This document shows, piece by piece, positions 1 through 64,000 of a DNA stretch of 64,000 bases (position 1 is the first letter of the stretch; every line of letters begins with the position of its first letter). Source of the stretch: Azotosporobacter soli (GTDB lineage: Bacteria; Bacillota; Negativicutes; SG130); NCBI RefSeq assembly GCF_030542965.1, contig NZ_JAUAOA010000014.1, positions 1 to 64,000 of the forward strand, given 5' to 3'. Both the position numbers and the translations under genes were made by a program. A model generated the notes under the pieces. That model did not search any database, was not told the DNA's origin, and was given only the letters and a program-made list of their open reading frames with translations.

Positions 1-996
1 GCCAACATTAGCAAAGCGTCGCTAACGGCGACGGCAACAGGGATTGACCGGGGTTATAATGGAACGACCAATGCCAACGTGAGTTACGGCGGCTGGGTGG
101 CCGGCGACAACCTGACGCTTAGCGGCACGGCCGCCTTTGCCGATAAAAATGCGGGCGCGAATAAGACCGTGAATGTAAGCGGCATGTCGATCACCGGCGG
201 TAGTGACGCGGGCAACTATACGCTGGCAAACAGTACAACCACGACGACTGCCAACATTGCCAAAGCGTCATTGACAGCAACGGCAACGGGAGTTGACCGA
301 GTTTACAACGGAACAACCAATGCCAACGTAACCTACGATGGCTGGTTGGCCGGCGACAACCTGACGCTTGGAGGAACGGCCGCGTTTGTTGATAAAAATG
401 CGGGTGCGAATAAGACCGTGAACGTAAGCGGCATGTCGATTACCGGCGGCAGTGACGCGGGCAATTATACGCTGGCCAACAGCACGGCTACGACGATCGC
501 CAACATTAGCAAAGCGTCGCTAACGGCGACGGCAACAGGGATTGACCGGGGTTATAATGGAACGACCAATGCCAACGTGAGTTACGGCGGCTGGGTGGCC
601 GGCGACAACCTGACGCTTAGCGGCACGGCCGCCTTTGCCGATAAAAATGCGGGCGCGAATAAGACCGTGAATGTAAGCGGCATGTCGATCACCGGCGGTA
701 GTGACGCGGGCAACTATACGCTGGCAAACAGTACAACCACGACGACTGCCAACATTGCCAAAGCGTCATTGACAGCAACGGCAACGGGAGTTGACCGAGT
801 TTACAACGGAACAACCAATGCCAACGTAACCTACGATGGCTGGTTGGCCGGCGACAACCTGACGCTTGGAGGAACGGCCGCGTTTGTTGATAAAAATGCG
901 GGTGCGAATAAGACCGTGAACGTAAGCGGCATGTCGATTACCGGCGGCAGTGACGCGGGCAATTATACGTTGGCCAACAGCACGGCTACGACGACC
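1..996 (+). repeat. Two 498-bp higher-order repeats, each made of two 249-bp YDG units
   Basis: Units begin at 1, 250, 499 and 748. Units 1 and 3 (GGWVAG type) look identical, and units 2 and 4 (DGWLAG type) differ at about two bases, whereas neighbouring units differ at many positions. The repeating period is therefore the 498-bp dimer. This points to recent duplication by recombination, and more copies may lie upstream. Confidence 0.9.
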
Positions 997-1452
997 GCCA
1001 ATATTACGCCTGCTGTACTGACCGTCAAAGCGAACGATATTGCCAAGATTGAAGGCGCTGCAAATCCGGCGTTTAGCGCCACATACGGCGGTTTGGCGAC
1101 GGGCGATACAGTGGCCGATTTTTCGGGAACTTTAACTTATAATACAACAGCGACGGCTTCGTCGCCGCAGGGCAACTATACAATCGGTCTGAATGGAAAT
1201 CTTGCTTCAAACAACTACACGATTTCATATGCAAACGGCATTTTGACGGTATCGCAGCAGAAGGTGCAAGAGCCATATAATGTAGCGCGGCTCAGCGCTG
1301 AGCGCACGGATGCCGGAGTCGCAACCGGAACAAGCGGCAATTTTGGCTTACGCCATGGTTATTTGAATTCGGCTATCAGCCAACTGGACAAAACAGTTAT
1401 AGGGTATTTGCCGTTGACGATTATCGGCAAAGGCGTCAATACAAACCACTAA
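1..1452 (+). CDS. YDG/MBG-repeat secreted exoprotein, C-terminal part (5' end outside window)
   Basis: The reading frame is open from base 1, so this is the C-terminal 483 residues of a longer protein. It holds four copies of an 83-residue unit (motifs like YNGTTNANV, GDNLTLSGTAAF, NYTLAN) that matches the YDG-type beta repeat of filamentous-hemagglutinin-like exoproteins. One MBG-like repeat follows (about residues 335-420: SATYGGLATGDTV ... NYTISYANGILTV), then a short non-repetitive tail. Such proteins are usually exported adhesins delivered by two-partner secretion, but the signal peptide and TPS domain would lie upstream and cannot be checked. No transporter gene is visible downstream. 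The family assignment is firm; the adhesin role is inferred. Confidence 0.85.
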   Translation, partial: ANISKASLTATATGIDRGYNGTTNANVSYGGWVAGDNLTLSGTAAFADKNAGANKTVNVSGMSITGGSDAGNYTLANSTTTTTANIAKASLTATATGVDRVYNGTTNANVTYDGWLAGDNLTLGGTAAFVDKNAGANKTVNVSGMSITGGSDAGNYTLANSTATTIANISKASLTATATGIDRGYNGTTNANVSYGGWVAGDNLTLSGTAAFADKNAGANKTVNVSGMSITGGSDAGNYTLANSTTTTTANIAKASLTATATGVDRVYNGTTNANVTYDGWLAGDNLTLGGTAAFVDKNAGANKTVNVSGMSITGGSDAGNYTLANSTATTTANITPAVLTVKANDIAKIEGAANPAFSATYGGLATGDTVADFSGTLTYNTTATASSPQGNYTIGLNGNLASNNYTISYANGILTVSQQKVQEPYNVARLSAERTDAGVATGTSGNFGLRHGYLNSAISQLDKTVIGYLPLTIIGKGVNTNH

Positions 1453-1480
1453 AGATCATTGACCATAAAAGGAGAGTACT

Positions 1481-1723
1481 ATGCAACAAGAAGTTTTTGC
1501 GGATGGCGTTAGCGCCGTTCATGTCACGGGGAATTTGGTGCGAATTGACCTGATGACGCTGCAGCCGCATCTTAAAAGTGAGGATGGGCAAACGGTGGTT
1601 GATGTGAGTAAGCGGATTATCATGCCGCTCGAAGGCTTTATTCAATCGTTGGCGATACAGGAAAATATCATCCAGCAATTGATTGAAACCGGAGTACTGA
1701 ATAAAAAAGAAGAAGCAAAATAG
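1481..1723 (+). CDS. Small conserved-looking protein of unknown function
   Basis: An 80-residue protein starting at ATG 1481 behind a good AAAGGAGAG site, 28 bp after the exoprotein stop, so probably in its operon. There is no signal peptide or membrane segment. The N-terminal half is beta-rich (VHVTGNLVRIDLMTLQPH). The C-terminal half is a predicted helix (LEGFIQSLAIQENIIQQLIETG) ending in a lysine/glutamate-rich tail. I do not recognise the family. Position suggests a cytoplasmic accessory of the exoprotein. A strong terminator follows at once, ending the transcript. Confidence 0.75.
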   Translation: MQQEVFADGVSAVHVTGNLVRIDLMTLQPHLKSEDGQTVVDVSKRIIMPLEGFIQSLAIQENIIQQLIETGVLNKKEEAK

Positions 1724-1730
1724 CAAAGAA

Positions 1731-1773
1731 AAAACCGAGGTGATCCTTACAATAGGATTCCTCGGTTTTTCTT
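1731..1773 (+). terminator. Rho-independent terminator, probably bidirectional
   Basis: AAAACCGAGG pairs with CCTCGGTTTTT around an inner ATCCT/AGGAT stem. A-runs on one side and T-runs on the other let it serve both the exoprotein operon and the converging minus-strand gene. Confidence 0.85.
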
Positions 1774-2237
1774 TATAAACGTGACGCGATAAGGTTGGCT
1801 GCTTTTTCAAACATATAATTTTTTAGAAAAGGCTGGTTGTCGGCGTTGAGTCCGCTGCCGATCACGATCAGGACGTCATTTTTGCGAAATGCGAGCAGCG
1901 TAGGAGGATTGTCCGGCGTAGCGTCCTTAGGTCCCCAAAACGCATAGTCCATTGCGCGGTAGTCCTGGCAGCGCAAATCGCTGTAATAACGTTCGTAGTC
2001 GCTGCCGTTTAAAATTTGAACCATCATCACGGGCAGGCCATTGGCGGTTAAGTAGGTAAGATCGGCGGCTTCGCCGCTTTTTTTCGCGTCGATGGACTTC
2101 AGCGTCAGATCAGACAGGCCGGTGATGAGTTGCACCTCGTTGACCGTGAGGTAGTTGCTGTAGTCGGCGGCTTGGCAACTAACGGGAAGCAGAAACAAGA
2201 GCAAACCGGCGATCAGACTGAAGAGTTTTGTTTTCAT
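1773..2237 (-). CDS. Exported protein of unknown function
   Basis: A 154-residue protein with a clear N-terminal signal peptide (MKTKLFSLIAGLLLFLLPVSCQA). Cleavage is likely after CQA. The Cys at residue 21 is a poor lipobox match (P-V-S-C), so a lipoprotein is less likely. The mature part contains 'VNEVQLITGLSDLTLKS' and 'DYAFWGPKD', and I cannot assign it to a family. An AAAGGAGA site lies just upstream of ATG 2237. It is a single gene between a bidirectional terminator and a divergent promoter region. Confidence 0.8.
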   Translation of the reverse strand: MKTKLFSLIAGLLLFLLPVSCQAADYSNYLTVNEVQLITGLSDLTLKSIDAKKSGEAADLTYLTANGLPVMMVQILNGSDYERYYSDLRCQDYRAMDYAFWGPKDATPDNPPTLLAFRKNDVLIVIGSGLNADNQPFLKNYMFEKAANLIASRL

Positions 2238-2342
2238 AATTGCAGTCTCCTTTTCGAATTTTCGGTTACAGTTAAATTGTAGCAGATGGAAGGCGAATAA
2301 AGATTAAACAAATTATAAATTTTTCGCTGATGAAAATTATCG

Positions 2343-2371
2343 TTGACTATCCAGTAAGTGGAGACTATATC
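2343..2371 (+). promoter_or_regulatory. Sigma-A-type promoter for the YitT-like gene
   Basis: TTGACT, 17 bp, then TATATC, followed after about 20 bp by a strong AAAGGAGG ribosome binding site and the TTG start at 2404. Confidence 0.6.
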
Positions 2372-2403
2372 ATAGTGGTAATATCGAAAAGGAGGAAAAC
2401 CAT

Positions 2404-2972
2404 TTGCGCAAGATAATAAACATAATTTTTGCTTGTCTGATTGTCTGTGCCAGCGTCATCATCTTAAGTCATGCGCATCTTGTTACCGGAGGAACGACCG
2501 GGATTGCGCTGGGGGTGGCGTATGTATCCGGCATGCCGTTCTCGATTGCATTATTGCTCGTAAGCGTGCCGTTTTATCTTTGCGTATGGGCTGGGAATTT
2601 ACGCTTGCTACCTTTTTTGCGGCGGCGTTGCTTTCGGCCATGTCTGCTTGCAATTCTTGGCTGCCGGATTTTATCCTTCCTGATTATATTGGCGCTGTAT
2701 TGGGCGGAGGTTTGTTGGGGCTTGGACTGTCGGTTCTCTTTTTAAACCGTTCTTCGCTCGGCGGCGTCAACGTGCTGGTCTTGTACTTGCAGAAAAAATG
2801 GGGCTGGAATCCTGGAAAAGTCACCTTTATTACCGACTCGGTCATCGTGTTGTTCGGCGTTTGGTCCATTGGACCTGTGAAGGGAATGTATTCGATTTTA
2901 TCGGTGGTCATTCTCTCATCGGTCATCCATTATTTCAAAAACCGGATCGCACTGGCCAATCAAGTGCAATAA
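2404..2972 (+). pseudogene. YitT/DUF161 family membrane protein, frameshifted
   Basis: Two overlapping frames together make one YitT-like protein. The first (TTG start 2404) reads CASVIILSHAHLVTGGTTGIA and ends its homology at PFYLC near 2586. The family continues one frame over with RMGWEFTLATFF through to the stop at 2972. A one-base deletion close to 2583-2592 explains the break; restored, the product would be about 189 residues with five to six membrane segments. It lacks room for the C-terminal DUF2179 domain of full-length YitT. The gene has a good promoter and ribosome site, so the damage is recent or a sequence error. The panE-like gene follows immediately. Confidence 0.75.
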
Positions 2973-2997
2973 ATTGAAAGAGAGAAGAGGAGCGAGA

Positions 2998-3939
2998 ATG
3001 ATGAAATTTGCGATTGTCGGAGCCGGAGTGATGGGCAGTCTGATGGGGGCCGCCTTGCTAAAAGGCGGCGCACAAGTGTGGCTGATCGATCCCAACCAGG
3101 AAATTACCAATGCTGTACGGACGAACGGCTTGAAAGTGACCATTAACGGCGTGGAAGAAAAGGTCGCTGTAAATGCCGTGTGCTCGCCGGACGAGATAAA
3201 GGATAAAATGGATGTAATTCTTTTTTTGGTCAAAGGCTATCATAGCGAAGCGGCGGCGCATAGTGCACAATGCTTGGCGGATGAGAACAGTTATGTGATG
3301 ACGTTGCAAAACGGCATTGGCAATGTGGAAGTCTTGGAAAAATATTATAAGCGGGATAAGATTCTACATGGCATTTTGGAATTCGCCGGAAAAATGTTGG
3401 CGCCGGGTCATGTGCAAGGTTTGATTGGACCGAATTCAAAAATTTGTTTTGGTCCTACGCAAAAAATAATAAAGGATGATATGAAAAAGATAGCGGCTTA
3501 TTTTGAAAAAAGCAAAATCAAAGTGATTTTGCGCGAGGACATTGAAAATGAAATTTGGCTGAAGTTAAGAAATAATGCAACGAATGTCATTTTTGGTTTG
3601 CTGCGCTTAACGATGGGGCAGGCGCTTGGCGCAGAAGGAACAGAAGAATTGATGAAAATGGTAAGAGACGAAGTCATTGCAGTCGCTAAGGCGAAAGGCA
3701 TTGCATTTACGGAAGACGAACTTTGCGTCAACGGCGGCAAAACGCCGATCAATCCTGAACTCTATGCGCATCTTCCTTTTACGGCGCAGGATATGAAAAA
3801 TAAAAAGATGACCGAAGTCGAATACATTAACGGGGCCGTCTGTCGCGAAGGAAAAAAAGTGGGCGTGTCGACGCCGTATAATGAAATGTTGTACCGGATG
3901 ATCCGGATCATGGAAAACACCTATGCAATGCAATTTTGA
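2998..3939 (+). CDS. 2-dehydropantoate 2-reductase family protein (ApbA/PanE)
   Basis: A 313-residue Rossmann-fold dehydrogenase with the N-terminal nucleotide-binding motif GAGVMGSLMG (about residues 8-17) and the PanE-like middle 'LQNGIGN' and 'NEIWLKLRNNATNV'. The family reduces 2-dehydropantoate to pantoate with NADPH for coenzyme A synthesis. Paralogues acting on other 2-oxoacids are common and no other pantothenate gene is nearby, so the substrate is unproven. ATG 2998 is preferred because AGAAGAGGAGC lies 6-12 bases upstream; an upstream TTG at 2974 has no ribosome site. It is 25 bp behind the frameshifted YitT gene and likely co-transcribed with it. Confidence 0.85.
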   Translation: MMKFAIVGAGVMGSLMGAALLKGGAQVWLIDPNQEITNAVRTNGLKVTINGVEEKVAVNAVCSPDEIKDKMDVILFLVKGYHSEAAAHSAQCLADENSYVMTLQNGIGNVEVLEKYYKRDKILHGILEFAGKMLAPGHVQGLIGPNSKICFGPTQKIIKDDMKKIAAYFEKSKIKVILREDIENEIWLKLRNNATNVIFGLLRLTMGQALGAEGTEELMKMVRDEVIAVAKAKGIAFTEDELCVNGGKTPINPELYAHLPFTAQDMKNKKMTEVEYINGAVCREGKKVGVSTPYNEMLYRMIRIMENTYAMQF

Positions 3940-3959
3940 TTTCACAGGCTGCAATAAAA

Positions 3960-4000
3960 ATGAGCAGTACGCGATTTGCGTGCTGCTCATTGCTTTGCTA
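3960..4000 (+). terminator. Rho-independent terminator after the PanE-like gene
   Basis: ATGAGCAGTACGC pairs with GCGTGCTGCTCAT over a GATTT loop, followed by a T-rich stretch. It lies between convergent genes. Confidence 0.75.
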
Positions 4001-4013
4001 GTTTTGTATTTTA

Positions 4014-4331
4014 TCAGACAAAGTGCAGCGCCAGCATCGTTCCCATGCCGAGCAGCAGTGTGGCGACGATGTTGCGGCTCTTGTAGGCGACAATGGCGGC
4101 AACGATTCCGGCCAAGAGATAATGATTGCCAAGCGATACGTCAATCTGTCCTTTGGGCAGGAGCAGCGCCGGAACAATCAATGCGGTCAGAACCGCACTT
4201 GGAATGTGCTTGAGCCAGCGTTCCAGCCAGGCGGGCATGCCTGTTTTTTGAAAGAGCGCCACACAACTGAAGCGCGTGGCAAAGGTGACCAGCGCCATGC
4301 CGAGGATGATTAAGAGAATTTCAGTGCGCAT
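4014..4331 (-). CDS. azlD: Branched-chain amino acid exporter small subunit AzlD
   Basis: A 105-residue, very hydrophobic protein with about four membrane segments and the AzlD signature 'TFATRFSCVALF' followed by 'WLERWLKHIPSAVLTALIVPALL'. With AzlC it forms the two-part exporter of branched-chain amino acids and their analogues in the cytoplasmic membrane. Its ATG lies 11 bp inside the end of azlC, a tight translational coupling. The gene ends in a convergent gap that holds a terminator. Confidence 0.9.
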   Translation of the reverse strand: MRTEILLIILGMALVTFATRFSCVALFQKTGMPAWLERWLKHIPSAVLTALIVPALLLPKGQIDVSLGNHYLLAGIVAAIVAYKSRNIVATLLLGMGTMLALHFV

Positions 4332-5052
4332 TTGCTTTCGCTCCTTCCAACAGCCCGCCGACGAGAACCGCGCCGAAACAAGCTGCGATGATATACCATT
4401 TTCCCGGCAGATAGGCGGCTCCGAAAACAGCGATAAGAGCGGAAACGATGACGACGATCAGACTGATCCGGTCTGTGATGCGTGGGAAGAGCAGGACTAA
4501 AAAGGTGGCCGGCATCGCGAAATCGAGACCGAAGGCCAGCGGATCGGGAATGTAGCTGCCGAGTAAAACTCCGGCAAGGGTGGATAGTGCCCAAGTGAAA
4601 TAAAGACTGAGACTGACGCCAAAATGGTACGCGGCGCTGTAGCCGTGTTGATAAATGCGGCTGACCGTCAACGCGTAGGCTTCATCCGTCAATAAAAAAG
4701 ACAAGAGCACTTGGCGGATTGGCGACTGCTTCACGATATATTGCGCCAGTGAAGCGCCCATCAGGAGATGACGCAGGTTGACGAGCAGCGTCGTAAGGAC
4801 GAGGGCGCTCCAACTCATGATTCCGGCGCCCAGCATCGTAATCGCGATGAACTGGCTCGAGCCGGCGAAGACCAGCAATGACATCAAAACGGTTTCCAAG
4901 CCTGTCAGACCGGCGGTCAGACCCATGATGCCGCAGGTAACACCGAACGGAACCACGCCGAGAAGGATCGGACCGCTTGCCAGGATGCCCTGGCCAAATT
5001 CACCGGCACTCCAGACCGGTTCCACTTTGCAAATTGCTTTTTCGATATTCAC
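4321..5052 (-). CDS. azlC: Branched-chain amino acid exporter large subunit AzlC
   Basis: A 243-residue membrane protein with the AzlC pattern: GILASGPILLGVVPFGVTCG near the N-terminus, then 'LLVFAGSSQFIAITML' and 'LLTDEAYALT'. It starts at GTG 5052 behind GCAAGGAGAGG. It pairs with the overlapping azlD. The divergent neighbour is a MocR-type regulator about 145 bp away, which could control this operon, although the regulator also has its own downstream partner (an EamA exporter). The function is well known for the family; the substrate range here is inferred. Confidence 0.9.
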   Translation of the reverse strand: MNIEKAICKVEPVWSAGEFGQGILASGPILLGVVPFGVTCGIMGLTAGLTGLETVLMSLLVFAGSSQFIAITMLGAGIMSWSALVLTTLLVNLRHLLMGASLAQYIVKQSPIRQVLLSFLLTDEAYALTVSRIYQHGYSAAYHFGVSLSLYFTWALSTLAGVLLGSYIPDPLAFGLDFAMPATFLVLLFPRITDRISLIVVIVSALIAVFGAAYLPGKWYIIAACFGAVLVGGLLEGAKANAH

Positions 5053-5100
5053 GGATAACCTCTCCTTGCAAACTGTGATTTACAACACGATGGAAAATTC

Positions 5101-5129
5101 TTGACTTACATGGTTGTTGTGTATAGGAT
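5101..5129 (+). promoter_or_regulatory. Promoter candidate for the MocR gene
   Basis: TTGACT, 17 bp, TAGGAT on the plus strand in the azlC/mocR divergent gap. It leaves a leader of about 65 bases that contains the inverted repeat at 5149-5174. Confidence 0.45.
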
Positions 5130-5148
5130 TATAGCATTGACGAGCGAA

Positions 5149-5174
5149 TGCATGCAATGAGATAATTGTATGCA
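5149..5174. promoter_or_regulatory. Inverted repeat, operator candidate upstream of the MocR gene
   Basis: TGCATGCAAT, 6 bp, ATTGTATGCA: ten-base arms with one mismatch, centred about 37 bp before the start codon and downstream of the promoter candidate. The position suits autorepression or roadblock control by the adjacent GntR-type regulator. Confidence 0.5.
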
Positions 5175-5198
5175 AAACAATGTTTGGGGTGATGTGGG

Positions 5199-6623
5199 AT
5201 GCCGGTTAACTCCTTTACCGATTATCCGATGAGTTGGACGCCTGATTTCAGGCAGGCAAAAGGACCGCTTTACAAGGCAATCGCCGAACGTTTGGAAAGC
5301 GATATTAAAAATGGTCTGCTGACGCCCGGCACTCGCCTGCCGCCGCAGCGCGAATTGGCTGATTTTCTTGAAATCAATGTAAGTACGGTTTCGCGCGCGT
5401 TCAAGCTATGCGAACAAAAAGGCTTGATTTGCGCGACGATCGGCAACGGAACCTTCGTTGCGTCGGATGCGGCGGCGAATTCATATCTGCTGCATGACGA
5501 AGGCGATGGAGTAATTGAACTGGGCTCGGTATTTTGTGAAACGGCAATGCATGAGGAAGTTGTGGCGCAGATGAAAAAGATGGTCGCAGAACCGGACTTT
5601 GGCAAACTGTTTCGCTATGGCCGTTCGGGCGGCACGTCGTGGCAGAAGGAAAGCGCGGCAAAACTGATGCAAAAAGCCGGTTATGCCGCGCAGGCAGAAA
5701 ATTTGCTTCTGGCAAACGGCGCGCAAAATGCGATCGCCGCGATTCTGGCTGGTCTGTTTCAAGCCGGCGATCGGATTGGGACGAATGAATTTACCTATCC
5801 GGGGGTGAAGACGGCGGCGAATATGCTGGGCATCCGATTGATTCCGATCCTGCAAACGGAACAGGAAGTGACGGAAGAGGGATTGCGTTTTGCCTGCAAG
5901 AATGAGAAACTAAGCGGACTGTATCTGATACCCGATTATCACAATCCGACGACGCAGACCCTGTCGGATAACAGCCGGAAAGCTGTGGCCGCAGTTGCGC
6001 GACAAGAAAAGTTGATCGTGATTGAAGACGCAATCCACAGTTTGCTGAAAAAAGAGCCGACCGCGGCTATTGCTTCCTATGCCCCAGATCAGGTCGTCTA
6101 TGTGTCGAGTCTTTCCAAAGCCGTTGCGCCGGGACTGCGCATTGCGTTCATTGCCGCGCCGCCGCAATTTCGCCAGCCGTTGACCGCGGCCTTGTACAAT
6201 CTGAACATCTCGGTGCCGCCGCTGATGGCCGAGCTTGCTACCAGAATCATGGTTTCCGGTACGCTGGACGCGATTGTTGAAAAACACCGTTCGCGCAACC
6301 GAATGCGCAATGCGATCGTCGATCGTTATCTGCAAGGCTATCCGGTGCTGGGGGAAGCGGAGGGGATTTTTCGCTGGCTGCTCTTGCCGTCGCACGTCAG
6401 CGGCGAAAATTTTGAAGCTGAGGCGTATCAGGCCGGCGTTCGCGTTTATGGTGCGGAACGCTTTGCGGTCGGCAATGCCAAAGCAACCAATGCGGTGCGC
6501 CTGGCGATTATTGCACCGGAAAACATTCGCCAGTTGGAAGAAGCAATGAAAATTCTAAGCGGGATATTGCAAAAGCACACCGCTTCTTTACATGGAATAA
6601 AAGACGGCGAGGCGCAAGAGTAG
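5199..6623 (+). CDS. MocR/PdxR-type regulator (GntR winged helix fused to aminotransferase fold)
   Basis: A 474-residue protein. Residues about 20-90 are a GntR-type winged helix (GPLYKAIAERLESDI, GTRLPPQRELADFL, VSTVSRAFKLCEQKG). The rest is a class I aminotransferase-like domain with the PLP-lysine context 'VYVSSLSKAVAPGLRIAF' (lysine about residue 307) and 'LIPDYHNPT'. Such proteins are PLP- or amine-responsive regulators rather than enzymes. A drug/metabolite exporter lies 30 bp downstream and the azlCD exporter is divergent, so control of amino-acid or amine efflux is a reasonable inference. The ribosome site is weak (GGGGTGATGTGGG), but ATG 5199 leaves the family N-terminus intact. Confidence 0.88.
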   Translation: MPVNSFTDYPMSWTPDFRQAKGPLYKAIAERLESDIKNGLLTPGTRLPPQRELADFLEINVSTVSRAFKLCEQKGLICATIGNGTFVASDAAANSYLLHDEGDGVIELGSVFCETAMHEEVVAQMKKMVAEPDFGKLFRYGRSGGTSWQKESAAKLMQKAGYAAQAENLLLANGAQNAIAAILAGLFQAGDRIGTNEFTYPGVKTAANMLGIRLIPILQTEQEVTEEGLRFACKNEKLSGLYLIPDYHNPTTQTLSDNSRKAVAAVARQEKLIVIEDAIHSLLKKEPTAAIASYAPDQVVYVSSLSKAVAPGLRIAFIAAPPQFRQPLTAALYNLNISVPPLMAELATRIMVSGTLDAIVEKHRSRNRMRNAIVDRYLQGYPVLGEAEGIFRWLLLPSHVSGENFEAEAYQAGVRVYGAERFAVGNAKATNAVRLAIIAPENIRQLEEAMKILSGILQKHTASLHGIKDGEAQE

Positions 6624-6652
6624 AGCGTTTCGCGATGGAAGGTGGAACCGCC

Positions 6653-7540
6653 ATGTCTCTTTCGCGTATTTATGCGATGATGATTCTTTGCGCGCTGTTT
6701 TGGTCCGGCGCGTTTATCGCAGGCAAACTGGCGATTCGTGAGTTCGCTCCGAATAGCCTGACCTTTTTTCGTTTCCTGATCGCGTTGCCGTTCATTTTCG
6801 TGATCGCTGCAAAATGGAACCGTGGTTCGCTGCTGCCGACGGCACGCCAGTGGCCGCCGCTGATCGCACTGGGGCTGATCGGTACGTTCGCTTATCATGT
6901 GCTGTTCTTTTCCAGTCTGCAGTTTACCAGCGCCGTCAACTCGTCTCTGATCGGCTCGACGCTGCCGATGGTTACGGCTCTGCTTGCGATGCTCTTTCTT
7001 GGCGAAAAGATAACCTGGCTGCGTGCATTCGGCATTGTCCTGGCCTTTAGCGGCATCCTGCTGGTTGTGATCAACGGCGACATCGAAGTCTTGCGTGCGT
7101 TTCATTTGAATCCGGGTGACGCATTGATGTTGGCCGCTGTCTGCTCATGGGCCGTCTACTCGATCCTCTGCCGACGTTTTATGACGGATTATGCGTTGTC
7201 GCCGCTCATGATCACTGCGTACACGTTTCTCGTTTGTACGGCCGCTGCGCTGCCGTTTACGATCTGGGAAACGTCGCTGGCCGAGTTGGCGCGTGTTTCC
7301 GGCTCCGGTTGGCTGGCTGTCGCCTATATGGCGATCTTTGCCTCGGTGCTTGGCTATCTCTTTCAACTGATCGCAGTCGAGCGCATCGGTCCGTCACGAA
7401 CCGCGATCTTCGTCAACCTAGTACCGGTGTTCACAATGATCCAGTCTCCGCTCCTCCTTCATGAACCGGTCAGCCTGCTTAAAGTAACCAGCGGCGCGAT
7501 CATTATTGCGGGCGTCTATCTGACGACGCGGACAAAATGA
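6653..7540 (+). CDS. EamA/DMT-family metabolite exporter
   Basis: A 295-residue protein with ten predicted membrane segments in two EamA halves. The first begins 'ALFWSGAFIAGKLAIREFAPNSL' and carries the typical 'TSAVNSSLIGSTLPMVTALLA'. The second repeats the pattern at 'MLAAVCSWAVYSILCRR' and ends 'GPSRTAIFVNLVPVF'. Family members export amino acids, nucleosides or drugs across the inner membrane. ATG 6653 has GGAAGGTGGA nine bases upstream; the in-frame ATG 6635 has none. It lies 29 bp behind the MocR gene, an arrangement often seen when the regulator controls the exporter. Confidence 0.88.
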   Translation: MSLSRIYAMMILCALFWSGAFIAGKLAIREFAPNSLTFFRFLIALPFIFVIAAKWNRGSLLPTARQWPPLIALGLIGTFAYHVLFFSSLQFTSAVNSSLIGSTLPMVTALLAMLFLGEKITWLRAFGIVLAFSGILLVVINGDIEVLRAFHLNPGDALMLAAVCSWAVYSILCRRFMTDYALSPLMITAYTFLVCTAAALPFTIWETSLAELARVSGSGWLAVAYMAIFASVLGYLFQLIAVERIGPSRTAIFVNLVPVFTMIQSPLLLHEPVSLLKVTSGAIIIAGVYLTTRTK

Positions 7541-7576
7541 GTAACGCGGTTTATTAAAATAGGGCTGTGAACTAAA

Positions 7577-7616
7577 AAAACAAGAGTCCAAGCAAAAATG
7601 CTTGGGCTCTTGTTTT
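7577..7616 (+). terminator. Hairpin terminator after the EamA gene, abutting a family A repeat
   Basis: AAAACAAGAGTCCAAGCA pairs with TGCTTGGGCTCTTGTTTT around a short A-rich loop. The family A element begins at the very next base. Confidence 0.8.
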
Positions 7617-7820
7617 AGAGTGTAGACAAGTAAAAAAAACAGAATACGATAACAGGAACGACTAGAAGGATTGAAGGAAACGATAACACGAAGAAGCGAA
7701 GCAGGCTGATACTATCGGCCCGGAGAGAAGAAAGGAAGAATTTAAAATCTCTTCCGACCTTCCCTTCTTCGACTCTTCGTGTGAAAACGTCCCATTTGAT
7801 TTCGTTTTATCGACAGTCTC
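7617..7820 (+). repeat. Intergenic palindromic element, family A copy 1
   Basis: Starts AGAGTGTAGACAAG and ends TCGACAGTCTC. Inner arms CACGAAGAAGCGAAG and CTTCGACTCTTCGTG pair, with a small GGAAG-rich stem inside. Closely matches 17035-17205 and 24748-24941. It fills most of the 409-bp gap between the EamA and GNAT genes; nothing coding is visible in it. Confidence 0.8.
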
Positions 7821-7949
7821 AAGCAAGAGAAAAAAAGCGGAAGCGATAGTTTCAGCGAAGCGTGATGCAACTATCAGCTGCCGTCTATCGTCAGGCGTAG
7901 CCGAATCGGATACTGTTAGAGAAAAGTGCTGAGAAGAGGGGAACGACTG

Positions 7950-8381
7950 ATGGAGATACGAAAGATAGAAGAAAGAGATCTGCCGCAACTGGCGGCGCTG
8001 TATGAAGAATTAGGCGCCCGGAGAAACGATCCGGCGAAGATGAAAGAAGAATTTTTTCGCCTGCAATCACATGAAGAGTGCGTACTGCTCGGAGGCGTGG
8101 TTGATGGACAATTGTTGGGATCGATATACGGCATATTCTGCCGGGATTTATTCGGAGATTGCAGGCCTTTCTTAGTGCTCGAAAATATGATCGTCACCGC
8201 GTCTGCCAGAAGGCAGGGCGTCGCGCGGCATCTGTTGACGGCGATGGAAGAGGAGGCGCGTCGCCGCGGCTGTTACTACATGATGCTCCTGTCGCGCGCC
8301 GATCGTTTGGGTGCGCATGCCTTGTATAAAGCCTGCGGTTACGAAGACGGCGTCAAAGGTTTTAAAAAATATTTGGCTTGA
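7950..8381 (+). CDS. GNAT family N-acetyltransferase
   Basis: A 143-residue single-domain acetyltransferase. The N-terminal strand-helix is 'EIRKIEERDLPQLAALYEEL'. The acetyl-CoA loop is 'VTASARRQGVARHLLTAMEEEA' (R-R-Q-G-V-A, the usual R/Q-x-x-G-x-A), and the C-terminus is 'HALYKACGYE'. Substrate unknown. ATG 7950 is chosen because AGAGGGGA lies seven bases before it; the longer GTG 7926 has no site. It stands alone behind repeat A1, and its 3' end converges with the PNPOx-fold gene. Confidence 0.85.
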   Translation: MEIRKIEERDLPQLAALYEELGARRNDPAKMKEEFFRLQSHEECVLLGGVVDGQLLGSIYGIFCRDLFGDCRPFLVLENMIVTASARRQGVARHLLTAMEEEARRRGCYYMMLLSRADRLGAHALYKACGYEDGVKGFKKYLA

Positions 8382-8433
8382 AACGTAAGATGATCCGGTT
8401 TAAAAATTGCAGCGGATAAAAAGCGTTTATAGT

Positions 8434-8856
8434 TTAAGACACGGTAAAATCTTCGGACTTGAAATGACTGTAAAAGCGGCCTTTTTGCGCAGTGAAGCGC
8501 AGGACGCAATAATCGGGATCCGTTACGCCCTGTGGATAATAGAGCGTGTCGCCGTCTTGCCAGATGGCGGCTTTGCTGTCTGCATCTTCAAGAACCTCCA
8601 TTGAACCGATCAGCATCACGCCTCTGAAAAAGCGTTTGTCGCAAAAATAAATGCTGGCTTTCGGATTGACTCGATATTGTGCGACGCGTAAGGAGGACGT
8701 ATTGGTCGTGAAATAAAACGTTCGAATTCCTTCCCGATTGCGCGGCGGCAACATGGCCTTGGTATTGGGAAAACCGTCGCAGTCGACGGAGGAAATAAAG
8801 GAAACGGTTTGCTTGTCGATCAAAAGGCCGATTGTTTGTTCTGGATTTTTTAACAT
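8434..8856 (-). CDS. Pyridoxamine 5'-phosphate oxidase-fold flavin-binding protein
   Basis: A 140-residue split-barrel protein with the pattern of the general-stress/PNPOx-like family: 'VSFISSVDCDGFPNTKAMLPP', 'IRTFYFTTNTSSLRVAQYRVNPKASIYFCD' and 'VMLIGSMEVLED'. These proteins bind FMN or F420 and are often oxidoreductases of unknown substrate. An HxlR regulator lies 82 bp upstream on the same strand and may control it; HxlR regulators commonly sit beside flavoproteins and answer to electrophile or redox stress. Confidence 0.85.
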   Translation of the reverse strand: MLKNPEQTIGLLIDKQTVSFISSVDCDGFPNTKAMLPPRNREGIRTFYFTTNTSSLRVAQYRVNPKASIYFCDKRFFRGVMLIGSMEVLEDADSKAAIWQDGDTLYYPQGVTDPDYCVLRFTAQKGRFYSHFKSEDFTVS

Positions 8857-8938
8857 GCGTTCATCCTCCCGGCAAGTTTTGCATTAGCTTTACTGTATCA
8901 TGGAAATGGCCGGGTGAGGATTACTTACTTTTTCGTGA

Positions 8939-9295
8939 CTATAACAGGCCAAGCTCACGCAAAAAATCTTCCCGGCCGTCTTCCAGCATCAGCTCAACGC
9001 CGATTTCCTGCATGATTACAATCGCTTGCAGCATTTTGCGCCCGCGCTCGCTAAGCGAATAGGAAACTTTTAACGGATAGCCCTCATTTTGCTCGCGATG
9101 GATCATGTCAAATGATTGCAGTTCTTGCAATTGTTCGATCAACATCTTTTGGCTGATGCCCGTGATGGATGCTTTGAGCTTGGACAGCGAATATGCTTCC
9201 TTGCGCAGCTGCCATAAGATGATCGGCTTCCATTTTCCTTTGGTGATGTCATGCGTCAGTTCAAGTGGGCAGGTGTATTCGCTTCTGGTTTTCAT
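8939..9295 (-). CDS. HxlR-family transcriptional regulator
   Basis: A 118-residue winged-helix protein. The N-terminal Cys (YTCPLELTHDITKGKWKPIILWQL) is the conserved cysteine used for redox or electrophile sensing in this family. The helix-turn-helix part reads 'ITGISQKMLIEQLQELQSFDMI' with wing 'YSLSERGRKML'. ATG 9295 has AAAGGAGG nine bases upstream; a longer in-frame start at 9355 has none. The downstream same-strand gene is a PNPOx-fold protein, the most likely target besides itself. Confidence 0.9.
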   Translation of the reverse strand: MKTRSEYTCPLELTHDITKGKWKPIILWQLRKEAYSLSKLKASITGISQKMLIEQLQELQSFDMIHREQNEGYPLKVSYSLSERGRKMLQAIVIMQEIGVELMLEDGREDFLRELGLL

Positions 9296-9392
9296 AGCGC
9301 GCCTCCTTTGCTCATTGCCAAGACCGTTCGCGACAGCAAGGCGAAACCCTGCCAAGCTTACGGCAGTGAAAACGTTATGGGTAAGAAAATTT

Positions 9393-9428
9393 TTAACACG
9401 AAGACTGTAAGAAAGCCTTCGTGTTAAC
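9393..9428 (-). terminator. Terminator of the cupin gene
   Basis: TTAACACGAAG and CTTCGTGTTAA form a perfect 11-bp stem, followed on the minus strand by an A/T run. The arms are the same AACACGAAG/CTTCGTGTT core found in family A repeats. Confidence 0.7.
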
Positions 9429-9441
9429 AGACTTCGTATTC

Positions 9442-9840
9442 TTATTTAGCCCAACTCGGCTGCTCGGCGTCGCAAATAATGCCGTCTTGGCGGGTAGCCT
9501 GATGCAGGCTGCCGGCTTCGGTTTGGATACAGATGAACTCCATGCCGTTATCGCCTGCTTTCCAGGCGCGACTGGCGGCCGGGGCGACGCGGATCAGGCT
9601 GCCCGAGCGGATTGCAATTTCTTCACCGTCCAGATAGAACAGGCCGCTGCCGGCGGTGATGATGTAGAGTTCTTCATTTTTCTTGTGGGCATGGACGAAT
9701 GGTGCGGCTTCGCCTGCCGCAAGACGGTTGAAAGAAACCTCGCAGCCGCTTAATTGGAGCGATTCGCCGACGAACAGTTTGGCGGCCGAATCCCTTTCAT
9801 CCAGGTTCAAGAGTGAGTAGTTGTTGGCATTGTTTTTCAT
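9442..9840 (-). CDS. Single-domain cupin
   Basis: A 132-residue cupin with metal-site motif 1 'PFVHAHKKNEELYIITAGSG' (two His, one Glu) and motif 2 'SLIRVAPAASRAWKAGDNG', where the usual second-motif histidine appears to be replaced. This suggests altered metal binding. Function unknown; such proteins are often small isomerases or sensors. A strong GAGGAGGTCATC ribosome site precedes ATG 9840. The palindrome GTGTACATACAC sits 27 bp upstream and also occurs before the next gene, a MarR regulator, so this is probably a MarR target. Confidence 0.85.
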   Translation of the reverse strand: MKNNANNYSLLNLDERDSAAKLFVGESLQLSGCEVSFNRLAAGEAAPFVHAHKKNEELYIITAGSGLFYLDGEEIAIRSGSLIRVAPAASRAWKAGDNGMEFICIQTEAGSLHQATRQDGIICDAEQPSWAK

Positions 9841-9866
9841 ATGATGACCTCCTCGAAAATTTAAAT

Positions 9867-9878
9867 GTGTACATACAC
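9867..9878. promoter_or_regulatory. Operator-like palindrome upstream of the cupin gene
   Basis: GTGTACATACAC, matching GTGTATATGCAC upstream of the MarR gene at 10381-10392 (consensus GTGTAYATRCAC). Both sit about 27-30 bp before a start codon. Confidence 0.6.
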
Positions 9879-9907
9879 CTTTCGCGCTAAAAAGAGAGGC
9901 CGCTTTT

Positions 9908-10351
9908 TTACGGAACCAACTCCTCCAGTTTCAGCAGCAACTGACCAAGTTTACCGAGATCAGCGTCGCCGAGATAATCCTGCAACGCAAGCTGCGCTTG
10001 TTCCCAAAGACAGCTGCCTTCCTCCATTGCCTGTTGGCCTGCTGCGCTCAACGTAATCAGACGGATGCGCGAATCCTGGCCGGGGGTGATGACAATGAAA
10101 CCGGCTTCATTGAGCGGTTTCAAATTGCGGTTCAGCGTGGTGCGGTCAATGCGGATCTGCTTTGCCACTTCGCTGATGGTGGGCGGGTTGCAGCCTGCAA
10201 TATGACGCAGCAAACCGAGCTGCGTAACTGTCAAGCCGCAGGGTTTCAACCTGTCGTCGTAAAATTGGGTCACGGCCCGCGAAGCACGGCGCAGGTTCAT
10301 GCAATTGCAGGGACTGGAGGTTTTCGGATAGAGCGAAAGAAGCGACTGCAT
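9908..10351 (-). CDS. MarR-family regulator with paired N-terminal cysteines
   Basis: A 147-residue winged-helix regulator: 'LTVTQLGLLRHIAGCNPPTISEVAKQIRIDRTTLNRNLKPLNEAGFI' followed by wing 'DSRIRLITLSAAGQQAM'. Cys15 and Cys17 stand just before helix 1 (SSPCNCMNLRRASRAVTQFYD), a place where redox-active cysteines occur in thiol-sensing MarR proteins; sensing here is inferred. ACAGGAGG lies before ATG 10351. It is upstream of the cupin gene on the same strand, and both genes carry the GTGTAYATRCAC palindrome, suggesting autoregulation and control of the cupin. Confidence 0.9.
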   Translation of the reverse strand: MQSLLSLYPKTSSPCNCMNLRRASRAVTQFYDDRLKPCGLTVTQLGLLRHIAGCNPPTISEVAKQIRIDRTTLNRNLKPLNEAGFIVITPGQDSRIRLITLSAAGQQAMEEGSCLWEQAQLALQDYLGDADLGKLGQLLLKLEELVP

Positions 10352-10380
10352 GATAAGAAATCCTCCTGTTAAAACAAATG

Positions 10381-10392
10381 GTGTATATGCAC
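10381..10392. promoter_or_regulatory. Operator-like palindrome upstream of the MarR gene
   Basis: GTGTATATGCAC, 30 bp before ATG 10351; see the partner site at 9867-9878. Confidence 0.6.
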
Positions 10393-10596
10393 GTTATTAT
10401 AAACGCGTTGCGCGAAGGCGTCAAGAGGAGACTGCATTATAAAGAAAATTTGCTTGAAAAAGAATACGAAAAGGATTAGAATGACCTTACAGTAAAATCC
10501 ATTTAATGGAAAATGATTTACGCGTTGCAAGTTTTGCGAGCGGGGTACAAGAAGACTTTGCCTAAAGCGCCTCCATGGAAGGAAGGAGGGATGAAA

Positions 10597-10800
10597 ATGG
10601 TCGGTTGGCGAAATGAAACGGGAAATGCTTTGGAGATTACGATTGTCAATCAAAAGAACCAGATTATTTCCCAGGAAACCATCAAACATCAGGAGCGGTT
10701 TTTCTCTGACGAAGACCAGATCGTTCAAATGAGCGGAAAGGTTGTCTACGACTCGTACTTTTTTAGTCAGGACGAGTTTAGAACGATTATCAACATCTAA
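10597..10800 (+). CDS. Small hypothetical protein
   Basis: A 67-residue protein starting VGWRNETGNALEITIVNQ, with a beta-rich composition, no membrane segment and no signal peptide. AAGGAGGG ends six bases before ATG 10597; ATG 10591 is also in frame but too close to it. The sequence reads as one beta-sheet-like domain (NQIISQETIKHQERFFS, VVYDSYFF). I do not recognise it. It is monocistronic, ending in a terminator. Confidence 0.6.
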   Translation: MVGWRNETGNALEITIVNQKNQIISQETIKHQERFFSDEDQIVQMSGKVVYDSYFFSQDEFRTIINI

Positions 10801-10835
10801 CGACTCGGCAAACGGAACCGCCTCGTTTCGTATCG

Positions 10836-10868
10836 GGCTATCGGCGTTACGCCGGCAGCCTGTTTTTT
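10836..10868 (+). terminator. Rho-independent terminator
   Basis: GGCTATCGGCG and CGCCGGCAGCC pair around TTA, then TGTTTTTT. Confidence 0.7.
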
Positions 10869-10919
10869 ATGCTGAGAAAGGATAGGGCGTAAACGGGACG
10901 CGCCGGCGCGAGCAACTGC

Positions 10920-11135
10920 TTAGCTTCTTTTTAACGCGGCCAATGTTCGATAGACAATGGTGAGGTAGGAGACGATGAAAAAAATCCAAAGCCAAGTCGC
11001 ATAGCGGAGAAAAAAGTCTGCGAAATATGCGCCGAGCAGAATGCCGAATGAGGCAAGCGCGATCTTAAGACAAGCGTAATCAAAAAGAGTATACGTTCGG
11101 GCGGCGTGCAACAAGCGTTCTAACAGGCCAAACAT
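10920..11135 (-). CDS. Small two-span membrane protein
   Basis: A 71-residue protein with two hydrophobic segments (IALASFGILLGAYFADFFL and WLWIFFIVSYLTIVYR) preceded by an amphipathic N-terminus. AAAGGAGG lies before ATG 11135. Family not recognised with certainty; small membrane proteins of this shape are widespread in Firmicutes. It diverges from the dynamin gene, but nothing links them functionally beyond position. Confidence 0.75.
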   Translation of the reverse strand: MFGLLERLLHAARTYTLFDYACLKIALASFGILLGAYFADFFLRYATWLWIFFIVSYLTIVYRTLAALKRS

Positions 11136-11321
11136 GAGAAAGACCTCCTTTATGACGCTTTTTTCAAGTATACCATATTTTTACAGGCGGTTGAATGTGA
11201 GCCGCGTTGCCGTGCTGATAATAAAAGCGACGCAGTCGCCGATAATATATCATTGTCGATTGATGGCTGCGTCGTGTAAAATAGAGCGTATTATAAAGTT
11301 TGTTATAAGGGGTACGTTTTT

Positions 11322-14300
11322 ATGCTGCAAACTGCGAATCGCCAAGCGGCCATCCGGGCGCTAAAGGGCAAGCTGCTCGCTGCCTATGAATATTTGATAG
11401 CATGCAAGGATCAGGAAAACGGCAACAAGGTAAAAGAGCTGGCAGGCAAGTTGCTGAAAGAAGAGTTTGCCATTGCTTTTTGCGGCCATTTTTCCGCAGG
11501 GAAATCGACAATCATCAATCGCCTGATCGGCGAGGAGCTGCTGCCGTCCAGTCCGATTCCGACCAGCGCCAACCTGGTAAAAGTCAAAAGCGGTGAAGAA
11601 TATGCCAAAGTTGTTTTCAAAAACGAAAAGCCGCGCATGTATCTTGCGCCGTATGATTATGAAATGGTGAAAAGATATTGCAAGGACGGCGATCAGATCC
11701 GCGAAATCGAAATCAGTCATGCCGAGTCCCGGCTGCCGGAACGAACCGTGATTCTTGATACGCCGGGCATCGATTCTGCCGACGACGCGCACCGCATCGC
11801 CACCGAATCGGCGATTCATCTGGCGGATTTGATCTTTTACGTGATGGATTACAACCATGTGCAGTCGGAATTGAACTTTATGTTTACGAAAGAACTGAGC
11901 GAAGCCGGCAAAGAGGTCTATCTCGTCATTAACCAGGTGGACAAGCATTCAAAGCAGGAACTGTCGTTTGAGGCATTCAGGGCCAGCGTAACGGAAGCGT
12001 TCACATCCTGGGGCGTAACGCCTGCCCATGTCTTTTACACATCGTTGAAGCAAGACGAACATGAGTACAATCAATTTCCTGCGCTGCAGGAATTTTTGGC
12101 GGAACGTCTGCAGGAAAAAGATGCGCTGCTGCTGCAGTCGATTTTAAAATCCTTGCAAAAAATCCTGAAAGACCATTTCGCGAAGCAAAAGGAAGCGATG
12201 AATCTTGCGCTGGAGCCCTCTCGCGAAATCTTAAATGAACTGTCGGTAAAAGAGCAGACGGAACTGGCGGAAAACTACAATAGTTTGCTGGAAGAAAAGA
12301 AAGAGCTGGGCGTTGGCGTCGAAGCGGCGGAGCGGGAATTTGACGCCGAGATGGCCAAGATTCTCGGCAGTGCGTATCTGATGCGCTTTGAAACCAGAGC
12401 GCTGGCGGAAGCGTATCTCGAATCCTGCCAGGTCGATTTCAAAGTGGGCTGGCTTTTTACGAAGCAAAAGACGCTGGAGGAGCGCGAACGGCGTTTGAAC
12501 CTTTTTTATCAGGAACTGTTCGAAAAGACCAAGTCGCAACTGGAGTGGCATCTGCGTGATTTTCTGCTGCGTTTTGCGAAGGAAAGACGGCTCGAAAGCC
12601 AGGCGCTGCTCGAACGGCTGCAGGGGCTGACCGTCCATTTTTCCAGCGGTCTGTTGAGTGCAGCCGTGAAAGACGGCGCACGCGTATCCGGTACGACGGT
12701 CATCAATTATACCGACAGCGTCGCGACCGAGATCAAACTGCTGGCGAAAAGTGCCGCGCTGGCGTACAAAGAGGAACTTCTGCAGACGCTAAAGGCGAAA
12801 AACGCAGCGGTTGAAGAACGTCTCGCACAAAAATCGGCCGGCATGGAACGCTATCTTGGCGCATTGGAAGAAGTAAGGAAATGCGAAAGCGCGCTGGCCG
12901 CCAAAGAAGAGAAAATACAAACGCGTCTTGAGGCGGCAGGCGTAGAGGAAGAAGACTGCTGCCAGCTCTTTGAAGCGGTTGAGGAAGCGTGTGAAGTCGT
13001 TTCCGGCGAGACGGTCGTGCTGCGTGAGCCGCGCAAGAAAGCGAGCGCTGCAGAGGTTGCGCCGCTTCGCGTCAAAAGCGCGCCGCTGGCGGCGGACGCG
13101 TCGGGCAAGATGAAGGATACCGCAAAAAGGCTGCAGCAGACGGCTCGACTGGTAAAGGATCTGCCCGGTTTTCACAAGCTGGCGGAAGAATTGGTCGAAA
13201 AGGCCTCCCGCCTCGAGAACAAAGGCTTCAGCGTGGCTCTGTTCGGCGCGTTCAGCGCCGGAAAATCCTCGTTTGCCAATGCACTGATTGGCGAGCGGGT
13301 ACTGCCGGTTTCGCCCAATCCGACTACCGCGGCGATCAATAAGATCAAGCCGGTCGATGCGGAGAATCCGCACGGCACGGTGCGCATCAAGCTGAAAGAA
13401 GAACAGGCGATGCTCGAAGACGTCAATCATGCGCTAAAGTTGTTTGAGAGCGAGGCTGATAGCTTATCGGATGCGCTGGGCAAAGTCGAAACGATTAGCG
13501 GACAGAGCGAGCAGCAAGGGGCGGCGGAAAAAACGAACCTTCGTTTTCTGCAGGCCTTTGTCCGCGGCTACGCCGCTCTCGGCGAGCGACTCGGCGGCGT
13601 ACTGGAAACCACGCTCGAGCAATTCAGCGACTATGTCGCATTGGAGGAAAAATCCTGTTTTGTCGAATGGGTCGACCTTTATTATGACTGCCCGCTGACG
13701 CGCAAAGGCATCACGCTGGTCGACACGCCGGGCGCCGATTCGATCAACGTTCGCCACACCGGCGTCGCGTTCGATTTCATCAAGAATTCGGATGCGATCC
13801 TCTTCGTCACGTATTACAACCATGCGTTTTCCAAAGCGGACCGGGAGTTTTTGATTCAGCTGGGACGCGTGAAGGACGCTTTCCAACTGGACAAGATGTT
13901 TTTCATCATCAATGCGATCGACCTGGCGGCGCATGACGAGGAACAGGAACTCGTCGTCGCCTATGTCGAAGAGCAGCTGATCAAATACGGCGTCAGAAAC
14001 CCGCATCTTTATCCGTTGTCGAGTCTGAACGCACTGCAGGAAAAAGAAGAGGCCGGTGTTTCGCCGTCTTCCGGCATGGCTGCCTTCGAAGAGGCGTTCT
14101 ACCATTTCATCAGCGATGATTTGGCGAACCTGACCGTTGCCGCGTCGGAAAAAGAGTTGAGCCGTGTCGCGCAGTTCGTCGCCAAGCTGATCGAAAGCAG
14201 CAAAGAAGATGCGTCGGTCAAAGACGAGAAACGAAAGAACATCGAAGCCGAGAAGGCGGCGATGCATGCGCTTTTGGCGCAGCAGAGCGCCGAGAACTGC

Positions 14301-14975
14301 AAAAACCGACTCTGCCAGGAGGCGGAGGTCCTGGTCTACTATATAAAACAGCGCGTCTTTCTGCGCTTCAATGATTTTTTCCGCGACGCCTTCAATCCCA
14401 GCGTGCTGCGCGATGACGGACGCAATCTGAAAAAAGTTTTGCAGCATGCATTGGACGAACTGCGCGAAGAGCTGGGCTTTGAATTTGCGCAGGAATTGCG
14501 TGCGACAACCGTACGTCTGGATCGTTTTGGCGAAAAAATAATCGCTGAGCAGCAAATGAGCATTGCGGAGCGACTAGCGGACGTCAATGCGGACGTATCG
14601 TTCTCGCTCTTCGAAAACACAGCGCAGGTGCAAATGGAATTTGTCTCGGCTTTTCAAAATTTGCCGCAAGCGGCTTTTGCAAAAGCACTGAGCTGTTTTA
14701 AAAATCCTAAAGCGTTTTTTGAAAAACAGGAAAACAAAATAATGAGTGAAGAAATGCAACGCGTGCTTAGCGCAGCTGCCGACGAATACCTCGCGGTAGA
14801 ACAAAAGCGCTTGCAGGATACCTACGGCACACTGGTGCAAGGCGCGTTCGGCGCAATGATCACGCAGATGACGGAACAGGCCGATGATTTTTATTTGAGC
14901 CTGCTTTCGGCGCTGGACGGCGGCGTGCCCGCCGAAACGCTGCTCGAAATCCAGCAGCGCTTGCGTGAAATGTAA
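11322..14975 (+). CDS. Tandem dynamin-like GTPase (DynA type)
   Basis: A 1,217-residue protein made of two complete dynamin-like halves. Half one has the P-loop CGHFSAGKST (about residues 54-63) and switch 2 DTPGID (about 146). Half two has GAFSAGKSS (about 640) and DTPGAD (about 800). Each is followed by long helical stalk regions. Length and layout match the fused bacterial dynamin DynA of Bacillus, which tethers and fuses membranes and helps cells survive membrane damage and phage release. It probably acts peripherally on the inner membrane. Start ATG 11322 has AAGGGG upstream. A self-complementary CGACGCAG/CTGCGTCG pair lies at 11228-11274 in the leader region. Confidence 0.92.
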   Translation: MLQTANRQAAIRALKGKLLAAYEYLIACKDQENGNKVKELAGKLLKEEFAIAFCGHFSAGKSTIINRLIGEELLPSSPIPTSANLVKVKSGEEYAKVVFKNEKPRMYLAPYDYEMVKRYCKDGDQIREIEISHAESRLPERTVILDTPGIDSADDAHRIATESAIHLADLIFYVMDYNHVQSELNFMFTKELSEAGKEVYLVINQVDKHSKQELSFEAFRASVTEAFTSWGVTPAHVFYTSLKQDEHEYNQFPALQEFLAERLQEKDALLLQSILKSLQKILKDHFAKQKEAMNLALEPSREILNELSVKEQTELAENYNSLLEEKKELGVGVEAAEREFDAEMAKILGSAYLMRFETRALAEAYLESCQVDFKVGWLFTKQKTLEERERRLNLFYQELFEKTKSQLEWHLRDFLLRFAKERRLESQALLERLQGLTVHFSSGLLSAAVKDGARVSGTTVINYTDSVATEIKLLAKSAALAYKEELLQTLKAKNAAVEERLAQKSAGMERYLGALEEVRKCESALAAKEEKIQTRLEAAGVEEEDCCQLFEAVEEACEVVSGETVVLREPRKKASAAEVAPLRVKSAPLAADASGKMKDTAKRLQQTARLVKDLPGFHKLAEELVEKASRLENKGFSVALFGAFSAGKSSFANALIGERVLPVSPNPTTAAINKIKPVDAENPHGTVRIKLKEEQAMLEDVNHALKLFESEADSLSDALGKVETISGQSEQQGAAEKTNLRFLQAFVRGYAALGERLGGVLETTLEQFSDYVALEEKSCFVEWVDLYYDCPLTRKGITLVDTPGADSINVRHTGVAFDFIKNSDAILFVTYYNHAFSKADREFLIQLGRVKDAFQLDKMFFIINAIDLAAHDEEQELVVAYVEEQLIKYGVRNPHLYPLSSLNALQEKEEAGVSPSSGMAAFEEAFYHFISDDLANLTVAASEKELSRVAQFVAKLIESSKEDASVKDEKRKNIEAEKAAMHALLAQQSAENCKNRLCQEAEVLVYYIKQRVFLRFNDFFRDAFNPSVLRDDGRNLKKVLQHALDELREELGFEFAQELRATTVRLDRFGEKIIAEQQMSIAERLADVNADVSFSLFENTAQVQMEFVSAFQNLPQAAFAKALSCFKNPKAFFEKQENKIMSEEMQRVLSAAADEYLAVEQKRLQDTYGTLVQGAFGAMITQMTEQADDFYLSLLSALDGGVPAETLLEIQQRLREM

Positions 14976-15047
14976 AAACATGCTTAACACGGGCCGCCTT
15001 GTGCCTTTGTGTTGAAACCTTATCGCCATGAGGAAGGAGTGATACGA

Positions 15048-15863
15048 ATGAAAATCATCGACGCACATATTCATTTTTCGCAGGCGGAGTATTTTGATCA
15101 GATTGCCAAAGCGGCGGGACATGAAAACAGCGACGCGCATCTCAAGGAGCAATATGACGCGCAACGGATCGTCCATGGCGTGGTGATGGGTAATCATAGT
15201 CTGGAACTGGATGCGCATCAATATCCCGATTATCTCAGTTACTGCATCGGTCTCGACAGCAGCTGCTTTAATGCTTCTGAATCGCCGCAGCAGGCCGACC
15301 TGGTGGAACAGCACCTGAAACGCAAGAATTGCGTCGGCATCAAGCTGTATCCGGGCTACAATCACTTCTATATTTACGAGCCGACCGTGGATCCGTTTTA
15401 TCAGCTTGCGATGCAATATAAGAAACCGGTCGCGGTACATACCGGCTTGACCGCTACCAGCCACGCGCTTTTGAAATACAGCCACCCGCTAGTGCTCGAT
15501 GAAGCGGCGGTGCGCTATCCCGAGGTGCAGTTTGTGATGTGCCATATCGGCAATCCCTGGTTGGCCGATGCGGTCGCGGTTTTGGCGAAGAATCCGAATG
15601 TGGCGGCCGATCTTTCCGGCATCTTAGAAGGGCGGATCGACGATATGGACGAATTTTTCAGAAGAAAACACGCTTATATCGATATGTTGAAAGGCTGGCT
15701 CGAATATCTCGACGCGTATGACCGGATTCTCTACGGAACCGACTGGCCGCTGGCCAATATTGAAAACTATCTTGAATTCGTCGCGCACCTTATCCCCGAA
15801 AGCGAGCAGGAGAAAGTATTCTTTGCCAATGCCAACCGGATTTATGGGCTGGGGCTTCGCTAA
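15048..15863 (+). CDS. Amidohydrolase-2 family metal-dependent hydrolase
   Basis: A 271-residue TIM-barrel protein. Metal ligands are visible as IDAHIHFS (His-x-His, residues 7 and 9), 'PVAVHTGLT' (His near 129) and 'ILYGTDWPLANIENYLEF' (catalytic Asp). This matches the decarboxylase/lactonase branch of the amidohydrolase superfamily; the substrate cannot be told. ATG 15048 follows GAAGGAGTG; a longer start at 15009 has no site. It follows the dynamin gene by 72 bp and is followed 10 bp later by a hydrolase, suggesting a two-gene unit. Confidence 0.85.
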   Translation: MKIIDAHIHFSQAEYFDQIAKAAGHENSDAHLKEQYDAQRIVHGVVMGNHSLELDAHQYPDYLSYCIGLDSSCFNASESPQQADLVEQHLKRKNCVGIKLYPGYNHFYIYEPTVDPFYQLAMQYKKPVAVHTGLTATSHALLKYSHPLVLDEAAVRYPEVQFVMCHIGNPWLADAVAVLAKNPNVAADLSGILEGRIDDMDEFFRRKHAYIDMLKGWLEYLDAYDRILYGTDWPLANIENYLEFVAHLIPESEQEKVFFANANRIYGLGLR

Positions 15864-15873
15864 GGTGAAAGTG

Positions 15874-16473
15874 ATGCGACATGGTCAGGGGTCGAATACA
15901 TTAGTCATTTTGGTGCATGAAATATACGGACTGAATTCGCATATCCGGCAGGCGGCGGAGGAACTGAAGAATTGCGGCCTGGATGTGCTGGCGCCGAATC
16001 TGTTGCAGCGTGCGGAACCGTTTTCCTATGGCGAGGCAGCGGCAGCGTATGAACATTTTAACCGACAGGTCGGCTTTGCGCAGGCGGCTGAGGCGATTCA
16101 AGCTTTGGCGGCGCAAGAGAGGCCCAACTATCGGCGTATCGTTTTGCTCGGCTACAGCGTCGGCGCGACGGTTGCCTGGCTTTGCAGCAGTCGAGGCCAA
16201 TGGGACGGAGTCATCGGCTGCTACGGATCGCGGATTCGCGATTATCAGGCGCTGCAGCCTGCGTGTCCGGTGCGCCTCTTTTTTGCTGCTAACGAACCCT
16301 CGTTTTCCGTGACGCCGCTGGCAACGCTGCTAGGTGAGAAGGACGGCGTTCAGGTCGAGGTGCTTGCGGCGCAACATGGCTTTATGGATCCGTTTGGCAA
16401 AGCATACGAACCGCTTGCGGCAGCAAAGGTAGAGAAGAAAATTCACGAGTTTATTGGGCATGAAAGCAAATAA
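15874..16473 (+). CDS. Dienelactone hydrolase-like alpha/beta hydrolase
   Basis: A 199-residue alpha/beta hydrolase of the dienelactone hydrolase family. It shows 'LVILVHEIYGLNSHIRQAAEEL' (oxyanion loop and the family Glu), nucleophile elbow 'GYSVGAT' with Ser where classical enzymes have Cys, and C-terminal 'HGFMDP' for the catalytic His. The acid may be in 'FFAANEPSF'. The reaction is likely ester or lactone hydrolysis. ATG 15874 has TAAGGTGAAA upstream and sits 10 bp after the amidohydrolase stop, so the two are probably co-transcribed. A longer in-frame reading from 15718 overlaps the amidohydrolase and is rejected. Confidence 0.8.
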   Translation: MRHGQGSNTLVILVHEIYGLNSHIRQAAEELKNCGLDVLAPNLLQRAEPFSYGEAAAAYEHFNRQVGFAQAAEAIQALAAQERPNYRRIVLLGYSVGATVAWLCSSRGQWDGVIGCYGSRIRDYQALQPACPVRLFFAANEPSFSVTPLATLLGEKDGVQVEVLAAQHGFMDPFGKAYEPLAAAKVEKKIHEFIGHESK

Positions 16474-16482
16474 AAATATGCC

Positions 16483-16512
16483 TTTACCTAAATCATACAC
16501 TTGTGGTATACT
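16483..16512 (+). promoter_or_regulatory. Promoter candidate for the bacteriohemerythrin gene
   Basis: TTTACC, 18 bp, TATACT in the AT-rich gap, about 77 bp before the start codon. Confidence 0.45.
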
Positions 16513-16589
16513 TTTAAAAAATAAAGACAGATGTGAAAAATATGCAACTTTATTTATTGAAAAATATGCAAAAATGAGGAAGTGACGCC

Positions 16590-16985
16590 ATGTTGAACTG
16601 GAAAGAAGACTATGCACTCGGAATCGCATCGATTGACGAACAACACAAAAAACTCTTTGAAATTGCAGGCGATATTCAAGAATTGCTGAACAATCAATTC
16701 ATCACCGATAAATACGATCCGATCGTAGCGATCATTGAGGAATTGAAAAGCTATACGGTCGAACATTTTAAAGACGAAGAGCAATTTATGATGGACAACC
16801 GTTATCCCAAGTTTCTCTCGCACAAAGCGATGCACCTCGATTTTGTCGAGAAGATGAATGCGATCGATCTGAGCCAAATCGACAACGAACAGAATCTCTA
16901 TCTCAAAGACATCCTGGGTTTTGTCTTAGACTGGCTGGTACAGCATATCCTTGTCGACGACAAACAGTACACGAACCCTGCATAA
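16590..16985 (+). CDS. Bacteriohemerythrin
   Basis: A 131-residue four-helix hemerythrin. The di-iron ligands are visible in order: 'SIDEQHKKLFE' (His19), 'EHFKDEEQFM' (His and Glu), 'HKAMHLDFV' (two His) and 'WLVQHILVDDKQY' (His and Asp). These bind O2 at a non-haem di-iron site and serve as oxygen carriers or sensors, usually in anaerobes or microaerophiles, which fits the predicted lifestyle. It is a single gene with its own promoter candidate and a terminator hairpin interrupted by a family A element. Confidence 0.93.
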   Translation: MLNWKEDYALGIASIDEQHKKLFEIAGDIQELLNNQFITDKYDPIVAIIEELKSYTVEHFKDEEQFMMDNRYPKFLSHKAMHLDFVEKMNAIDLSQIDNEQNLYLKDILGFVLDWLVQHILVDDKQYTNPA

Positions 16986-17002
16986 GAACGCGAACAAAAA
17001 AA

Positions 17003-17034
17003 GGCCGGACTGCAATAATATTGCAGTCCGATTC
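17003..17034 (+). terminator. First hairpin of a duplicated terminator flanking family A copy 2
   Basis: GGACTGCAATAATATTGCAGTCC forms a near-perfect stem but lacks a T-run. A sister hairpin with a T-run lies at 17206-17241 beyond the repeat. Confidence 0.6.
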
Positions 17035-17205
17035 AGAGTGTAGACAATTGAAAAATAGGAAACGACAACACGAAGAATCGAAGCGGGCCGATAATATCGG
17101 CCCGGCGGGAAGAAAGGAAGAAAAATTAAAAAAATCTTCCGACCTTCCCTTCTTCGACTCTTCGTGTAAAAACGTCCCGCTTGATTTCGTTTTGTCGACA
17201 GTCTC
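17035..17205 (+). repeat. Intergenic palindromic element, family A copy 2
   Basis: Begins AGAGTGTAGACAA and ends TTGTCGACAGTCTC, so the ends form an imperfect inverted repeat. Inside are CACGAAGAATCGAAG/CTTCGACTCTTCGTG arms and a GGGCCGATAATATCGGCCC hairpin. No coding content. Confidence 0.85.
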
Positions 17206-17241
17206 GGCCGGATTGCAATGCTATTGCAGTCCGGCTTTTTT
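17206..17241 (+). terminator. Second hairpin of the duplicated terminator (with T-run)
   Basis: GGCCGGATTGCAAT pairs with ATTGCAGTCCGGC, followed by TTTTTT. A near-copy of the hairpin at 17003-17034 with a different loop. Confidence 0.75.
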
Positions 17242-17416
17242 GCAGCGCAAAGAGCAGAAAGCGGCTTGTCAATAAAAACGAGATAATGTCGAAAGGACTT
17301 CGAGGAAAAGGACAGAATGTAAAAGAATATGTTTTATTTATTCGCGAAAGGGTAAAACGCAGAAGAAAGGCTGCGGGAAAAAGAAAAGGGGAATGGAATA
17401 AGGGGAGGCTATTTCT

Positions 17417-18679
17417 ATGATTTTTATTGGTGTCGTCATTGTCATTATTACTTTTTATTTTATTGCTAAAGGGTATGAGAACAAGGTTGTATTATTCTTG
17501 GCTGGAGTGCTGATGTCTTCACTGGCGCTAAATCCGATGGCGAGTATCGATGCGTTCGGTAAAGCGCTGGTCAATGGGCTTTTGGTCACAACCATTTGCT
17601 CGGTGCTTGGTTTTTCCGAAGTAATGAAGGTGACGGGCTGCGACCAGCATCTTGTCCAGATGTTGTCGCGTACGTTGGCAAAATATCGCGCCATTTTGAT
17701 TCCGGGCGCAGTCCTGGCAACATTTCTGATCAATATCGCGTTGCCGAGCGCGTCCGGTTGCGTCGCGGCAGTGGGGTCGATCCTGATTCCGACCTTAACG
17801 GGTGCGGGAGTCAGCCCTGTGATTGCCGGCAGCGCCGTATTGGCCGGTTCCTGGGGCGGCGTCTATAATCCGGGCGTCGTGCACAATATCGTGATCGCCA
17901 AACTAAGCGAGCTTGACGTAATGGTCGTTGTGATGAAAATGGCGCAAATTCCGATTACGGGGGCCATCGTCTCGGCCATCGTACTGACTCTTGTGGCGCG
18001 CATCCGCAAAGAGGACCGCGGTTTTTCTGCGGCGGTCGGCAATGCGCCGGAGGCTGCGGCGTTCAAGGTGAACTATCTAAAGGCGAGCATGCCGGTCTTG
18101 CCGCTTGTCCTGTTGATCTTGGGCAGCCCGCTGATTGCGGTTCTCCCGCCCGTTTCCGTATTGCAGGCGATGGTGATCAGTACGATCGTTGCATTTTTTG
18201 TCACCTGGACCAAGCCGGAAGTGATCTCGAAAGAGTTCTTCAAAGGGCTGGGCAGTTCCTACGGCAATGTGATCGGACTGATCGCGTGCGCCACAGTCTT
18301 CGTGGAAGGTATGAACCTGTTGGGTTTGACAACGAGCCTGATTGAAATGATGAAACACTCGCAGTACATCGCCAAACTCGCCGCTGCGGTCGGCCCGTTT
18401 TTGATGGCAACCCTGTCGGGTTCCAGCGATTCGATGGTTTTGGCGTTTAATAATACGATTACGCCGCATGCCGAACAACTGGGCATGACAATTCCTCAGA
18501 TCGGCCTGATGGCCTTTATCAGCGGAAACATTGGGCGCGTCTTGTCGCCTGTCGCGGCCGCAACGATCATTGTTGCCGGGATGGCGAACGTCAGCGCGAT
18601 CGAGATGACGAAACGCAACTTGCCGGGCATGGCGGCGGCGTTGCTCGTCACGATGGGCATGTTTTTGCTGGGGGTTTAA
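17417..18679 (+). CDS. DcuC-family C4-dicarboxylate carrier
   Basis: A 420-residue membrane protein with about twelve spans. It matches the DcuC pattern: 'FYFIAKGYENKVVLFLAGVLM', then 'LPSASGCVAAVGSILIPTL' and the C-terminal 'GNIGRVLSPVAAATIIVAGMANVS'. The family exchanges or exports C4-dicarboxylates such as succinate under anaerobic conditions, but substrates differ between members. GGGGAGG lies before ATG 17417. Peptidase T follows 18 bp later, so the operon may couple peptide breakdown with export or uptake of an acidic product (inference). Confidence 0.82.
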   Translation: MIFIGVVIVIITFYFIAKGYENKVVLFLAGVLMSSLALNPMASIDAFGKALVNGLLVTTICSVLGFSEVMKVTGCDQHLVQMLSRTLAKYRAILIPGAVLATFLINIALPSASGCVAAVGSILIPTLTGAGVSPVIAGSAVLAGSWGGVYNPGVVHNIVIAKLSELDVMVVVMKMAQIPITGAIVSAIVLTLVARIRKEDRGFSAAVGNAPEAAAFKVNYLKASMPVLPLVLLILGSPLIAVLPPVSVLQAMVISTIVAFFVTWTKPEVISKEFFKGLGSSYGNVIGLIACATVFVEGMNLLGLTTSLIEMMKHSQYIAKLAAAVGPFLMATLSGSSDSMVLAFNNTITPHAEQLGMTIPQIGLMAFISGNIGRVLSPVAAATIIVAGMANVSAIEMTKRNLPGMAAALLVTMGMFLLGV

Positions 18680-18697
18680 ATACAGTAGGGGAAGAGG

Positions 18698-19984
18698 ATG
18701 GTTGCAATGAAGAGTAAGACGAAACTCGTAGAGCGTTTTTTTCGCTATGCTGCAGTAGAAAGTCAGAGCAAGGCGGGCGTTAGCCAAATACCGAGCACGC
18801 CGGGCCAGATGGCGCTTGCAAAGCTTTTGCAACAGGAACTGAAGGAAATGGGAATCCGCGATACGAAACTGACGGAAGAGGCGATTCTTATCGCGAAAAT
18901 TGAGGCGAACCTGCCGGATGGTTTTAGCGGGAGTGTCCCGGCGATCGGTTTTCTGGCGCATTTGGATACGGTCGATGTGCATATGAATCCGAACATCAAG
19001 CCGCAAATCGTGGAAAAATATGACGGTCAGGATATTCTACTCAATAAAGGGCAGGATATCTGGATAAGAAGAGCGGAACATCCGGAACTTCTTTCCTATA
19101 TCGGTCAGGACATCATCGTGTCGGACGGAACCAGCGTACTCGGCGCGGATGACAAGGCGGCCATAGCCTCGATCATGACTGCTGTGGAAAGAATGAAAGA
19201 CGATCCGTCGCTCTACCATGGCGACATCTTCATCGCGTTTGTGCCGGATGAGGAAATCGGCTTGCTGGGCGCTAAGGCGATGGATCTCAAGGATTTCCCG
19301 GTCGAATTCGCGTATACGTTGGACTGCTGCGAAATAGGCGAGGTCGTCTATGAGACGTTTAACGCCGGAAGTGCCGTGATAAAGATAAAAGGCGTAACGG
19401 CGCATCCGATGTCCGCCAAAGGCGTGCTGGTCAATCCGAGCTTGGTGGCGAATGATATCATCAACCATTTCGACAAAAAAGACACGCCGGAACACACGGA
19501 CGGCAAGATGGGATACTTTTTGATCAGCGGCATTACGGCGAATCCGAATACGGCGGTCGTGAACATCAACATCAGAGATCATGATAAAAATCTCTATGAA
19601 GCAAGAAAAACCTACATCGCCGATTTAATGAAACTGATTGCGGCGCGCCATCCGAAAGCGGAAATTTCTTTTGAAATCAAAGACCGATACAGCAACATTG
19701 CAGACTCGCTGACCGAAGAGAACAAACAATGCATCGACTACATCTATCAAGCGATGGAGCGGCTCGGCATCCCGCCCAAAACGCTGGCGATGCGCGGCGG
19801 AACGGACGGCTCCGCGCTCTCGGCGCGCGGCATCCCGACGCCGAATTTTTTCACAGGCGCGCACAATTTTCATTCCAACTGTGAGTTCTTGCCGGTCGAC
19901 TCTTTTGAACAATCATGCCGGATGATTCTTACAATCGCACAATTGGTCAGCGGCATCGACAAACAGGCTACGAACCAGCGTTAG
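18698..19984 (+). CDS. pepT: Peptidase T (tripeptide aminopeptidase)
   Basis: A 428-residue M20 metallopeptidase. Zinc ligands and catalytic residues are visible: 'GFLAHLDTVDV' (His and Asp), 'LGADDKAAIA' (bridging Asp), 'VPDEEIGLLGA' (catalytic Glu pair), 'YTLDCCEIGE' (Asp) and the final 'FFTGAHNFHSNCEFLP' (His). The length fits PepT, which removes the N-terminal residue of tripeptides in the cytoplasm. It is the second gene of a pair with the DcuC-like carrier and ends at a strong terminator. GTG 18698 is used; an ATG at 18707 is also possible. Confidence 0.93.
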   Translation: MVAMKSKTKLVERFFRYAAVESQSKAGVSQIPSTPGQMALAKLLQQELKEMGIRDTKLTEEAILIAKIEANLPDGFSGSVPAIGFLAHLDTVDVHMNPNIKPQIVEKYDGQDILLNKGQDIWIRRAEHPELLSYIGQDIIVSDGTSVLGADDKAAIASIMTAVERMKDDPSLYHGDIFIAFVPDEEIGLLGAKAMDLKDFPVEFAYTLDCCEIGEVVYETFNAGSAVIKIKGVTAHPMSAKGVLVNPSLVANDIINHFDKKDTPEHTDGKMGYFLISGITANPNTAVVNINIRDHDKNLYEARKTYIADLMKLIAARHPKAEISFEIKDRYSNIADSLTEENKQCIDYIYQAMERLGIPPKTLAMRGGTDGSALSARGIPTPNFFTGAHNFHSNCEFLPVDSFEQSCRMILTIAQLVSGIDKQATNQR

Positions 19985-20010
19985 CCTTTGCGCAAGAAAG
20001 TCGATAAATA

Positions 20011-20055
20011 AAAAAGTGCCGGATTGCGACAGGGTTTTGCAATCCGGCACTTTTT
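20011..20055 (+). terminator. Bidirectional Rho-independent terminator after pepT
   Basis: AAAAAGTGCCGGATTGC pairs with GCAATCCGGCACTTTTT. It serves pepT and the converging B3/B4-domain gene. Confidence 0.9.
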
Positions 20056-20086
20056 CTTTGCAGCGTGAAACGAGCAGAGAAACGTT

Positions 20087-20752
20087 TTAACCGACAACGC
20101 CTTGGCTTTCGATGGCGGTATCCGGCGCGCATTGTTTTACAAAGGCGTAAATGTCCGTCAGATGATTGGCGACGGCTTGCTGCGAAATACCGGATGGTGC
20201 ATACACGGTAAAGACGACTTTTTTTGTTTCCGGCACGATGCGGGTGCGAAAATCCGGCCCGTGGATGACGCTTGAAATCATGCCTCGGCTGTCGGACATT
20301 TTCATGTCGCCTGCTTTGGCCAGTTGCTCGCGTTTATTAATCAAAACATAGCTTTCGTCGCCCGCAGCCACGTCCAGCAGCAACGACCCCTGGAGCGCCG
20401 CATAATCGTGTCCTGCCGTCAGCAAGCCGTTTTTCAATTCGGCCATGAACATCGCTTCCACCAATCCCGCGACGCGGGGAATGCTCTTGCCTTTGAAAAT
20501 AATCGACTCCAATTGTTGCAGCACATGATAGGTTTTTTTATGCCGCTTGTAGTAGTTGCTGTAAGCGGCCATCGCCGGATCAAGCGACAAATCATCTTTG
20601 CGCAAAAAGCGCGTCCGCAGCTTGGCCTCTAACTTTCGTTTGCTTTCCTCCAAGCTTTCACAACAATCAGGATTGCTCACATTGCCGAGCACCAGATAAC
20701 CGGCGCTTGCTCCGGGATACGTTTCTTTCCACAAATCCGTAGCGCATAACAT
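20087..20752 (-). CDS. B3/B4 tRNA-binding-domain protein (PheT-editing-domain-like)
   Basis: About 221 residues, recognisable as a stand-alone B3/B4 domain like that in the phenylalanyl-tRNA synthetase beta chain: 'KHKKTYHVLQQLESIIFKGKSIPRVAGLVEAMFMAELKNGLLTAGHD' and later 'VLINKREQLAKAGDMKMSDSRGMISSVIHGPDFRTRI'. Free-standing copies are thought to hydrolyse mischarged tRNAs or handle amino-acid adducts; the role here is unknown. The start is uncertain: 20752 has GGGAG nine bases upstream, and 20761 or 20773 would add a few residues. An AraC regulator on the same strand lies just upstream and may control it. Confidence 0.8.
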   Translation of the reverse strand: MLCATDLWKETYPGASAGYLVLGNVSNPDCCESLEESKRKLEAKLRTRFLRKDDLSLDPAMAAYSNYYKRHKKTYHVLQQLESIIFKGKSIPRVAGLVEAMFMAELKNGLLTAGHDYAALQGSLLLDVAAGDESYVLINKREQLAKAGDMKMSDSRGMISSVIHGPDFRTRIVPETKKVVFTVYAPSGISQQAVANHLTDIYAFVKQCAPDTAIESQGVVG

Positions 20753-20797
20753 AGCAGCCATCTCCCATTCCATACAGTTTAAAAACCCGTAACGGTT

Positions 20798-21664
20798 TTA
20801 TTCCATTCTATCGTTTCTCGGCAAAAGCGCTTGTACGATATTGCTGTATTTACCGGGAGAAATTCCGGTGATCTGCTTAAACTGTTTGGAAAAATGACTT
20901 TGGTCGACAAAGCCGACTTCCTGTGCGACAAATGTCGCTGGCAGGCCTTGCGCCAAGAGCTCTTTTGCCCGTCTGATCCGAACCTGCTTCAGATACACAT
21001 GGGGCGGGACGCCGACGCAATCCTTAAAGACGCGTATCAAATGAAATGCACTGAGGTTGCAGAGCGCAGACAGTTCCTTGATTGAAATATTGCGGGCATA
21101 CATATCTTCGAGATAGTGTCGCGCCCGGCTGACGAGCAAATTTTCCCTGCTGACGCGTTCTAGCGGAAGACGTTCTTTGGCATGACGCAAAATAAAACGA
21201 CTTAACAGCGCCAAGAGGAGCGATTCCTGTTCCAACAGGGGAACCGCCGGATTTTCCAATAAGAGATGCAGGTTTCGGATCGCGGCGGCCAACGCATCAT
21301 CGCGCAGTGCTCCGGCGCTAAAAAAGGGCGGCGCTTTTAGTTGCCCGGAAACCTCATAAGCTGCTTGCGCCATGAGCGACGGCGTAAGATAAAACATCCG
21401 GTACGTCCAGCCGCTGCTTGACGCGGCGCTTCCGTCATGCGCCTCACCGGGGATGACCAAATTGATGTGTCCTGCAGGGGCAATCACCTTTTCCCCCCGG
21501 TATGAAAAAGCCAGTGCGCCGCGTTCAATCACGCCAAGGGCAAAACCCTCATGCATGTGCTTGGCAAAAGAATGCTTGGTATAGCTTGCATGCAATAACT
21601 CCAAATTATTCAATTGCGGCAATACCCAGAACTTCACCTGCTCCTGTTGCGTGCTGGAGTGCAT
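20798..21664 (-). CDS. AraC-family regulator with N-terminal cupin
   Basis: A 288-residue protein. The N-terminal AraC-type cupin (KHSFAKHMHEGFALGVIERG, 'GHINLVIPGEAHDG') is followed by the double helix-turn-helix (ISIKELSALCNLSAFHLIRVFKDCVGVPPHVYLKQVRI, 'FVAQEVGFVDQSHFSKQFKQITGISPGKYSNI'). The cupin type is common among regulators of amino-acid exporters and small metabolite genes. The start ATG 21664 has GGGGATGATCGG upstream. The B3/B4-domain gene lies 45 bp downstream on the same strand and is the likely target. Confidence 0.9.
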   Translation of the reverse strand: MHSSTQQEQVKFWVLPQLNNLELLHASYTKHSFAKHMHEGFALGVIERGALAFSYRGEKVIAPAGHINLVIPGEAHDGSAASSSGWTYRMFYLTPSLMAQAAYEVSGQLKAPPFFSAGALRDDALAAAIRNLHLLLENPAVPLLEQESLLLALLSRFILRHAKERLPLERVSRENLLVSRARHYLEDMYARNISIKELSALCNLSAFHLIRVFKDCVGVPPHVYLKQVRIRRAKELLAQGLPATFVAQEVGFVDQSHFSKQFKQITGISPGKYSNIVQALLPRNDRME

Positions 21665-21830
21665 CCGATCATCCCCAATACCAAGCGTTTTGAAAAATAA
21701 GTTGTCTTTGCGCGAACGATTATATCTTTCAGTCTACCCGATATGATCGAACAATTAAAGCGCTTTTATGAGCAGGAGGACTTCATTTCATTGTCGCGAC
21801 ATGCTACAATAGTTACAGGGAGGTGTTTTT

Positions 21831-22040
21831 ATGAGTATCCCAATCAGAGTCGACAACGCACTGTACGAAGAAGCAAAAGAATGTGCGGCAGCCGAGTTTA
21901 GAACCGTTCCTCTTCAAATTGCATATTGGGCTAAAATAGGAAAGGCAGCGCTGGATAATCCAGATCTCCCTATCGAATTTATTAGAGATGTTCTGATTGG
22001 CAAAACACAAAAGTCGGAACCATTTGAGTTCGTCGAATGA
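21831..22040 (+). CDS. ParD-like antitoxin
   Basis: A 69-residue protein, MSIPIRVDNALYEEAKECAA, resembling the ParD-like antitoxin family (ribbon-helix-helix N-terminus 'RVDNALYEEAK', then 'RTVPLQIAYWAKIGKAALDNPDLP'). It binds its partner toxin and represses its own promoter in known systems. GGGAGGTG lies before ATG 21831. The stop overlaps the toxin start by four bases (ATGA), the usual toxin-antitoxin coupling. Confidence 0.85.
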   Translation: MSIPIRVDNALYEEAKECAAAEFRTVPLQIAYWAKIGKAALDNPDLPIEFIRDVLIGKTQKSEPFEFVE

Positions 22041-22312
22041 ACCTATTTCAGAAACCCAGTTTTAAAAGAACTTACAAAAAGTTGCATGCCAATCAGCGCA
22101 AAGAAGTAAATGATGCTATTCGCGCTATTACCTCCAATTTAATCCTCGGAGAAGAGAAGAAAGGTGATCTTGTTGGCATTAGAGTTCACAAGTTTCAGGT
22201 GCAAAACCAGCTTTTTCTTCTTGCGTATTCTTTTGATCCAGATACATTGACGCTAATTCTTCTCGGAGTACATGAGAACTTTTACAAAGACTTGAAAATT
22301 TCCATTACGTGA
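22037..22312 (+). CDS. RelE/ParE-family toxin
   Basis: A 91-residue protein with the RelE/ParE fold pattern: 'PSFKRTYKKLHANQRKEVNDAIRAI', 'GDLVGIRVHKFQVQNQLFLLAYSFD', and C-terminal 'LILLGVHENFYKDL', where GxHxNFY resembles HigB/RelE-type ribonuclease active sites. It overlaps the ParD-like antitoxin by four bases. It probably cleaves mRNA at the ribosome or poisons gyrase; the family includes both. A terminator follows. Confidence 0.85.
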   Translation: MNLFQKPSFKRTYKKLHANQRKEVNDAIRAITSNLILGEEKKGDLVGIRVHKFQVQNQLFLLAYSFDPDTLTLILLGVHENFYKDLKISIT

Positions 22313-22370
22313 TGTTGTTCAGAATTAGGCACTTTTCTATGGCGATGTTTATGTATTTAACTGTTAATGG

Positions 22371-22395
22371 GAGAGGCGAAGCCGCCTCTCTTTTT
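22371..22395 (+). terminator. Terminator after the toxin-antitoxin pair
   Basis: GAGAGGC, a short loop, GCCTCTC, then TTTTT. Confidence 0.75.
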
Positions 22396-22458
22396 ATGCC
22401 GTTTGGGGAGTAGGATTAGAACGGCAAGCGCTTTATGCACGGGGAGGAAAAACGTAGG

Positions 22459-23070
22459 ATGTGGGAAGGATTTTTACTGGGCTTGGCGACCGGCGTGACC
22501 TGTTTGGCGTATTGTTCGCCGGTGCTGCTGCCCTTTTTGCTTGGCGAAGCGCAGGACGTCAGGCGCAGCGCTGGTTTGACGCTGCAGTTTCTTGGCGGGC
22601 GGCTGCTGGGCTATCTTTTGTTTGCCGTGGCCGCCTGGTGGGCGGGGCAGCTCTGGCGACAAAGCGGCCTGATGCGCGAAGCGGCGATGGGCGGCATCTA
22701 TGTGCTGCTTGCGCTGCTTTTGCTTGCATACGGACGCGGTTTTAAAAGCGAAGCCTGTGCGGGGCAAATGGTGAAAAAAAAGACGGCTGCCTGGCCGGCG
22801 ACGTTAGGGCTACTCACGGGGCTCAATCTTTGTCCGCCGTTTCTCCTGGCCTTTGCGGCGGCGGCTCAGACGCAAACCTTGCGTGATAGTCTGCTGTACT
22901 TTTTCAGTTTCTTTATCGGCACGTCACTTTATTTTTTGCCGCTGCCGTTGCTCGGCTTTTGCCGCAGGCGCGCGGAGCTTAAGACCATCGGGCGCTTGGC
23001 GGCCCTGGTTGCAGCGGTTTTTTATCTGTACCGGGGCATCTTGATGATGGCAGGAGGATTAATACCATGA
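22459..23070 (+). CDS. CcdA/UreH-like membrane protein (DsbD-type transmembrane domain)
   Basis: A 203-residue protein with six predicted spans. It carries two cysteine motifs placed as in CcdA/DsbD-type thiol carriers, 'GVTCLAYCSPVLLPFLLG' in the first span and 'GLNLCPPFLLAF' in the fourth. Relatives are annotated as sulfite exporter TauE/SafE or urease accessory UreH-like proteins. It may pass reducing equivalents across the inner membrane or move a small ion; neither is shown. ATG 22459 has GGGGAGG upstream; ATG 22435 has none. Its stop overlaps the next gene by four bases. Confidence 0.75.
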   Translation: MWEGFLLGLATGVTCLAYCSPVLLPFLLGEAQDVRRSAGLTLQFLGGRLLGYLLFAVAAWWAGQLWRQSGLMREAAMGGIYVLLALLLLAYGRGFKSEACAGQMVKKKTAAWPATLGLLTGLNLCPPFLLAFAAAAQTQTLRDSLLYFFSFFIGTSLYFLPLPLLGFCRRRAELKTIGRLAALVAAVFYLYRGILMMAGGLIP

Positions 23071-24242
23071 CAGGGATTGCAAGCGAAACAAAGCAAAACG
23101 AAATGGGCTTAAGTTGGGGAAAGGCGGCGCTACTCAGCCTGCCGATGCTTCTTTTAACGGCGCTGCTTTTGCTGCACGGGCATAACCTCAAAGATCCGCT
23201 GCAGGCGATCGCCGCCGGGATCACATATCTGTTTGCAAACTATATCTTTTTTAAAATGCTGCGCAGCGGGCGAACGCATCGCTACCGCTCAATCTTTTTT
23301 GTCGCAGCGTCGGTGCTGTTCGTCGTCTCGTTTCTGGCGAACATGTTTGAGATGCGAGGCACGATGGAACTGTCGACGGCCAATATCTTGGACGGCGAAG
23401 CGCCGCTTTGTCCGCTGGTGATTCCGGCTTTGCTCATTCCGGCTGCTTTGACGCAGACGATCATCTTCCCCGGCTCAATGTTTGCCGGGTACGCAGGCGT
23501 TGCGACGATGATCGTGCTTTGGATCGGCTTTTCGCTGGCCGTCGGGCGCGGCTGGTGCAGTTGGATCTGCTTTTTCGGCGGCATGGACGAAGGCATGGCT
23601 TCGCTTTGCAAGAAGCCTTCGATCCGCTCTTTCGACCAACGCTGGACGTATTTGCCGTGGGCGGTGCTGCTGGCGGTCGTGTTGCTTTCCGCGGCAACGC
23701 TGTCGCCCGCGTATTGCGAGTGGCTCTGCCCGTTCAAGACCGTGACCGAATATCCGGCGGTCAATTCGCTCGAAACCGGTTTGCAGGCCGTCATTTTCGT
23801 TTCGCTCTTTCTGGGCCTGGTCATATACCTGCCTCTCAAAAGCGGCAAACGGACGCAGTGCGGTCTCTTTTGTCCCTTTGGCGCGTTTCAGTCGTTGTTC
23901 AACCGTTGCAACAGCTTTGCCGTACGCATTGACCGGGCGCGTTGCGTGGACTGCAAGATCTGCCTTAAAGAGTGTCCGACCTTTTCATTAAATGAAGCGA
24001 GCCTGGCAGCCGGAGAGACGCGAAGCAGCTGCACCAAGTGCGGCCGTTGCATCGATCGCTGCCCGCGCGGCGCCATTTCCTATCATATAAAAGGAACGGA
24101 GTTTTTGCGTCATCCGAAGACCGCGCGCCTGCTCTTTTTATATCCAGCCTTCATTTTTATGGCCGTTATCGGCGGCGGATGCATTTTCGGCGGATTACTG
24201 CGTTTGTTGAAGCTGCTGACGACCGGCAGTATGATCGGATGA
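23067..24242 (+). CDS. NapH/CcoG-like membrane ferredoxin
   Basis: A 391-residue membrane protein. About five spans carry CX3CP-type motifs ('CSWICFFGGMDEG', 'YCEWLCPFKTVTEYP', 'CGLFCPFGAFQSLFNRC'). Two 4Fe-4S clusters follow near residues 290-345 ('CVDCKICLKECPTFSL', 'CTKCGRCIDRCPRGAIS'), then a final membrane span. Family members (NapH, YccM, CcoG) move electrons between the quinone pool or cytoplasm and periplasmic acceptors, or help assemble metal centres. It overlaps the CcdA-like gene and is followed by an anchored protein of unknown function, together suggesting a trans-membrane redox module. Confidence 0.85.
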   Translation: MTGIASETKQNEMGLSWGKAALLSLPMLLLTALLLLHGHNLKDPLQAIAAGITYLFANYIFFKMLRSGRTHRYRSIFFVAASVLFVVSFLANMFEMRGTMELSTANILDGEAPLCPLVIPALLIPAALTQTIIFPGSMFAGYAGVATMIVLWIGFSLAVGRGWCSWICFFGGMDEGMASLCKKPSIRSFDQRWTYLPWAVLLAVVLLSAATLSPAYCEWLCPFKTVTEYPAVNSLETGLQAVIFVSLFLGLVIYLPLKSGKRTQCGLFCPFGAFQSLFNRCNSFAVRIDRARCVDCKICLKECPTFSLNEASLAAGETRSSCTKCGRCIDRCPRGAISYHIKGTEFLRHPKTARLLFLYPAFIFMAVIGGGCIFGGLLRLLKLLTTGSMIG

Positions 24243-24256
24243 GAGGGGGAAGCAAA

Positions 24257-24709
24257 GTGAGCGGAATGAAAAGTGTATTGGGTTATCTGGCGGCGGTCGC
24301 ATCGCTCGTGGTGGCGCTGGCAACCTTTTTTGGCATGAATCTGTTTTCGCATCGTCTAGTCGATGCGACCGGACTGACCATTGCACCCGGTTACAGCGGC
24401 GGCGAGATCGTTCGGACGATAGCTCGCGACGGCTATGAAATCCGGCAGCATCGCATGGTCTTTGACGGCTTGCTTACCGAGCGAAGCGAGGGCTTTGTGC
24501 AGATCGACTTTGCGCCGCCCGGCGCTTTGCCGCCGCTGATCGAGATTCCGATCGAACTTGACCTCGATGGCAAGACCTCGTTCGAACTGCGCTACGATGT
24601 ACAGAAAAACCAGGCGCAGCTGACCTCCGATGACAAGCGGGTCGTAGGGGTAAAAGACTGTTACATTTTAAAAGAACGGCGAGCGGTACGGATCGAACTG
24701 AAAAAATGA
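24257..24709 (+). CDS. Membrane-anchored protein of unknown function, third gene of the redox operon
   Basis: A 150-residue protein with one N-terminal span (VLGYLAAVASLVVALATFF) and a beta-rich outer domain ('GYSGGEIVRTIARDGYEIRQHRMVFDG ... GFVQIDFAPPGALPP'). It starts at GTG 24257 behind GAGAGGGGGAAGC; ATG 24266 is an alternative. It has no cysteine pair apart from one Cys near the end. Gene order recalls the cbb3 assembly set (CcoG followed by the small anchored CcoH), but no oxidase genes are present and the similarity is positional only. Confidence 0.65.
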   Translation: MSGMKSVLGYLAAVASLVVALATFFGMNLFSHRLVDATGLTIAPGYSGGEIVRTIARDGYEIRQHRMVFDGLLTERSEGFVQIDFAPPGALPPLIEIPIELDLDGKTSFELRYDVQKNQAQLTSDDKRVVGVKDCYILKERRAVRIELKK

Positions 24710-24710
24710 A

Positions 24711-24747
24711 AAAAAGCAAGTGCGCTGGTCATGAGCGCACTTGCTTC
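24711..24747 (+). terminator. First hairpin of a duplicated terminator flanking family A copy 3
   Basis: AAGCAAGTGCGCT pairs with AGCGCACTTGCTT. A sister hairpin with a T-run lies at 24943-24976. Confidence 0.7.
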
Positions 24748-24941
24748 AGAGTGTAGACAATTTTAAAAATAGAATGGATACGAAAGAAGAGAAGGATGAA
24801 AAGAAACAATAACACGAAGAAGCGAAGCGGGCCGATTCGATCGGCCCGGTAGGAAGAAAGGAAGAATAATAATAAAATCTTCCCACCTTCCCCTCTTCGT
24901 GTAAAAAACGTCCCGCGGGATTTCGTTTTGTCGATAGTCTC
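24748..24941 (+). repeat. Intergenic palindromic element, family A copy 3
   Basis: Begins AGAGTGTAGACAATTTT and ends TTGTCGATAGTCTC. Contains AACACGAAGAAGCGAAGCGGG, the inner GGGCCGATTCGATCGGCCC palindrome and the closing CTCTTCGTGT arm. Confidence 0.85.
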
Positions 24942-24942
24942 A

Positions 24943-24976
24943 AGCAAGTGCGCTGTTTCTAAGCGCACTTGTTTTT
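24943..24976 (+). terminator. Second hairpin of the duplicated terminator
   Basis: AGCAAGTGCGCT pairs with AGCGCACTTGTTTTTT. Near-copy of the hairpin at 24711-24747 with a changed loop. Confidence 0.75.
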
Positions 24977-24989
24977 TCTTGTGCTGCGG

Positions 24990-25751
24990 TCAGAAAGGCG
25001 CGCGTTTGTCAGCCGGTTTCCAACGATAGCCCCAGAAAAACAAGAGTAAGAAGACGGCCCAAAAGACGGCCTTCCATAAAGGATGAGATGGAAATGTCTC
25101 CGGCAGCAGCGCGATCTGCGGATGGGATAACGTGAACACCGTCAGTTTGACGCCGACCCAGCCGACAATGGCAAAAGCCGCCAACTCAAGGCCAGGGTGG
25201 GAAAGCAGCAGCTTGACGAAAAATTCCGCAGCGAGGCGCATGATGACGATGCCGATCAGGCCGCCGAGCAAGATCAGGGCGAATTTTCCGCCATCCATGC
25301 CGCCGAAAACCGGCAAGCCGCTGTCCGGCAGAGTGACAGCTAAGGCCATGGCGGCGAAGATTGCATCTACGGCGAAGGCCGCGTCGGCAATCTCCACCTT
25401 GACCACGGTCAGCCAAAGACTCGATGCAGCGTCGGAGGATTCCTCCGTCTGCGACGACTGGTGAAGGACAAGGCGACGGATGATGTGACTCAGGCCAAGG
25501 TAGAGAAGATAAGCCGCGCCCAGCGCCTGGAACTGCCAGTAATTCGCCAGGACTGAAACGAGAAAGAGAGAAAGAAAACGAAAGAAGAAAGCGCCGACCA
25601 AGCCGTAAAACAGGGCCTTGCGTCGTGTATCGGGCGGCAGGGGCTTTACCAGAGCGGCGAGGACAAGTGCGTTGTCAGCCGCCAGGATGCCTTCCAGGAG
25701 AATCAGGATGAGTAAGACCCAAAGATACTCTAAGAGCATGGGCGTGTCCAC
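24990..25751 (-). CDS. TerC-family membrane protein (YkoY-like)
   Basis: A 253-residue protein with seven to eight spans and the TerC signature 'LILLEGILAADNALVLAALVKPLP' and 'VKVEIADAAFAVDAIFAAMAL', including the conserved acidic residues of the membrane pocket. Relatives export manganese or load it onto secreted enzymes. GTG 25751 follows a strong AAGGAGGAG. The leader is too short for a yybP-ykoY manganese riboswitch, which often controls these genes. A TTGGCA-17-TACACT promoter lies just upstream. Confidence 0.88.
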   Translation of the reverse strand: MDTPMLLEYLWVLLILILLEGILAADNALVLAALVKPLPPDTRRKALFYGLVGAFFFRFLSLFLVSVLANYWQFQALGAAYLLYLGLSHIIRRLVLHQSSQTEESSDAASSLWLTVVKVEIADAAFAVDAIFAAMALAVTLPDSGLPVFGGMDGGKFALILLGGLIGIVIMRLAAEFFVKLLLSHPGLELAAFAIVGWVGVKLTVFTLSHPQIALLPETFPSHPLWKAVFWAVFLLLFFWGYRWKPADKRAPF

Positions 25752-25806
25752 CGGCTATCTCCTCCTTAAGTAGCATTGCGAAACGTCGGGAAGAATAATT
25801 ATCTAT

Positions 25807-25835
25807 AGTGTAGCCTGTAAGGGAAAAAATGCCAA
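25807..25835 (-). promoter_or_regulatory. Promoter candidate for the TerC gene
   Basis: On the minus strand TTGGCA, 17 bp, TACACT, about 55 bp before the GTG start. Confidence 0.5.
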
Positions 25836-25878
25836 GAAAAATGGCCGAAAAAAATTTCTATGAATAGTTATCACCAAA

Positions 25879-25904
25879 TTTGTAAAATTTCCTTATTTTA
25901 CAAA
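25879..25904. promoter_or_regulatory. AT-rich inverted repeat upstream of the small-ORF pair
   Basis: TTTGTAAAAT, 6 bp, ATTTTACAAA: a perfect ten-base-arm palindrome directly before the AGGAGG of the 25924 ORF. It could be an operator or an RNA hairpin near the ribosome site. Confidence 0.5.
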
Positions 25905-25923
25905 AAAATAGGAGGAAAAATCA

Positions 25924-25986
25924 GTGCGTATCGAGAAACAAATTTATAGTCGTTTTTCCGATAGTTTTATTAAATTGGAAAAATAA
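25924..25986 (+). CDS. Possible 20-residue leader peptide
   Basis: GTG 25924 to TAA 25986 encodes a 20-residue peptide, MRIEKQIYSRFSDSFIKLEK. It is preceded by TAGGAGGAAAAATCA, one of the best ribosome sites in the region, which is the main argument that it is translated. It ends 19 bp before the next small gene. There are no repeated codons that would point to amino-acid attenuation. It may be a short regulatory or translation-coupling ORF. Tentative. Confidence 0.35.
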   Translation: MRIEKQIYSRFSDSFIKLEK

Positions 25987-26005
25987 AAACAAAGGAGTGA
26001 TTGAG

Positions 26006-26113
26006 ATGGAACAAATGGCAGTTGCTATCATGTTTGGATTTGTGGGTCTTTGCTTAGCTGCGCTGGTTTATGAACTGGTAAATGGTTATCGGTTAGGAGA
26101 AAAAGAGAAGTGA
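26006..26113 (+). CDS. 35-residue single-span membrane peptide
   Basis: Encodes MEQMAVAIMFGFVGLCLAAL followed by VYELVNGYRLGEKEK: one hydrophobic span and a charged cytoplasmic tail, the form of small subunits such as CydX or KdpF. AAAGGAGTGA lies before ATG 26006. It sits between a palindrome and leader ORF on one side and a strong terminator on the other, so it appears to be a self-contained transcription unit. No partner complex is encoded nearby. Family not recognised. Confidence 0.6.
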   Translation: MEQMAVAIMFGFVGLCLAALVYELVNGYRLGEKEK

Positions 26114-26183
26114 TAACGCCTGTTCGAATTGCGAGAGTCTTGTGAGACGTATTGGGAAAACGATGATTGAAGGGAAGAAACGG

Positions 26184-26228
26184 AAAATAACCGTGACTGA
26201 GGCGAGTGCGCTGGTCACGGTTATTTTA
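26184..26228 (+). terminator. Terminator of the small membrane peptide gene
   Basis: AAAATAACCGTGAC pairs with GTCACGGTTATTTT, then TATTTAG. Confidence 0.8.
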
Positions 26229-26441
26229 TTTAGAGACGAAGAAAATTATTTTGAAGCACAGGCAGAGCTGCGATTGCCGCCTGTGCTTCACGATAGGGTG
26301 AATTGCTTTGGCAAATTTAATTTGGTAGTGGTGCACTTTCTTTAGCTCTTTCCGCGGTGGTGGTTTTACCTGAACACGGACTCGTCGGACTCGTCGGCCA
26401 GGCATGGTCGATTGCTAGAGCCATCCATGGAGCAATCGACA
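26229..26441 (-). repeat. Fragment of composite B/C repeats (minus orientation)
   Basis: Read on the minus strand it contains GACGAGTCCGTGTTCAGGTA, CGGAAAGAGCTAAAG and ATTAAATTTGCCAAAGCAAT, the 3' tail of family B, followed by a short GCACAGGCGGC/GCCTGTGC palindrome like family C. It ends one base before the EEP gene stop. No gene seen. Confidence 0.6.
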
Positions 26442-27590
26442 TTATAGATTGAATTCAACCCAAAAAGCAGCATGGTCAGATGCGGAAGTGTCTTCACTAG
26501 TGACGGTAGAATATAAATTGATTGCTGGAGCGCCAAGTTCAGATGTTGCGGTGTTAATGCCGAATATTCCTTCACGAACAAAGCCGTAGCGATTTTTAGC
26601 AGCAAATAAAGGTTTTGAAATGAAAATGTAGTCAAGTTGTGAAAGCTTGTTGCCGTGAGTTCCACCAGCATAATAATGTGAGTAGCGTTGATCGATTGAT
26701 AATGAGGGGTCAACAACGGGATATAGATTGTCGCAATCAAATAAAGGTTTTAATGAGTTATAAGGATTTGAAGAGTCTTCATTTAAGTCGCCCATAACAG
26801 CGATCATTTCAGTTTCTAAATCATAATTATTAATGATCTCCACAACACGTTGCGCTTGTGCCTTTCGTTTAGCGGCAGAGGCATCGGCATCTGCTGCTGA
26901 GAAAGCACGTTGGCTTTTAAAATGATTGCAAAGGACTGTAAGGTGTCCATAAGTTCCTAAGTCCAATTTAACTTCTAGGCAGTCACGGCTAAATATAGGA
27001 TGATAGGTAGAGAAATCATCGAAAACATGAGTTTTAATTTGAAGAATAGGAAATTTACTTAGACACGCAACGTCAATGCCGCGTGGATCATTTGGACTAT
27101 CAATGGAGATATATTGGGAATACTTATGCTGTAATGCTTGAGAGTTAAAGGCATTGATAGTCGTCATATTCTCAATTTCTACTAGGCATAGTACGTCGAC
27201 ATTTGCATCCAGAATTACTTGAGCAGTATTTTTTCGTTGCGTGTCGGTAAAAAAATCGGGACGGAATAGCATTTGGCCAGACCAAGAATCACGTCCAAGG
27301 CAATTCTTAAAAATACTGTAGCCGGTAATGCCATCTTCTTTGCGCTTTTTCCACGCGCCTAAACTTCCAAAGTCAATGCGAAAGTCGATAAATTTGACTA
27401 GCTGGCTAGAAATTTCGAAAACCTGTTGCCGAACGGAGTCGTCATATAACTTGGCGTCTAACAACGTTTGTAACTCTGCTGTTTTTCCTAAATAAATACG
27501 GGATAACTCTTCATCTTTTAGATTTAATAGTTTAGAACGTTGGAAGAGATTCTCACAGTTGAACGTACCAATTCTCAAAGGGAGAGACAT
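26442..27590 (-). CDS. Endonuclease/exonuclease/phosphatase (EEP) family protein
   Basis: A 382-residue DNase I-like fold protein. Motifs in order: 'RIGTFNCENLF' near the start, 'DVLCLVEIEN' (metal Glu), 'NDPRGIDVACLSK', 'VLCNHFKSQ', 'IAVMGDLNEDSSNP' (Asp and Asn) and the terminal 'SDHAAFWVEF' (Asp-His). It probably hydrolyses phosphodiesters of nucleic acid or a small molecule; there is no signal peptide, so it is cytoplasmic. AAGGAGGCG lies before ATG 27590. It is AT-rich compared with the core and flanked on both sides by repeat debris, which suggests acquisition by transfer. Confidence 0.85.
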   Translation of the reverse strand: MSLPLRIGTFNCENLFQRSKLLNLKDEELSRIYLGKTAELQTLLDAKLYDDSVRQQVFEISSQLVKFIDFRIDFGSLGAWKKRKEDGITGYSIFKNCLGRDSWSGQMLFRPDFFTDTQRKNTAQVILDANVDVLCLVEIENMTTINAFNSQALQHKYSQYISIDSPNDPRGIDVACLSKFPILQIKTHVFDDFSTYHPIFSRDCLEVKLDLGTYGHLTVLCNHFKSQRAFSAADADASAAKRKAQAQRVVEIINNYDLETEMIAVMGDLNEDSSNPYNSLKPLFDCDNLYPVVDPSLSIDQRYSHYYAGGTHGNKLSQLDYIFISKPLFAAKNRYGFVREGIFGINTATSELGAPAINLYSTVTSEDTSASDHAAFWVEFNL

Positions 27591-28139
27591 GAATAAGCGC
27601 CTCCTTAAAAAAATAATTGTAAATATATGGTTCTTGATTAATGAGGGATTTCCTTTTAAAAGATAGTAGTTTTACTTGAACACGGACTCGTCCGCTGGAC
27701 TTTGTCGCCGTAGGTTAAAACCCCGCGTAGGGTTCTCTTCTTCCGAAAAAACCTCTGACGCGGGGACGGGAGGACGTGAGGTGTAGGAAAATGAAATAAG
27801 TCATATTTTTGCCTGACCCCGAAAATTCCGGTTTTTTTAGGGGACGATGCGAGAGCGACATGGTTTTGCCGAGAAAAGAAGGACAACCTGCAGCAGGGAT
27901 GCCGCAGGCCGACGGTGCGATAAGGATGTCGCGTCCGTAGGGGATTGGTATTCTTGCCGGCGGCAAGGTTTTGTTGATCCAGACGCTGAAAAAATTGCGT
28001 CGACGAAAGGGGCTTAGGTGAGAACACGGAGAAATTGGAGACGGAGAACCGGGAAGTATACGATGTGAGGGGCGCAAATAAGTTGATGATTTTGTAGCGT
28101 CAAGTCTGCCCCCGAGTGTTCGCAGCAAAATCCTTTCTT
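27591..28139. repeat. Gene-free repeat remnant region
   Basis: No convincing gene. It holds TTTTACTTGAACACGGACTCGT (family B tail, compare 26365) followed by AAAACCTCTGACGCGGGGACG and GGGAGGACGTGAGGTGT, also seen at 28940 and 31395. Beyond that is a GC-rich stretch with short palindromes (GCCGGCGGC, CCCGAAAATTCCGG) that I cannot assign. Confidence 0.5.
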
Positions 28140-28339
28140 TTTATCCAACCCACTTATTCCTTATTTTTCCAATTTGTGATATAATCAACTAGTGCCTAAC
28201 CCATGTTTTAGTCACACGAAGCCCGTATATTCCAATATGTAAAAAGGAGGTCGTGAGCATCTGAATTGGGGAGGAAATGCGGACATACTCTTTTATCATC
28301 CGCCAATAGGCATATTATAAATAGTAGGGAGGCCTATAC

Positions 28340-28645
28340 ATGGCATCGATTATTTGGGGAAGCATCAATCTAAACGGTACGATTTATTCTGGTGCAAATT
28401 TTACTTCAACTCACCTGGAACGCGGATTATACCTGATTAATTTCTCACAGGCTTTTAAAACCATTCCAGCTGTCACCGTAACGCAAAATTATCCCGGTTG
28501 GGATAAATTTGACGACCATGGCGGCAACACACGCGATAATGCTGTAGTTGTTGCCTTGAATCAAAATGAAGTGAAGATAAAAACAGGTGACGGAAACGGA
28601 GATGCAGACGATCGCAATTTCTGCTTTGTTGCAATAGGCGACTGA
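28340..28645 (+). CDS. Small beta-sandwich protein, tail-fibre/lectin-like
   Basis: A 101-residue protein with the pattern of a compact beta-sandwich: 'SGANFTSTHLERGLYLINFSQAFKTIPAVTVTQNYPG ... NAVVVALNQNEVKIKTGDGNGDADDRNFCFVAIGD'. The 'GLYLINFSQAF..IPAVTVTQ' pattern occurs in receptor-binding domains of phage tail and H-type-lectin-like proteins. There is no signal peptide. TAGGGAGG lies before ATG 28340. It is a lone gene with its own terminator inside a repeat-rich zone, so it may be cargo or a relic of a larger phage or exported protein. Confidence 0.7.
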   Translation: MASIIWGSINLNGTIYSGANFTSTHLERGLYLINFSQAFKTIPAVTVTQNYPGWDKFDDHGGNTRDNAVVVALNQNEVKIKTGDGNGDADDRNFCFVAIGD

Positions 28646-28685
28646 CGTTTGCTAAGGAATCACTGATTGCAATATCGCAAACAAC

Positions 28686-28732
28686 AAACGAGGGAACGGT
28701 TTCCATTTAATAACGGAACCGTTCCCTCGTTT
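28686..28732 (+). terminator. Strong Rho-independent terminator
   Basis: AAACGAGGGAACGGTT pairs with AACCGTTCCCTCGTTT, extended by TCC/GGA inside. Confidence 0.85.
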
Positions 28733-28849
28733 ATGCTTAGCACAATAGGGGCGGAAAAGAACAAGCAGAAAATAGCGGTACGTCTGAGCCCGCGTGCCAG
28801 CAAGAACAAAGGGACGCGTACCTTGTTTTTCAGATGATTATAGTATCTG

Positions 28850-28960
28850 CGCGAAGCGTCTTGCTTCGCGTTTCTGAGGTTTTGTCTGTGACTCCTTGCC
28901 TGGCTCTCCTCGTCTTTAACGTTCTGGAAAAACCTCAGACGCGGGGCTTTGGGGGACGGG
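28850..28960 (-). repeat. Family B repeat, 5' half, minus orientation
   Basis: Reverse complement of the start of the copies at 56805 and 58228: CCCCAAGCCCCGCGTCTGAG, then GGTTTTTCCAGAACGTTAAAG and CAGAAACGCGAAGCAAGACG. The region 28733-28849 holds ACAAAGGGACGCGTACCTTG, also seen near 54485, and no gene. Confidence 0.7.
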
Positions 28961-29022
28961 AGGACGTAGACGAAGAAAGGCGGAGCAAGTTTTAACGTGA
29001 GGGGGAGGTACGAAGAAAAAAT

Positions 29023-29127
29023 GAACCACAAGTGCTTTAGCACCACAGAAGCCGCGCTGCGGCTTGCACGGCAAAACCGTTGAAGCGCGAAGCGATTCCT
29101 GTGGCGGCTTGCCGCCTGTGGTTCAAA
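29023..29127. repeat. Family C palindromic repeat, copy 1
   Basis: Starts GAACCACAAGTGC, ends GCCGCCTGTGGTTCAAA. Internal GAAGCCGCGCTGCGGCTT and GAAGCGCGAAGCGATTC hairpins. Related copies at 57090-57186 and 62073-62182. Confidence 0.75.
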
Positions 29128-29206
29128 CGTGGAGTGTGAAAAAAAGAGAGTGCATGGATGATTTGTCGCAAATGTGGTACAATAAGACAAAAGGAAGGTG
29201 ATTGCA

Positions 29207-29470
29207 ATGAAGACAGCGTATGTTCGTGCGCGGATTGAGCCGAAGTTAAAAGAATCCGTTGAAAGTTTATTTGCTCAACTGGGTATGTCCAGCAGTGAAG
29301 CAATCAGCCTGTTCTATCGACAGTGTGAGCTAAACCGGGGCTTGCCTTTTCCTGTACGATTGCCGGAACCGAACAAGGAAACCATTGCTGCTATGGAGGC
29401 CACTGACAAGGGAGAAGGATTGACTCGCGCTAAAGATGCTGAGGATATGTTTGGAAGGTTGGGCATATAG
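29207..29470 (+). CDS. RelB/DinJ-family antitoxin
   Basis: An 87-residue protein with the RelB/DinJ ribbon-helix-helix start 'KTAYVRARIEPKLKESVESLFAQLGMSSSEAISLFYRQCEL' and the toxin-wrapping C-terminal tail. AAAGGAAGGTG lies before ATG 29207; a longer start at 29198 lacks a site. The gene directly behind it (29471) is a cut-off YafQ-type toxin, so the antitoxin is now probably an orphan that may still repress related promoters or neutralise other toxins. Confidence 0.88.
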   Translation: MKTAYVRARIEPKLKESVESLFAQLGMSSSEAISLFYRQCELNRGLPFPVRLPEPNKETIAAMEATDKGEGLTRAKDAEDMFGRLGI

Positions 29471-29605
29471 ATGCTAAAGCCGGTCTATGGAAACCAATTT
29501 GAAAAAGACGTAAAGCTTGTTCAAAAACGTGGTTTTAAGATGGATCAGCTTAAAGACGTGATTCGAAAGTTAATCACACAAGAGCCAAACATATATCGAG
29601 AATAA
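29471..29605 (+). pseudogene. YafQ/RelE-type toxin, truncated after 44 residues
   Basis: ATG 29471 follows the antitoxin stop directly. The product reads MLKPVYGNQFEKDVKLVQKR and on to KDVIRKLITQEPNIYRE, then stops. Full YafQ toxins are about 90 residues and continue with the catalytic beta-sheet (the RECHI..D.LLIY region), which is missing and not found in other frames downstream. The toxin is therefore broken and probably inactive. Confidence 0.8.
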
Positions 29606-29610
29606 ATTTT

Positions 29611-29940
29611 ATGTGGAGTTTATATATGATCGTTGCGACTGTAGGAGTATTACGCGGACAGATTTCAAAATTAATTCCATTGATAGAACAGCAGAACCAA
29701 AATACTCCCTCAAAAATGCTTGAATTAATATTACGACGTTACAAGAAAGCTGATGAAATATTAGCAACAGAAGAAATAGCAATAGATGACCTTAAGAAAA
29801 TCTGTATTGCAGGAAGCGCTAGGGCATATCTGGATAGTGCTAGCGATTATATGAATCCTATTCTTGAAGAAATGGGAATTGCAGAAAAAATGCTTAAGGA
29901 AACAATTGATGAAATGAAAAATGGTCTCGTGGTAAGGTAG
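29611..29940 (+). CDS. Hypothetical helical protein
   Basis: A 109-residue protein, mostly helical: 'LRGQISKLIPLIEQQNQNTPSKMLELILRRYKKADEILATEEIAIDDLKKICIAGSARAYLDSASDYMNPILEEMGIAEKMLKETIDEM'. No membrane anchor beyond a weakly hydrophobic start and no known motif. It is AT-rich. The start is uncertain: ATG 29611 or ATG 29626, neither with a clear ribosome site, and it may be translated by coupling to the broken toxin. The next ORF starts 12 bp after its stop, so the two may act together, for example as an effector and partner, but nothing proves this. Confidence 0.55.
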   Translation: MWSLYMIVATVGVLRGQISKLIPLIEQQNQNTPSKMLELILRRYKKADEILATEEIAIDDLKKICIAGSARAYLDSASDYMNPILEEMGIAEKMLKETIDEMKNGLVVR

Positions 29941-29952
29941 GTGTATCTTTGT

Positions 29953-30189
29953 ATGAGTTGGAAAGATTATAAGGCACTTAAGCAAGGCAATTTTGATAGC
30001 GTAGGATTTCATGGTGGACAGTATTGTTTTGAAATACTTACAGGCATTTTTGATCTTCCCGAATACTATCCGATAACCAAAGAAGAGTTTGAGACGTTTG
30101 ATGAATGGAAAGATGATGTCGATAAAATCGTTAAGGATATCAAAAACAGAACGCTGTTATACAGTGCGTATAGCCCAAGAAATAAGTAA
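29953..30189 (+). CDS. Hypothetical protein paired with the 29611 gene
   Basis: A 78-residue acidic protein, MSWKDYKALKQGNFDSVGFH ... 'ITKEEFETFDEWKDDVDKIVKDIKNR'. ATG 29953 has AAGGTAGGTG about eight bases upstream; an upstream GTG 29941 is in frame. The aromatic, acidic make-up resembles small immunity or anti-toxin-like proteins, though I cannot name a family. Followed by a terminator, so it ends the operon that begins with the orphan antitoxin. Confidence 0.6.
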   Translation: MSWKDYKALKQGNFDSVGFHGGQYCFEILTGIFDLPEYYPITKEEFETFDEWKDDVDKIVKDIKNRTLLYSAYSPRNK

Positions 30190-30217
30190 ATACAAAGAAG
30201 ATGTGGAAAAAATGAAA

Positions 30218-30253
30218 CAGCCAAGGCGATCCTGAAATAGGACGCCTTGGCTG
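30218..30253 (+). terminator. Rho-independent terminator
   Basis: CAGCCAAGGCG pairs with CGCCTTGGCTG, with an inner ATCCT/AGGA stem. Just downstream (about 30297-30350) lies a fragment resembling family C (GAAGCCGCTTTGCGGTTC). Confidence 0.75.
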
Positions 30254-30351
30254 CTTTGGTGTATACGAAGAAGTTTATTTTAGGAGACATTGCTTTCAGC
30301 AGAACAGAAGCCGCTTTGCGGTTCAGAACTTCATTGGTTGCTTTTGCGAAT

Positions 30352-30891
30352 TTAACTGGCGGCTTGTGTGATTCGAGCTGCTTTTACGATAACTTCGATC
30401 ACAAAACTGAGAGCGATGTAAAGCGCGAAGATTAAAGAGGCTATGCCCACTCCGCGCCAACTGGCTCCGCCTGTTTCGGCCAAGGCGGCGTCCGTCTCCT
30501 GTGCGGTAAGATTTTGCGCAGTGAGAAGTGCGATCTTCTTCTGCATGTGTTTCAAGTAAAGCGTATTGCCGCCCATGCCAAGCACGGCACTCACTATTAT
30601 TCCGAGACTCTTGCTGAACGGAATTTGCAGCAGAAACTCGGCGATATCGAACGCCAAGAACAAAGCGGCGAACATCCAGACTTCTAGATACATCTTTCGA
30701 TAACCAAGCCAGAAAAAACCTGCCAGAAACGCGGACCAGTTCCATCCCGCCCGCTTAAGGGGATTTTGGGCCGCACTCCATTTGCTCCAATAATAATCGG
30801 CATTTTCTCCGACAAACGTCCTCGCCTGCGCTGCTTCGATGCCGCAAATTTCATTAGTCGCTTCCGATGCTTCGCTGTTCATTGTCATCAT
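30352..30891 (-). CDS. DUF2628-type membrane protein
   Basis: A 179-residue protein. An N-terminal soluble part ('ARTFVGENADYYWSKWSAAQ') precedes 'GWNWSAFLAGFFWLGYRKMYLEVWMFAALFLAFDI', the signature of the DUF2628 family, with two to three membrane spans and a C-terminal span 'GIASLIFALYIALSFVIEVIV'. The family is of unknown function and often sits near stress genes. CAGGGAACCGA lies before ATG 30891. It is flanked by repeat debris on both sides. Confidence 0.8.
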   Translation of the reverse strand: MMTMNSEASEATNEICGIEAAQARTFVGENADYYWSKWSAAQNPLKRAGWNWSAFLAGFFWLGYRKMYLEVWMFAALFLAFDIAEFLLQIPFSKSLGIIVSAVLGMGGNTLYLKHMQKKIALLTAQNLTAQETDAALAETGGASWRGVGIASLIFALYIALSFVIEVIVKAARITQAAS

Positions 30892-31089
30892 TCGGTTCCC
30901 TGCTTTCTATGTAGTTATTATGCCGCTCGTACTCCTTGCAAAGTGCAATGAGCTAAAAGCCCTTTTAATCCTATGACAGCATTTCGCATTCGGCAATTAT
31001 CTTTAAGTTTTATAAATTAAAAAACCACATATGGGGGCAGATTTAATACGAAGGGCGGAAGAAGGGAAGACAGGAAGCGTTTTTGGAAC

Positions 31090-31415
31090 TACACTTACCG
31101 CCTGTGGTTCGGGATGTCATTTATGGCTTTGGCAAATTTAACTTGATCATGGTGTGATAGGTCGCTTTCTTTAGCTCTTTCCGCGTCAAAGGTTTTGCCA
31201 GAAAGATCGGACTGTGGGCCAGTCATGGTTGAAATAGTCTGCGTCCGACTGCATACCAGACGCAATGCGCCATCCGCGCGCAGCGTCTGTCAGCGGCGTC
31301 CATGCCGCTGCTGCTGTCGTACTTGTCTAATTTCGCCCTGCCTGGAAGTCCTCGTCCTTAAACATTCTGGAAAAACCTCTGACGCGGGGCTTTGGGGGAC
31401 GGGAGGACGTGAGGT
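31090..31415 (-). repeat. Family B repeat (subtype 1) with family C tail, minus orientation
   Basis: Reverse complement of 55425-55790: CCCCAAGCCCCGCGTCAGAG at its start (31395 side), then CGGCATGGACGCCGCTGACA, GCGCATTGCGTCTGGTATGC, CAACCATGACTGGCCC and GCGGAAAGAGCTAAAGAAAG. The far end (31090-31110) has CCACAGGCGG as in family C. The gap 30892-31647 otherwise holds only a hairpin and a doubtful 36-residue ORF at 31536. Confidence 0.7.
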
Positions 31416-31478
31416 GTGGGGACAGTCGTATTTTTGAATAATACATGCCTGACCTCGAGTGTTCCTTAGTATAGAAAT

Positions 31479-31520
31479 AAAGAACGATGATCACGTTTGG
31501 CGGCGTGGTCATCGTTCTTT
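31479..31520. terminator. Strong hairpin
   Basis: AAAGAACGATGATCACG pairs with CGTGGTCATCGTTCTTT, a stem of about 16 bp; it could terminate in either direction. Confidence 0.6.
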
Positions 31521-31647
31521 GGCATTTGGGTGAAAATGGGGGATGTTGATGCTGTTATTACGGCAAACCAAGAATTGCCATTACGTTATCTGGTGGAAAA
31601 GGAAAAAAAAGGACGGCAAAGAATGATAAATAAATGGAGGTGTTGAT

Positions 31648-32823
31648 ATGAAAATTGAGGACGTACAGGTAGAAAGTTTTGTTTTAAAGCAAATGAAATT
31701 TATGGCATGTTCGTTAGCGGAGTATTGGTATATTACCAAACTTGTTGTTTTTTCACCGCGACAAGTCTGGACTAGGTTGAAAAAAGAAAAACTGACAATA
31801 TCACCATTTGTTTATTACATGTACAGTGTGATTATGGTAAATATATTAGCTGCATTTACGGATAAAGAATACTACAGAGTTTTTGCGACTATTGTTAAGT
31901 CGATTGATGGCCTATCGATAAAACCTACAATTGACGAATCACTTTGGGCAATGGGCTCCTATATAATAGGAGCAATAATATTTACTGGATTAGTACAGGT
32001 GTTTTTTAAAAGGCATACAGGTCAGCAATGTGATCAAGACGTTTTATATTACGCATTTTTTTATTCAAGTGCATTATTAATTCCTGCAATGGTTATAAAA
32101 GGGGTATATCTGTGCTTCATAGAGACGCAAATGATTTATTTAAGTCAAAAGCTTATTGTAGCTGTGGATAAGATTAATTTGTGTTATTTCATAAATGTAA
32201 TAAGAGCAAATTTGATTGATAGCCAGGGTGGCTATTATCTATGCCTCATTTGGTGGGGGTGCTTATTTTACAATGGTGTAGCTTCAGAGGTGGAAATTGA
32301 TAGAATCAAATTAAAGAAAATTATTATCAGCGCATTAACCGTTTTTGTTTTTTTTCAAATAGCAATTTCAGTGGTGATAGACTTACCTGAAAATCTGGCA
32401 AAAGCAAAATATATTATGTTGAATAAATCAGGAAAAATTATCCAGGAACAAGCAGAGGTGAGCAATTTTGAAAAATACAGCCTGTTCAAACAATATATGT
32501 TGTTAAGCGATAATGAAAACCTTCCATTAGATGCGCGATATGGGGCACTATTAAGATCGGCGCTTTGGTTCATATGGCAAAGCAAGAATGAGATAACAAC
32601 TGGATTTATTGCTGAAAACAATGAATTATTACAGGGTAAAAAACTTGATAAAGTAGAAAAGAACATTAGGGAAACAGCTGCAGAAAAGAGAATAGAAATA
32701 GATTCTTTATTGGAGAAAATTGACGGAATTAAAAAAAGTGAAGAGTTTTACTCAAAAAGGGGTGGCGTTGGAATATGGTATAATCTATATCCCAATAGTA
32801 AATACGTAAAAATAATTCCGTAA
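31648..32823 (+). CDS. Hypothetical multi-span membrane protein
   Basis: A 391-residue protein. A soluble N-terminus ('YITKLVVFSPRQVWTRLKKEKLTISPFVYYMYSVI') leads into five or so membrane spans up to about residue 245. A long soluble, helical C-terminal domain follows ('LDKVEKNIRETAAEKRIEIDSLLEKIDGI'). The early part resembles Yip1-like domains that open with 'P...W..L......P..YY....'. Very AT-rich, unlike the core genome, hence probably acquired. AAATGGAGGTG lies before ATG 31648. Single gene with a terminator behind it. Confidence 0.7.
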   Translation: MKIEDVQVESFVLKQMKFMACSLAEYWYITKLVVFSPRQVWTRLKKEKLTISPFVYYMYSVIMVNILAAFTDKEYYRVFATIVKSIDGLSIKPTIDESLWAMGSYIIGAIIFTGLVQVFFKRHTGQQCDQDVLYYAFFYSSALLIPAMVIKGVYLCFIETQMIYLSQKLIVAVDKINLCYFINVIRANLIDSQGGYYLCLIWWGCLFYNGVASEVEIDRIKLKKIIISALTVFVFFQIAISVVIDLPENLAKAKYIMLNKSGKIIQEQAEVSNFEKYSLFKQYMLLSDNENLPLDARYGALLRSALWFIWQSKNEITTGFIAENNELLQGKKLDKVEKNIRETAAEKRIEIDSLLEKIDGIKKSEEFYSKRGGVGIWYNLYPNSKYVKIIP

Positions 32824-32857
32824 GAGTTGTCTTTAGAAGTGAGGAGGAGCTCTAAAA

Positions 32858-32894
32858 TGAAACAGCCAATGTATAAGTACGCATTGGTTGTTTT
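32858..32894 (+). terminator. Rho-independent terminator
   Basis: AAACAGCCAATG pairs with CATTGGTTGTTTT. Confidence 0.65.
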
Positions 32895-32959
32895 GTATGT
32901 TGTGAAAAACTGACAAAAATGGTGCGTCCCAGTGGCACGTTTTCGCGACCGTAGGGGAG

Positions 32960-33955
32960 TCATGACCCGCCCGCATTCGTTTGGCAGAGAAGTTGGCGCT
33001 GTTTGGCGATCCGCTCGACGAACGGCGTTTTGAAGCGCTCCGGTCCAAGGACGCGGATCACCGGGCCGAAGGAGAGAAGTGTGATTAATAACTCCATTTC
33101 GTCGACTTCATAGTAGTAGATCTTCATCCGGCAAGTTTGCGTTTCTTCGTCGAACTCGGAGGTTCTTTCAAAACTGGACAGCTGGGTGAAAATCCGCTCG
33201 AAACCGTTACGCTCGTTAGAAATTTCGATTTCGACCGGCTCCGGCAGGCGCAAGGCTTGGACGGCGCTAGCAAGGCCGGGAGGTGCGCTCCAATCGGTTT
33301 CCGTTACCGATGTGATGCGCGACAGATTCAATTTATAAAGGCTACGTGCTTTTTGTTGGCGCATGCGCAGTGCGATCAAGCGAAACTTATCGTCGCGCTG
33401 CGAATACTCCAGCTTGTACGGCGCGAAATAAGCGGACAGGCGATTGCCTTTGCCGCTTTCGTAGGTGATTAATACCACCCGCTTTGCTTGGATTGCTTGC
33501 AGCAGTACGGCGAAGCGGCTGCGATAGTCGGGGGAGGCGTAATCGTCGCCGTCACTGGCCCTATCGAGCGCCAAGACTTGCTCTTCGTCATACAGTGGGG
33601 CGACCTCAGACAGAGAGTCGTGCAACTGTTGTTGAAGCGGGGCGGGTAGAAAGAGCGCACAGCGCGGATCGGCGAGAATGGTCTTGAGCCACCGTTGCTG
33701 CAGCGTCGTCAAAGGCTGCGACGGCAGGTTGAGCGATACAGGCGAATAAAGACCGTCAGCTTCTTTCAGCAGGCAGTAACCGGATGCATCGCTGCCCAAG
33801 AGAGGAAGCGTAAGACTAAGCGGAGTTTCGGCAAAACCAAGCTGTGCGACGAGCGCAGCTATATCGTCGGCGCTGAGCGGAGCTAAAGCGGCACGCTTAA
33901 GAACTTCGCTGATAATAAAAAAGTAGCGGCTGTGAATTTCACTAAACAGTTCCAT
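32960..33955 (-). CDS. WYL-domain regulator, second gene of a pair
   Basis: A 331-residue protein. The N-terminal third is a helical or winged region ('LSADDIAALVAQLGFAET'). The WYL-type Sm-like domain follows ('KRVVLITYESGKGNRLSAYFAPYKLEYSQRDDKFRLIAL', 'ARSLYKLNLSRITSVTET') and then the WCX region ('GPVIRVLGPERFKTPFVERIAKQ'). WYL proteins bind ligands, probably nucleic-acid pieces or nucleotides, and often control defence or repair genes. It ends a two-gene operon with another WYL protein and diverges from rtcB. Confidence 0.85.
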   Translation of the reverse strand: MELFSEIHSRYFFIISEVLKRAALAPLSADDIAALVAQLGFAETPLSLTLPLLGSDASGYCLLKEADGLYSPVSLNLPSQPLTTLQQRWLKTILADPRCALFLPAPLQQQLHDSLSEVAPLYDEEQVLALDRASDGDDYASPDYRSRFAVLLQAIQAKRVVLITYESGKGNRLSAYFAPYKLEYSQRDDKFRLIALRMRQQKARSLYKLNLSRITSVTETDWSAPPGLASAVQALRLPEPVEIEISNERNGFERIFTQLSSFERTSEFDEETQTCRMKIYYYEVDEMELLITLLSFGPVIRVLGPERFKTPFVERIAKQRQLLCQTNAGGS

Positions 33956-33967
33956 ACAAGACCTCCG

Positions 33968-35218
33968 TTATTCATCGTACATCGCAGCCATCTGCGCCAT
34001 ATCTGCAATAAACTGGTCGATGACCCGGCGGTTTGAGCCGCGAATCGAGCGAATGCGACCGATGAACGTTCGTAACCACGGCACCATTTCCTGCGTGTCG
34101 CTGACTTCAATGCGATAAGCGAAGATGTTGTCGCCCAACCGTTCCACCGTGCCGTGCTTGCCTTCGCGTTCCAGGCGATGCAGCACGTAGGCTTCGCTTA
34201 CTTCGTCAATCTGCAAGACCATTTCCACCTGTTCACGCCGCGAGCCGTGTCCGACAAATACGCCCCAAGACGTAGCCAAACGTTTATTCAGCGCGTCCAA
34301 CCTTTCGTCGAAGAAGGGGGCGTCGCCGAGCAGTTCCACGTTTTTGATGTAATCGAGCCGGAAGGAAAAGAAGTCGCGGCGGCGCAGGTTGTATGCCAAT
34401 AAATAGCGGCGACCGTGGCGCACGTTACTTGCGATGCGTAGCGGCAAGATCGTCTCACGCAGCGGATTATGCGAACGGTTGCTGCAGTTTTCAAAACGGA
34501 CCAAGCGTCGTGCTTGGATCGCCGCGAGCAAATCCAGCAGTACCGCGTCGTCAAGCGTGTGGAACGTGAAGAGATGGCGAAACGAAAACACATCCTCCGG
34601 CTGCCCTGCGTCGCGCCGGGCAAAATACCCAAGTACGCCAGCCGGCGTTATGGCTTCAAAAAAATGCAGCGGCGTCGCAAGCTTTTCAAGTATTGCAGGC
34701 AACTCTTCCTCGAAAGGGTTATCAGCGAGCGAGTAGAGCAGGGCTTTGCCCTGCTTTTCTTTTTTAAACAAACCCAGTGCGGCATATTCATTCAGTTTAT
34801 TGCGAACCGTCATCGCATCGGGGGCGGCAGTTTCGGAAAAACAGGCCAGGTATTCGTCGCACAGGAACGAAGTTGCTTCTGCTGCCGTAACGCCGGGGTG
34901 TTCACGCAGAATATCGAAGAGGCAAAAATGCAGCAGACAGTCGTTGTTCGTAAAGGATTTCGCTTCCCAAACAGAAAACAACGGATTTGTCGATACGTCC
35001 GCGCCGTTGGTGCGGATAAACAAATTTTTGCCGCGCGCCGTATTTTCCCATTCAATATGACCAGATAAATAGCTTTCGATCCGACGACGCTCATTATCAT
35101 AACTGCGATTGCTTTTATTCGTATAATCATTGCGGCACTTATAGCCATAAACGAGAAAATCCCGCGTATAATCACGAATTTTATCGATATTTTTAACCAA
35201 TTCACTAAACCCGGCCAT
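33968..35218 (-). CDS. WYL-domain regulator, first gene of a pair
   Basis: A 416-residue protein. The N-terminal helical region with a possible winged helix ('RDYTRDFLVYGYKCRNDYTNKSNRSYDNERRRIESYL ... AMTVRNKLNEYAALGLFKKEKQG') is followed by the WYL core ('ARRLVRFENCSNRSHNPLRETILPLRIASNVRHGRRYLLAYNLRR') and WCX part ('MVPWLRTFIGRIRSIRGSN'). The partner WYL gene starts 12 bp downstream. The pair is divergent from rtcB with about 278 bp between, so it most likely controls the rtcB-RNA-slipin-rlaP unit, taking the place that RtcR holds in enteric bacteria (inference). Confidence 0.85.
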   Translation of the reverse strand: MAGFSELVKNIDKIRDYTRDFLVYGYKCRNDYTNKSNRSYDNERRRIESYLSGHIEWENTARGKNLFIRTNGADVSTNPLFSVWEAKSFTNNDCLLHFCLFDILREHPGVTAAEATSFLCDEYLACFSETAAPDAMTVRNKLNEYAALGLFKKEKQGKALLYSLADNPFEEELPAILEKLATPLHFFEAITPAGVLGYFARRDAGQPEDVFSFRHLFTFHTLDDAVLLDLLAAIQARRLVRFENCSNRSHNPLRETILPLRIASNVRHGRRYLLAYNLRRRDFFSFRLDYIKNVELLGDAPFFDERLDALNKRLATSWGVFVGHGSRREQVEMVLQIDEVSEAYVLHRLEREGKHGTVERLGDNIFAYRIEVSDTQEMVPWLRTFIGRIRSIRGSNRRVIDQFIADMAQMAAMYDE

Positions 35219-35252
35219 TGGATCGCCGCCTTTCGGTACCAGTTTTCAATAG

Positions 35253-35360
35253 GGAACGGTAATACGAAGAAGGGAAGAATGGGAAGGGAGGGATATGTTA
35301 TTTATAATAAAAATCTTCCCATCTTTGCGCTTCTTCAAAACTTTGTGTTGAAACCGTTCC
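35253..35360. repeat. Palindromic repeat of the family A core type, upstream of rtcB
   Basis: Outer arms GGAACGGT/ACCGTTCC, then TACGAAGAAGGGAAGAATGG against CTTCCCATCTTTGCGCTTC and a TTTGTG arm. Same AACACGAAG-type core as 38341-38440. It occupies the wyl-rtcB gap. Confidence 0.6.
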
Positions 35361-35496
35361 TGCGTTTTGTTTTTAAAATCTCACAGAAAACAATGATTTC
35401 ATCATATCAAAATAAAGCGCGTGCGGAAAGGTCGCAAACTTTTTTTAATGATGCGCTTTGTGCAAAATAGTAAAGTATAGCCAAGGAGTTGATCAC

Positions 35497-36732
35497 ATGT
35501 ATGTAATGTATAACAAACAAAAAAACAAATATCCGATTAAAGTATGGCTGAGCGACAACGACGTGCTCGAAGAAGAATGCATCGAGCAGGCGACCAACCT
35601 GTCCAACCTGCCGTTTTTGCATAAATGGGTGGCCTTGATGCCCGATACGCATACAGGCAAAGGAATGCCGATCGGCGGCATCATCGCGGCGAACGACGTC
35701 ATCATCCCCAATGCGGTCGGCGTCGATATCGGTTGCGGTATGGCTTACCTGCAAACCAATCTGAACGCGGACAGCCTGAAACATACGATGACCGGCAGCG
35801 GTTCGTTGCTGCAATGCATCATCGGCGACATCCTGCGCAACGTGCCGGTTGGTTTTAAGCATCATAAAGCAAAACAAGCCTCAACTGCGATTGATGTCGC
35901 TATCGCCGACCAAGAACGTTATGCATTTGCCAAGACGCTGTTGCCGGAACTCGATGCCGGTTATTATCAGATCGGGACGCTGGGCGGCGGCAACCATTTT
36001 ATCGAACTGCAAGAAGACGACGAAGGCAAGGTTGGCATTATGCTGCATTCGGGCAGCCGTCATTTGGGCCATCAGATTTGCAAACATTTTCATGCGATTG
36101 CGCGCAAGCACAATCAAGAATGGTTCGCGGCGGTGCCGGACGAATACCAACTGGCTTTCCTGCCAGTCGGCAGCGAAGAAGGGCAATCGTACATCGCCTG
36201 GATGAACCTGGCGCTCGACTTCGCCCACGAAAACCGCAAACATATGCTGCAAGCGGTGGCGGACGTCGTCGAAAAATCCGTCAAACGCCATTTGGGAATA
36301 CAGCCGCAGTACAGCGACGAAATCAACTGCCATCATAACTATGCAGCGCTCGAAAACCATTACGACAAGAACGTTTGGGTGCATCGCAAAGGCGCGATTC
36401 GGGCGCGACTGGGCGAACGCGGCATTATTCCCGGCGCTATGGGGTCTTATAGCTACCTCGTTGAAGGCAAAGGCAATGTCGAAAGCTTCCAGTCCTGTTC
36501 GCACGGTGCGGGGCGATTGATGTCGCGTACCAAAGCCAAAGCCTCCTTCTCGGTGGAAGCGGTGATGAACGATCTGAAAGGCAGCGGCGTCGTCCTCGGC
36601 AAAGCCAAGAAAAGCGACGTGGCCGAAGAATCCCGCTATGCCTACAAGAACATCGACGACGTCATCGCCAACGAACTCGACCTGATCACGCCGGTTAAGC
36701 GGCTGAAGACGATTGGCGTCGTCAAAGGCTAA
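35497..36732 (+). CDS. rtcB: RtcB-family RNA ligase
   Basis: A 411-residue RtcB protein. Visible motifs: 'MPDTHTGKGMPIGGIIA' (Asp and His ligands), 'GVDIGCGMAYL' (metal Cys near residue 79), 'QIGTLGGGNHFIEL', 'GIMLHSGSRHLGHQI' and the guanylylation site 'FQSCSHGAGRLMSR' (His near 337). RtcB joins 2',3'-cyclic phosphate and 5'-OH RNA ends using GTP and Mn2+, repairing tRNAs and rRNA cut by toxins or stress. The length matches the bacterial short form. ATG 35497 has CAAGGAG eight bases upstream. The next element is a tRNA-like RNA, then slipin and RlaP genes, making a full RNA-repair locus. Confidence 0.93.
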   Translation: MYVMYNKQKNKYPIKVWLSDNDVLEEECIEQATNLSNLPFLHKWVALMPDTHTGKGMPIGGIIAANDVIIPNAVGVDIGCGMAYLQTNLNADSLKHTMTGSGSLLQCIIGDILRNVPVGFKHHKAKQASTAIDVAIADQERYAFAKTLLPELDAGYYQIGTLGGGNHFIELQEDDEGKVGIMLHSGSRHLGHQICKHFHAIARKHNQEWFAAVPDEYQLAFLPVGSEEGQSYIAWMNLALDFAHENRKHMLQAVADVVEKSVKRHLGIQPQYSDEINCHHNYAALENHYDKNVWVHRKGAIRARLGERGIIPGAMGSYSYLVEGKGNVESFQSCSHGAGRLMSRTKAKASFSVEAVMNDLKGSGVVLGKAKKSDVAEESRYAYKNIDDVIANELDLITPVKRLKTIGVVKG

Positions 36733-36742
36733 TCTTTTATAA

Positions 36743-36932
36743 AATACGGCTGCCATCCTCTCCTTGGGCCAAGGCGTCATCCGCCTTGCGGTGCCGGGGC
36801 ATCACCCGCGGGCATACCGGGACGATCGGCGGCTCCATATTGAAATACGGAGGTTCGACTCCTCCACCGTAACAACCTTACGGTTAGCTAAGTGGTTAAA
36901 GCATTCAAACACAGAAATCCTTTTGGGATGGG
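36743..36932 (+). ncRNA. Circularly permuted tRNA-like RNA (Y RNA/YrlA-like) in the rtcB operon
   Basis: The strand folds as a tRNA read from the middle. The anticodon-stem 3' arm TTGAA (36840-36844) leads through ATAC to a canonical T-arm (GGAGG-TTCGACT-CCTCC, 36849-36865). Acceptor arm ACCGTAA (36866-36872) then pairs perfectly with TTACGGT (36878-36884) over a 5-nt loop. T and A (as at tRNA positions 8-9) and a D-arm follow (GCT-AAGTGGTTAA-AGC, 36887-36902, with the G18G19 pair). The anticodon-stem 5' arm TTCAA (36904-36908) closes against TTGAA. Outer pairings GCTGCC/GGCGGC (36749-36754/36828-36833) and CCATCC/GGATGG (36753-36758/36926-36931) could form an extra module at the anticodon end; the two share two bases. 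Bacterial Y RNAs (YrlA) have a tRNA-mimic module and occur beside rtcB. Ends are estimates. Confidence 0.72.
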
Positions 36933-36950
36933 GTGCGAATCCCCAAGACG

Positions 36951-37167
36951 AACCTGGAACGGGGAATCTTCTTGTTGGCGACGCTGCGGCACGTCAATGC
37001 CGGAACGATGCCTCGTGCAAGTGGGGATACCGTTTTGCTTTACTGGCTCCCAAGGCGAAGCCCAGACGCGCAGCGGCGTGACTGTACTTTGCCCCCGGAA
37101 CCGGCAAAGCGAGACTCAACCGTTTGCCCGGCTATGCGATCCGTGGAAGATTCCCACGAGACAGGTT
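36951..37167 (+). ncRNA. Second structured RNA or 5' leader before the slipin gene
   Basis: A long-range helix closes 217 nt: AACCTG/CAGGTT (36951-36956 with 37162-37167) stacked on a perfect ten-pair GGGAATCTTC/GAAGATTCCC (36962-36971 with 37146-37155). Inside are CGCTGCG/CGCAGCG, the hairpin CTTTGCC-9 nt-GGCAAAG (about 37087-37109), GGCT/AGCC near 37045-37062 and CGGCA/TGCCG near 36987-37002. A short T-arm-like hairpin GGGG-TGCGAAT-CCCC (36930-36944) lies just before it. This may be a second Y-type RNA, part of one long RNA with the preceding element, or a regulatory leader of slipin. No known family is assigned. Confidence 0.5.
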
Positions 37168-37203
37168 GCTATGAAAAGAAAGAATGAGACGGAGGAATAC
37201 GTC

Positions 37204-38313
37204 ATGAAAATAATTATCAAAGAGCAAGAACGGGGTATCTGGTTCAGAGACGGAAACTACAAGGGCGTGTTGAAACCGGGCCGTCACTTCCTGCTGCCGT
37301 TCTTCGACAATAAAGTGGAAATCCTCGACGTTACTCAAGTTTTTTACCTGCAAAATTACGATCTGGAACTGTTTCTCTCCGATGAAGAACTGTGCCGTGA
37401 ACTGAGCGTCGTCGATGTAGCGGATCGCCAAATTGCCATTCATTTTATCGACGGCAAGTTCAGAGGCGTACTGGGGACAGGAAAATATGCGTTCTGGAAT
37501 GTGCTGAAACAACACCGCTTTGAAATGATCGATACCAGCCAACCGAAAATTGATGCATCAATCGACCGAAGCCTGCTCGCGCGGCCACAGTTTCGCGGCT
37601 ATTCGGTTCTGCATGACGTTGAACCTCATATGAAGGGGGTTCTGTTTTTCGACAACCAGCTGCAGCGCATCCTCGAACCGGGACGTCACTACTTCTGGAC
37701 CGGAGCTGCCAAAGTTGAAGTGGTCAAAGTCGACATGCGGGCGCGGGAAATCGAAATTAACGGACAAGAAATCATGACCGAAGACAAAGTGCCGCTACGC
37801 TTCAACTTCGTCTGCCAATACCGGATCGCCGATGCGGAAAAAAGCGTGTTGGAAGTTAAGGATTATGAACAGCAAATTTATCTGCAACTGCAAATGGTGT
37901 TGCGCGAATATGTCGGCACGCTAAAACTCGATGAACTGTTGAAGTTAAAACAAGAAATTGCAGATTACGTCCTGCATAAAATGAAAGGCAAAGAAGACGA
38001 CTATGGTGCGAAGTTCCTTTTCGCAGGCGTGAAAGACATCATTTTGCCGGGGGAAATCAAGGCCATCCTTAATACCGTGCTGGTCGCGGAAAAGAAAGCG
38101 TTGGCTAACGTCATCACCCGTCGCGAAGAAACCGCATCCACACGCAGCCTGCTGAATACGGCCAAACTGATGGATGAAAACCAAACGCTGTATCGGCTGA
38201 AAGAACTGGAGTTTCTGGAAAAGATCTGCGACAAGGTCGGCAACATCTCGCTCCAGGGCGGCGGGTTGTTGGAGCAGCTGAATGCTCTCGTTGCTGCAAA
38301 GCAATGCGGGTAA
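37204..38313 (+). CDS. Slipin / band-7 (SPFH) family protein of the RNA-repair operon
   Basis: A 369-residue protein. It begins 'MKIIIKEQERGIWFRDGNYKGVLKPGRHFLLPFFDNKVEILDVT' and repeats the same theme at 'HMKGVLFFDNQLQRILEPGRHYFWTGAAKVEVVKVDMRAREIEI'. It then enters the SPFH core ('LRFNFVCQYRIADAEKSVLEVKDYEQQIYLQLQMVLREYVGTLKLDELL') and a helical end. Unlike ordinary stomatins it has no clear N-terminal membrane anchor, which is typical of the slipin form linked to RtcB. It probably forms ring-like scaffolds. GACGGAGGAA lies before ATG 37204. Longer in-frame readings upstream would run through the structured RNA and are rejected. Confidence 0.85.
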   Translation: MKIIIKEQERGIWFRDGNYKGVLKPGRHFLLPFFDNKVEILDVTQVFYLQNYDLELFLSDEELCRELSVVDVADRQIAIHFIDGKFRGVLGTGKYAFWNVLKQHRFEMIDTSQPKIDASIDRSLLARPQFRGYSVLHDVEPHMKGVLFFDNQLQRILEPGRHYFWTGAAKVEVVKVDMRAREIEINGQEIMTEDKVPLRFNFVCQYRIADAEKSVLEVKDYEQQIYLQLQMVLREYVGTLKLDELLKLKQEIADYVLHKMKGKEDDYGAKFLFAGVKDIILPGEIKAILNTVLVAEKKALANVITRREETASTRSLLNTAKLMDENQTLYRLKELEFLEKICDKVGNISLQGGGLLEQLNALVAAKQCG

Positions 38314-38340
38314 GCGACTGATGAAACAGCGAAAGGCTTC

Positions 38341-38440
38341 GACACGAAGAAGGGAAGGTCGGAAGAATGGAAGAGAAAATAGTGATTTATAAAAACAGAA
38401 TCCTTCCGATCTTCTGCATTTCTTCAATTCTTCGTGTTAA
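38341..38440. repeat. Palindromic repeat of the family A core type, between slipin and rlaP
   Basis: ACACGAAGAAGGGAAGG near one end against CTTCAATTCTTCGTGT at the other, with GGTCGGAAGAATGG/CCTTCCGATC inside. Same core as 35253-35360. Confidence 0.65.
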
Positions 38441-38478
38441 ATCGTTCTCCATCAAAAATTTGAAAGGCGGGATTTTGA

Positions 38479-39258
38479 ATGCAACAAATGATACAACAGA
38501 AACTGGATGAAATCGAACAAACGCATCGCGTCAAAATCCTGTTCGCGATCGAATCCGGCAGCCGGGCCTGGGGATTTCCCTCCAAGGACAGCGACTATGA
38601 CGTGCGCTTTGTTTACCTGCAACGCCCCCAGGACTATCTGTCGATCGAAAAGAAGCGCGACGTCATCGAATACCCGGTAACCGACCTGCTCGACGTCAAC
38701 GGCTGGGACTTACGCAAAGCGCTCGGCTTGCTGCGCAAATACAATCCGTCGCTGATGGAATGGCTCGACTCGCCCATCGTCTATCGCGAACAGCCAACGA
38801 TCCGTCAGGAACTGCGCGAAATCCGCAGCGCCTTCTTCGGGCGGCGAACCGCGCTGCACCATTACCTGAGCATGGCGGCAAGCAACTATCGCGACTACCT
38901 CAAGGGCGAAACCGTGAAGGCGAAAAAATACTTCTACGTATTGCGCCCGATTCTCGCCTGTCTCTGGCTGCAACGCGAAACCAGCCAGCCGCCGCTGGAG
39001 TTCCAAACGCTGTTGGCAACGCAGCTTGCCGATCGTCCGGATCTGACTGCGCAGATCGAAGCACTGCTGGAGCGCAAAATCGCTGGTGGGGAACTAGACC
39101 TCGAAGCGCGGCTCGACGACTTGAATCAATTCATCGAAACGTCGCTGCGCGAACTGACGGATTACGCACGCCAAATGCCGTCGGACCCGGTATGCGAGCT
39201 GGAGAGGTTGAATGAGCTTTTTCGCGCGCAACTTAAAACGATTTGGGGATTTCGTTGA
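38479..39258 (+). CDS. RlaP-type nucleotidyltransferase of an RNA repair pathway
   Basis: A 259-residue polymerase-beta-type nucleotidyltransferase. The catalytic core is near the N-terminus: 'FAIESGSRAWGFPSKDSDYDVRFVYLQ' (G-S motif at residues 26-28, acidic pair in DSDYD at 37-41). 'KREQP..RQELREIRSAFF'-like helices and 'GETVKAKKYFYVLRPILACLWLQ' follow, typical of the RlaP family (once DUF/YcgL). Comparative genomics has tied RlaP to RtcB, slipin and other RNA-repair genes, with a proposed role in adding nucleotides to damaged RNA ends. AAAGGCGGG lies before ATG 38479. It is the third protein gene of the locus. Confidence 0.85.
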   Translation: MQQMIQQKLDEIEQTHRVKILFAIESGSRAWGFPSKDSDYDVRFVYLQRPQDYLSIEKKRDVIEYPVTDLLDVNGWDLRKALGLLRKYNPSLMEWLDSPIVYREQPTIRQELREIRSAFFGRRTALHHYLSMAASNYRDYLKGETVKAKKYFYVLRPILACLWLQRETSQPPLEFQTLLATQLADRPDLTAQIEALLERKIAGGELDLEARLDDLNQFIETSLRELTDYARQMPSDPVCELERLNELFRAQLKTIWGFR

Positions 39259-39423
39259 GCAACTCTTGGAAGAATATCAGCTTTCTCGAATTTGATGTTT
39301 TTTCCGTTGAGCGCCAATCTTACTTATGGCGTAGATCAAAAGAAGCGATATGGAGCAGACTGCGATGTTTACGGAAAGTCTTGAGATGTGGCACTCAAGT
39401 ACAATGCAAAAAAAGGAGGACGT

Positions 39424-40224
39424 ATGGGAGAATATCAAGGAAGCATATTGGCAACATTGGAATTGCTAGGCCTTTTTATAATTTTGTGGGGGATATCAGT
39501 CTATTTATGGGAGAAAATTATTTCGCCGCGCGTGTGCAAAATTCGAGACGCGATGATTATGAAGTTTGTGCAAATAATGAGAAAAAATAGATGGGGACGC
39601 TGGAGTGTTGTTGCAACAGAAGGAATATTTTTTGCATTGTTAATAGCAATAATTTGTAAGCGAAATAGCTGGGATTGGTTATTTGTTCTATTAATAATCA
39701 TATTATCGATTGTGACTCCATTGAGTTATAAATTGAGGATGGAAATAGAACGAGGATTTTCCTTGATCAAACAACTTCAAAAAACATTTAATCGTCATGA
39801 GTATATAGGAACGCGAGTGACTTTGCTTTTTGAAGCAATGATGAGCGGCATTGCATGTGTAGGGATTCCGCAGTATCTTACTCTTGTAATATTAAAGTTG
39901 GATTGGCCGGACTTTATGCAAATGACATTGCTAGTATCATATGCGGTTTATTCGAATCTATGGATCTATATGAAAATGCCGTTAGTCTTTCAAGATAAAA
40001 AAAACGTGGAGAATGCGCGCAAATTTTTGACGTATATAATTGTACTGCTGTTTGTGCTTCAACAATTTGAAAATAAGTTTTATGCGTTGAAAGAGGGGGG
40101 GCCACCGGATGTTCAAGGGGTTGTATATGTTATTGTAGGCGTGGTGTTTTTCGCCTTTGAGCGTGTCATTAAAACGATGGCAGATGATTATGCGGAATAT
40201 CAAAAACACTGCCAAAAAGCCTAG
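39424..40224 (+). CDS. Hypothetical membrane protein
   Basis: A 266-residue protein with about seven predicted spans: 'ATLELLGLFIILWGISVYLW', 'GRWSVVATEGIFFALLIAIIC', 'WDWLFVLLIIILSIVTPLSY', and others to 'VVYVIVGVVFFAFERVI'. AAAAAGGAGGACGT lies before ATG 39424. It is strongly AT-rich against the GC-richer rlaP before it, so it was probably acquired. No motif recognised. The next ORF, also a small membrane protein, starts 92 bp later; the two could form a membrane effector unit, but that is only suggested by position. Confidence 0.7.
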   Translation: MGEYQGSILATLELLGLFIILWGISVYLWEKIISPRVCKIRDAMIMKFVQIMRKNRWGRWSVVATEGIFFALLIAIICKRNSWDWLFVLLIIILSIVTPLSYKLRMEIERGFSLIKQLQKTFNRHEYIGTRVTLLFEAMMSGIACVGIPQYLTLVILKLDWPDFMQMTLLVSYAVYSNLWIYMKMPLVFQDKKNVENARKFLTYIIVLLFVLQQFENKFYALKEGGPPDVQGVVYVIVGVVFFAFERVIKTMADDYAEYQKHCQKA

Positions 40225-40316
40225 ACTGAAGAGTGTAAAAAAACAGCATAGCACTATTTTTAGTGGATTTTAAAAATCATAATGAAAATCGTGCGAAAAA
40301 TAAGGAGGAAATGAAT

Positions 40317-40703
40317 ATGGACAATGAAATAGCAGTAGGAATGAAATTTGTAATGCAAATTATCGGTGTTGTGGGGAGTTGGATGCTTTTGCCGAAAGCA
40401 GCATTTCGTAAAACGGATGATATCGTTTTGCAGCACTATAAAATATATGGTTCGCGAACTGAATGGAAATCGATTATAGAAGTACATCAGCAAAAAGTGT
40501 TGGCTGCCGCGTTGATGATTATATATTTTGTAATGTCGAGTGGTTTTGCGTTAATGGAAATACCGGATCAGGCTGCTAGGGCTTGTTGGAGTGGCAATGC
40601 TATATTGGTAATAGGAATTATGTTTGTATTTAAGCATTTTGTGATAAAGCGTCGATTAAAAAACGTGAATAAGGTGTTGGAAAAGACAAAACAAAGCGTG
40701 TGA
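40317..40703 (+). CDS. Hypothetical small membrane protein
   Basis: A 128-residue protein with three likely spans: 'KFVMQIIGVVGSWMLLP', 'KVLAAALMIIYFVMSSGFALM' and 'GNAILVIGIMFVFKHFVI', ending in a basic tail. AAGGAGG lies eight bases before ATG 40317; the in-frame ATG 40311 is too close to it. AT-rich. Unknown family. It follows another orphan membrane protein and precedes a small basic protein in the same direction. Confidence 0.7.
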   Translation: MDNEIAVGMKFVMQIIGVVGSWMLLPKAAFRKTDDIVLQHYKIYGSRTEWKSIIEVHQQKVLAAALMIIYFVMSSGFALMEIPDQAARACWSGNAILVIGIMFVFKHFVIKRRLKNVNKVLEKTKQSV

Positions 40704-40776
40704 AAATGATCAAGGTGGAAATCTTGCTGCTCAAAAACCGGGCAGTTAGAAAATATAAAAATGAGGAGGTGAAAGC

Positions 40777-41019
40777 ATGAATTCAAAAAAGACAAGCAAT
40801 CGTGTCGGGAGCCTTGCTGGACAAGTGTTGCAAAATCAACATTCCAGCGCAATTCAACGACAACTTGCTGGAAGCGCGTTGGCGCAGCGGCAAGGAAGCA
40901 AACAGACTGGCGGGGGCATGGAAGATGTTGCGTCAAAGGTGTTGAACAGTCCGAAATACAATGACACCACAAAAGAATTAGCGGGTAGCGTTCTTGCGCA
41001 ATCAAATCGGAAGCGGTAA
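40777..41019 (+). CDS. Small basic repeat-like protein
   Basis: An 80-residue protein with two related halves: 'NRVGSLAGQVLQNQHSSAIQRQLAGSALAQR' and 'EDVASKVLNSPKYNDTTKELAGSVLAQSNRKR'. Each half has the pattern '(A/G)S..(A).VL......S......LAGS.LAQ', so it looks like an internal duplication. Proteins of this short, basic type occur widely as orphans. GAGGAGGTGAAAGC lies before ATG 40777. A terminator overlaps the stop. Function unknown. Confidence 0.75.
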   Translation: MNSKKTSNRVGSLAGQVLQNQHSSAIQRQLAGSALAQRQGSKQTGGGMEDVASKVLNSPKYNDTTKELAGSVLAQSNRKR

Positions 41020-41051
41020 ATAAAAGCAGGCCTTTGGGTCTGCTTTTATTT
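41019..41051 (+). terminator. Rho-independent terminator
   Basis: AATAAAAGCAG pairs with CTGCTTTTATT, T-rich behind. Confidence 0.8.
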
Positions 41052-41071
41052 ACTCAAATATCCATAATTGG

Positions 41072-41195
41072 AGATGTCGCAATGTTTTTTTGATGATGAT
41101 GAACGAACAAAATAGTAAAGTAAAGGCAAGGAGATGGTTACATGTATGTGATATATGACAAGGCAAAAATGCCGCTTCGATTAAGGGGCGGATAG
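41072..41195 (+). pseudogene. Remnant of a second rtcB: 5' region and first codons
   Basis: The stretch aligns with the region upstream of rtcB and its first codons (about 35430-35530): GTCGCAA, a T-run, ATGATG, then CAAAATAGTAAAGTA, CAAGGAG and CATGTATGT. The reading frame from ATG 41142 gives MYVIYDKAKMPLRLRGG and stops, against MYVMYNKQKNKYPIKVW in rtcB. The rest of the gene is absent. The divergence in codons suggests an old paralogue rather than a fresh copy. The shared untranslated part marks bases likely to matter for rtcB expression. Confidence 0.65.
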
Positions 41196-41247
41196 GAACG
41201 GAAAGCGTAAAGTCTTGAATGGAAAATTACAATTTTGGAGGATGGTT

Positions 41248-42159
41248 ATGATTATCAGAAGAAGAAAGATAAGAAAAGCGGAGAAGTATTTAAATGAATT
41301 TGCAGAAGGTTGTGAAATTACGGTAGCATTGACGGATATTGAAAATCATCGTGCTAGATTAATAGCATGTGGATTTGATGCTCAAATTCAAGTAGGGGAT
41401 CGTGTTTGTCCGGCAGCTGTTTTTGGTCCAGTGACAAAATTCAATTCAGAGGGGAGGGATGTAGTTCGAAGAGATTTACCAATGGAAACGGCGTATCGAT
41501 TGCAGGATTGGAGTATCACTGATTGGCATGGACAGGAACATAGTGGTACGGCTTATGTTCCATATCAGCGATATCCAAGAGAGCGAATTGCTCCTTTAGG
41601 ATATGAACTGACCGTAATGGAAAATACGATGCACAATAAACTGATTACATCCGAGTTTATCGCTGTTCGGCCGGAGAATATGGATGCCATTAAAATTATG
41701 ATTAACCTGTTTCTTGAACTCTTCGGCGAGTGCGAAATACTTACGCATAACCTTGTTCCAAATATAAGAGGTAATATTCGAAGGCTTCAATGGGAAATGA
41801 TACCGCCGGGAGATTACCCATGGGAACGGATAAGAGGTAGAATTAATGCAGAAACAGAGCATGTTCGAAGAAATAGAAGAGCAATGCTGAGCCGATTTGA
41901 AACGATAAATAATTATGGACCGAATTGCATTGCAATAGGCCGCGCCGGCTTTAAAGGGTATGTTGCGTTTTGTTTTAGTGATAAAAACATTAATATTTTG
42001 GAAAGCTCATACCCTGATAACGCTACATATATATTTGATGATAGTTGGGAGCAATTAACTCAGTTAACAAAAAAGCAAATCATTACAGAAAATCTTGCTC
42101 GTGCTAGAGTGGTCCATAATAGAGAGTGGGAACAACAGATTATGCGACTATTGCAGTAG
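41248..42159 (+). CDS. Hypothetical protein
   Basis: A 303-residue soluble protein. The N-terminus is basic ('IIRRRKIRKAEKYLNEFAEGCEITVALTDIENHRARL'). A beta-rich stretch follows ('GDRVCPAAVFGPVTKFNSEGRDVVRRDLPMETAYRLQDWSITDWHGQEHSGTAYVPYQRYPRERI'), then a mixed C-terminal part ('YGPNCIAIGRAGFKGYVAFCFSDKNINILESSYPDNATYIFDDSWEQL'). The tail 'GYVAF.F......LES..PDNATYIF..' recurs in orphan proteins of restriction and defence islands, but I cannot name a domain. TTGGAGGA lies six bases before ATG 41248. It follows the rtcB remnant directly. Confidence 0.65.
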   Translation: MIIRRRKIRKAEKYLNEFAEGCEITVALTDIENHRARLIACGFDAQIQVGDRVCPAAVFGPVTKFNSEGRDVVRRDLPMETAYRLQDWSITDWHGQEHSGTAYVPYQRYPRERIAPLGYELTVMENTMHNKLITSEFIAVRPENMDAIKIMINLFLELFGECEILTHNLVPNIRGNIRRLQWEMIPPGDYPWERIRGRINAETEHVRRNRRAMLSRFETINNYGPNCIAIGRAGFKGYVAFCFSDKNINILESSYPDNATYIFDDSWEQLTQLTKKQIITENLARARVVHNREWEQQIMRLLQ

Positions 42160-42185
42160 TATACGCTGTTGATCATGTGAGATTT

Positions 42186-42236
42186 AAAAAGCAATGCTTC
42201 AGTAAATCCTGCCATTTACTGAAGCATTGCTTTTTG
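42186..42236 (+). terminator. Very strong Rho-independent terminator
   Basis: A 21-bp stem: AAAAAGCAATGCTTCAGTAA and its complement TTACTGAAGCATTGCTTTTT around CCTGCC. It separates the orphan genes from the restriction operon. Confidence 0.9.
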
Positions 42237-42432
42237 AAAAATAAATATATAGAAGTAAATTTTGACAGGCATAAATCGTCATTTAAAAGACAAACCGAAT
42301 AAATTCACAAATGGGAAGGTAATTTATATATTGAACGCCAATATAATATTACCATAATGCTTACAAGCATAAATGATTTGCAGCGATCAAGTGATAACGG
42401 AATTGGGCATAAATTACGCAGGAGGTCTCGGC

Positions 42433-45400
42433 ATGAGTAAGGGCAACTTTGAGTTTTTAAAAGAGCAATGGCCAATACTAGCGCAGCTAGGGGCTTTAGC
42501 TGAAAAAAATATAAAAGAAGACTCTAACACCACACTGATTAAGTTGGGGATGTTTGCCGAGACTTTGGTCAAGTATATGTTTGCGTATGACAATTTAGAA
42601 GAACCATCTGATGGGCGGTTAGCCAGTAGGATTATGATATTAAAACGAAATGATCTTATAACGGGAGATATCTGCGACGTATTCTATGCGCTGCGTACGA
42701 AGCGTAATGTAGCGGCTCATGAAGTGTACACATCAGAGACGGATGCACGGCGGTTAACAAAATTGGCATATAAACTAGCGGTTTGGTTTATGCAGACATA
42801 TGGGGATTGGAAATTCGAGCCGCAAGCCTATGTCGAACCTACATTGCAATCTGCTGCGGACAAAATTGCGCAACTGGAAAATGAAAAAAATGAACTGACG
42901 AAAGCCTATGAAGATGAAAATAAAAAACTGAAAGAAACATTGGACTTATTGAAGGTGCAGGCGACTGCGGAAACTAGCAAACAGCGAAAGGAAAAATCAA
43001 AATACGCGGCAAAGTTTTTTCATCTTGACGAAACCGAGACGCGGAAAATCATCGACGAAAAATTGCGCGTAGCTGGTTGGGAAGTCGATACGGATACGTT
43101 GCGTTACTCGAACGGCACTCGCCCGGTGAAAAATAAAAACATGGCGATTGCCGAGTGGCCGACTGATTCGCGTAAGGGAAATCATGGCCGCGCCGACTAT
43201 GCGCTGTTCGTCGGGTTGAAGCTGGTCGGGATTGTCGAAGCGAAGCGTGCCATCAGGGATGTCGCGGCTGACCTGGGACAGAGCAAGGATTATGCGCGTT
43301 TTATCAAAAAAGAACACCTGCAATATGTCTGCGGAAAATGGGACGATGGCTATGTACCTTTCTTGTTTTCCACTAATGGTCGCGACTATTTAAAACAGCT
43401 TGAGACCAAATCGGGCATATGGTTTCTTGATGCCAGGCAGGTGACGAATCATGCCAAAGCGCTGCAAGGCTGGTACACGCCGGAAGGGCTAGCGAAGCTG
43501 CTCGAGTTTGATGAGCAGGAAGCCAATGCACGGTTAAAACGGGAAGACACCGACTACTTAAGCAGCAAGACCGGTCTCGCGCTGCGCGAATACCAGATCA
43601 AGGCGATCGAAGCGATCGAAGCGGCGATCGAAGACGGCCGGCGCAGCGTCTTAATCGCGATGGCGACCGGCACCGGCAAGACGCGGACCATCGTCGGCAT
43701 CCTGTACCGCTTGCTGAAAGCCAAACGCTTCAAACGCATCCTGTTCCTCGTCGATCGCAAAGCCTTGGGCAACCAAGCAGAAGACACGTTTAAGGAAGTC
43801 GTCATCGAGGGTTTGGAAAAGTTTTATGACATTTATGACATCAAAGGAATTGAAGATATCAAGCCGGAACCGGAAACGAAGATTCATATTTCCACCGTGC
43901 AGGGGATGGTGCGTCGGGTGCTGTGCAGCGAGGAACTGGCCGACGCTCCGAAGGTCGACGATTATGACTGCATCGTGATCGACGAGGCGCATCGCGGCTA
44001 TATCTTGGACAAGGAAATGGGCGAAGTCGAGTTGGAAGTCCGCGACCAGAGCGACTATGTCAGCAAATACACCCAGGTCATCGAATATTTTGACGCGCTG
44101 AAAATTGCGCTGACTGCGACGCCGGCGCTACATACCAAAGCGCTGTTCGGCGAGCCGGTCTATAAATACAGCTATCGCGAAGCGGTAATCGACGGCTATC
44201 TGGTGGACCATGAACCGCCGCACCAACTGACGACGCAGTTGAAGGACGACGGCATCAAATTTGCCAAGGGCGAATCGGTGGATACCTATGACATGGCCAG
44301 CGGCACGGTCGTTACGATTGACGACCTGCCGGACGAACTGAACTTTGACATTGAAAGCTTCAATAAACGGGTGATCAACGAAAACTTCAACCGCGTCGTG
44401 CTGGCGGAAATCGCGCAAGACATCGACCCGGAAGGCGACGCCAAGACGCTGATTTTTGCTGCCACTGATGCCCATGCCGACATGATCGTCGCGCTGTTGA
44501 AGGAAATTTACGGTGATATGGGCCTTGATGTCTGCGATGACGCGATCCAAAAGATCACCGGTTCGCTGAAAGATCCGCTGCTGGCGATCAAACAGTTTAA
44601 AAACGAGCAATACCCGAATATTGCGGTCACGGTCGATCTGCTGTCCACCGGGATCGACGTGCCGAAAATTTGCAACCTGGTCTTCTTGCGCCGCGTCAAA
44701 TCGCGGATTCTGTATGAGCAAATGCTCGGCCGGGCGACGCGTCTGTGCGGCGAGATTGGCAAGACGCATTTTACGATTTATGATGCGGTCGGATTGTACG
44801 AAGTGCTCGAAGACGCCAGCAACATGAAGCCGGTGGTGAAAAACGTCAGCGTCGACTTTGCCACGCTGGTCGATGAGCTGACTAGCTATTCGACGCCGGA
44901 ACAAAAACAGGCGGCGCTTGAGCAAATTATTGCCAAGCTGCAACGCAAGAAGCGCCAGCTTGACGACGCACAGCTGGCGCAGTTCCGCCATCTGGCGGGC
45001 GGCCAGACGCCGGACGAATTAATCCAGCATATTAAGCTCGGCAGCCTGGACAGTGTGATCCGCGAGCTGGGCGAACGGGTGCAGCTGATCGACTTCCTCG
45101 ACCGCAAAGCCGGCGGCAGTAACGGCATCGTCATATCGACCCATGCGGATGTATTGACCGGCCATGGCCGCGGCTACGGTGTCAGGGAAACGCGCCCGGA
45201 AGACTATATCGAGAGCTTCAGCCGCTATATCAAAGAAAACCTGAATAAGATTCCGGCGCTGGAAATCGTCTGCACGCGGCCGAAGGAACTGACGCGCCAG
45301 GCGCTGAAAGAACTGAAGATTGAACTGGACCTGCAGGGCTATAATGAAATGAACCTCAACACCGCCTGGCGCAGCTTGAAAAATGAAGACATCGCCGCCG

Positions 45401-45696
45401 ACATCATCAGCTTCATCCGCCAACAGGCGCTGGGCAGGGCGCTCTTAAACCATGAACAGCGGGTGAAAAACGCGGTGGGCAAAGTAAAACAGCTGCGCCC
45501 CTGGACCAAGATCCAGCTGGGCTGGCTGGAGCGGATCGAAAAACAGTTGCTGCTCGAGAGCGTCATCGATAAACACATTTTCAACGCCGGCGCATTTAAG
45601 AGCCAGGGCGGCTTTGCCAAGATTGACAAAATCTTTGCCGGGCAGCTGGACCAAGTGATCGACGAGATCAATGAACATTTGTATGAAGTGGGCTAG
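42433..45696 (+). CDS. hsdR: Type I restriction enzyme R subunit with N-terminal DUF4145 domain
   Basis: A 1,087-residue protein. Residues about 1-130 are a DUF4145 domain ('LRTKRNVAAHEVYTSETDARRLTKLAYKLAVWF'), followed by a coiled coil (about 145-185). The nuclease core comes next ('HGRADYALFVGLKLVGIVEAKRAIRD', the D...ExK site), then SF2 helicase motifs ('VLIAMATGTGKTRTIVGILY', 'DCIVIDEAHRGYI', 'IALTATPALHTKALFG') and an EcoEI-type C-terminal domain. It cuts DNA after ATP-driven translocation in complex with HsdM and HsdS. AGGAGG lies before ATG 42433. The first about 600 bp are AT-rich against a GC-richer rest, a sign that the DUF4145 part was joined later. Confidence 0.93.
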   Translation: MSKGNFEFLKEQWPILAQLGALAEKNIKEDSNTTLIKLGMFAETLVKYMFAYDNLEEPSDGRLASRIMILKRNDLITGDICDVFYALRTKRNVAAHEVYTSETDARRLTKLAYKLAVWFMQTYGDWKFEPQAYVEPTLQSAADKIAQLENEKNELTKAYEDENKKLKETLDLLKVQATAETSKQRKEKSKYAAKFFHLDETETRKIIDEKLRVAGWEVDTDTLRYSNGTRPVKNKNMAIAEWPTDSRKGNHGRADYALFVGLKLVGIVEAKRAIRDVAADLGQSKDYARFIKKEHLQYVCGKWDDGYVPFLFSTNGRDYLKQLETKSGIWFLDARQVTNHAKALQGWYTPEGLAKLLEFDEQEANARLKREDTDYLSSKTGLALREYQIKAIEAIEAAIEDGRRSVLIAMATGTGKTRTIVGILYRLLKAKRFKRILFLVDRKALGNQAEDTFKEVVIEGLEKFYDIYDIKGIEDIKPEPETKIHISTVQGMVRRVLCSEELADAPKVDDYDCIVIDEAHRGYILDKEMGEVELEVRDQSDYVSKYTQVIEYFDALKIALTATPALHTKALFGEPVYKYSYREAVIDGYLVDHEPPHQLTTQLKDDGIKFAKGESVDTYDMASGTVVTIDDLPDELNFDIESFNKRVINENFNRVVLAEIAQDIDPEGDAKTLIFAATDAHADMIVALLKEIYGDMGLDVCDDAIQKITGSLKDPLLAIKQFKNEQYPNIAVTVDLLSTGIDVPKICNLVFLRRVKSRILYEQMLGRATRLCGEIGKTHFTIYDAVGLYEVLEDASNMKPVVKNVSVDFATLVDELTSYSTPEQKQAALEQIIAKLQRKKRQLDDAQLAQFRHLAGGQTPDELIQHIKLGSLDSVIRELGERVQLIDFLDRKAGGSNGIVISTHADVLTGHGRGYGVRETRPEDYIESFSRYIKENLNKIPALEIVCTRPKELTRQALKELKIELDLQGYNEMNLNTAWRSLKNEDIAADIISFIRQQALGRALLNHEQRVKNAVGKVKQLRPWTKIQLGWLERIEKQLLLESVIDKHIFNAGAFKSQGGFAKIDKIFAGQLDQVIDEINEHLYEVG

Positions 45697-45791
45697 TTAA
45701 CGATGCTATAATGAAAAGACCCTGGCGATGCAAAGCCGCGTTGCCGGGTTCTTTTCCGGTTAGGAAGCTATGAAATAAGGATGGATACAAC

Positions 45792-47210
45792 ATGAACAAT
45801 GCGGAAATCGTCGCCAAACTCTGGAATCTGTGCAATGTGTTGCGCGATGACGGAATCACCTATCATCAATACGTCAGCGAGCTGACTTATATCTTGTTTT
45901 TGAAAATGGCCAAGGAGACTGAAACCGAAGAATCGATTCCGGCCGACTATCGTTGGGACAAGCTGGCGGCCAAAGAAGGCGTCGAACTGAAAGCGTTCTA
46001 TCGCCGCCTGCTGCTCGACCTGGGCGAGCACAGCCAGGGGAGGATTCGGCAAATTTATGCCGGTGCAAATTCCAACATTGATGAGCCGAAAAATCTGGAA
46101 AAGATCATCAAATCGATCGACGCGCTCGATTGGTACAGCGCCAAGGAAGAAGGCCTAGGCAACCTTTACGAAGGATTGCTGGAGAAAAACGCTAACGAGA
46201 AAAAATCCGGTGCCGGGCAATATTTCACGCCGCGGCCGCTGATCAATGTGATGGTCCAGCTGCTCGATCCGCAGCCGGGCGAGCGCTGCAACGACCCGGC
46301 TTGCGGCACGTTCGGCTTCATGATTGCCGCCGATCAGCACATAAAAAACCGCACCGACAAGCTGTTCGACCTGCCGGAGGCGGCGCAGGAGTTTCAACGC
46401 AAGCAAGCGTTCAGCGGCGTCGAGCTAGTCCACGACACGCACCGTCTGGCGCTGATGAATGCAATGCTGCACGACATCGACGGCGACATTTTGCTCGGCG
46501 ATACGCTGTCCAGCCTCGGCGCAAAGTGCAAGGATTATGACGTGGTGCTGACCAATCCGCCGTTCGGCACCAAGCAGGGCGGCGAGCGGGCGACGCGCGA
46601 CGACCTTGTCTATCTGACGTCCAACAAGCAGCTGAACTTCTTGCAGCACATTTACCGTTCGCTGAAACGAAGCGGCCAGGCCCGAGCCGCGGTCGTCTTG
46701 CCGGACAACGTGCTGTTCCAGGACAACGACGGCCAAAACATCCGCGCCGACCTGATGGACAAGTGCGACCTGCACACGATCCTCCGATTGCCGACCGGCA
46801 TCTTTTACGCGCAGGGAGTCAAGACCAACGTCCTGTTCTTCACCCGCGGCAAGACCGAGAAGGACAACACGAAAGAAGTCTGGTTCTACGACCTGCGGAC
46901 CAACATGCAAAACTTCGGCAAGACCAATCCGCTGAGCGAAGCGCATTTTGCAGACTTCATCACCGCTTATACCGCCGCCGACCGCGGCGCAGTGCAGGAC
47001 GAACGCTGGAATAAATTTACGCGTGACGAAATCGCCGCCAAGGCCAACAGTCTCGACCTCGGCCTGATCCGCGACGCCAGCATCGTCGACTACGAAGACC
47101 TGCAAGATCCGATCAGTAGCGGCGAAGAAATCGCCGACCAGCTGGAAGAAGCGATCGATCTGATCCGCAGCGTCGTCAAGGAACTGAAACATTTGGGCGG
47201 TGGCCGGTAA
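45792..47210 (+). CDS. hsdM: Type I restriction-modification methyltransferase subunit
   Basis: A 472-residue N6-adenine methyltransferase. The N-terminal helical domain 'LWNLCNVLRDDGITYHQYVSELTYILFLKMAKE' is followed by 'GAGQYFTPRPLINVMVQLLDPQPGERCNDPACGTFGFMI' (SAM motif I as DPACGTFGF) and 'DVVLTNPPFGTKQGG' (catalytic NPPF). With HsdS it methylates host sites and with HsdR it forms the restriction complex. Ribosome site AATAAGGATGG is weak, so it may depend on readthrough from hsdR 95 bp upstream. Its stop overlaps the hsdS start by one base. Confidence 0.95.
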   Translation: MNNAEIVAKLWNLCNVLRDDGITYHQYVSELTYILFLKMAKETETEESIPADYRWDKLAAKEGVELKAFYRRLLLDLGEHSQGRIRQIYAGANSNIDEPKNLEKIIKSIDALDWYSAKEEGLGNLYEGLLEKNANEKKSGAGQYFTPRPLINVMVQLLDPQPGERCNDPACGTFGFMIAADQHIKNRTDKLFDLPEAAQEFQRKQAFSGVELVHDTHRLALMNAMLHDIDGDILLGDTLSSLGAKCKDYDVVLTNPPFGTKQGGERATRDDLVYLTSNKQLNFLQHIYRSLKRSGQARAAVVLPDNVLFQDNDGQNIRADLMDKCDLHTILRLPTGIFYAQGVKTNVLFFTRGKTEKDNTKEVWFYDLRTNMQNFGKTNPLSEAHFADFITAYTAADRGAVQDERWNKFTRDEIAAKANSLDLGLIRDASIVDYEDLQDPISSGEEIADQLEEAIDLIRSVVKELKHLGGGR

Positions 47211-48604
47211 TGGCGAAGAATCAGGCATTATCACTGGAGGAAAAACTGGAGCAGGCGCTGGTGAAGAGTGAAGAACAACCATATGAAATATCGGCAAATT
47301 GGTGCTGGATAAAAATGGACTCATTGATAGAACTCATTTCAGGAAGAGACTTGCCCATATCTGATTGTAATGATGAAAAAAAAGGCATTCCTTATATTTT
47401 AGGTGCTAGCAATATAGCCAATGGCGATTTTTTTGTCAATAGATGGACACAAAAACCATCTGTTCTCGGGTTACAAGGTGATGTTCTTCTTTCTGTGAAA
47501 GGTACTGTAGGTAAAATTGCGTTGCTAAATGAAGAGAAAATTCATCTTAGTCGACAAATCATGTCATTAAGAGCAAAAAAATCGATATATAATTTGTTTC
47601 TAATGCATTTTTTGAATACCTATATTGGGAAACTAAATGAAGTGTCAAGAGGCTTGATACCTGGTGTATCGAGAGTTGATATTTTAAGTATAGCAGTACC
47701 GCTCCCGCCAATTAGTGAGCAATACCGACTTGTGGAAAAAATCGAATCCCTGTTCAGCAAGCTTGACCGCGCCAAGGAACTCGCGCAAACGGCGCTGGAT
47801 TCATTCGCCAGCCGCAAAGCCGCGATCCTGCATCAGGCGTTTTCCGGCGAGCTGACGCGGAAGTGGCGGGAGGAGAATGGAGTATTTGATGTTGATAAAG
47901 AAATCGATGAACAGGAGTCTTTTAATATTAAAATCCCTGATAGTTGGGAATGGACTGAAGTTAGTAAGATTGGGAAGGTAAAAGGGGGGAAAAGATTACC
48001 AAAAGGTGAAAAATTAGTGAAATTTGATACGGGCTTTCCGTATATTAAAGCAGGTGACTTAAAGAACGGAACCGTTTTATATAATAATGTTGAATATATA
48101 ACAGAAGAGATTAGAAGTAAAATTAAAAACTATACGGTAAAAGAAAATGATGTTTATATCACGATTGTTGGAGCTTGTATTGGGGATGTCGGAGTGGTTC
48201 CAGCAGAGATGGATGGCGCAAATCTTACAGAAAACGCTGCAAAAATAACGGATCTCAAATGTGATAGTAAATATTTGGCGTTGGCATTGAGTAGTAATTT
48301 ATTGCAAGCGCAAATCAAAAATAGCATTGCTTCTGCAACGCTTGGGAAATTATCATTGCAGAATATAAACAAAATTACAGTCCCTCTTCCAGGAACAAGA
48401 GAACAGCAAGAAATCGTTCGCATTCTCGATCACCTGCTGGAAAACGAGCAAACAGCCAGCGAACTGTGCGACGTGATCGAGCGAATCGAGCAGCTAAAAA
48501 AAGCGATCCTGGCCCGCGCGTTTCGCGGCGAGCTGGGGACGAACGATCCGGCGGAGGAGAGTGCGCTGGAATTGTTGAAAACCGTGCTGCAGGAGCGCGA
48601 CTAA
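47210..48604 (+). CDS. hsdS: Type I restriction-modification specificity subunit
   Basis: A 464-residue protein with two target-recognition domains (residues about 20-160 and 230-400). Each is followed by a conserved helical spacer: 'LVEKIESLFSKLDRAKELAQTALDSFASRKAAILHQAFSGELTRKWR' and 'EIVRILDHLLENEQTASELCDVIERIEQLKKAILARAFRGELG'. It chooses the bipartite DNA target for HsdM/HsdR. The two recognition domains are AT-rich while the spacers are GC-richer like hsdM, a clear mosaic that reflects domain swapping between alleles. The ATG lies in the TAATG of the hsdM stop. Confidence 0.95.
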   Translation: MAKNQALSLEEKLEQALVKSEEQPYEISANWCWIKMDSLIELISGRDLPISDCNDEKKGIPYILGASNIANGDFFVNRWTQKPSVLGLQGDVLLSVKGTVGKIALLNEEKIHLSRQIMSLRAKKSIYNLFLMHFLNTYIGKLNEVSRGLIPGVSRVDILSIAVPLPPISEQYRLVEKIESLFSKLDRAKELAQTALDSFASRKAAILHQAFSGELTRKWREENGVFDVDKEIDEQESFNIKIPDSWEWTEVSKIGKVKGGKRLPKGEKLVKFDTGFPYIKAGDLKNGTVLYNNVEYITEEIRSKIKNYTVKENDVYITIVGACIGDVGVVPAEMDGANLTENAAKITDLKCDSKYLALALSSNLLQAQIKNSIASATLGKLSLQNINKITVPLPGTREQQEIVRILDHLLENEQTASELCDVIERIEQLKKAILARAFRGELGTNDPAEESALELLKTVLQERD

Positions 48605-48814
48605 AACATACATGCAAGAAAAAGGACGTAGCTACGGAGCGAGAAGCGCTTCGACGGGCTGCGTCCTTTGCTGCGTATAGTGGAAGACATAAAATGTAAT
48701 TCGTGGGAACAAAGTGGGAAGGGATAGGACGAAAGGTGTAGAAAGTATATTGTGATAAAGCGTTACAAGCTCGACGATAACAGGCTGAATCGTGAGAGGA
48801 AAGGACTAGATCAA

Positions 48815-51800
48815 ATGCCGGAAGGAAATGCAGTACCAGCGCAGTTAAAAAAGCGGATTGATGAATGGCGCAGTCGTCTGATTGACCTATCGAAGCGGAA
48901 TCAACTGTTGAATTATCGCAAAAATAAAAGCTCCACGTTGGAATTTCGCGAGCAGGATCTGAATAAGATGTATGAGCACTTGGCTGGCGACGGTGCGTCA
49001 TGGAAAGTGTTTATGCCGGCAGAGCCAGAACTGGAAGAACAGCAACTTGAACTGTTGCCGGAAAAAGAGAAAAGCAAGCAGTTGGATTTGCTGACCGACA
49101 CGGTGCAAGCGAAAAAAGACGAATTGATCAGCGGCGAAACCGATCCAACGGTCTTGAAGCGAATCCTTACCAACCTGTTTCGCAAATCGCGCGAAGAGTA
49201 CCAAGAGCGGGGCGTTCATGTGCTGCATTTGGGTCTTGGGATGCTGAAATGGTCGGATCCGTTAGGCGGCGCGAAGCAGGATTCGTTTTCGTCGCCGCTC
49301 TTGTTGTGTCCAGTGACGTTGAACCGGGAGAATGCCAACAAGCCGTTTGAGCTGGCGTTGGCAGAGGAAGATCTGATCTTGAATCCGGCGTTGGCTGTAA
49401 AGCTTAAAAAAGACTATCAACTGGAACTGCCGGAACTGGATGAAGCGGAAAGCGAGCTACCGGTAGGCGACTATTTGGCGGCTGTGCGGGCTTGGTTGCC
49501 GCAGGACGGCTGGGAGGTCGAGCCGCTGGCGGTGCTGGGGATGTTTTCATTTGAAAAGCTCGGTATGTATCATGACTTGGAGAAGAACATCGCACATCTT
49601 GCCGTTCACCCGGCAATTCTTGGGCTGAGCGGCGTATCTCGCGATGGTTTGGCTGGCGGAGAGGTGGCGGATGTGCCGCTGGACGAGTGCCAAAAGCCGG
49701 AGGAAACATATCAGATACTTGATGCCGACAGCAGCCAGCAGCAATGCATCCAGGCGGTCTTGCAAGGTCGCAGCTTGGTGCTGCAAGGGCCGCCGGGCAC
49801 GGGCAAGAGCCAGACTATCGCCAATATCATTGCCGAATTCTTGGCGCGGAAGAAGACAGTGCTGTTTGTCAGTGAAAAGATGGCCGCGCTCGAAGTGGTG
49901 TATAAAAGGCTGGATGATCGCAATCTGGGACATTACTGTCTGGAACTGCACAGCCGCAAGGCGAATAAAAAAGAAGTGCTGGCGGAGTTGAAAGAGGCGG
50001 CGGAACAGTCGCCGAAGCCGCAGTCGGTGCCGAGCGCGGCCGATTATCAGAAGCTGCAGCGCTTGCGCCAAGAGTTAAATGATTATGTGGCGGCGTTACA
50101 TGAAGAACGTCTGGAGCTAGGGGGCAGTGTTTATGATGTCATGGCGCTGGTGGCCCGACATGTCAAAGCGCCGCTATTGACGCTGGGCGTCGAGCCGGAA
50201 CGACTGACGAGCGAAAACTGCCAACGCTGGCAGACGGAAATGAAAGCCCTGAGTCGGGTTTGGGGTGTTGTGACGGAAGGCGATGATTTTCCTTGGCGGG
50301 GAGCTAAGGAAACGGTGTTCCGGCCGGAAGTGCGGGAAAAATGGATGAAGCTGTTGCGCGGCCTTCAGGAAACGCTGACGGATTTAAGGGGCGATGCCAA
50401 TGCATACAGCCAAAAGACTGGTCTGCCGCTAGCGGTGACACTGGAAGATGTGGATTGGCTGATTCAGGTTGCCGAGCTAATCGATCAGGGCGTCGTGCCG
50501 GCGGCAATTTGGCTGACTACGGACGGAATGGCGGACATTATGGCGGAAGCCAAACGGTACGGCGAATGCAGCCGCCTATACTGGCAAGAAAAAGAGGCGC
50601 TGGAACAGACGGTAGAGAAAGAGTATTTTTCTTTGCCGGAAGAGTTTGAGGCGGAATTGCAAGCGGCCTGGGATGCGGTGCGGTCAATGTTTCCCAAACT
50701 GGATGCTGACGGACGTGCCTACAAAACGCAGTATCGGCATCTGGCCGATTTTGCGGCGGCGTTGCCGCGTGAAGTGGAGGAATGCCGACAATATGCGACG
50801 GGGCTTTTAGCAGCGACCGGAGTAAGTGCTGTGCCGGAAACGCCGCAGGAATTGTTCCGTCTGGCGGAGATTATGGAACATTGCTTTAGCGAGTTGAAAC
50901 CGGAGAAAGCATGGCTGAACAGTAAGCGATGCAAAGAAGTATCCGGCATTGTTGAGGCGGTTAAACCATTGTATGCGGAGTACAATCGGCGGCGGGAAGA
51001 GTTGCTGGTTCGCTATGAAGAAACTATTTTTGACGTGGATGCAGTGCGTTTGCTGGAATCATTCAATCATTGGTCATACCAGGGCGTGTTCAAGTTTTTC
51101 AATCCAGGGTATTATGCGGCGAAAAAAGAGATTGTGCGCTGTACGAAAGACTTTTGCCTGCCTGATACCGTAGTTGCAGATCTGCTGTCAGTCCGCGCGC
51201 TACAAGCTTTAAGCGAAAAACTGGCAACGCGTCGGTCTGAGACAAGTTCGGCTCTGGGCAGCTATTTCTGCGATGCTGCGACGCGGTTTGACGAGGTAGA
51301 AGCGGCCTTGAAGCAGGCGGAAGGATTGCTGGAGCTGAACGATGGCGAATCCTTTGTGGAGTCATTGGCGGGCTACTTGTCAACGGAGGCCGCGTTGCCT
51401 AAGAGTTATCAAGCTGGCGTGGAAGCATTGCTGAAGCAGCGGCAGAGGTGGCAATGTGAACTGCAGGAATTGAACGCGTGTGTAGTTCAGGAAAACTGGC
51501 TGGGCAGTGGCGTGCCGTTCTGGCAATTGTCGTTTGGCCTCTTGGAAGAATGGAGTCGGACGCGCAGCGATGGATTACGCGAGGCGGCAGTGTTGTTGGA
51601 CGACTTGTTGCAGCGTTATGGCCACGCGCCAGATACTGTCAAGGGAATGCAGGATGATTTGCGGTGCCTTGCGCGCCTGCGCGGCATTCAGGCGGAACTT
51701 CAGCGTGAGGAAAATCGGTTGCAGGATCATTTCGGCCATCGTTTCACGGGCGTGACGACGCGATGGGATGAAGTGATGGAGGCGATCAAATGGACGTTGC

Positions 51801-54442
51801 AGCTTCGGCGGCTGCTGCCTGGCGAGAAGATGTCAGACGATGTGATACGCTATCTGACCAATCTGCAGCGAGCGCCCGAGGCGGAGGCGACAAAGCTGAA
51901 AAATTCGCTGGCGGCCTTCAGTCTATATTTTGCTGAGCAATTCAAAGCGCAGTTCGCAAGCGAGCGACCGATGGTAAATGGCGAAAGCCGATTAGCATTG
52001 GTTGAGTTGAAAGAACTAGCCGGGTTCTTTCGCACGTTGGAAGAACGGGTCGATGAACTGGACAACTGGGTGGAATATGTGCAGGTCAAAGGGCGACTGG
52101 CCGGACAGGGGCTGCAGGACTTTGTAGCGCAAGCGGAAGCAGAGCTGAAAGATGAAGCGTTGTTGCTGGAGGCGTTTGCCCGGGCGTTTTACCAGGCTCA
52201 GGTTAATGATGTGTTTGGAAAAGAGCCGCGCTTGCTGCAGTTCAGAGGTCGAAACCATCAGCAGTTAATTGAAGAATTTAAGGATCTGGATCGCAAATTA
52301 GTGGCGCGGGCGCCGCTACCAATCATGGAAGCATGCAATCAGAATAAGCCCATGGGACGCAGTGTGATTTCAGCAAACACAGCGGAAATAAATGTGCTGC
52401 GAACGGAAGCGGAAAAGAAACGGCGGCATATGCCGCTGATGAAACTGTTTCAAAAAATACCTAACTTGCTGTTGCGATTGAAGCCGTGTCTGATGATGAG
52501 CCCGCTATCGGTCAGCCAGTATATCCAGCCGGACTGCTTTTCGTTTGATTTGGTCATCTTTGACGAAGCTTCGCAAATTTTTACTGAGGATGCGGTGGTT
52601 GCAATGTATCGGGGCAAGCAGGTCGTAATTGCCGGCGACAGCAAGCAAATGCCGCCGACGAACTTTTTCCGCGCTGCGGAAAACGGCGATGCGGAATATA
52701 ACGAAGAGGACGAGGATGAAACCTCCAGCGCCGACTTTAGCAGCGTACTCGATGAGTGTGGGCCGATTTTCCCGACGTCGATGCTGCGCTGGCATTATCG
52801 CAGCAAACATGAATCGTTGATTGCTTTTTCCAATCACCAGTTTTACGGCAGCAAGTTGGTAACTTTCCCGGCGGCGCAGCGTGAAAGCGAAGAGCTGGGC
52901 ATTCAGTTTGAGTATGTGCCGGATGGTATTTATGAACGGGGTGGCAAGAAAATAAATCCGGTCGAAGCGCAGCGTGTAGCCGAGATTGTGATTGAACATC
53001 ATCGCCGCCGGCCGGATAAGAGCATTGGCGTGGTTGCCTTCAGTCAGTCGCAAATGATGGCGATTCAGGATGTATTGGATTTGAAACGTCAGAAGGATCC
53101 AAGTCTGGAAACGCTGTTTAAGGAAAATCGTCTAGATGGATTTTTCTGCAAAAATCTTGAAAATGTGCAAGGGGACGAGCGGGACATCATTATTTTCAGC
53201 GTTGGTTACGGCAAAGACGCGCAGGGAAAAATGGCGATGAATTTTGGTCCGCTAAACAAGGATGGCGGCGAACGGCGTTTGAACGTCGCGATTACGCGGG
53301 CCAGAGAAAAGGTTGTGTTGGTGAGCTCGATCAAGGCAGGTGATATGAATATAAATGCGACGAAGGCGGCGGGCGTATTGAATTTGTATCAATATCTGCG
53401 TTTTGCGGAACTTGGTGAAAGCGCACTTGAACTGAACAATCCTGGCGGCTTGGAAGATACGGATTCGCCATTCGAAGATGACGTGATCGAGGTGATCCGT
53501 CAGCTTGGTTATACGGCGATCCCGCAGGTTGGTTGCAGCGGATATCGCATTGATATCGGAGTTGTCCATCCGGCCCAGCCGGGCAAGTTTATTCTCGGCG
53601 TTGAATGTGATGGACGGACGTATCATTCGGCGCCGACGGCTCGTGATCGGGATCGTTTGCGCCAACAAGTTCTCGAAGGGTTAGGGTGGCGGTTTCATCG
53701 CATTTGGTCGCCGGACTGGTTTCAACGGCGTGAAGCCGGAATCGAAAGCCTGAAGGCGGCGCTGGAGCTGGCAGTAGATGCACCGGTCAAAATAAAGCGC
53801 GATGACAGCATGAGGAAATATCAAATCGAAGTTCCATTGGAGTCGGTCGAAGCTGGTTTTTCCGAGGAAAGCCCGATGCTCAACGGCACGGAAGTCTATC
53901 AGAGTTATACTGTAGGCGGCGTGAGCTCGCATTATGATTTCCATCAGCTAGAGGCGCGGTGGTCGCATATCAGCAATATGACGAAGTTGGCCAAGCAAGA
54001 AGGACCGATCCACATTGATGTGGTGGCCAAACGTTTGGCTGACGCGTGGAGTCTGGCACGAGTCGGGTCGAAAATTCGACGAACGGTGGATGCGGCCTGC
54101 GAAGAAGCGCAACAACAAGGGGCGATTCGGGAACGGAACGGCTTCTTGTGGCCGCTGCCTTTGCCGGAACAGATTTGCGTGCGCGTGCCGATTGAAGGCC
54201 GGCCGGAAAGTCAACGAAAGATTGAGCATATTGCATCGGAAGAAATATGTCAGGCGATGCAGTTGATTCTGCAAGAAGCAATTGGAATTTCCAGAGAAAG
54301 CCTGATTCAGGAAACGGCAAGGCTATTTGGCTTCCAGCGCAGCGGCGAACAAGTGCAGGCGCGTCTGGAAGAATGCCTGAGTTATTGTTTGGACAATCAA
54401 ACGATGGTTGTTACAGGTGAGAGCATTACCTTGGGATCCTAA
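48815..54442 (+). CDS. DUF4011 / superfamily I helicase / Vsr-like nuclease / DUF3320 protein
   Basis: A 1,875-residue multidomain protein. The N-terminus is a DUF4011 region ('KRIDEWRSRLIDLSKRNQLLNYRKNKSSTLEFRE'). Helicase part 1 has the Walker A 'SLVLQGPPGTGKSQTIANII'. A long helical insert follows, then 'CFSFDLVIFDEASQIFTEDAVVAMYRGKQVVIAGDSKQMPP' (Walker B and motif III) and 'RRLNVAITRAREKVVLVSSI' (motif VI). A Vsr/MTES_1575-type nuclease comes next ('FILGVECDGRTYHSAPTARDRDRLRQQVLEGLGWRFHRIWS'), and last a DUF3320 domain ('EGPIHIDVVAKRLADAWSLARVGSKI'). Proteins of this make-up are suspected anti-phage or DNA-processing factors. ATG 48815 has GAGAGGAAAGG upstream. It lies behind the type I restriction operon. 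Confidence 0.88.
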   Translation: MPEGNAVPAQLKKRIDEWRSRLIDLSKRNQLLNYRKNKSSTLEFREQDLNKMYEHLAGDGASWKVFMPAEPELEEQQLELLPEKEKSKQLDLLTDTVQAKKDELISGETDPTVLKRILTNLFRKSREEYQERGVHVLHLGLGMLKWSDPLGGAKQDSFSSPLLLCPVTLNRENANKPFELALAEEDLILNPALAVKLKKDYQLELPELDEAESELPVGDYLAAVRAWLPQDGWEVEPLAVLGMFSFEKLGMYHDLEKNIAHLAVHPAILGLSGVSRDGLAGGEVADVPLDECQKPEETYQILDADSSQQQCIQAVLQGRSLVLQGPPGTGKSQTIANIIAEFLARKKTVLFVSEKMAALEVVYKRLDDRNLGHYCLELHSRKANKKEVLAELKEAAEQSPKPQSVPSAADYQKLQRLRQELNDYVAALHEERLELGGSVYDVMALVARHVKAPLLTLGVEPERLTSENCQRWQTEMKALSRVWGVVTEGDDFPWRGAKETVFRPEVREKWMKLLRGLQETLTDLRGDANAYSQKTGLPLAVTLEDVDWLIQVAELIDQGVVPAAIWLTTDGMADIMAEAKRYGECSRLYWQEKEALEQTVEKEYFSLPEEFEAELQAAWDAVRSMFPKLDADGRAYKTQYRHLADFAAALPREVEECRQYATGLLAATGVSAVPETPQELFRLAEIMEHCFSELKPEKAWLNSKRCKEVSGIVEAVKPLYAEYNRRREELLVRYEETIFDVDAVRLLESFNHWSYQGVFKFFNPGYYAAKKEIVRCTKDFCLPDTVVADLLSVRALQALSEKLATRRSETSSALGSYFCDAATRFDEVEAALKQAEGLLELNDGESFVESLAGYLSTEAALPKSYQAGVEALLKQRQRWQCELQELNACVVQENWLGSGVPFWQLSFGLLEEWSRTRSDGLREAAVLLDDLLQRYGHAPDTVKGMQDDLRCLARLRGIQAELQREENRLQDHFGHRFTGVTTRWDEVMEAIKWTLQLRRLLPGEKMSDDVIRYLTNLQRAPEAEATKLKNSLAAFSLYFAEQFKAQFASERPMVNGESRLALVELKELAGFFRTLEERVDELDNWVEYVQVKGRLAGQGLQDFVAQAEAELKDEALLLEAFARAFYQAQVNDVFGKEPRLLQFRGRNHQQLIEEFKDLDRKLVARAPLPIMEACNQNKPMGRSVISANTAEINVLRTEAEKKRRHMPLMKLFQKIPNLLLRLKPCLMMSPLSVSQYIQPDCFSFDLVIFDEASQIFTEDAVVAMYRGKQVVIAGDSKQMPPTNFFRAAENGDAEYNEEDEDETSSADFSSVLDECGPIFPTSMLRWHYRSKHESLIAFSNHQFYGSKLVTFPAAQRESEELGIQFEYVPDGIYERGGKKINPVEAQRVAEIVIEHHRRRPDKSIGVVAFSQSQMMAIQDVLDLKRQKDPSLETLFKENRLDGFFCKNLENVQGDERDIIIFSVGYGKDAQGKMAMNFGPLNKDGGERRLNVAITRAREKVVLVSSIKAGDMNINATKAAGVLNLYQYLRFAELGESALELNNPGGLEDTDSPFEDDVIEVIRQLGYTAIPQVGCSGYRIDIGVVHPAQPGKFILGVECDGRTYHSAPTARDRDRLRQQVLEGLGWRFHRIWSPDWFQRREAGIESLKAALELAVDAPVKIKRDDSMRKYQIEVPLESVEAGFSEESPMLNGTEVYQSYTVGGVSSHYDFHQLEARWSHISNMTKLAKQEGPIHIDVVAKRLADAWSLARVGSKIRRTVDAACEEAQQQGAIRERNGFLWPLPLPEQICVRVPIEGRPESQRKIEHIASEEICQAMQLILQEAIGISRESLIQETARLFGFQRSGEQVQARLEECLSYCLDNQTMVVTGESITLGS

Positions 54443-54483
54443 AAGAAAAAAAGAGTCTGGCTAAATTGAACTGCACCCACAGA

Positions 54484-54515
54484 AAACAAGGGGACGCGTA
54501 CCTTGCTTCTGATGG
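54484..54515. repeat. Short repeat also found near 28796
   Basis: ACAAGGGGACGCGTACCTTG followed by CTTCTGATGG matches ACAAAGGGACGCGTACCTTG followed by TTTTTCAGATG at about 28798. CAAGG/CCTTG arms could form a hairpin. Confidence 0.5.
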
Positions 54516-54594
54516 TCGTTATTCCTGATAAACAGAAATACTAAATTAGACACAGTTATTTCGTTGCAAAAATGACAGTGCTAGGACTAAAACA

Positions 54595-54638
54595 AAACGG
54601 GCCGACTTTTATCGTCATGATAAGAGTTGGCCCGTTTC
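54595..54638 (-). terminator. Terminator shared by the Xre gene and the helicase-nuclease gene
   Basis: AAACGGGCCGACTTTTATC pairs with GATAAGAGTTGGCCCGTTT; A/T runs on both sides make it bidirectional between convergent genes. Confidence 0.85.
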
Positions 54639-54645
54639 AATTTGG

Positions 54646-54852
54646 TTATTTCGTATCAGATCGCCCGACCAAGTAATCCAAAGAAACCTTAAAATAATCG
54701 GCAAGCGTAATAAGCGTAGCAATGTTCGGCTCTTTCTCGCCGGATTCATAATAGCGGAATGAGCGGGGCGATATACCGACTAGAGCAGCGAGGTCTTTTT
54801 GTGATGCGTCGGCTTGTATTCGTAGTTCTTTTAAGCGACTAGAAAAATTCAT
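54646..54852 (-). CDS. Small Xre-family helix-turn-helix repressor
   Basis: A 68-residue protein that is almost only the DNA-binding domain: 'SSRLKELRIQADASQKDLAALVGISPRSFRYYESGEKEPNIATLITLADYFKVSLDYLVGRSDTK', the classic Cro/CI fold with the common 'YESG...P....L..LA..F.VSLDYLVG' ending. ATG 54852 is preferred, with AGGGAG ten bases upstream. The upstream region carries two direct GTTCCGC repeats that probably serve as its operator. No partner gene with a confident start is seen on the divergent side. Confidence 0.88.
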   Translation of the reverse strand: MNFSSRLKELRIQADASQKDLAALVGISPRSFRYYESGEKEPNIATLITLADYFKVSLDYLVGRSDTK

Positions 54853-54884
54853 GAACAATCATCTCCCTAATTATTGACAGGAGC

Positions 54885-54928
54885 TAAAGGTTCCGCTAAA
54901 ATGAAAGAGGAATCAAAAGTTCCGCAAT
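54885..54928. promoter_or_regulatory. Direct repeats, probable Xre operator
   Basis: AAAGGTTCCGCTA (54887-54899) and AAAAGTTCCGCAA (54915-54927) share GTTCCGC with a 29-bp spacing, directly upstream of the Xre start. Read on the minus strand they are GCGGAAC boxes overlapping the expected promoter. Confidence 0.5.
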
Positions 54929-55424
54929 AAAAATGTAGCGCGAAGCTAATCAAAACAAAAAAAGGAGGCGGCATTTTTTAACTCTAACTACCCAGGAAAT
55001 CAATCATGCTAGCAACTACAACAAAAATCGCAGCACGGTGAAGCATGGAAAGGAAACGAATTGTCGCCGGGAAGCAGATCGATTCGTTTTCTCTAGAGTG
55101 TGCGTCACTTCATACAATAACAACTGCAGCGCAAAAGCGGCTCTATGTACAGAAAAAATAATACAGAACACCATCTGGGATAGGGCCGTATTATTTCTGA
55201 CCACTACGAAGCAGGTTTAAAGGAACACACATAAACTTATTATATCGCATCCAGTTATTTCCGTAAACGCACTTACAGTCAGAATATCGGTAAAGCAGCG
55301 ATCCCAGGGAGGAGGGGCGCTGCTTTTCGTTTTACGTATCGAATTTTTAGCACACAATACAGAAAGCAGAAGTGGTGGAGGAAAAATTTTGTTCATCGTC
55401 TCTTGCTCATCGTTTCGTTTCTCG
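54929..55424. other. Gap with no confident gene
   Basis: Contains AAAAAAGGAGGCGGC at 54958, a fine ribosome site with no start at the right distance, and a 38-residue reading frame from ATG 55045 (MERKRIVAGKQIDSFSLECA...) with a poor site. A palindromic ACATAAACTTAT/CGTAAACG-type stretch follows. Divergent from the Xre gene, so a small Xre-controlled peptide is possible but not supported enough to call. Confidence 0.4.
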
Positions 55425-55790
55425 TACCCCAAGCCCCGCGTCGAAGGTTTTTCCAGAATGTTTAAGGACGAGGACAGCCAGACAGGGAGAAATAGACAAG
55501 TACGACAGCAGCAGCGGCATGGATGCCGATGACAGACGCTGCGCACGGATGGCGCATTGCGTCTGGTATGTAGTCGGACGCAGGCTGTTTCAACCATGAC
55601 TGGCCCGCGACGGAGCCGGATGCTCCTAGTGTCGGACGCGCCAAGGATGGCATTAGCGTCCGACGAGTCCGACCTTTCTGGCAAAACCTTTGATGCGGAA
55701 AGAGCTAAAGAACACAAACAATCACATCACTATCAAGTTGAATTTGCAAAGATGATGAATAGCCAATGGATTCTCGTCGTATTAAAAATT
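55425..55790 (+). repeat. Family B repeat, subtype 1
   Basis: Begins CCCCAAGCCCCGCGTCGAAG, continues with CGGCATGGATGCCGATGACA, GCGCATTGCGTCTGGTATGT and CAACCATGACTGGCCC, and ends GCGGAAAGAGCTAAAGAACA then ATCAAGTTGAATTTGCAAAG. Inverted match to 31090-31415. Confidence 0.7.
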
Positions 55791-55830
55791 TCATATAAGT
55801 ACATTCAGAAATCTAAAGGAGGCAAGATTT

Positions 55831-56277
55831 ATGAATCGACTATCAAAAGTGCATCTAAAAATCAACATTCCCGTCGTGAACCGAGTTCAAGCAGTAGAAG
55901 CAGCTGGCAAACTTCTTCTCTCCAATGGTTGCGTCACAACGCGCTATGTCGACGCGGTTAGCCGGAACCTTGGTAGCGAAGATTGCATGGTCATCTCTCC
56001 TTGGCTGGCGTTGGTACATTTGCAGGACGAGCAGCACGTGATGCAATCGGGCATGGGCTTGGTCACACTGCACCGCCCGGTTCCCTTTGACGCCGGGGAG
56101 ATCAATTTAGTGAAAGTCGTCATGGCGCTCGCCGCACGAACGGTTGCAGAGCAGATGGGGCAGCTCGATGCGGTGGCGCAATTGATCGCGCGACCGGGAC
56201 GGATGAATCGGATTTGCAGGGCGGAGACGGAGGCGCAGGTGAGGCAAATCTTAAACTGGAAGGAGAGAGGTCGATGA
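55831..56277 (+). CDS. PTS EIIA component, galactitol/fructose-type (EIIA-2)
   Basis: A 148-residue EIIA-2 protein. Pattern 'AVEAAGKLLLSNGCVTTRYVDAVSRNLG' then 'MVISPWLALVHLQDEQHVMQSGMGLVTLHRPVPF', where His63 (ALVH, in place of the usual ALPH) is the phosphate acceptor. 'VKVVMALAARTVAEQMGQLDAVAQLIARPGRMNRI' follows. It receives phosphate from HPr and hands it to an EIIB. AAAGGAGGCAAGA lies before ATG 55831. The matching EIIB-like gene sits about 940 bp further on behind repeats, and no EIIC permease is present in the window, so the pair may be regulatory or a split remnant. Confidence 0.83.
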   Translation: MNRLSKVHLKINIPVVNRVQAVEAAGKLLLSNGCVTTRYVDAVSRNLGSEDCMVISPWLALVHLQDEQHVMQSGMGLVTLHRPVPFDAGEINLVKVVMALAARTVAEQMGQLDAVAQLIARPGRMNRICRAETEAQVRQILNWKERGR

Positions 56278-56780
56278 AAAAGTATCATCTACGTCGTTGC
56301 TTCCTGCGGGTGCTGGTTTGCGTACCTACATGTACGCGGCACTGCACACTCCTCGTTGTGCCTAGTAGCTAATACTTTTTGATCGGCCTCAGGGGGCGGC
56401 CGCTGAAAAAGTATTAGCCATATCTACGTTATCGTTTATGTGGGTGTTTGTTTGCGTACCAACTATACGCGGCGCTGACACTCCTCGTTGTGCCTAGTAT
56501 CTGATGCTTTTTGATCGATCGCAGGTGAGGCCGCTGAAAAAACATCATCTACGTCGTTACTCCTGCGGGTGTTTGTTTGCGTACCCACATGTACGCGGCA
56601 CTGTGCACTCCTCGTCGCGCCTAGTATCTGATGCTTTTTGATCAACCTCAGGTGAGGCCGCTGAAAAAGCACCATCTACGTCGTTGCTTCTTGCGGGTGT
56701 TTGCTTGCGTACCTATTGTACGCGGCGCTACGCACTCCTCGTCGCGCCTAGTACCTGGCACTTTTTGAGCGGCCGCACAA
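56273..56780 (+). repeat. Family D: four tandem palindromic units of about 129 bp
   Basis: Units begin near 56273, 56403, 56532 and 56660. Each opens with TGAAAAAGTATC or a variant, holds TTTGCGTACCTACATGTACG and CACTCCTCGTTGTGCCTAGT, and closes with a complementary TACTTTTTGATC stretch before the next GGCCGCTGAAAAA. Each unit can thus fold into a long hairpin. The first unit overlaps the EIIA stop codon. Confidence 0.85.
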
Positions 56781-56804
56781 AGACGGCGGCGACTTCGATC
56801 TCCG

Positions 56805-57080
56805 TTCCCCCAAGCCCCGCGTCAGAGGTTTTTCCGGAACGTTTAGGATGAGGAGAGCCAGACAAGGAGTCGCAGACCAGAACTTAGAAACGCGAAGCAG
56901 GACGCTTCGCGCGGATGCTAAGCCATGGATGGCGCATGCATCTGGAATTTCTGAGGTTGCAGGCTGCGAGGACTATGTCTGACGGACGAGTACGTGTTCA
57001 GGTAAAATTTCTGATGCGGAAAGAGCTAAGGAAAGCGGATGAGCACACCATTATCAAATTTAATTTGCCAAAGGTATGAG
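56805..57080 (+). repeat. Family B repeat, subtype 2
   Basis: Begins CCCCAAGCCCCGCGTCAGAG, then GACAAGGAGTCGCAGACC, AAACGCGAAGCAGG, GGAATTTCTGAGGTTGCAGG, and ends TGCGGAAAGAGCTAAGG and CACACCATTATCAAATT. Very close to 58228-58510 and followed at once by a family C copy. Confidence 0.8.
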
Positions 57081-57089
57081 TGAGATCTT

Positions 57090-57186
57090 AAACCACAGGC
57101 GACGTTGCCGCCACAGCAATCGCGCTGCGATTTAGCTGTTTTACCATGCAAGCCGCGACGCGGCTTCTGTGGTGCTGTGGTTCAAA
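57090..57186. repeat. Family C palindromic repeat, copy 2
   Basis: Starts AAACCACAGGCGACG, ends CTTCTGTGGTGCTGTGGTTC; inner GCAATCGCGCTGCGATT and GCCGCGACGCGGC hairpins. Directly upstream of the EIIB ribosome site. Confidence 0.75.
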
Positions 57187-57220
57187 TATAATTTATAAAC
57201 CCCAAAAGGAGGAATCATGC

Positions 57221-57532
57221 ATGGATAAGCGATTGAAAATTGCTGTTGTCTGCGGTTTTGGCGTGGTGAGCTGTGCAGTATTGAAACGGCGCATTGAAGA
57301 CGTTCTCGAATTGCGCCGCCATTTTAACACCACCGTCATCACCGCCGATCTGATCCAAGCCGTATCGCTGGAGTGCGACTTGATCATCACTCCCGATGTA
57401 TTCAGCGCCGGGCTGCAAAGCCAGGTCAACATCCCCGTCCTCGGCGTCGCCAGCGTTTTAAACCCCGTCGAGTTCGAACGCGAAGGCATCTTGCTGCTAC
57501 GCTATCTGGAACAGGAGAGGCAGATTAATTAG
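57221..57532 (+). CDS. PTS EIIB component, lactose/galactitol-type
   Basis: A 103-residue EIIB protein with the Cys phosphate loop at the start (KIAVVCGFGVVSCAVLKRRI, Cys11 as the likely phosphocysteine, Cys18 nearby). 'VITADLIQAVSLECDLIITPDVFSAGL' and 'VASVLNPVEFEREGILLLRYL' follow. AAAAGGAGGAATC lies before ATG 57221. Together with the EIIA at 55831 it would form a cytoplasmic phospho-relay. No EIIC follows: the next gene is a converging unrelated membrane protein behind a terminator. Confidence 0.83.
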   Translation: MDKRLKIAVVCGFGVVSCAVLKRRIEDVLELRRHFNTTVITADLIQAVSLECDLIITPDVFSAGLQSQVNIPVLGVASVLNPVEFEREGILLLRYLEQERQIN

Positions 57533-57550
57533 CAAAGAAATTTGTCGATG

Positions 57551-57600
57551 CTAAAAAAGCTGTCTCGACCTAGGCCATGCCTATGCGAGACAGCTTTTAA
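57551..57600 (+). terminator. Bidirectional Rho-independent terminator
   Basis: AAAAAAGCTGTCTCG pairs with CGAGACAGCTTTT around an 18-nt loop containing CTAGGCCATGCCTA. Confidence 0.85.
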
Positions 57601-57604
57601 AAAA

Positions 57605-58066
57605 TCATACGGGGCGATCTACCGGACGGCTCTTGTCGAAGGCCATGATCGGAACGCTAATCAAAAGCGGCAAGGTGAGCAGGCCAAACAGGCAATGCAG
57701 CCAGCGGCGTTTGCCGAGCGCCTTTGCCGTGCAGCCCCAGAGGTAGGCGTAGAGGATGGCCGAGATGAACTTGAGCAGATCAAAGAACCACTGGAAATCC
57801 TGCAGGCGCTTAAAAGCGAATTCGTTGAAGGAAAAACCGATGATACTCACCATCGCGACAAGGCTGATGCTGACAAGCAGAAGATTGGCAGCGATATAGC
57901 GCTTGGGATGCGGCATCACTTCTTTGGCTAAAAGGTACGTGTTCCAGATCGGCACCAAGTTTTCGCCGAATTTTACAGTAGGATCGAATTTGGCGACGAT
58001 GCGATAGTTGATGTAGCAAATGATCGAATAGGGAATGACGAAAATGGCTAAGGCTACGAAAAACAT
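57605..58066 (-). CDS. Hypothetical four-span membrane protein
   Basis: A 153-residue protein. First span 'FFVALAIFVIPYSIICYINYRIV'; a middle loop 'KFGENLVPIWNTYLLAKEVMPHPKRYIA'; then spans around 'NLLLVSISLVAMVSIIGF', 'LLKFISAILYAYLWGC' and 'FGLLTLPLLISVPIMAF'. The 'NLVPIWNTYLLAKE' loop is like that of DUF5684/YIP-type signal-peptidase-neighbour proteins, but I cannot assign it. AGGAGTG lies before ATG 58066. It stands alone between a terminator and a repeat zone. Confidence 0.7.
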   Translation of the reverse strand: MFFVALAIFVIPYSIICYINYRIVAKFDPTVKFGENLVPIWNTYLLAKEVMPHPKRYIAANLLLVSISLVAMVSIIGFSFNEFAFKRLQDFQWFFDLLKFISAILYAYLWGCTAKALGKRRWLHCLFGLLTLPLLISVPIMAFDKSRPVDRPV

Positions 58067-58227
58067 AATTGCACACTCCTAATTATAAAATGGGAAATGA
58101 TTATCAAAGTACTATCACTATAGCATAAAACGAATGGTTACATAATTTAAAGAACTTAAACAATAGATGAGATAGGTTGATTTTTATCAGGACGATAGAA
58201 GTTAGTATTTTTTCGGGGTAGCATAGT

Positions 58228-58510
58228 TCTCCGTACCCCAAGCCCCGCGTCAGAGGTTTTTCCGGAACGTTTAGGACGAGGAGAGTCAGACAAGGAGTCG
58301 CAGACAAGACCTCAGAAACGCGAAGCAGGAAGCTGCGCGCAGATGGTAAGCCATGGATGGCGCATTGCATCTGGAATTTCTGAGGTTGCAGGCTGCGAGG
58401 ACTATGTCTGACGGACGAGTACGTGTTCAGGTAAAATTTCTGATGCGGAAAGAGCTAAAAGTTGCAAATGATCGCACCATTATCAAGTTGAATTTGCAAA
58501 AGCAATGCAT
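58228..58510 (+). repeat. Family B repeat, subtype 2
   Basis: Begins CCCCAAGCCCCGCGTCAGAG, ends GCGGAAAGAGCTAAAAGTTG and CACCATTATCAAGTTGAATT. The rest of the gap to 58771 holds a CTTCAACTCTTCGTGTTAAA piece (family A core) and an imperfect GC-rich hairpin (about 58707-58745); no gene. Confidence 0.8.
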
Positions 58511-58771
58511 GTCGAAATCAATCGCTTTCTCTCTTCAACTCTTCGTGTTAAAACTACCGCCAGATATCTGCGGTTTAAAAAAAACATCAGCAGAAAATAA
58601 ACCGGGAAAGATTACTGAATTCACTTTACTTTTTCTGTGAGGGTAAATATAATTACAGTATAAGTTAAATTCATAGTATTCGGACAAATGTGAATTTAAT
58701 TATTTGCGCTGCCGTAACGCTCTTTACAACGAGCGGTGCGGCGCACATTTTATAGGAAGCGGGGAATGAGA

Positions 58772-60565
58772 ATGAGTGCGAAAGAGACCATTGCCAAACT
58801 GAGAGCGCTGATGCAGGAGAAGAAGATCGACGTGTATGTGATTCCATCGGCGGACAACCATCAAAGCGAATACGTGGGCGAGCATTTTAAAGCGCGCGCT
58901 TTTGTCACCGGCTTTACCGGCTCAGCCGGAACCGCGGTGATCACGGCGAGCGAAGCGGGGCTGTGGACGGATGGACGCTATTTCCTCCAGGCGGAGCAGG
59001 AACTTTCCGGCAGCGGCGTTACGCTCTTTAAGAGCGGCAATCCCGGCGTGCCGAGCGTGCGCGACTATGTGGCGGCGGTATTGCCCGAAGGAGGAACACT
59101 CGGCTTTGACGGACGGTTGATCGCGATGCGGGAAGGCTGCGATTTTGCAGATGCGTTGCGTGCGAAACGAGGAAAAATCGAGTATGGACAGGATCTTGTC
59201 GATTCGGTCTGGCCGGATCGTCCGAAGTTGGCGACGGAGCCGGTGTTTCACCTTGTGGAGCGTTACTCGGGCGAGAGTACGGCGGCGAAGCTAAAACGCG
59301 TCCGGGCGGCGATGCACGAAGCCGGAGCGAGCCATCATCTGTTGACGACGCTCGACGATATTGCCTGGCTCTTCAACATTCGCGGTCGTGATGTGCTGTA
59401 TTCGCCGCTGGTGCTCGCGTATGCGATTATTTCCCGGGAAAAGGCGGAACTGTTCATCGATGCGAGTCGCTTGCCTGCGGACGTAACGACGGAGTTGGAG
59501 AAGGACGACGTGGTGTTCGTACCATACAATGCGATCTATGAAGCGGTGAAACTGTTTGGCAAGAACGATGTCGTGCTGCTTGATCCGGAGCGGCTCAATT
59601 ACGCGCTCTATCAGAATTTGCCGAGCTGCGTGAAGAAAGTGGAGGCGACGAATCCGACGATCCTTTTCAAGGCGGTCAAGAACGAAGTGGAACTGGCCAA
59701 CATCGAGCGGGCGCATATCAAAGACGGCATCGCCTGCACGAAGCTGATGCATTGGCTAAAGACGCAGGCGCTTACGACGCGGATCACGGAAATCGGCGTT
59801 GCGGAAAAACTGGAGACGCTGCGCAAAGAACAGGACGGCTATTTGTGGCAAAGTTTTGCACCGATTTGCGCCTTTAAGGAACATGCGGCGCTGATGCATT
59901 ATTCGGCGACGCCGGAAACGGATGCGGTGCTTAAGGCGGGGCATCTGTTTTTGGCCGATACGGGCGGCAATTATCTGGAAGGTTCGACCGATGTCACGCG
60001 GACGATCGCGATCGGCGAAGTGAGTGCGGAGCTGAAGAAGCATTTTACCGCAGTGGCCCGAGGGATGATGAATCTGGCGCGCGCGAAATTTCCGTATGGC
60101 TGCAAAGGCTACAATCTGGATGTGCTGGCCAGACAGCCGATCTGGGAACTGGGCATCGACTACAAATGCGGCACCGGACACGGCGTCGGTTATCTGCTTA
60201 ACATCCACGAAGGGCCGAGCGGCTTTCGCTGGTACAGTTCGCCGTCGAAGTATGAGGCGAATGTGCTGGAAGCGGGCATGGTCATCACCGACGAGCCGGG
60301 CATTTATATCGAGGGTTCGCACGGCATCCGCATTGAGAATGAACTGGTGATTCGCAAGGGCGAGGAGACTGCGTCCGGTCAGTTCATGCATATGGATACG
60401 ATCACGTTCGTGCCGATCGATCTGGATGCGATTGATCCGTCGGAGTTGAGCGGCGATGAGAAGCGGTACTTAAACCGTTATCATAAAAGGGTCTACGAAA
60501 AACTGGCGGAGCATCTTACGGATGCGGAAAGGGAATGGCTTCAAACGTACACCAGGGAAATTTAA
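58772..60565 (+). CDS. Xaa-Pro aminopeptidase, M24B (aminopeptidase P)
   Basis: A 597-residue enzyme of the three-domain eukaryote-like aminopeptidase P type. Two creatinase-like N-terminal domains ('YVIPSADNHQSEYVGEHFKARAFVTGFTGSAGTAVI') precede the pita-bread catalytic domain with metal ligands 'FLADTGGNYLEGSTDVTRTI' (Asp, Asp), 'GTGHGVGYLLNIHEGP' (His), 'ITDEPGIYIEGSHGIRIENEL' (Glu, Glu). It frees the N-terminal residue before proline. ATG 58772 lies eight bases after GGGGA; ATG 58766 is in frame too. The POT permease follows 18 bp later, so peptide uptake and hydrolysis are linked. Confidence 0.93.
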   Translation: MSAKETIAKLRALMQEKKIDVYVIPSADNHQSEYVGEHFKARAFVTGFTGSAGTAVITASEAGLWTDGRYFLQAEQELSGSGVTLFKSGNPGVPSVRDYVAAVLPEGGTLGFDGRLIAMREGCDFADALRAKRGKIEYGQDLVDSVWPDRPKLATEPVFHLVERYSGESTAAKLKRVRAAMHEAGASHHLLTTLDDIAWLFNIRGRDVLYSPLVLAYAIISREKAELFIDASRLPADVTTELEKDDVVFVPYNAIYEAVKLFGKNDVVLLDPERLNYALYQNLPSCVKKVEATNPTILFKAVKNEVELANIERAHIKDGIACTKLMHWLKTQALTTRITEIGVAEKLETLRKEQDGYLWQSFAPICAFKEHAALMHYSATPETDAVLKAGHLFLADTGGNYLEGSTDVTRTIAIGEVSAELKKHFTAVARGMMNLARAKFPYGCKGYNLDVLARQPIWELGIDYKCGTGHGVGYLLNIHEGPSGFRWYSSPSKYEANVLEAGMVITDEPGIYIEGSHGIRIENELVIRKGEETASGQFMHMDTITFVPIDLDAIDPSELSGDEKRYLNRYHKRVYEKLAEHLTDAEREWLQTYTREI

Positions 60566-60583
60566 AAAAATGGAGGCGTGTTT

Positions 60584-61966
60584 ATGGGAGAAACGGTGGG
60601 GGAAAACAGACGGCCGTTCGGATTTTATGTTTGCTGTCTGACATTCATGTTTGAAAGGATGGCGTATTATTCGGCCAAGTATCTGATCTTTGTCTTCGTT
60701 GCCGCGACGGTGGTGACAGGCGGCTTGGGGCTGACGAAAGTGGAAGCGGCCCTGATCCAGTCGAATTTGGTTGCGTTTACCTATCTGGCCCCGATCATCG
60801 GCGGTTATCTCTCGGATCGTTACATCGGCGCACGCTATTGCGTTCCGGTGGGCTTGGTGCTGATGGCAGGCGGGTATTTTATCGGCAGCGGCGCGCAGGA
60901 CGCGACGGCGATGAATCTGATGATCACGCTGGTGGCGGTCGGTACCGGGCTCTTTAAGGGCAATGTTTCTGCGATCAACGGTGCGTTGTTTGAAGATGAA
61001 AAGCAGCTCGACTCGGCATTTTCGGTGCAGTATTCGTTCGTGAACGTCGGCGCGTTTATCGGCACGACGGCGGTGGGCATTCTGGTTGCGACCACGTTTG
61101 CGAGCGGCGATGTGCAGGGCTTTAGACCGGCGTTTCAATTATGCGGACTTATTTGTGCGATTACGGCAATCGGTTTCCTGTTCGGCATGCGTTTCTTAGG
61201 CGAAGCGGGCAAGAAGCCGTTCAAAGCGGGCAAGCATATCGAAAAGAAAGTGGAAACCGAAGTGAAGCCGCTGACCAAAGTGGAGAAGAAAAAGGTTTTT
61301 GCCATAGTTATGGTTTCGCTCTTCTCGGTCATTTTCTGGGTCTTCTGGTACCTGACGTATCTGGCGGCGTATGACTACGGCGGCGAATTTGTGAACATGA
61401 ATCTGGGCGGTTTTGACGTGCCGTTATCCTGGTTTGACTCGCTGAATGCGTTTGTCTGCATCGCACTTGGCCCGGTGCTTGGCGCGATCTGGTTCAAAAT
61501 GTCGAAGCGTCCAGGCGGCGATTTGAGCCTGTTTAAAAAATTAGGCCTGGGTCTGACGTTTCTTGGCTTTTCGTTCCTGATGCTGGTCGGCGCTGAAATG
61601 TCGAGAGGCGCGGGCGGAGCATTGGCGGGCAAGGCGAGCATTCTTTGGCTGATTGCGTTCGGCGTACTGCTGAGTATCGGCGAAATGCTCTTTTCGCCGC
61701 TCGGCAACTCGTTCGTGGCTAAACATGCGCCGAACAAGTTGTATTCGGTTCTGATGGGCGTCTGGATCATCGCCACGTTCATCGCGGGAAAATCCTACGG
61801 TTATCTGTACGCGATCGCGACCTCGTATCCGATCATGCAGTCCTATGTCGTGATTCCGATTATTTTATTCGTAACGGCGGCGCTGCTCTTCGTGTCCGAT
61901 AAGAAATTGGTCGCGTTGCTGGAAGAGGATGTCCCGGCAGCGGAGAAAGCGGCGGTAAACAAATAA
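60584..61966 (+). CDS. POT-family proton-dependent oligopeptide permease
   Basis: A 460-residue transporter with twelve to fourteen spans. It shows the POT/PTR2 N-terminal pattern ('FMFERMAYYSAKYLIFVFV', a variant of the ExxER-type helix 1) and 'LAPIIGGYLSDRYIGARYCV', then 'GTGLFKGNVSAINGALFE' and a late 'GEMLFSPLGNSFVAKHAPNKLYSVLMGVW'. It brings in di- and tripeptides with protons. GGAGG lies seven bases before ATG 60584; GTG 60578 is too close to it. It is in an operon with aminopeptidase P. Confidence 0.92.
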   Translation: MGETVGENRRPFGFYVCCLTFMFERMAYYSAKYLIFVFVAATVVTGGLGLTKVEAALIQSNLVAFTYLAPIIGGYLSDRYIGARYCVPVGLVLMAGGYFIGSGAQDATAMNLMITLVAVGTGLFKGNVSAINGALFEDEKQLDSAFSVQYSFVNVGAFIGTTAVGILVATTFASGDVQGFRPAFQLCGLICAITAIGFLFGMRFLGEAGKKPFKAGKHIEKKVETEVKPLTKVEKKKVFAIVMVSLFSVIFWVFWYLTYLAAYDYGGEFVNMNLGGFDVPLSWFDSLNAFVCIALGPVLGAIWFKMSKRPGGDLSLFKKLGLGLTFLGFSFLMLVGAEMSRGAGGALAGKASILWLIAFGVLLSIGEMLFSPLGNSFVAKHAPNKLYSVLMGVWIIATFIAGKSYGYLYAIATSYPIMQSYVVIPIILFVTAALLFVSDKKLVALLEEDVPAAEKAAVNK

Positions 61967-61972
61967 TGTGAT

Positions 61973-62022
61973 AAAATGGTGTTTGCCGGGTCGTGCCAAA
62001 CGGCGTCGGCAAACACCGTTTT
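61973..62022 (+). terminator. Rho-independent terminator after the POT gene
   Basis: AAAATGGTGTTTGCCG pairs with CGGCAAACACCGTTTT. Confidence 0.88.
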
Positions 62023-62072
62023 CAATGGGGTAAATCGCGCATCGGACGGAAGATGAATTTGCAAAAAATGGT

Positions 62073-62182
62073 TTGAACCACAGGCGGCATAGCCGCCGCA
62101 GAAATCGCTACGCGATTTGACTGTTTTAACCGCTAAGGCGCCATGCGGCTTCTGTGGTACCTTTAGGTACCTGTGGTTTAAA
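62073..62182. repeat. Family C palindromic repeat, copy 3
   Basis: Starts TTGAACCACAGGCGGCATAG, ends GGTACCTGTGGTTTAAA, with CTTCTGTGGTACC and GAAATCGCTACGCGATTT arms inside. Preceded by GATGAATTTGCAAAAAATGG, a family B tail. Confidence 0.75.
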
Positions 62183-62262
62183 ATGAATTCTTCGTGTCAA
62201 AACTTTATCGTTAGCCAAAGAATCGCTGCAGCGATTGGTTTATAAAAAGGGAGGCTACTACT

Positions 62263-63342
62263 ATGCTTAACCAAGAACGGATTCAAAAGACCACGGCCAA
62301 TATGGCGGAAATGGGGATCGATCAACTGATCATTACTGATCCGACGACGATTTTTTATCTTAGCGGAGCTTGGCTTCACACCGGTAAGCGGATGCTCGCG
62401 ATGCTGGTAGGACGCGATACAACCTGCCGTTTGTTCGTGCATGAGATGTTTCAGCAAAGCGATGCGCTGGGCATGCCGGTGACGTATTTCTCCGATATCG
62501 AAAGTCCTGTCGCGGTCTTGAATGCTGCTCTTGCCAAGACCGGCGTCGTCGGCATCGACAGCAACTGGCCGGCTCGGTTTTTGCTGGAACTGCAGGAGTT
62601 GAACACGACGGTGAAAATGGTGCGCGGTTCGTTCGCGGTGGACGGCGTCCGGATGTGCAAGGACGAAACGGAGCAGGCCAAGATGCAGGAAGCTTCGCGC
62701 TTAAATGATCTGGCGATGGCGAAGATCCAAAAAGAGATTCAACCTGGCCGGACGGAACTCGAAATGGTCGAAATCCTGAGCGGTATTTACAGAGAGCTTG
62801 GTACGGCCGGCTTTTCGTTCGATCCGATCATTTCTTACGGCGCGGGCGCGGCCGAACCGCATCACACGAGCGATGATACCTGCGTCAAGCCGGGCGACTG
62901 CATCGTGATCGATATCGGCTGCAAGAAGAACGAATATTGCTCGGACATGACTCGCACGGTCTTCTATAAGACGGTGTCGCCCGAAGCGGAAAAGGTGTAT
63001 AATCTGGTCAAAGAAGCGAACCTGAGCGCGATCGCAGCGGTTAAGCCGGGCGTTCGTTTTTGCGATATCGACCGTGCGGCGCGCAGCGTGATTGAAGCAG
63101 GCGGCTATGGCCCGTTCTTTACGCATCGAACCGGTCATTGCATCGGGCTTGACGTACATGATTTCGGCGATGTTTCGGCGGCGAACGAACTTCCGGTGCG
63201 AGAGGGGATGATCTTTTCGATCGAACCGGGTATCTATTTGAAAGGAAAATTCGGCGTGCGGATCGAGGACCTGGTTCTCGTGACGAAAGACGGCTGCAAG
63301 GTACTCAATGCGCATACGAAAGAGCTGACCATCATCGACTAA
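62263..63342 (+). CDS. Xaa-Pro peptidase, M24 family (PepQ/YpdF-like)
   Basis: A 359-residue two-domain M24 peptidase. The N-terminal creatinase domain ('IITDPTTIFYLSGAWLHTGKRMLAMLV') is followed by the catalytic domain with ligands 'IVIDIGCKKNEYCSDMTRTVF' (Asp, Asp), 'HRTGHCIGLDVHDF' (His), 'FSIEPGIYLKGKFGVRIEDLVLV' (Glu, Glu). It acts on Xaa-Pro dipeptides or short peptides. GGGAGG lies before ATG 62263. It is its own unit behind a family C repeat and continues the peptide-breakdown theme. Confidence 0.92.
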   Translation: MLNQERIQKTTANMAEMGIDQLIITDPTTIFYLSGAWLHTGKRMLAMLVGRDTTCRLFVHEMFQQSDALGMPVTYFSDIESPVAVLNAALAKTGVVGIDSNWPARFLLELQELNTTVKMVRGSFAVDGVRMCKDETEQAKMQEASRLNDLAMAKIQKEIQPGRTELEMVEILSGIYRELGTAGFSFDPIISYGAGAAEPHHTSDDTCVKPGDCIVIDIGCKKNEYCSDMTRTVFYKTVSPEAEKVYNLVKEANLSAIAAVKPGVRFCDIDRAARSVIEAGGYGPFFTHRTGHCIGLDVHDFGDVSAANELPVREGMIFSIEPGIYLKGKFGVRIEDLVLVTKDGCKVLNAHTKELTIID

Positions 63343-63346
63343 AAAC

Positions 63347-63392
63347 AAAAAAAAGTACGGCGTCGGACAGTATCCGGCGTCGTACTTTTTTG
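63347..63392 (+). terminator. Rho-independent terminator after the M24 peptidase gene
   Basis: AAAAAAAAGTACG and CGTACTTTTTT form the outer stem, with CGG/CCG inside. Confidence 0.88.
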
Positions 63393-63395
63393 TTC

Positions 63396-63515
63396 TGTGA
63401 CTGATGAGAAAACGAAAGCAAGCGGGACGTTTTTACACGAAGAGTTGAAGATGGGAAGGCAGAAAGAGTTTTACATCCTTCTTGCAGTCGGATTCTGTTT
63501 TTGTTTTTACCCGTC
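63396..63515 (-). repeat. Family A element, inverted and internally deleted (copy 4)
   Basis: GTGACTGATGAGAAAACGAA, AAGCGGGACGTTTTTACACG and AAGAGTTGAAGATGGGAAGG match the reverse complement of 17130-17205. GGATTCTGTTTTTGTTTTTA matches the other end of copy 1. The middle hairpin is missing. It sits directly after a terminator, as the other copies do. Confidence 0.65.
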
Positions 63516-63595
63516 ATTCGCGCAACGAATCTGTGGTGCGCAGCACCTGTGGTTCAAATACACTTCTTGTGTAACGGGCATGCATGAAAGCGCCG

Positions 63596-64000
63596 TTATT
63601 TGAAGAGCGGCGGCGAGGAGACGGAAAGCACACGGACTTGCTGCGCGCTGGGATTGGACCAGGAATGAGGCAGCGTCGACGGGTAGTGAATCGATTCCCC
63701 GGTTTTGACCCGATGTTGTTTGCCGTCAAGGTCGACGAGCAACGCGCCTTCGAGCACGTAGACGAACTCTTCGCCGGGGTGGCTGTAGACCTGACCGAAG
63801 TTGGAGTTCGGCGGCAACGTCACCAGCAGCGGCTCAACCGAACTTTCGGGGAACTGTCCGGACAGGCGCACATATTCGAACGGCGAACCTTCGATGTTCC
63901 ATTTCTCCTGTTTTTCCAGTGTGACATGATAATGATGGTTTTCATGCGTGTCAAAAAAATATGTGATCGGCACGTTGAGCGTTTCGGCAATTTTTTTTAA
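63596..64000 (-). CDS. Xre-cupin transcriptional regulator, C-terminal part (start outside window)
   Basis: The frame is open to the window edge, so 134 residues of the C-terminal part are visible. The first, LKKIAETLNVPITYFF, is the end of an Xre helix-turn-helix. A cupin domain follows ('SNFGQVYSHPGEEFVYVLEGALLVDLDGKQHRVKTGESIHYPSTLPHSWSNPS') with the usual His/Glu/His metal-site pattern. Regulators of this shape control amino-acid, polyamine or other small-molecule genes. The start, the recognition helix and the regulated neighbour lie beyond the window. Confidence 0.88.
   Translation of the reverse strand, partial: LKKIAETLNVPITYFFDTHENHHYHVTLEKQEKWNIEGSPFEYVRLSGQFPESSVEPLLVTLPPNSNFGQVYSHPGEEFVYVLEGALLVDLDGKQHRVKTGESIHYPSTLPHSWSNPSAQQVRVLSVSSPPLFK

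What the first reader, a model, noticed from the sequence alone, without database searches (positions are those of the whole stretch)
36840..36908. Circularly permuted tRNA mimic in the rtcB-slipin gap
Order along the strand: anticodon-stem 3' arm TTGAA, 4-nt variable region, canonical T-arm with TTCGACT loop, acceptor 3' arm ACCGTAA, 5-nt loop, acceptor 5' arm TTACGGT (7 of 7 pairs), then TA, D-arm with a GG-containing loop, one A, anticodon-stem 5' arm TTCAA (5 of 5 pairs). Every stem of a tRNA is present with normal spacing, but the acceptor ends are joined by a loop and the chain opens in the anticodon arm. This cannot be a normal tRNA. A tRNA-mimic module is known in bacterial Y RNAs (YrlA); the exact match to that family is my recollection, not a search result.
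Basis: partly seen in the sequence, partly recalled or inferred. Interest (0 to 1): 0.86.

Follow-up and report, generated by a model that had tools for sequence, protein, structure and literature searches.

The report
Permuted tRNA mimic upstream of slipin
Between two RNA-repair genes lies a conserved, folded RNA of about 390 bases that carries an inside-out copy of a tRNA; relatives sit in front of the same scaffold gene in very different bacteria, including about 30% of complete E. coli genomes, where the RNA appears to be unannotated.

Summary
It is not chance (0 of 4000 shuffles of the gap) and not a tRNA-gene remnant: in 21 relatives every stem covaries, and pairing collapses when arms are swapped between relatives (acceptor 5.4 of 6 pairs against 3.0). 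The module is part of an RNA of about 390 nt (about 36771-37155) with 5' hairpins, a second T-arm and a covarying 3' domain. It lies directly upstream of slipin in WYL / slipin / RtcB / RlaP RNA-repair loci: 68 of 85 slipin loci show a T-arm plus acceptor hairpin there, against 1-2 of 85 in controls. Bacteroidota chain two or three modules, the last often with a real anticodon loop. The YrlA reading holds for the module's shape, not for membership: 20.6 bits against a cut-off of 69, no Ro protein, a much larger RNA. I recall, but could not check, that Burroughs and Aravind (2016) reported a tRNA-like RNA as partner of SPFH/Band-7 repair proteins, so I call this a new variant of a known kind. 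Most likely it is slipin's RNA partner, presenting a tRNA-shaped docking knob; a cis-acting leader remains possible.

The parts
36771..36787 (+). P1, small 5' hairpin AAGGCG/CGCCTT
   Evidence: sequence; a small hairpin precedes P2 in relatives too, by inspection
36789..36820 (+). P2, 5' hairpin CGGTGCC...GGGCATACCGG with the conserved internal loop UGC / G(U/C)AU(A/G)
   Evidence: strict form found in 51 of 86 loci from Bacillota, Bacteroidota and Burkholderia; the window's own copy is too irregular for that strict search and is assigned by alignment to L016/L017/L013
36840..36908 (+). Module 1: circularly permuted tRNA mimic (anticodon 3' arm, variable region, T-arm, acceptor hairpin, D-arm, anticodon 5' arm)
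   Evidence: model R1 64.6 bits (the window sequence is among those the model was built from)
36917..36929 (+). Short hairpin ATCC/GGAT before the second T-arm
   Evidence: present in L016, L017 and L013 as ATCCC-TTT-GGGAT and ATTCCC-TTT-GGGAAT
36930..36944 (+). Second T-arm GGGG-TGCGAAT-CCCC (remnant or variant of a second tRNA-like module)
   Evidence: L016, L017 and L013 have GGGGTTCGACTCCCC here; in Desulfosporosinus and Bacteroidota this place holds a full second module
36962..37155 (+). 3' domain, closed by the long-range helix 36962-36972 / 37145-37155 (GGGAATCTTCT / GGAAGATTCCC, 11 pairs); contains the conserved GGATACC motif
   Evidence: closing helix of 9-14 pairs at about the same place in most of 24 loci; GGATACC-type motif in 61 of 85 loci against 5 in controls
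35497..36732 (+). rtcB (PF01139), RNA ligase
   Evidence: Pfam 384 bits
37204..38313 (+). slipin (Band_7/SPFH, PF01145); highest 19-residue hydropathy 1.35, so no clear transmembrane segment
38479..39258 (+). RlaP nucleotidyltransferase (PF10127, RNA repair pathway DNA polymerase beta family)
   Evidence: 315 bits
32960..33955 (-). WYL-domain regulator 1
   Evidence: PF13280; WYL pair conserved beside the RNA in Bacillota
33968..35218 (-). WYL-domain regulator 2
   Evidence: PF13280

Best explanation
It is a structured noncoding RNA of about 390 nt that belongs to the slipin-RtcB-RlaP RNA-repair system, encoded in the same direction as slipin and directly in front of it. Shown here: its fold is conserved and covaries; its core is one or more tRNA bodies whose acceptor end is sealed by a hairpin and whose anticodon arm opens into the rest of the RNA; and it keeps its place before slipin across phyla. 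Inferred: it works like the bacterial Y RNA paired with Ro. The 5' and 3' domains bind the oligomeric slipin scaffold, while the tRNA-shaped knob (which cannot be charged or given a CCA tail) docks or gates a protein that handles tRNA (RtcB, RlaP, PNPase or a tRNA-modifying enzyme), so that tRNAs cut under stress or by toxins are brought to the ligase. In Enterobacteria the RNA and slipin are probably made under RtcR/sigma-54 control, as the rtc operon is; in Bacillota the WYL proteins probably take that role.
For: Covariation: 21 module sequences aligned by sequence alone, 89.5% of cells paired against 66.5% shuffled; covariation score 0.680 against 0.229 (0/500), at most 0.21 when partners are slid; all 7 acceptor pairs show changes on both sides. 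Swap test: acceptor arms pair 5.42 of 6 with their own partner, 2.99 with another module's; anticodon arms 4.39 of 5 against 3.44; 0 of 20,000 permutations reach either. Place: T-arm plus acceptor hairpin upstream of slipin in 68 of 85 loci, 2 of 85 downstream of the start codon, 1 of 85 on the reverse strand. Company: WYL, slipin, RtcB, RlaP. Long RNA: P2, 3' domain and closing helix shared. E. coli and Citrobacter: 15 of 16 bases of a sigma-54-like site TGGCACGCTTCTsGCA are identical just upstream of the RNA, with rtcR divergent from slipin in Citrobacter. The closing helix ends about 48 nt before the slipin start, leaving the Shine-Dalgarno sequence free. The Y RNA analogy (tRNA-like part binds PNPase, stem binds Ro) is from PMC8394870.
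Against: No RNA-seq, binding or structural data: transcription, processing and any contact with slipin are inferred. The RNA always lies 5' of slipin at a short distance, which a cis-acting leader would explain equally well. The tRNA part varies: Enterobacteria keep only a T-arm and acceptor hairpin, many Clostridia have a reduced D-arm, Photobacterium and Burkholderia have units in normal tRNA order, and Sporomusa L015 lacks the module; so no tRNA feature beyond T-arm plus acceptor is general. In loci where no rtcB was seen the contig may be cut, so the RNA-rtcB link is only partly tested.
Confidence: 0.47

Rival explanations
1. Cis-acting leader of slipin. The RNA is the 5' UTR of slipin mRNA; its tRNA-shaped part is bound, modified or cut by tRNA-handling enzymes or toxins, and this changes slipin expression, so that the leader senses tRNA damage.
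For: Always upstream of slipin, same strand, ending some 30-100 nt before the start codon; kept upstream of slipin wherever rtcB sits; in E. coli and Citrobacter the likely promoter lies just before the RNA.
Against: No convincing terminator (one terminator-like site in the gap, shuffles give 0.8 on average), and the Shine-Dalgarno sequence lies free beyond the closing helix. Size and multi-domain build resemble RNP RNAs more than leaders.
Confidence: 0.32
2. Decoy or tripwire for anticodon nucleases. The tRNA-like modules draw tRNA-cutting toxins; where an anticodon loop is present it is cut instead of cellular tRNA and RtcB reseals it.
For: In Bacteroidota and Photobacterium the last unit carries a local anticodon hairpin, 11 of 14 perfect (5 pairs, 7-nt loop), 10 of 14 with U33, nine different triplets; arrays of up to 15 tRNA genes lie beside it in some Bacteroidota; RtcB and RlaP are tRNA-repair enzymes.
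Against: Module 1 has no anticodon loop, and in the window and in Enterobacteria no anticodon loop was found at all; Hughes et al. (PMC7790460) saw no fragments of Salmonella YrlA under conditions where tRNAs were cut.
Confidence: 0.13
3. Remnant of tandem or duplicated tRNA genes: the space between two copies of one tRNA, in decay.
For: Gaps between duplicate tRNA genes in this genome also fit the permuted layout; a tRNA-Gly pair scores 59.5 bits with model R1.
Against: Compensatory changes in all four stems over long divergence; acceptor loops mostly of 3-7 nt without CCA; no outer tRNA halves; the same place before slipin in several phyla.
Confidence: 0.03
4. A true bacterial Y RNA (YrlA family) working with a Ro protein.
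For: Same permuted T-arm / acceptor / D-arm layout; RF02553 is the best Rfam match.
Against: 20.6 bits against a cut-off of 69; no TROVE gene in this genome or in 22 of 25 other carriers; length and flanking domains differ.
Confidence: 0.03

Closest known systems
SPFH/Band-7-associated tRNA-like RNA of RNA-repair systems (Burroughs and Aravind 2016, NAR 44:8525; recalled from its abstract, paper not held here)
   Same: A tRNA-like RNA described as the cognate RNA of an SPFH/Band-7 scaffold in RNA-repair operons with RNA ligases and the RlaP nucleotidyltransferase; very probably this same RNA.
   Different: I could not read the paper.
Bacterial Y RNA YrlA (RF02553; structure PDB 6CU1 as cited in PMC8394870)
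   Same: T-arm, closed acceptor hairpin and D-arm in permuted order; anticodon arm opens into the rest of the RNA; found in rtc RNA-repair operons.
   Different: Ours is about 390 nt rather than 90-150 nt, has no Ro partner, scores far below the family cut-off, has a second T-arm and a 3' domain, and is tied to slipin.
Circularly permuted tRNA genes of red algae and archaea (own knowledge)
   Same: The 3' half precedes the 5' half.
   Different: Those are processed into working tRNAs; here the acceptor arms are joined by a short loop without CCA, no tRNA can be predicted, and the module is embedded in a larger RNA.
Anabaena trn operon regulated by TrcR (PMC10272220)
   Same: A spare tRNA set, rtcB and a slipin gene answer to translational stress together, as with the tRNA arrays beside some Bacteroidota loci here.
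   Different: No permuted RNA is reported there; the genes are dispersed.

Membership tests
YrlA Y RNA (RF02553) | Permuted tRNA-like module: T-arm, acceptor hairpin, D-arm | tested here: met
   cmscan alignment to model positions 30-81; covariation
YrlA Y RNA (RF02553) | Score at or above the family's gathering score (69 bits) | tested here: not met
   20.6 bits in the window; 31-37 bits in relatives
YrlA Y RNA (RF02553) | Ro/TROVE protein as partner | tested here: not met
   no PF05731 in the window's genome, nor in 22 of 25 other carrier genomes
YrlA Y RNA (RF02553) | Length 90-150 nt with a stem made by the 5' and 3' ends | tested here: not met
   conserved structure runs from about 36771 to 37155, with separate 5' hairpins and a 3' domain
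YrlA Y RNA (RF02553) | tRNA-type modifications (pseudouridine in T-loop, dihydrouridine in D-loop) | not testable with these tools
   T-loop and D-loop letters are present; modification needs experiment
SPFH/Band-7 cognate tRNA-like RNA (Burroughs and Aravind 2016) | tRNA-like RNA encoded next to an SPFH/Band-7 gene in an RNA-repair locus | tested here: met
   68 of 85 slipin loci; rtcB and RlaP neighbours
SPFH/Band-7 cognate tRNA-like RNA (Burroughs and Aravind 2016) | Sequence or structure match to the RNA described in that paper | not testable with these tools
   paper not held; no Rfam 15 family reaches its threshold in the window
Canonical tRNA gene | 5' to 3' tRNA order with CCA-competent 3' end | tested here: not met
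   ARAGORN finds none in the window; acceptor arms joined by a 5-nt loop
Circularly permuted tRNA gene | Processed into a functional tRNA | not testable with these tools
   unlikely: no anticodon in the window's module and no CCA; would need RNA sequencing

The most novel reading that the evidence does not exclude
The RNA is a modular tRNA-mimic scaffold, different in use from Y RNA, that strings one to three permuted tRNA bodies together, some with authentic and varied anticodon loops, as bait or sensor for tRNA-cutting toxins; it reports damage to the slipin-RtcB-RlaP machine and is reset by RtcB ligation.
Probability: 0.13. Interest if true: 0.87.

Novelty: new variant of a known kind. Interest (0 to 1): 0.64.

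Why it matters
Only a few RNAs are known to imitate tRNA with the chain order rearranged. This one recurs from Bacillota and Bacteroidota to Proteobacteria, in front of slipin, and a reduced form is present, apparently unannotated, in about 30% of complete E. coli genomes (1624 of 5426), so it can be tested in a tractable host. It gives the poorly understood slipin of RtcB repair loci a likely RNA partner, and its range of forms (minimal T-arm plus acceptor, full permuted body, chains, units in normal order) offers a natural experiment on which part of the tRNA shape matters.

Tried and rejected
Chance: rejected by shuffles. Tandem-tRNA remnant: considered seriously because YrlA and R1 models both match clusters of tandem tRNA genes; rejected by covariation and by the swap test. 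Use of the R1 score alone as proof: dropped for the same reason. YrlA membership: rejected on score, Ro absence and length. Coding sequence: an open frame runs through part of the gap in this window (36892-38313), but stem covariation across relatives makes a coding role unlikely; I did not run a formal coding test. Terminator or sigma-70 promoter in the gap: none convincing. Phages: no slipin relative in the phage collection. Literature: nine searches found no paper on a slipin-linked RNA; Burroughs and Aravind 2016, Chen et al. 2014 and Sim et al. 2020 are not held. A first attempt at locating D-arms failed through a greedy pattern and was redone. L011 and L012 were first read on the wrong strand, corrected. 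Clostridial modules were left out of the swap test because their D-arm register differs; with them included the acceptor result is 4.56 against 2.65.

Full report
Check of the observation. ARAGORN finds no tRNA in the window. A strict descriptor of the whole module finds one place in the 64 kb on both strands, and none in 4000 dinucleotide shuffles of the rtcB-slipin gap. The tertiary signature letters of tRNA are also there by inspection: U8/A9 between acceptor and D-arm, A14, GG in the D-loop, a variable region ending in C, and a TTCGA T-loop.

A trap that had to be cleared first. Rfam's YrlA model matches the window at 20.6 bits (cut-off 69), but in the same genome it matches other places as well or better, and the eight best of these lie in clusters of tandem tRNA genes, where the 3' half of one tRNA is followed by the 5' half of the next. 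A covariance model built here (R1) has the same weakness: 64.6 bits for the window, 59.5 for a pair of duplicate tRNA-Gly genes. A score is therefore not enough; the question is whether the joined arms covary.

Relatives. A slipin search in 250 genomes of the class gave six genomes with a close relative, the window's own included; a search of GTDB contigs gave 80 loci. The neighbourhood is stable: two WYL regulators, the RNA, slipin, rtcB, often RlaP. rtcB may lie before or after, but the RNA region is directly before slipin. Within 720 nt upstream of slipin, 68 of 85 loci have a T-arm followed by an acceptor hairpin, against 2 of 85 for the same length downstream of the start codon and 1 of 85 for the reverse strand.

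Covariation. Modules were located by T-arm and D-arm only. The acceptor arms, taken in fixed register, form 5.42 of 6 pairs with their own partner and 2.99 when swapped between modules (33 modules, 30 distinct 3' arms). The anticodon arms of the 23 first or inner modules form 4.39 of 5 against 3.44. No permutation of 20,000 reached either value. Clostridial modules were left out there because their D-arm differs; with them the acceptor means are 4.56 and 2.65. On a sequence-only alignment of 21 modules, 89.5% of cells pair (66.5% shuffled), the covariation score is 0.680 (0.229 shuffled; at most 0.21 with partners slid by 1-3), and 18 of 21 pairs show changes on both sides, including all seven acceptor pairs. 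The anticodon helix is in the Bacteroidota register in that count, which undercounts rows such as the window's.

The rest of the RNA. Upstream are a small hairpin P1 and a hairpin P2 with an unusual internal loop, UGC facing G(U/C)AU(A/G), found in strict form in 51 of 86 loci including Bacillota, Bacteroidota and Burkholderia. Downstream of module 1 the window has a short hairpin and a second T-arm; Desulfosporosinus has a full second module here, and Bacteroidota have chains of two or three. The 3' domain carries a GGATACC motif (61 of 85 loci, 5 in controls) and is closed by a helix of 9-14 pairs that lies at about the same place in most of 24 Bacillota loci (score 12.2 against 9.8 when swapped). 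In the window this is 36962-36972 with 37145-37155, so the structured RNA ends about 48 nt before the slipin start codon.

Variation in form. In Bacteroidota the first module is closed by the long-range anticodon stem, while the last unit instead has a local anticodon hairpin, that is, it is permuted in the variable loop; 11 of 14 such hairpins (one from Photobacterium) are perfect and the triplets vary. In Photobacterium and Burkholderia, units stand in normal tRNA order and ARAGORN calls some of them tRNAs. In E. coli and Citrobacter only the T-arm and acceptor hairpin remain, with a compensatory change between the two species (by inspection). 1624 of 5426 complete E. coli genomes match the slipin locus with this RNA region; the listed records show only slipin annotated. 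Just upstream of the RNA in both species is a sigma-54-like site with 15 of 16 bases identical, and in Citrobacter rtcR is divergent from slipin; this suggests, but does not prove, RtcR control.

Comparison with known families. The module has the YrlA layout but is not a member of that family: score, Ro partner and size all fail. Three Chitinophaga or related genomes do have a TROVE gene elsewhere. Pfam names the neighbouring nucleotidyltransferase RlaP, a family credited to Burroughs and Aravind's work on RNA-repair systems (PMC6514570, PMC7824862). From memory, the abstract of their 2016 paper says that SPFH/Band-7 modules have a novel tRNA-like molecule as cognate RNA. I could not obtain that paper.

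Mechanism. What is shown: a conserved fold, a sealed acceptor end, an opened anticodon arm, a fixed place before slipin in a repair locus. What is inferred: that the RNA is slipin's partner and that its tRNA-shaped part docks a tRNA-handling protein, as YrlA does for PNPase (PMC8394870). The fixed place 5' of slipin fits a cis-acting leader almost as well, so I give the partner model 0.47 and the leader model 0.32. The bait idea is attractive where anticodon loops exist but cannot be general, since the window, Enterobacteria and module 1 have none.

Noticed in passing
window 42373-54442: A complete type I restriction-modification system (HsdR, HsdM, HsdS) followed by a large helicase-nuclease matching PADLOC candidate PDC-S37 and Hhe lies just downstream of the RNA-repair locus, so the repair genes sit beside defence genes.
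   Followed up: partly
L061 427-1993; L078 2455-3630; L081 2582-3987: Bacteroidota slipin loci carry arrays of 9-15 tRNA genes covering many isotypes, a few kb upstream of the RNA, like a spare tRNA set beside the repair genes.
   Followed up: partly
L095 3677-3691; L096 3475-3489; L098 3561-3575; L101 1679-1693: Sigma-54-like promoter motif immediately upstream of the RNA in E. coli, Burkholderia, Photobacterium (weaker) and Citrobacter.
   Followed up: partly
L015 (Sporomusa acidovorans), about 5700-6000: This close relative has no rtcB and no tRNA module before slipin; only the 3' domain seems to be left, as if module and rtcB were lost together.
   Followed up: no
window 39415-40221 and 41242-42156: Two proteins between RlaP and the restriction system match no Pfam or PADLOC family.
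   Followed up: no
Rfam RF02553 in the window's genome (G000): The YrlA model scores clusters of ordinary tandem tRNA genes at up to 36.9 bits, a general source of false leads for sub-threshold YrlA matches.
   Followed up: yes

Follow-up and report, generated by a model that had tools for sequence, protein, structure and literature searches.

The 64,000-nucleotide stretch of Azotosporobacter soli DNA analysed here (contig NZ_JAUAOA010000014.1; the window) contains an intact gene for the RNA ligase RtcB (35497–36732, + strand, 411 aa; PF01139, E 1.3e-114), and at 41072–41195 a short segment that resembles the start of this gene and then breaks off. What is this second start, and why would the sequence in front of it have been kept? 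The original prediction held that the segment duplicates the upstream block of rtcB together with its first codons, and the comparison with shuffled controls bears this out. Using blastn within the window, 41070–41169 aligned with 35425–35523 (77 of 100 positions identical, one gap, E ~1e-15), and the local alignment score of the remnant and resident leaders was 106, whereas none of 1000 dinucleotide shuffles scored above 49 and no unrelated part of the window above 39, ruling out a chance similarity. The 3.78-Mb genome holds these two copies of the aligned segment and no third.

GTCGCAA, the T-run, ATGATG, CAAAATAGTAAAGTA, CAAGGAG and CATGTATGT are all present in the remnant. Its truncated frame (41142–41195, + strand) opens with ATG at 41142, reads MYVIYDKAKMPLRLRGG* and closes with TAG at 41193–41195; these 17 residues align with MYVMYNKQKNKYPIKVWLS of the resident rtcB (start 35497) and, conservative changes included, with the N-termini of other RtcB proteins. 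An AAGGAG at 41128–41133 (+ strand), recognized by its sequence and by alignment with the leaders of relatives, resembles a Shine-Dalgarno element of the former rtcB. Beyond the stop codon, weak DNA likeness to the rtcB of another genome, G303, continues and fades at about 41205. Because the frame aligns with RtcB N-termini and this likeness reaches past it, the remnant was once a real, since diverged, rtcB start; with rtcB homology and a frame broken after 17 residues it is an rtcB pseudogene, and besides it and the resident gene no other rtcB pieces were found in the window.

To place the upstream sequence, we compared rtcB leaders across relatives taken from genome collections. This alignment, which the original prediction had proposed, recovered a common block before rtcB: the leaders of close relatives all carry TCGCAA-NN-TTTTT-NNN-ATGAT, with Vallitalea as one final-position variant. 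The distance from block to start codon varies from ~45 to >150 nt, and outside the block the leaders differ between Negativicutes and Clostridia. In the genome studied here, the exact block (TCGCAANNTTTTTNNNATGAT) occurs twice, at 35432–35452 in the resident rtcB promoter (+ strand, TCGCAAACTTTTTTTAATGAT) and at 41077–41097 in the remnant (+ strand, TCGCAATGTTTTTTTGATGAT), where we propose that it comprises a WYL operator and a -35-like ATGATn. Scanning 380 genomes of the window's class returned eight exact matches in six genomes (reversed control, 0), of which six precede rtcB, one precedes rlaP (in G289) and one is the remnant; all six genomes encode a close RtcB. A second scan, of 397 genomes of one Clostridia family, gave 24 matches in 22 genomes (reversed control, 3), followed by a close-kind rtcB at 16 sites, a divergent RtcB gene and then rlaP at one, slipin at two, a DUF2828 gene at four and none of these at one, so that an RNA-repair-type gene stands behind 23 of the 24, within a set of motif-bearing genomes that is partly clustered by phylogeny. 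One-mismatch blocks were found before slipin in Vallitalea and, in G385, ahead of both a DUF2828 gene and what appear to be short RNAs, and the distant-kind RtcB genes of class genomes without the WYL family described below have no block. Since the block is common to unrelated genes of the same pathway, its conservation is more than that of an inherited rtcB leader. Across the 32 exact sites of both scans, the next complete gene is not of an RNA-repair type only at one apparent chance match and at the remnant, where no intact RNA-repair-type gene lies directly behind the block and the truncated rtcB start is followed by a gene for a 303-aa protein. Nine exact matches in viral contigs were set aside as apparently unrelated on inspection. 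We did not find the block described in the literature searched, the coverage of which is incomplete, and its novelty is therefore provisional.

The architecture around the block is that of a promoter. In an alignment of 38 promoters (the remnant and 37 others), a TATAAT-like hexamer placed 17 nt after ATGATn scores a mean of 4.46 of 6 matches, compared with 2.02 at other offsets (z 4.8), and A at position 2 together with T at position 6 is found at this spacing in 35 of 38 promoters, against a mean of 4.0 of 38 at other offsets. With the -10 hexamer 17 nt further on, ATGATn occupies the position of a -35 hexamer, albeit a weak one, and the fixed TCGCAA and T-run lie immediately upstream of it; relative to the predicted -10, TCGCAA-NN-TTTTT-NNN spans about -51 to -36 and the whole block about -51 to -31. 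Such a layout would suit a promoter that needs an activator beside sigma. Both copies in the window have the -10 hexamer TAAAGT at the 17-nt spacing (+ strand; resident, 35471–35476; remnant, 41116–41121). The remnant has thus lost none of the 16 fixed block positions and keeps both the spacing and the -10, and 41077–41121 is best read, from its sequence, as an intact second copy of the rtcB promoter. Two other architectures were ruled out: a sigma-54 promoter, as the -24/-12 element TGGCAC-N5-TTGC has no match with up to two mismatches in 34433–40199 or 40215–42832, and a palindromic operator, as neither the remnant nor the resident leader contains an inverted repeat of at least 8 nt.

The candidate activators are encoded next to the resident gene. 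WYL regulator 1 (33968–35218, − strand, 416 aa; PF13280) is divergent from rtcB and is proposed to act on both block copies; its tandem partner, WYL regulator 2 (32960–33955, − strand, 331 aa; PF13280), adjoins it in nearly all loci read, so that two adjacent WYL genes, as in PafBC-type systems, are found in the window and in nearly all related loci. A homologue of the 416-aa regulator is encoded in 6/6 block-positive genomes of the class versus 9/374 others, and in three of those nine a block with one mismatch, followed by a -10 at the 17-nt spacing, lies beside the WYL gene. Among the block-bearing Clostridia genomes tested, 14 of 15 have the homologue; the block of the exception, G543, is without a -10 and without an RNA-repair gene and is apparently a chance match. 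Against WYL chains in the PDB, the regulators gave a marginal match (E ~0.01) confined to the WYL domain. The tandem pair most likely switches the promoters of the regulon on; we infer WYL binding to the block, the activating sign, a ligand and a heterodimer. The original suggestion of a regulatory element (promoter or WYL operator) thus gains good support from the comparison, the promoter-like block standing almost only before RNA-repair genes in genomes with the WYL pair; binding of the WYL proteins to it is the inferred part.

Downstream of the resident rtcB follow genes for a slipin (SPFH/Band 7; 37204–38313, + strand; PF01145, E 1.1e-32) and the nucleotidyltransferase RlaP (38479–39258, + strand; PF10127, E 4e-94). 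The rtcB-slipin gap (36733–37203) is conserved noncoding sequence common to G289, G074 and G080 and contains two tRNA-like pieces, one T-arm-like (GGAGGTTCGACTCCTCC) and one D-arm-like (TTAGCTAAGTGGTTAAAGC) with a second T-arm. ARAGORN and Rfam searches returned no report for this gap and nothing credible on the region; it is possibly a Y-RNA-like partner RNA. At six clostridial loci (L079, L081, L082, L093, L098 and L100), short RNAs or leaders stand behind the block and are closed by AAGGCAC-A-ACAGC ... GTGCCTTGTA, and tRNA-like modules occur in some clostridial post-block RNAs (L100, L102). DUF2828 proteins (with DUF7788) appear to be regulon members at L098, L081 and L102, which suggests a role in RNA repair, perhaps a Ro-like one; a sequence search of solved structures gave no kinship between DUF2828 and Ro60. 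At another locus (L065, 7632–8865, in G080), two overlapping frames make up a split rtcB, the promoter block of which is intact.

How old the second copy is can be gauged from the leaders. The remnant leader is 75% identical to the resident rtcB leader, which itself is 87, 86, 81 and 76% identical to the orthologous leaders of four other genomes of the class. As 75% falls below the 81–87% of three of these four families, the remnant is not a recent local duplicate, a history that these identities disfavour, and is instead either an old paralogue or of foreign origin. The 22 promoter positions are unchanged, and all 23 differing columns of the 100-column alignment lie outside them (hypergeometric P 0.0014), where ~29% of the aligned positions have changed. 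This value shows constraint since the two copies parted, a span within which continued constraint after the loss of rtcB is not separable; most of the divergence of the remnant may predate that loss, and the intact promoter would then reflect past rather than present selection. A second case comes from G289, where the block before rlaP, the second block of that genome, has a leader matching the rtcB leader of G303 (72% over 148 nt) and the gene behind it matches the G303 rlaP (82%), with rtcB absent from between, apparently an independent parallel of a promoter that outlived its rtcB. A 33-residue mini-frame in G289 was considered as a match to the 303-aa protein (E 0.017, ten-protein set) and rejected, because its flanks show a deleted rtcB instead.

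Going downstream from the remnant promoter, the first gene that is complete is the 303-aa gene (41248–42159, + strand), of unknown function. It is framed by two terminator-like hairpins, one just upstream of the remnant (41016–41053; an inverted repeat with an RNA fold of -25.9 kcal/mol, z -9.5) and one between the gene and hsdR (42183–42238; -32.9 kcal/mol, z -10.9); neither is listed by a terminator scan that needs a T run after the stem. Between the hairpins the 303-aa gene is the sole complete gene, and a promoter scan of 41053–41248 found no consensus sigma-70 promoter on the + strand. For hsdR, which begins past the second hairpin, a separate promoter-like site lies at 42304. Judged from this arrangement, the remnant promoter would control the 303-aa gene. 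The protein has no match in Pfam, NCBIfam, PADLOC or PHROGs, and AlphaFold2 run without an alignment gave a pLDDT of 35. Its relatives are encoded on plasmids of several phyla (the best being 33–38% identical) and in one phage-collection record. In Pelosinus propionicus (L070, 7531–9219), a relative lies in an ICE-like region directly upstream of a gene for a SLATT_5 2TM effector, with integrase-type and conjugation-type genes around, a possible two-gene defence unit; a defence role of the family is a guess from this gene company. No relative of the 303-aa gene is known to have the block; in the Pelosinus genome it stands only at rtcB.

Taking these observations together, we consider it probable that 41077–41121 is a spare, sequence-intact promoter of a WYL-controlled RNA-repair regulon, whose own rtcB was lost and which now heads the 303-aa unit with some present activity. 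This reading builds on the observed copy, motif, spacing, genomic specificity, WYL linkage, decayed frame and flanking hairpins. In Negativicutes and Clostridia the promoter marks an RNA-repair regulon of rtcB, slipin, rlaP and DUF2828 genes and, probably, small RNAs, and the WYL pair would act on its asymmetric site in a PafBC-like manner, with the housekeeping sigma factor and with a nucleic-acid ligand released by damage as the activating signal. On this reading, the rtcB behind the spare promoter was a second, older or foreign one that decayed to its first codons, and the promoter stayed to head a unit of one gene, the 303-aa gene at 41248, with a terminator-like hairpin on either side.

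The same facts can be read otherwise. The remnant could be inert, a leftover of the second rtcB whose promoter has not decayed and yet drives nothing that matters, which we hold to be possible if doubtful: only ~130 nt are left, the 75% identity to the resident leader against 81–87% for three of four families is that expected of an old or relaxed copy, and the gene behind the promoter belongs to a mobile, sporadic family. However, no change has touched the 16 fixed positions, the 17-nt spacing or the -10, against ~29% changed among the other aligned positions. The promoter also follows a terminator-like hairpin directly, and the complete gene that comes next has no other evident promoter. A reading in which translation of the 17-residue frame controls the downstream gene, as a leader peptide would, could draw on the preserved start codon and Shine-Dalgarno element; since the frame aligns with the RtcB N-terminus it needs no other origin, and the leader has no significant structure (z -1.0), so that we give this very little credence. 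The block might also be a repressor operator rather than an activator site, an idea compatible with the promoter reading and suggested by BrxR, a WYL repressor that is encoded beside defence genes (PMC9122601); it appears unlikely, because BrxR binds inverted repeats (PMC9122601), which at a length of at least 8 nt are missing from both leaders, because a weak -35-like hexamer, placed as for an activator, closes the block, and because the regulators form a tandem pair, like PafB/PafC.

The original prediction had also offered past recombination that inserted the orphan genes at 39.4–41.0 kb, for which we find no evidence: the ~130 nt of similarity start at the promoter block, with none upstream. 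A scar of homologous recombination between two rtcB copies, which would have placed or removed these genes, could account for the two partial copies that flank the orphan genes; one orphan gene, at 40777, matches a phage family. Against it, the homology amounts to ~100 nt at 77% and has the promoter block as its exact start, and the resident operon lacks nothing (rtcB, RNA, slipin, rlaP). In none of the relatives read do these genes lie with an intact rtcB on each side, and three of the four other-family leaders come closer to the resident leader than the remnant does; we regard such a scar as quite improbable. In the 80-aa product of the orphan at 40777–41019, two stretches match PHROG 5079, which is a phage family without known function, and the orphan genes may be of mobile origin.

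Several known systems resemble the spare promoter and its regulon in part. PafBC is the heterodimeric WYL activator of the mycobacterial DNA-damage response and, with its orthologues, the only heterodimeric WYL protein reported; its mode of action is sigma adaptation at a promoter motif of its own, located at -26, and ssDNA activates it during DNA damage (PMC11804915). Common to both are the tandem WYL genes, an asymmetric motif with a -10 and no good -35, and a regulon of nucleic-acid repair, whereas the motif lies at -26 there and at about -51 to -31 here, and ssDNA and DNA damage there contrast with RNA-repair genes here. As the motif is not at -26, we keep PafBC-like action as a guess and claim no identity with PafBC. 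The RtcR-controlled rtcBA and rsr-yrlBA-rtcBA operons likewise have a regulated RtcB, with Ro-like proteins and tRNA-like Y RNAs (PMC7790460), but the regulator there, RtcR, is a CARF-domain activator of the sigma-54 type, while the neighbours here are WYL regulators and neither leader has a -24/-12 site. BrxR and CapW (PMC9122601, PMC9122588) share the WYL domain and the control of conflict-type genes; in contrast to BrxR, which represses via inverted repeats, the site here is non-palindromic and tied to RNA repair. The described RtcB-slipin-RlaP neighbourhoods (RlaP: PMC7824862) have the same gene content as the resident operon; the shared promoter block and its copies set the latter apart, as far as the literature searched goes.

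Tentatively, we suggest that a gene of a candidate defence family, carried by a mobile element, could have taken over an RNA-damage promoter under a PafBC-like WYL pair, a proposal that we hold to be somewhat less likely than not. If true, RNA damage, e.g., by a tRNA-cutting phage or toxin, would induce RNA repair and the 303-aa gene together. The block and the adjoining candidate WYL pair make the switching-on of RtcB outside RtcR-bearing bacteria directly testable, and should the pair be heterodimeric, PafBC would be joined by a second such case. The 21-nt block pinpoints RNA-repair promoters across classes of Firmicutes with almost no false matches, and is thereby a handle for finding more RNA-repair genes and small RNAs. 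Promoters of this kind can outlive their gene and attach to other genes, as seen twice, apparently independently, in the remnant and before the rlaP of G289. The remnant alone is a modest finding; the regulon promoter that it exposed is the part of interest.
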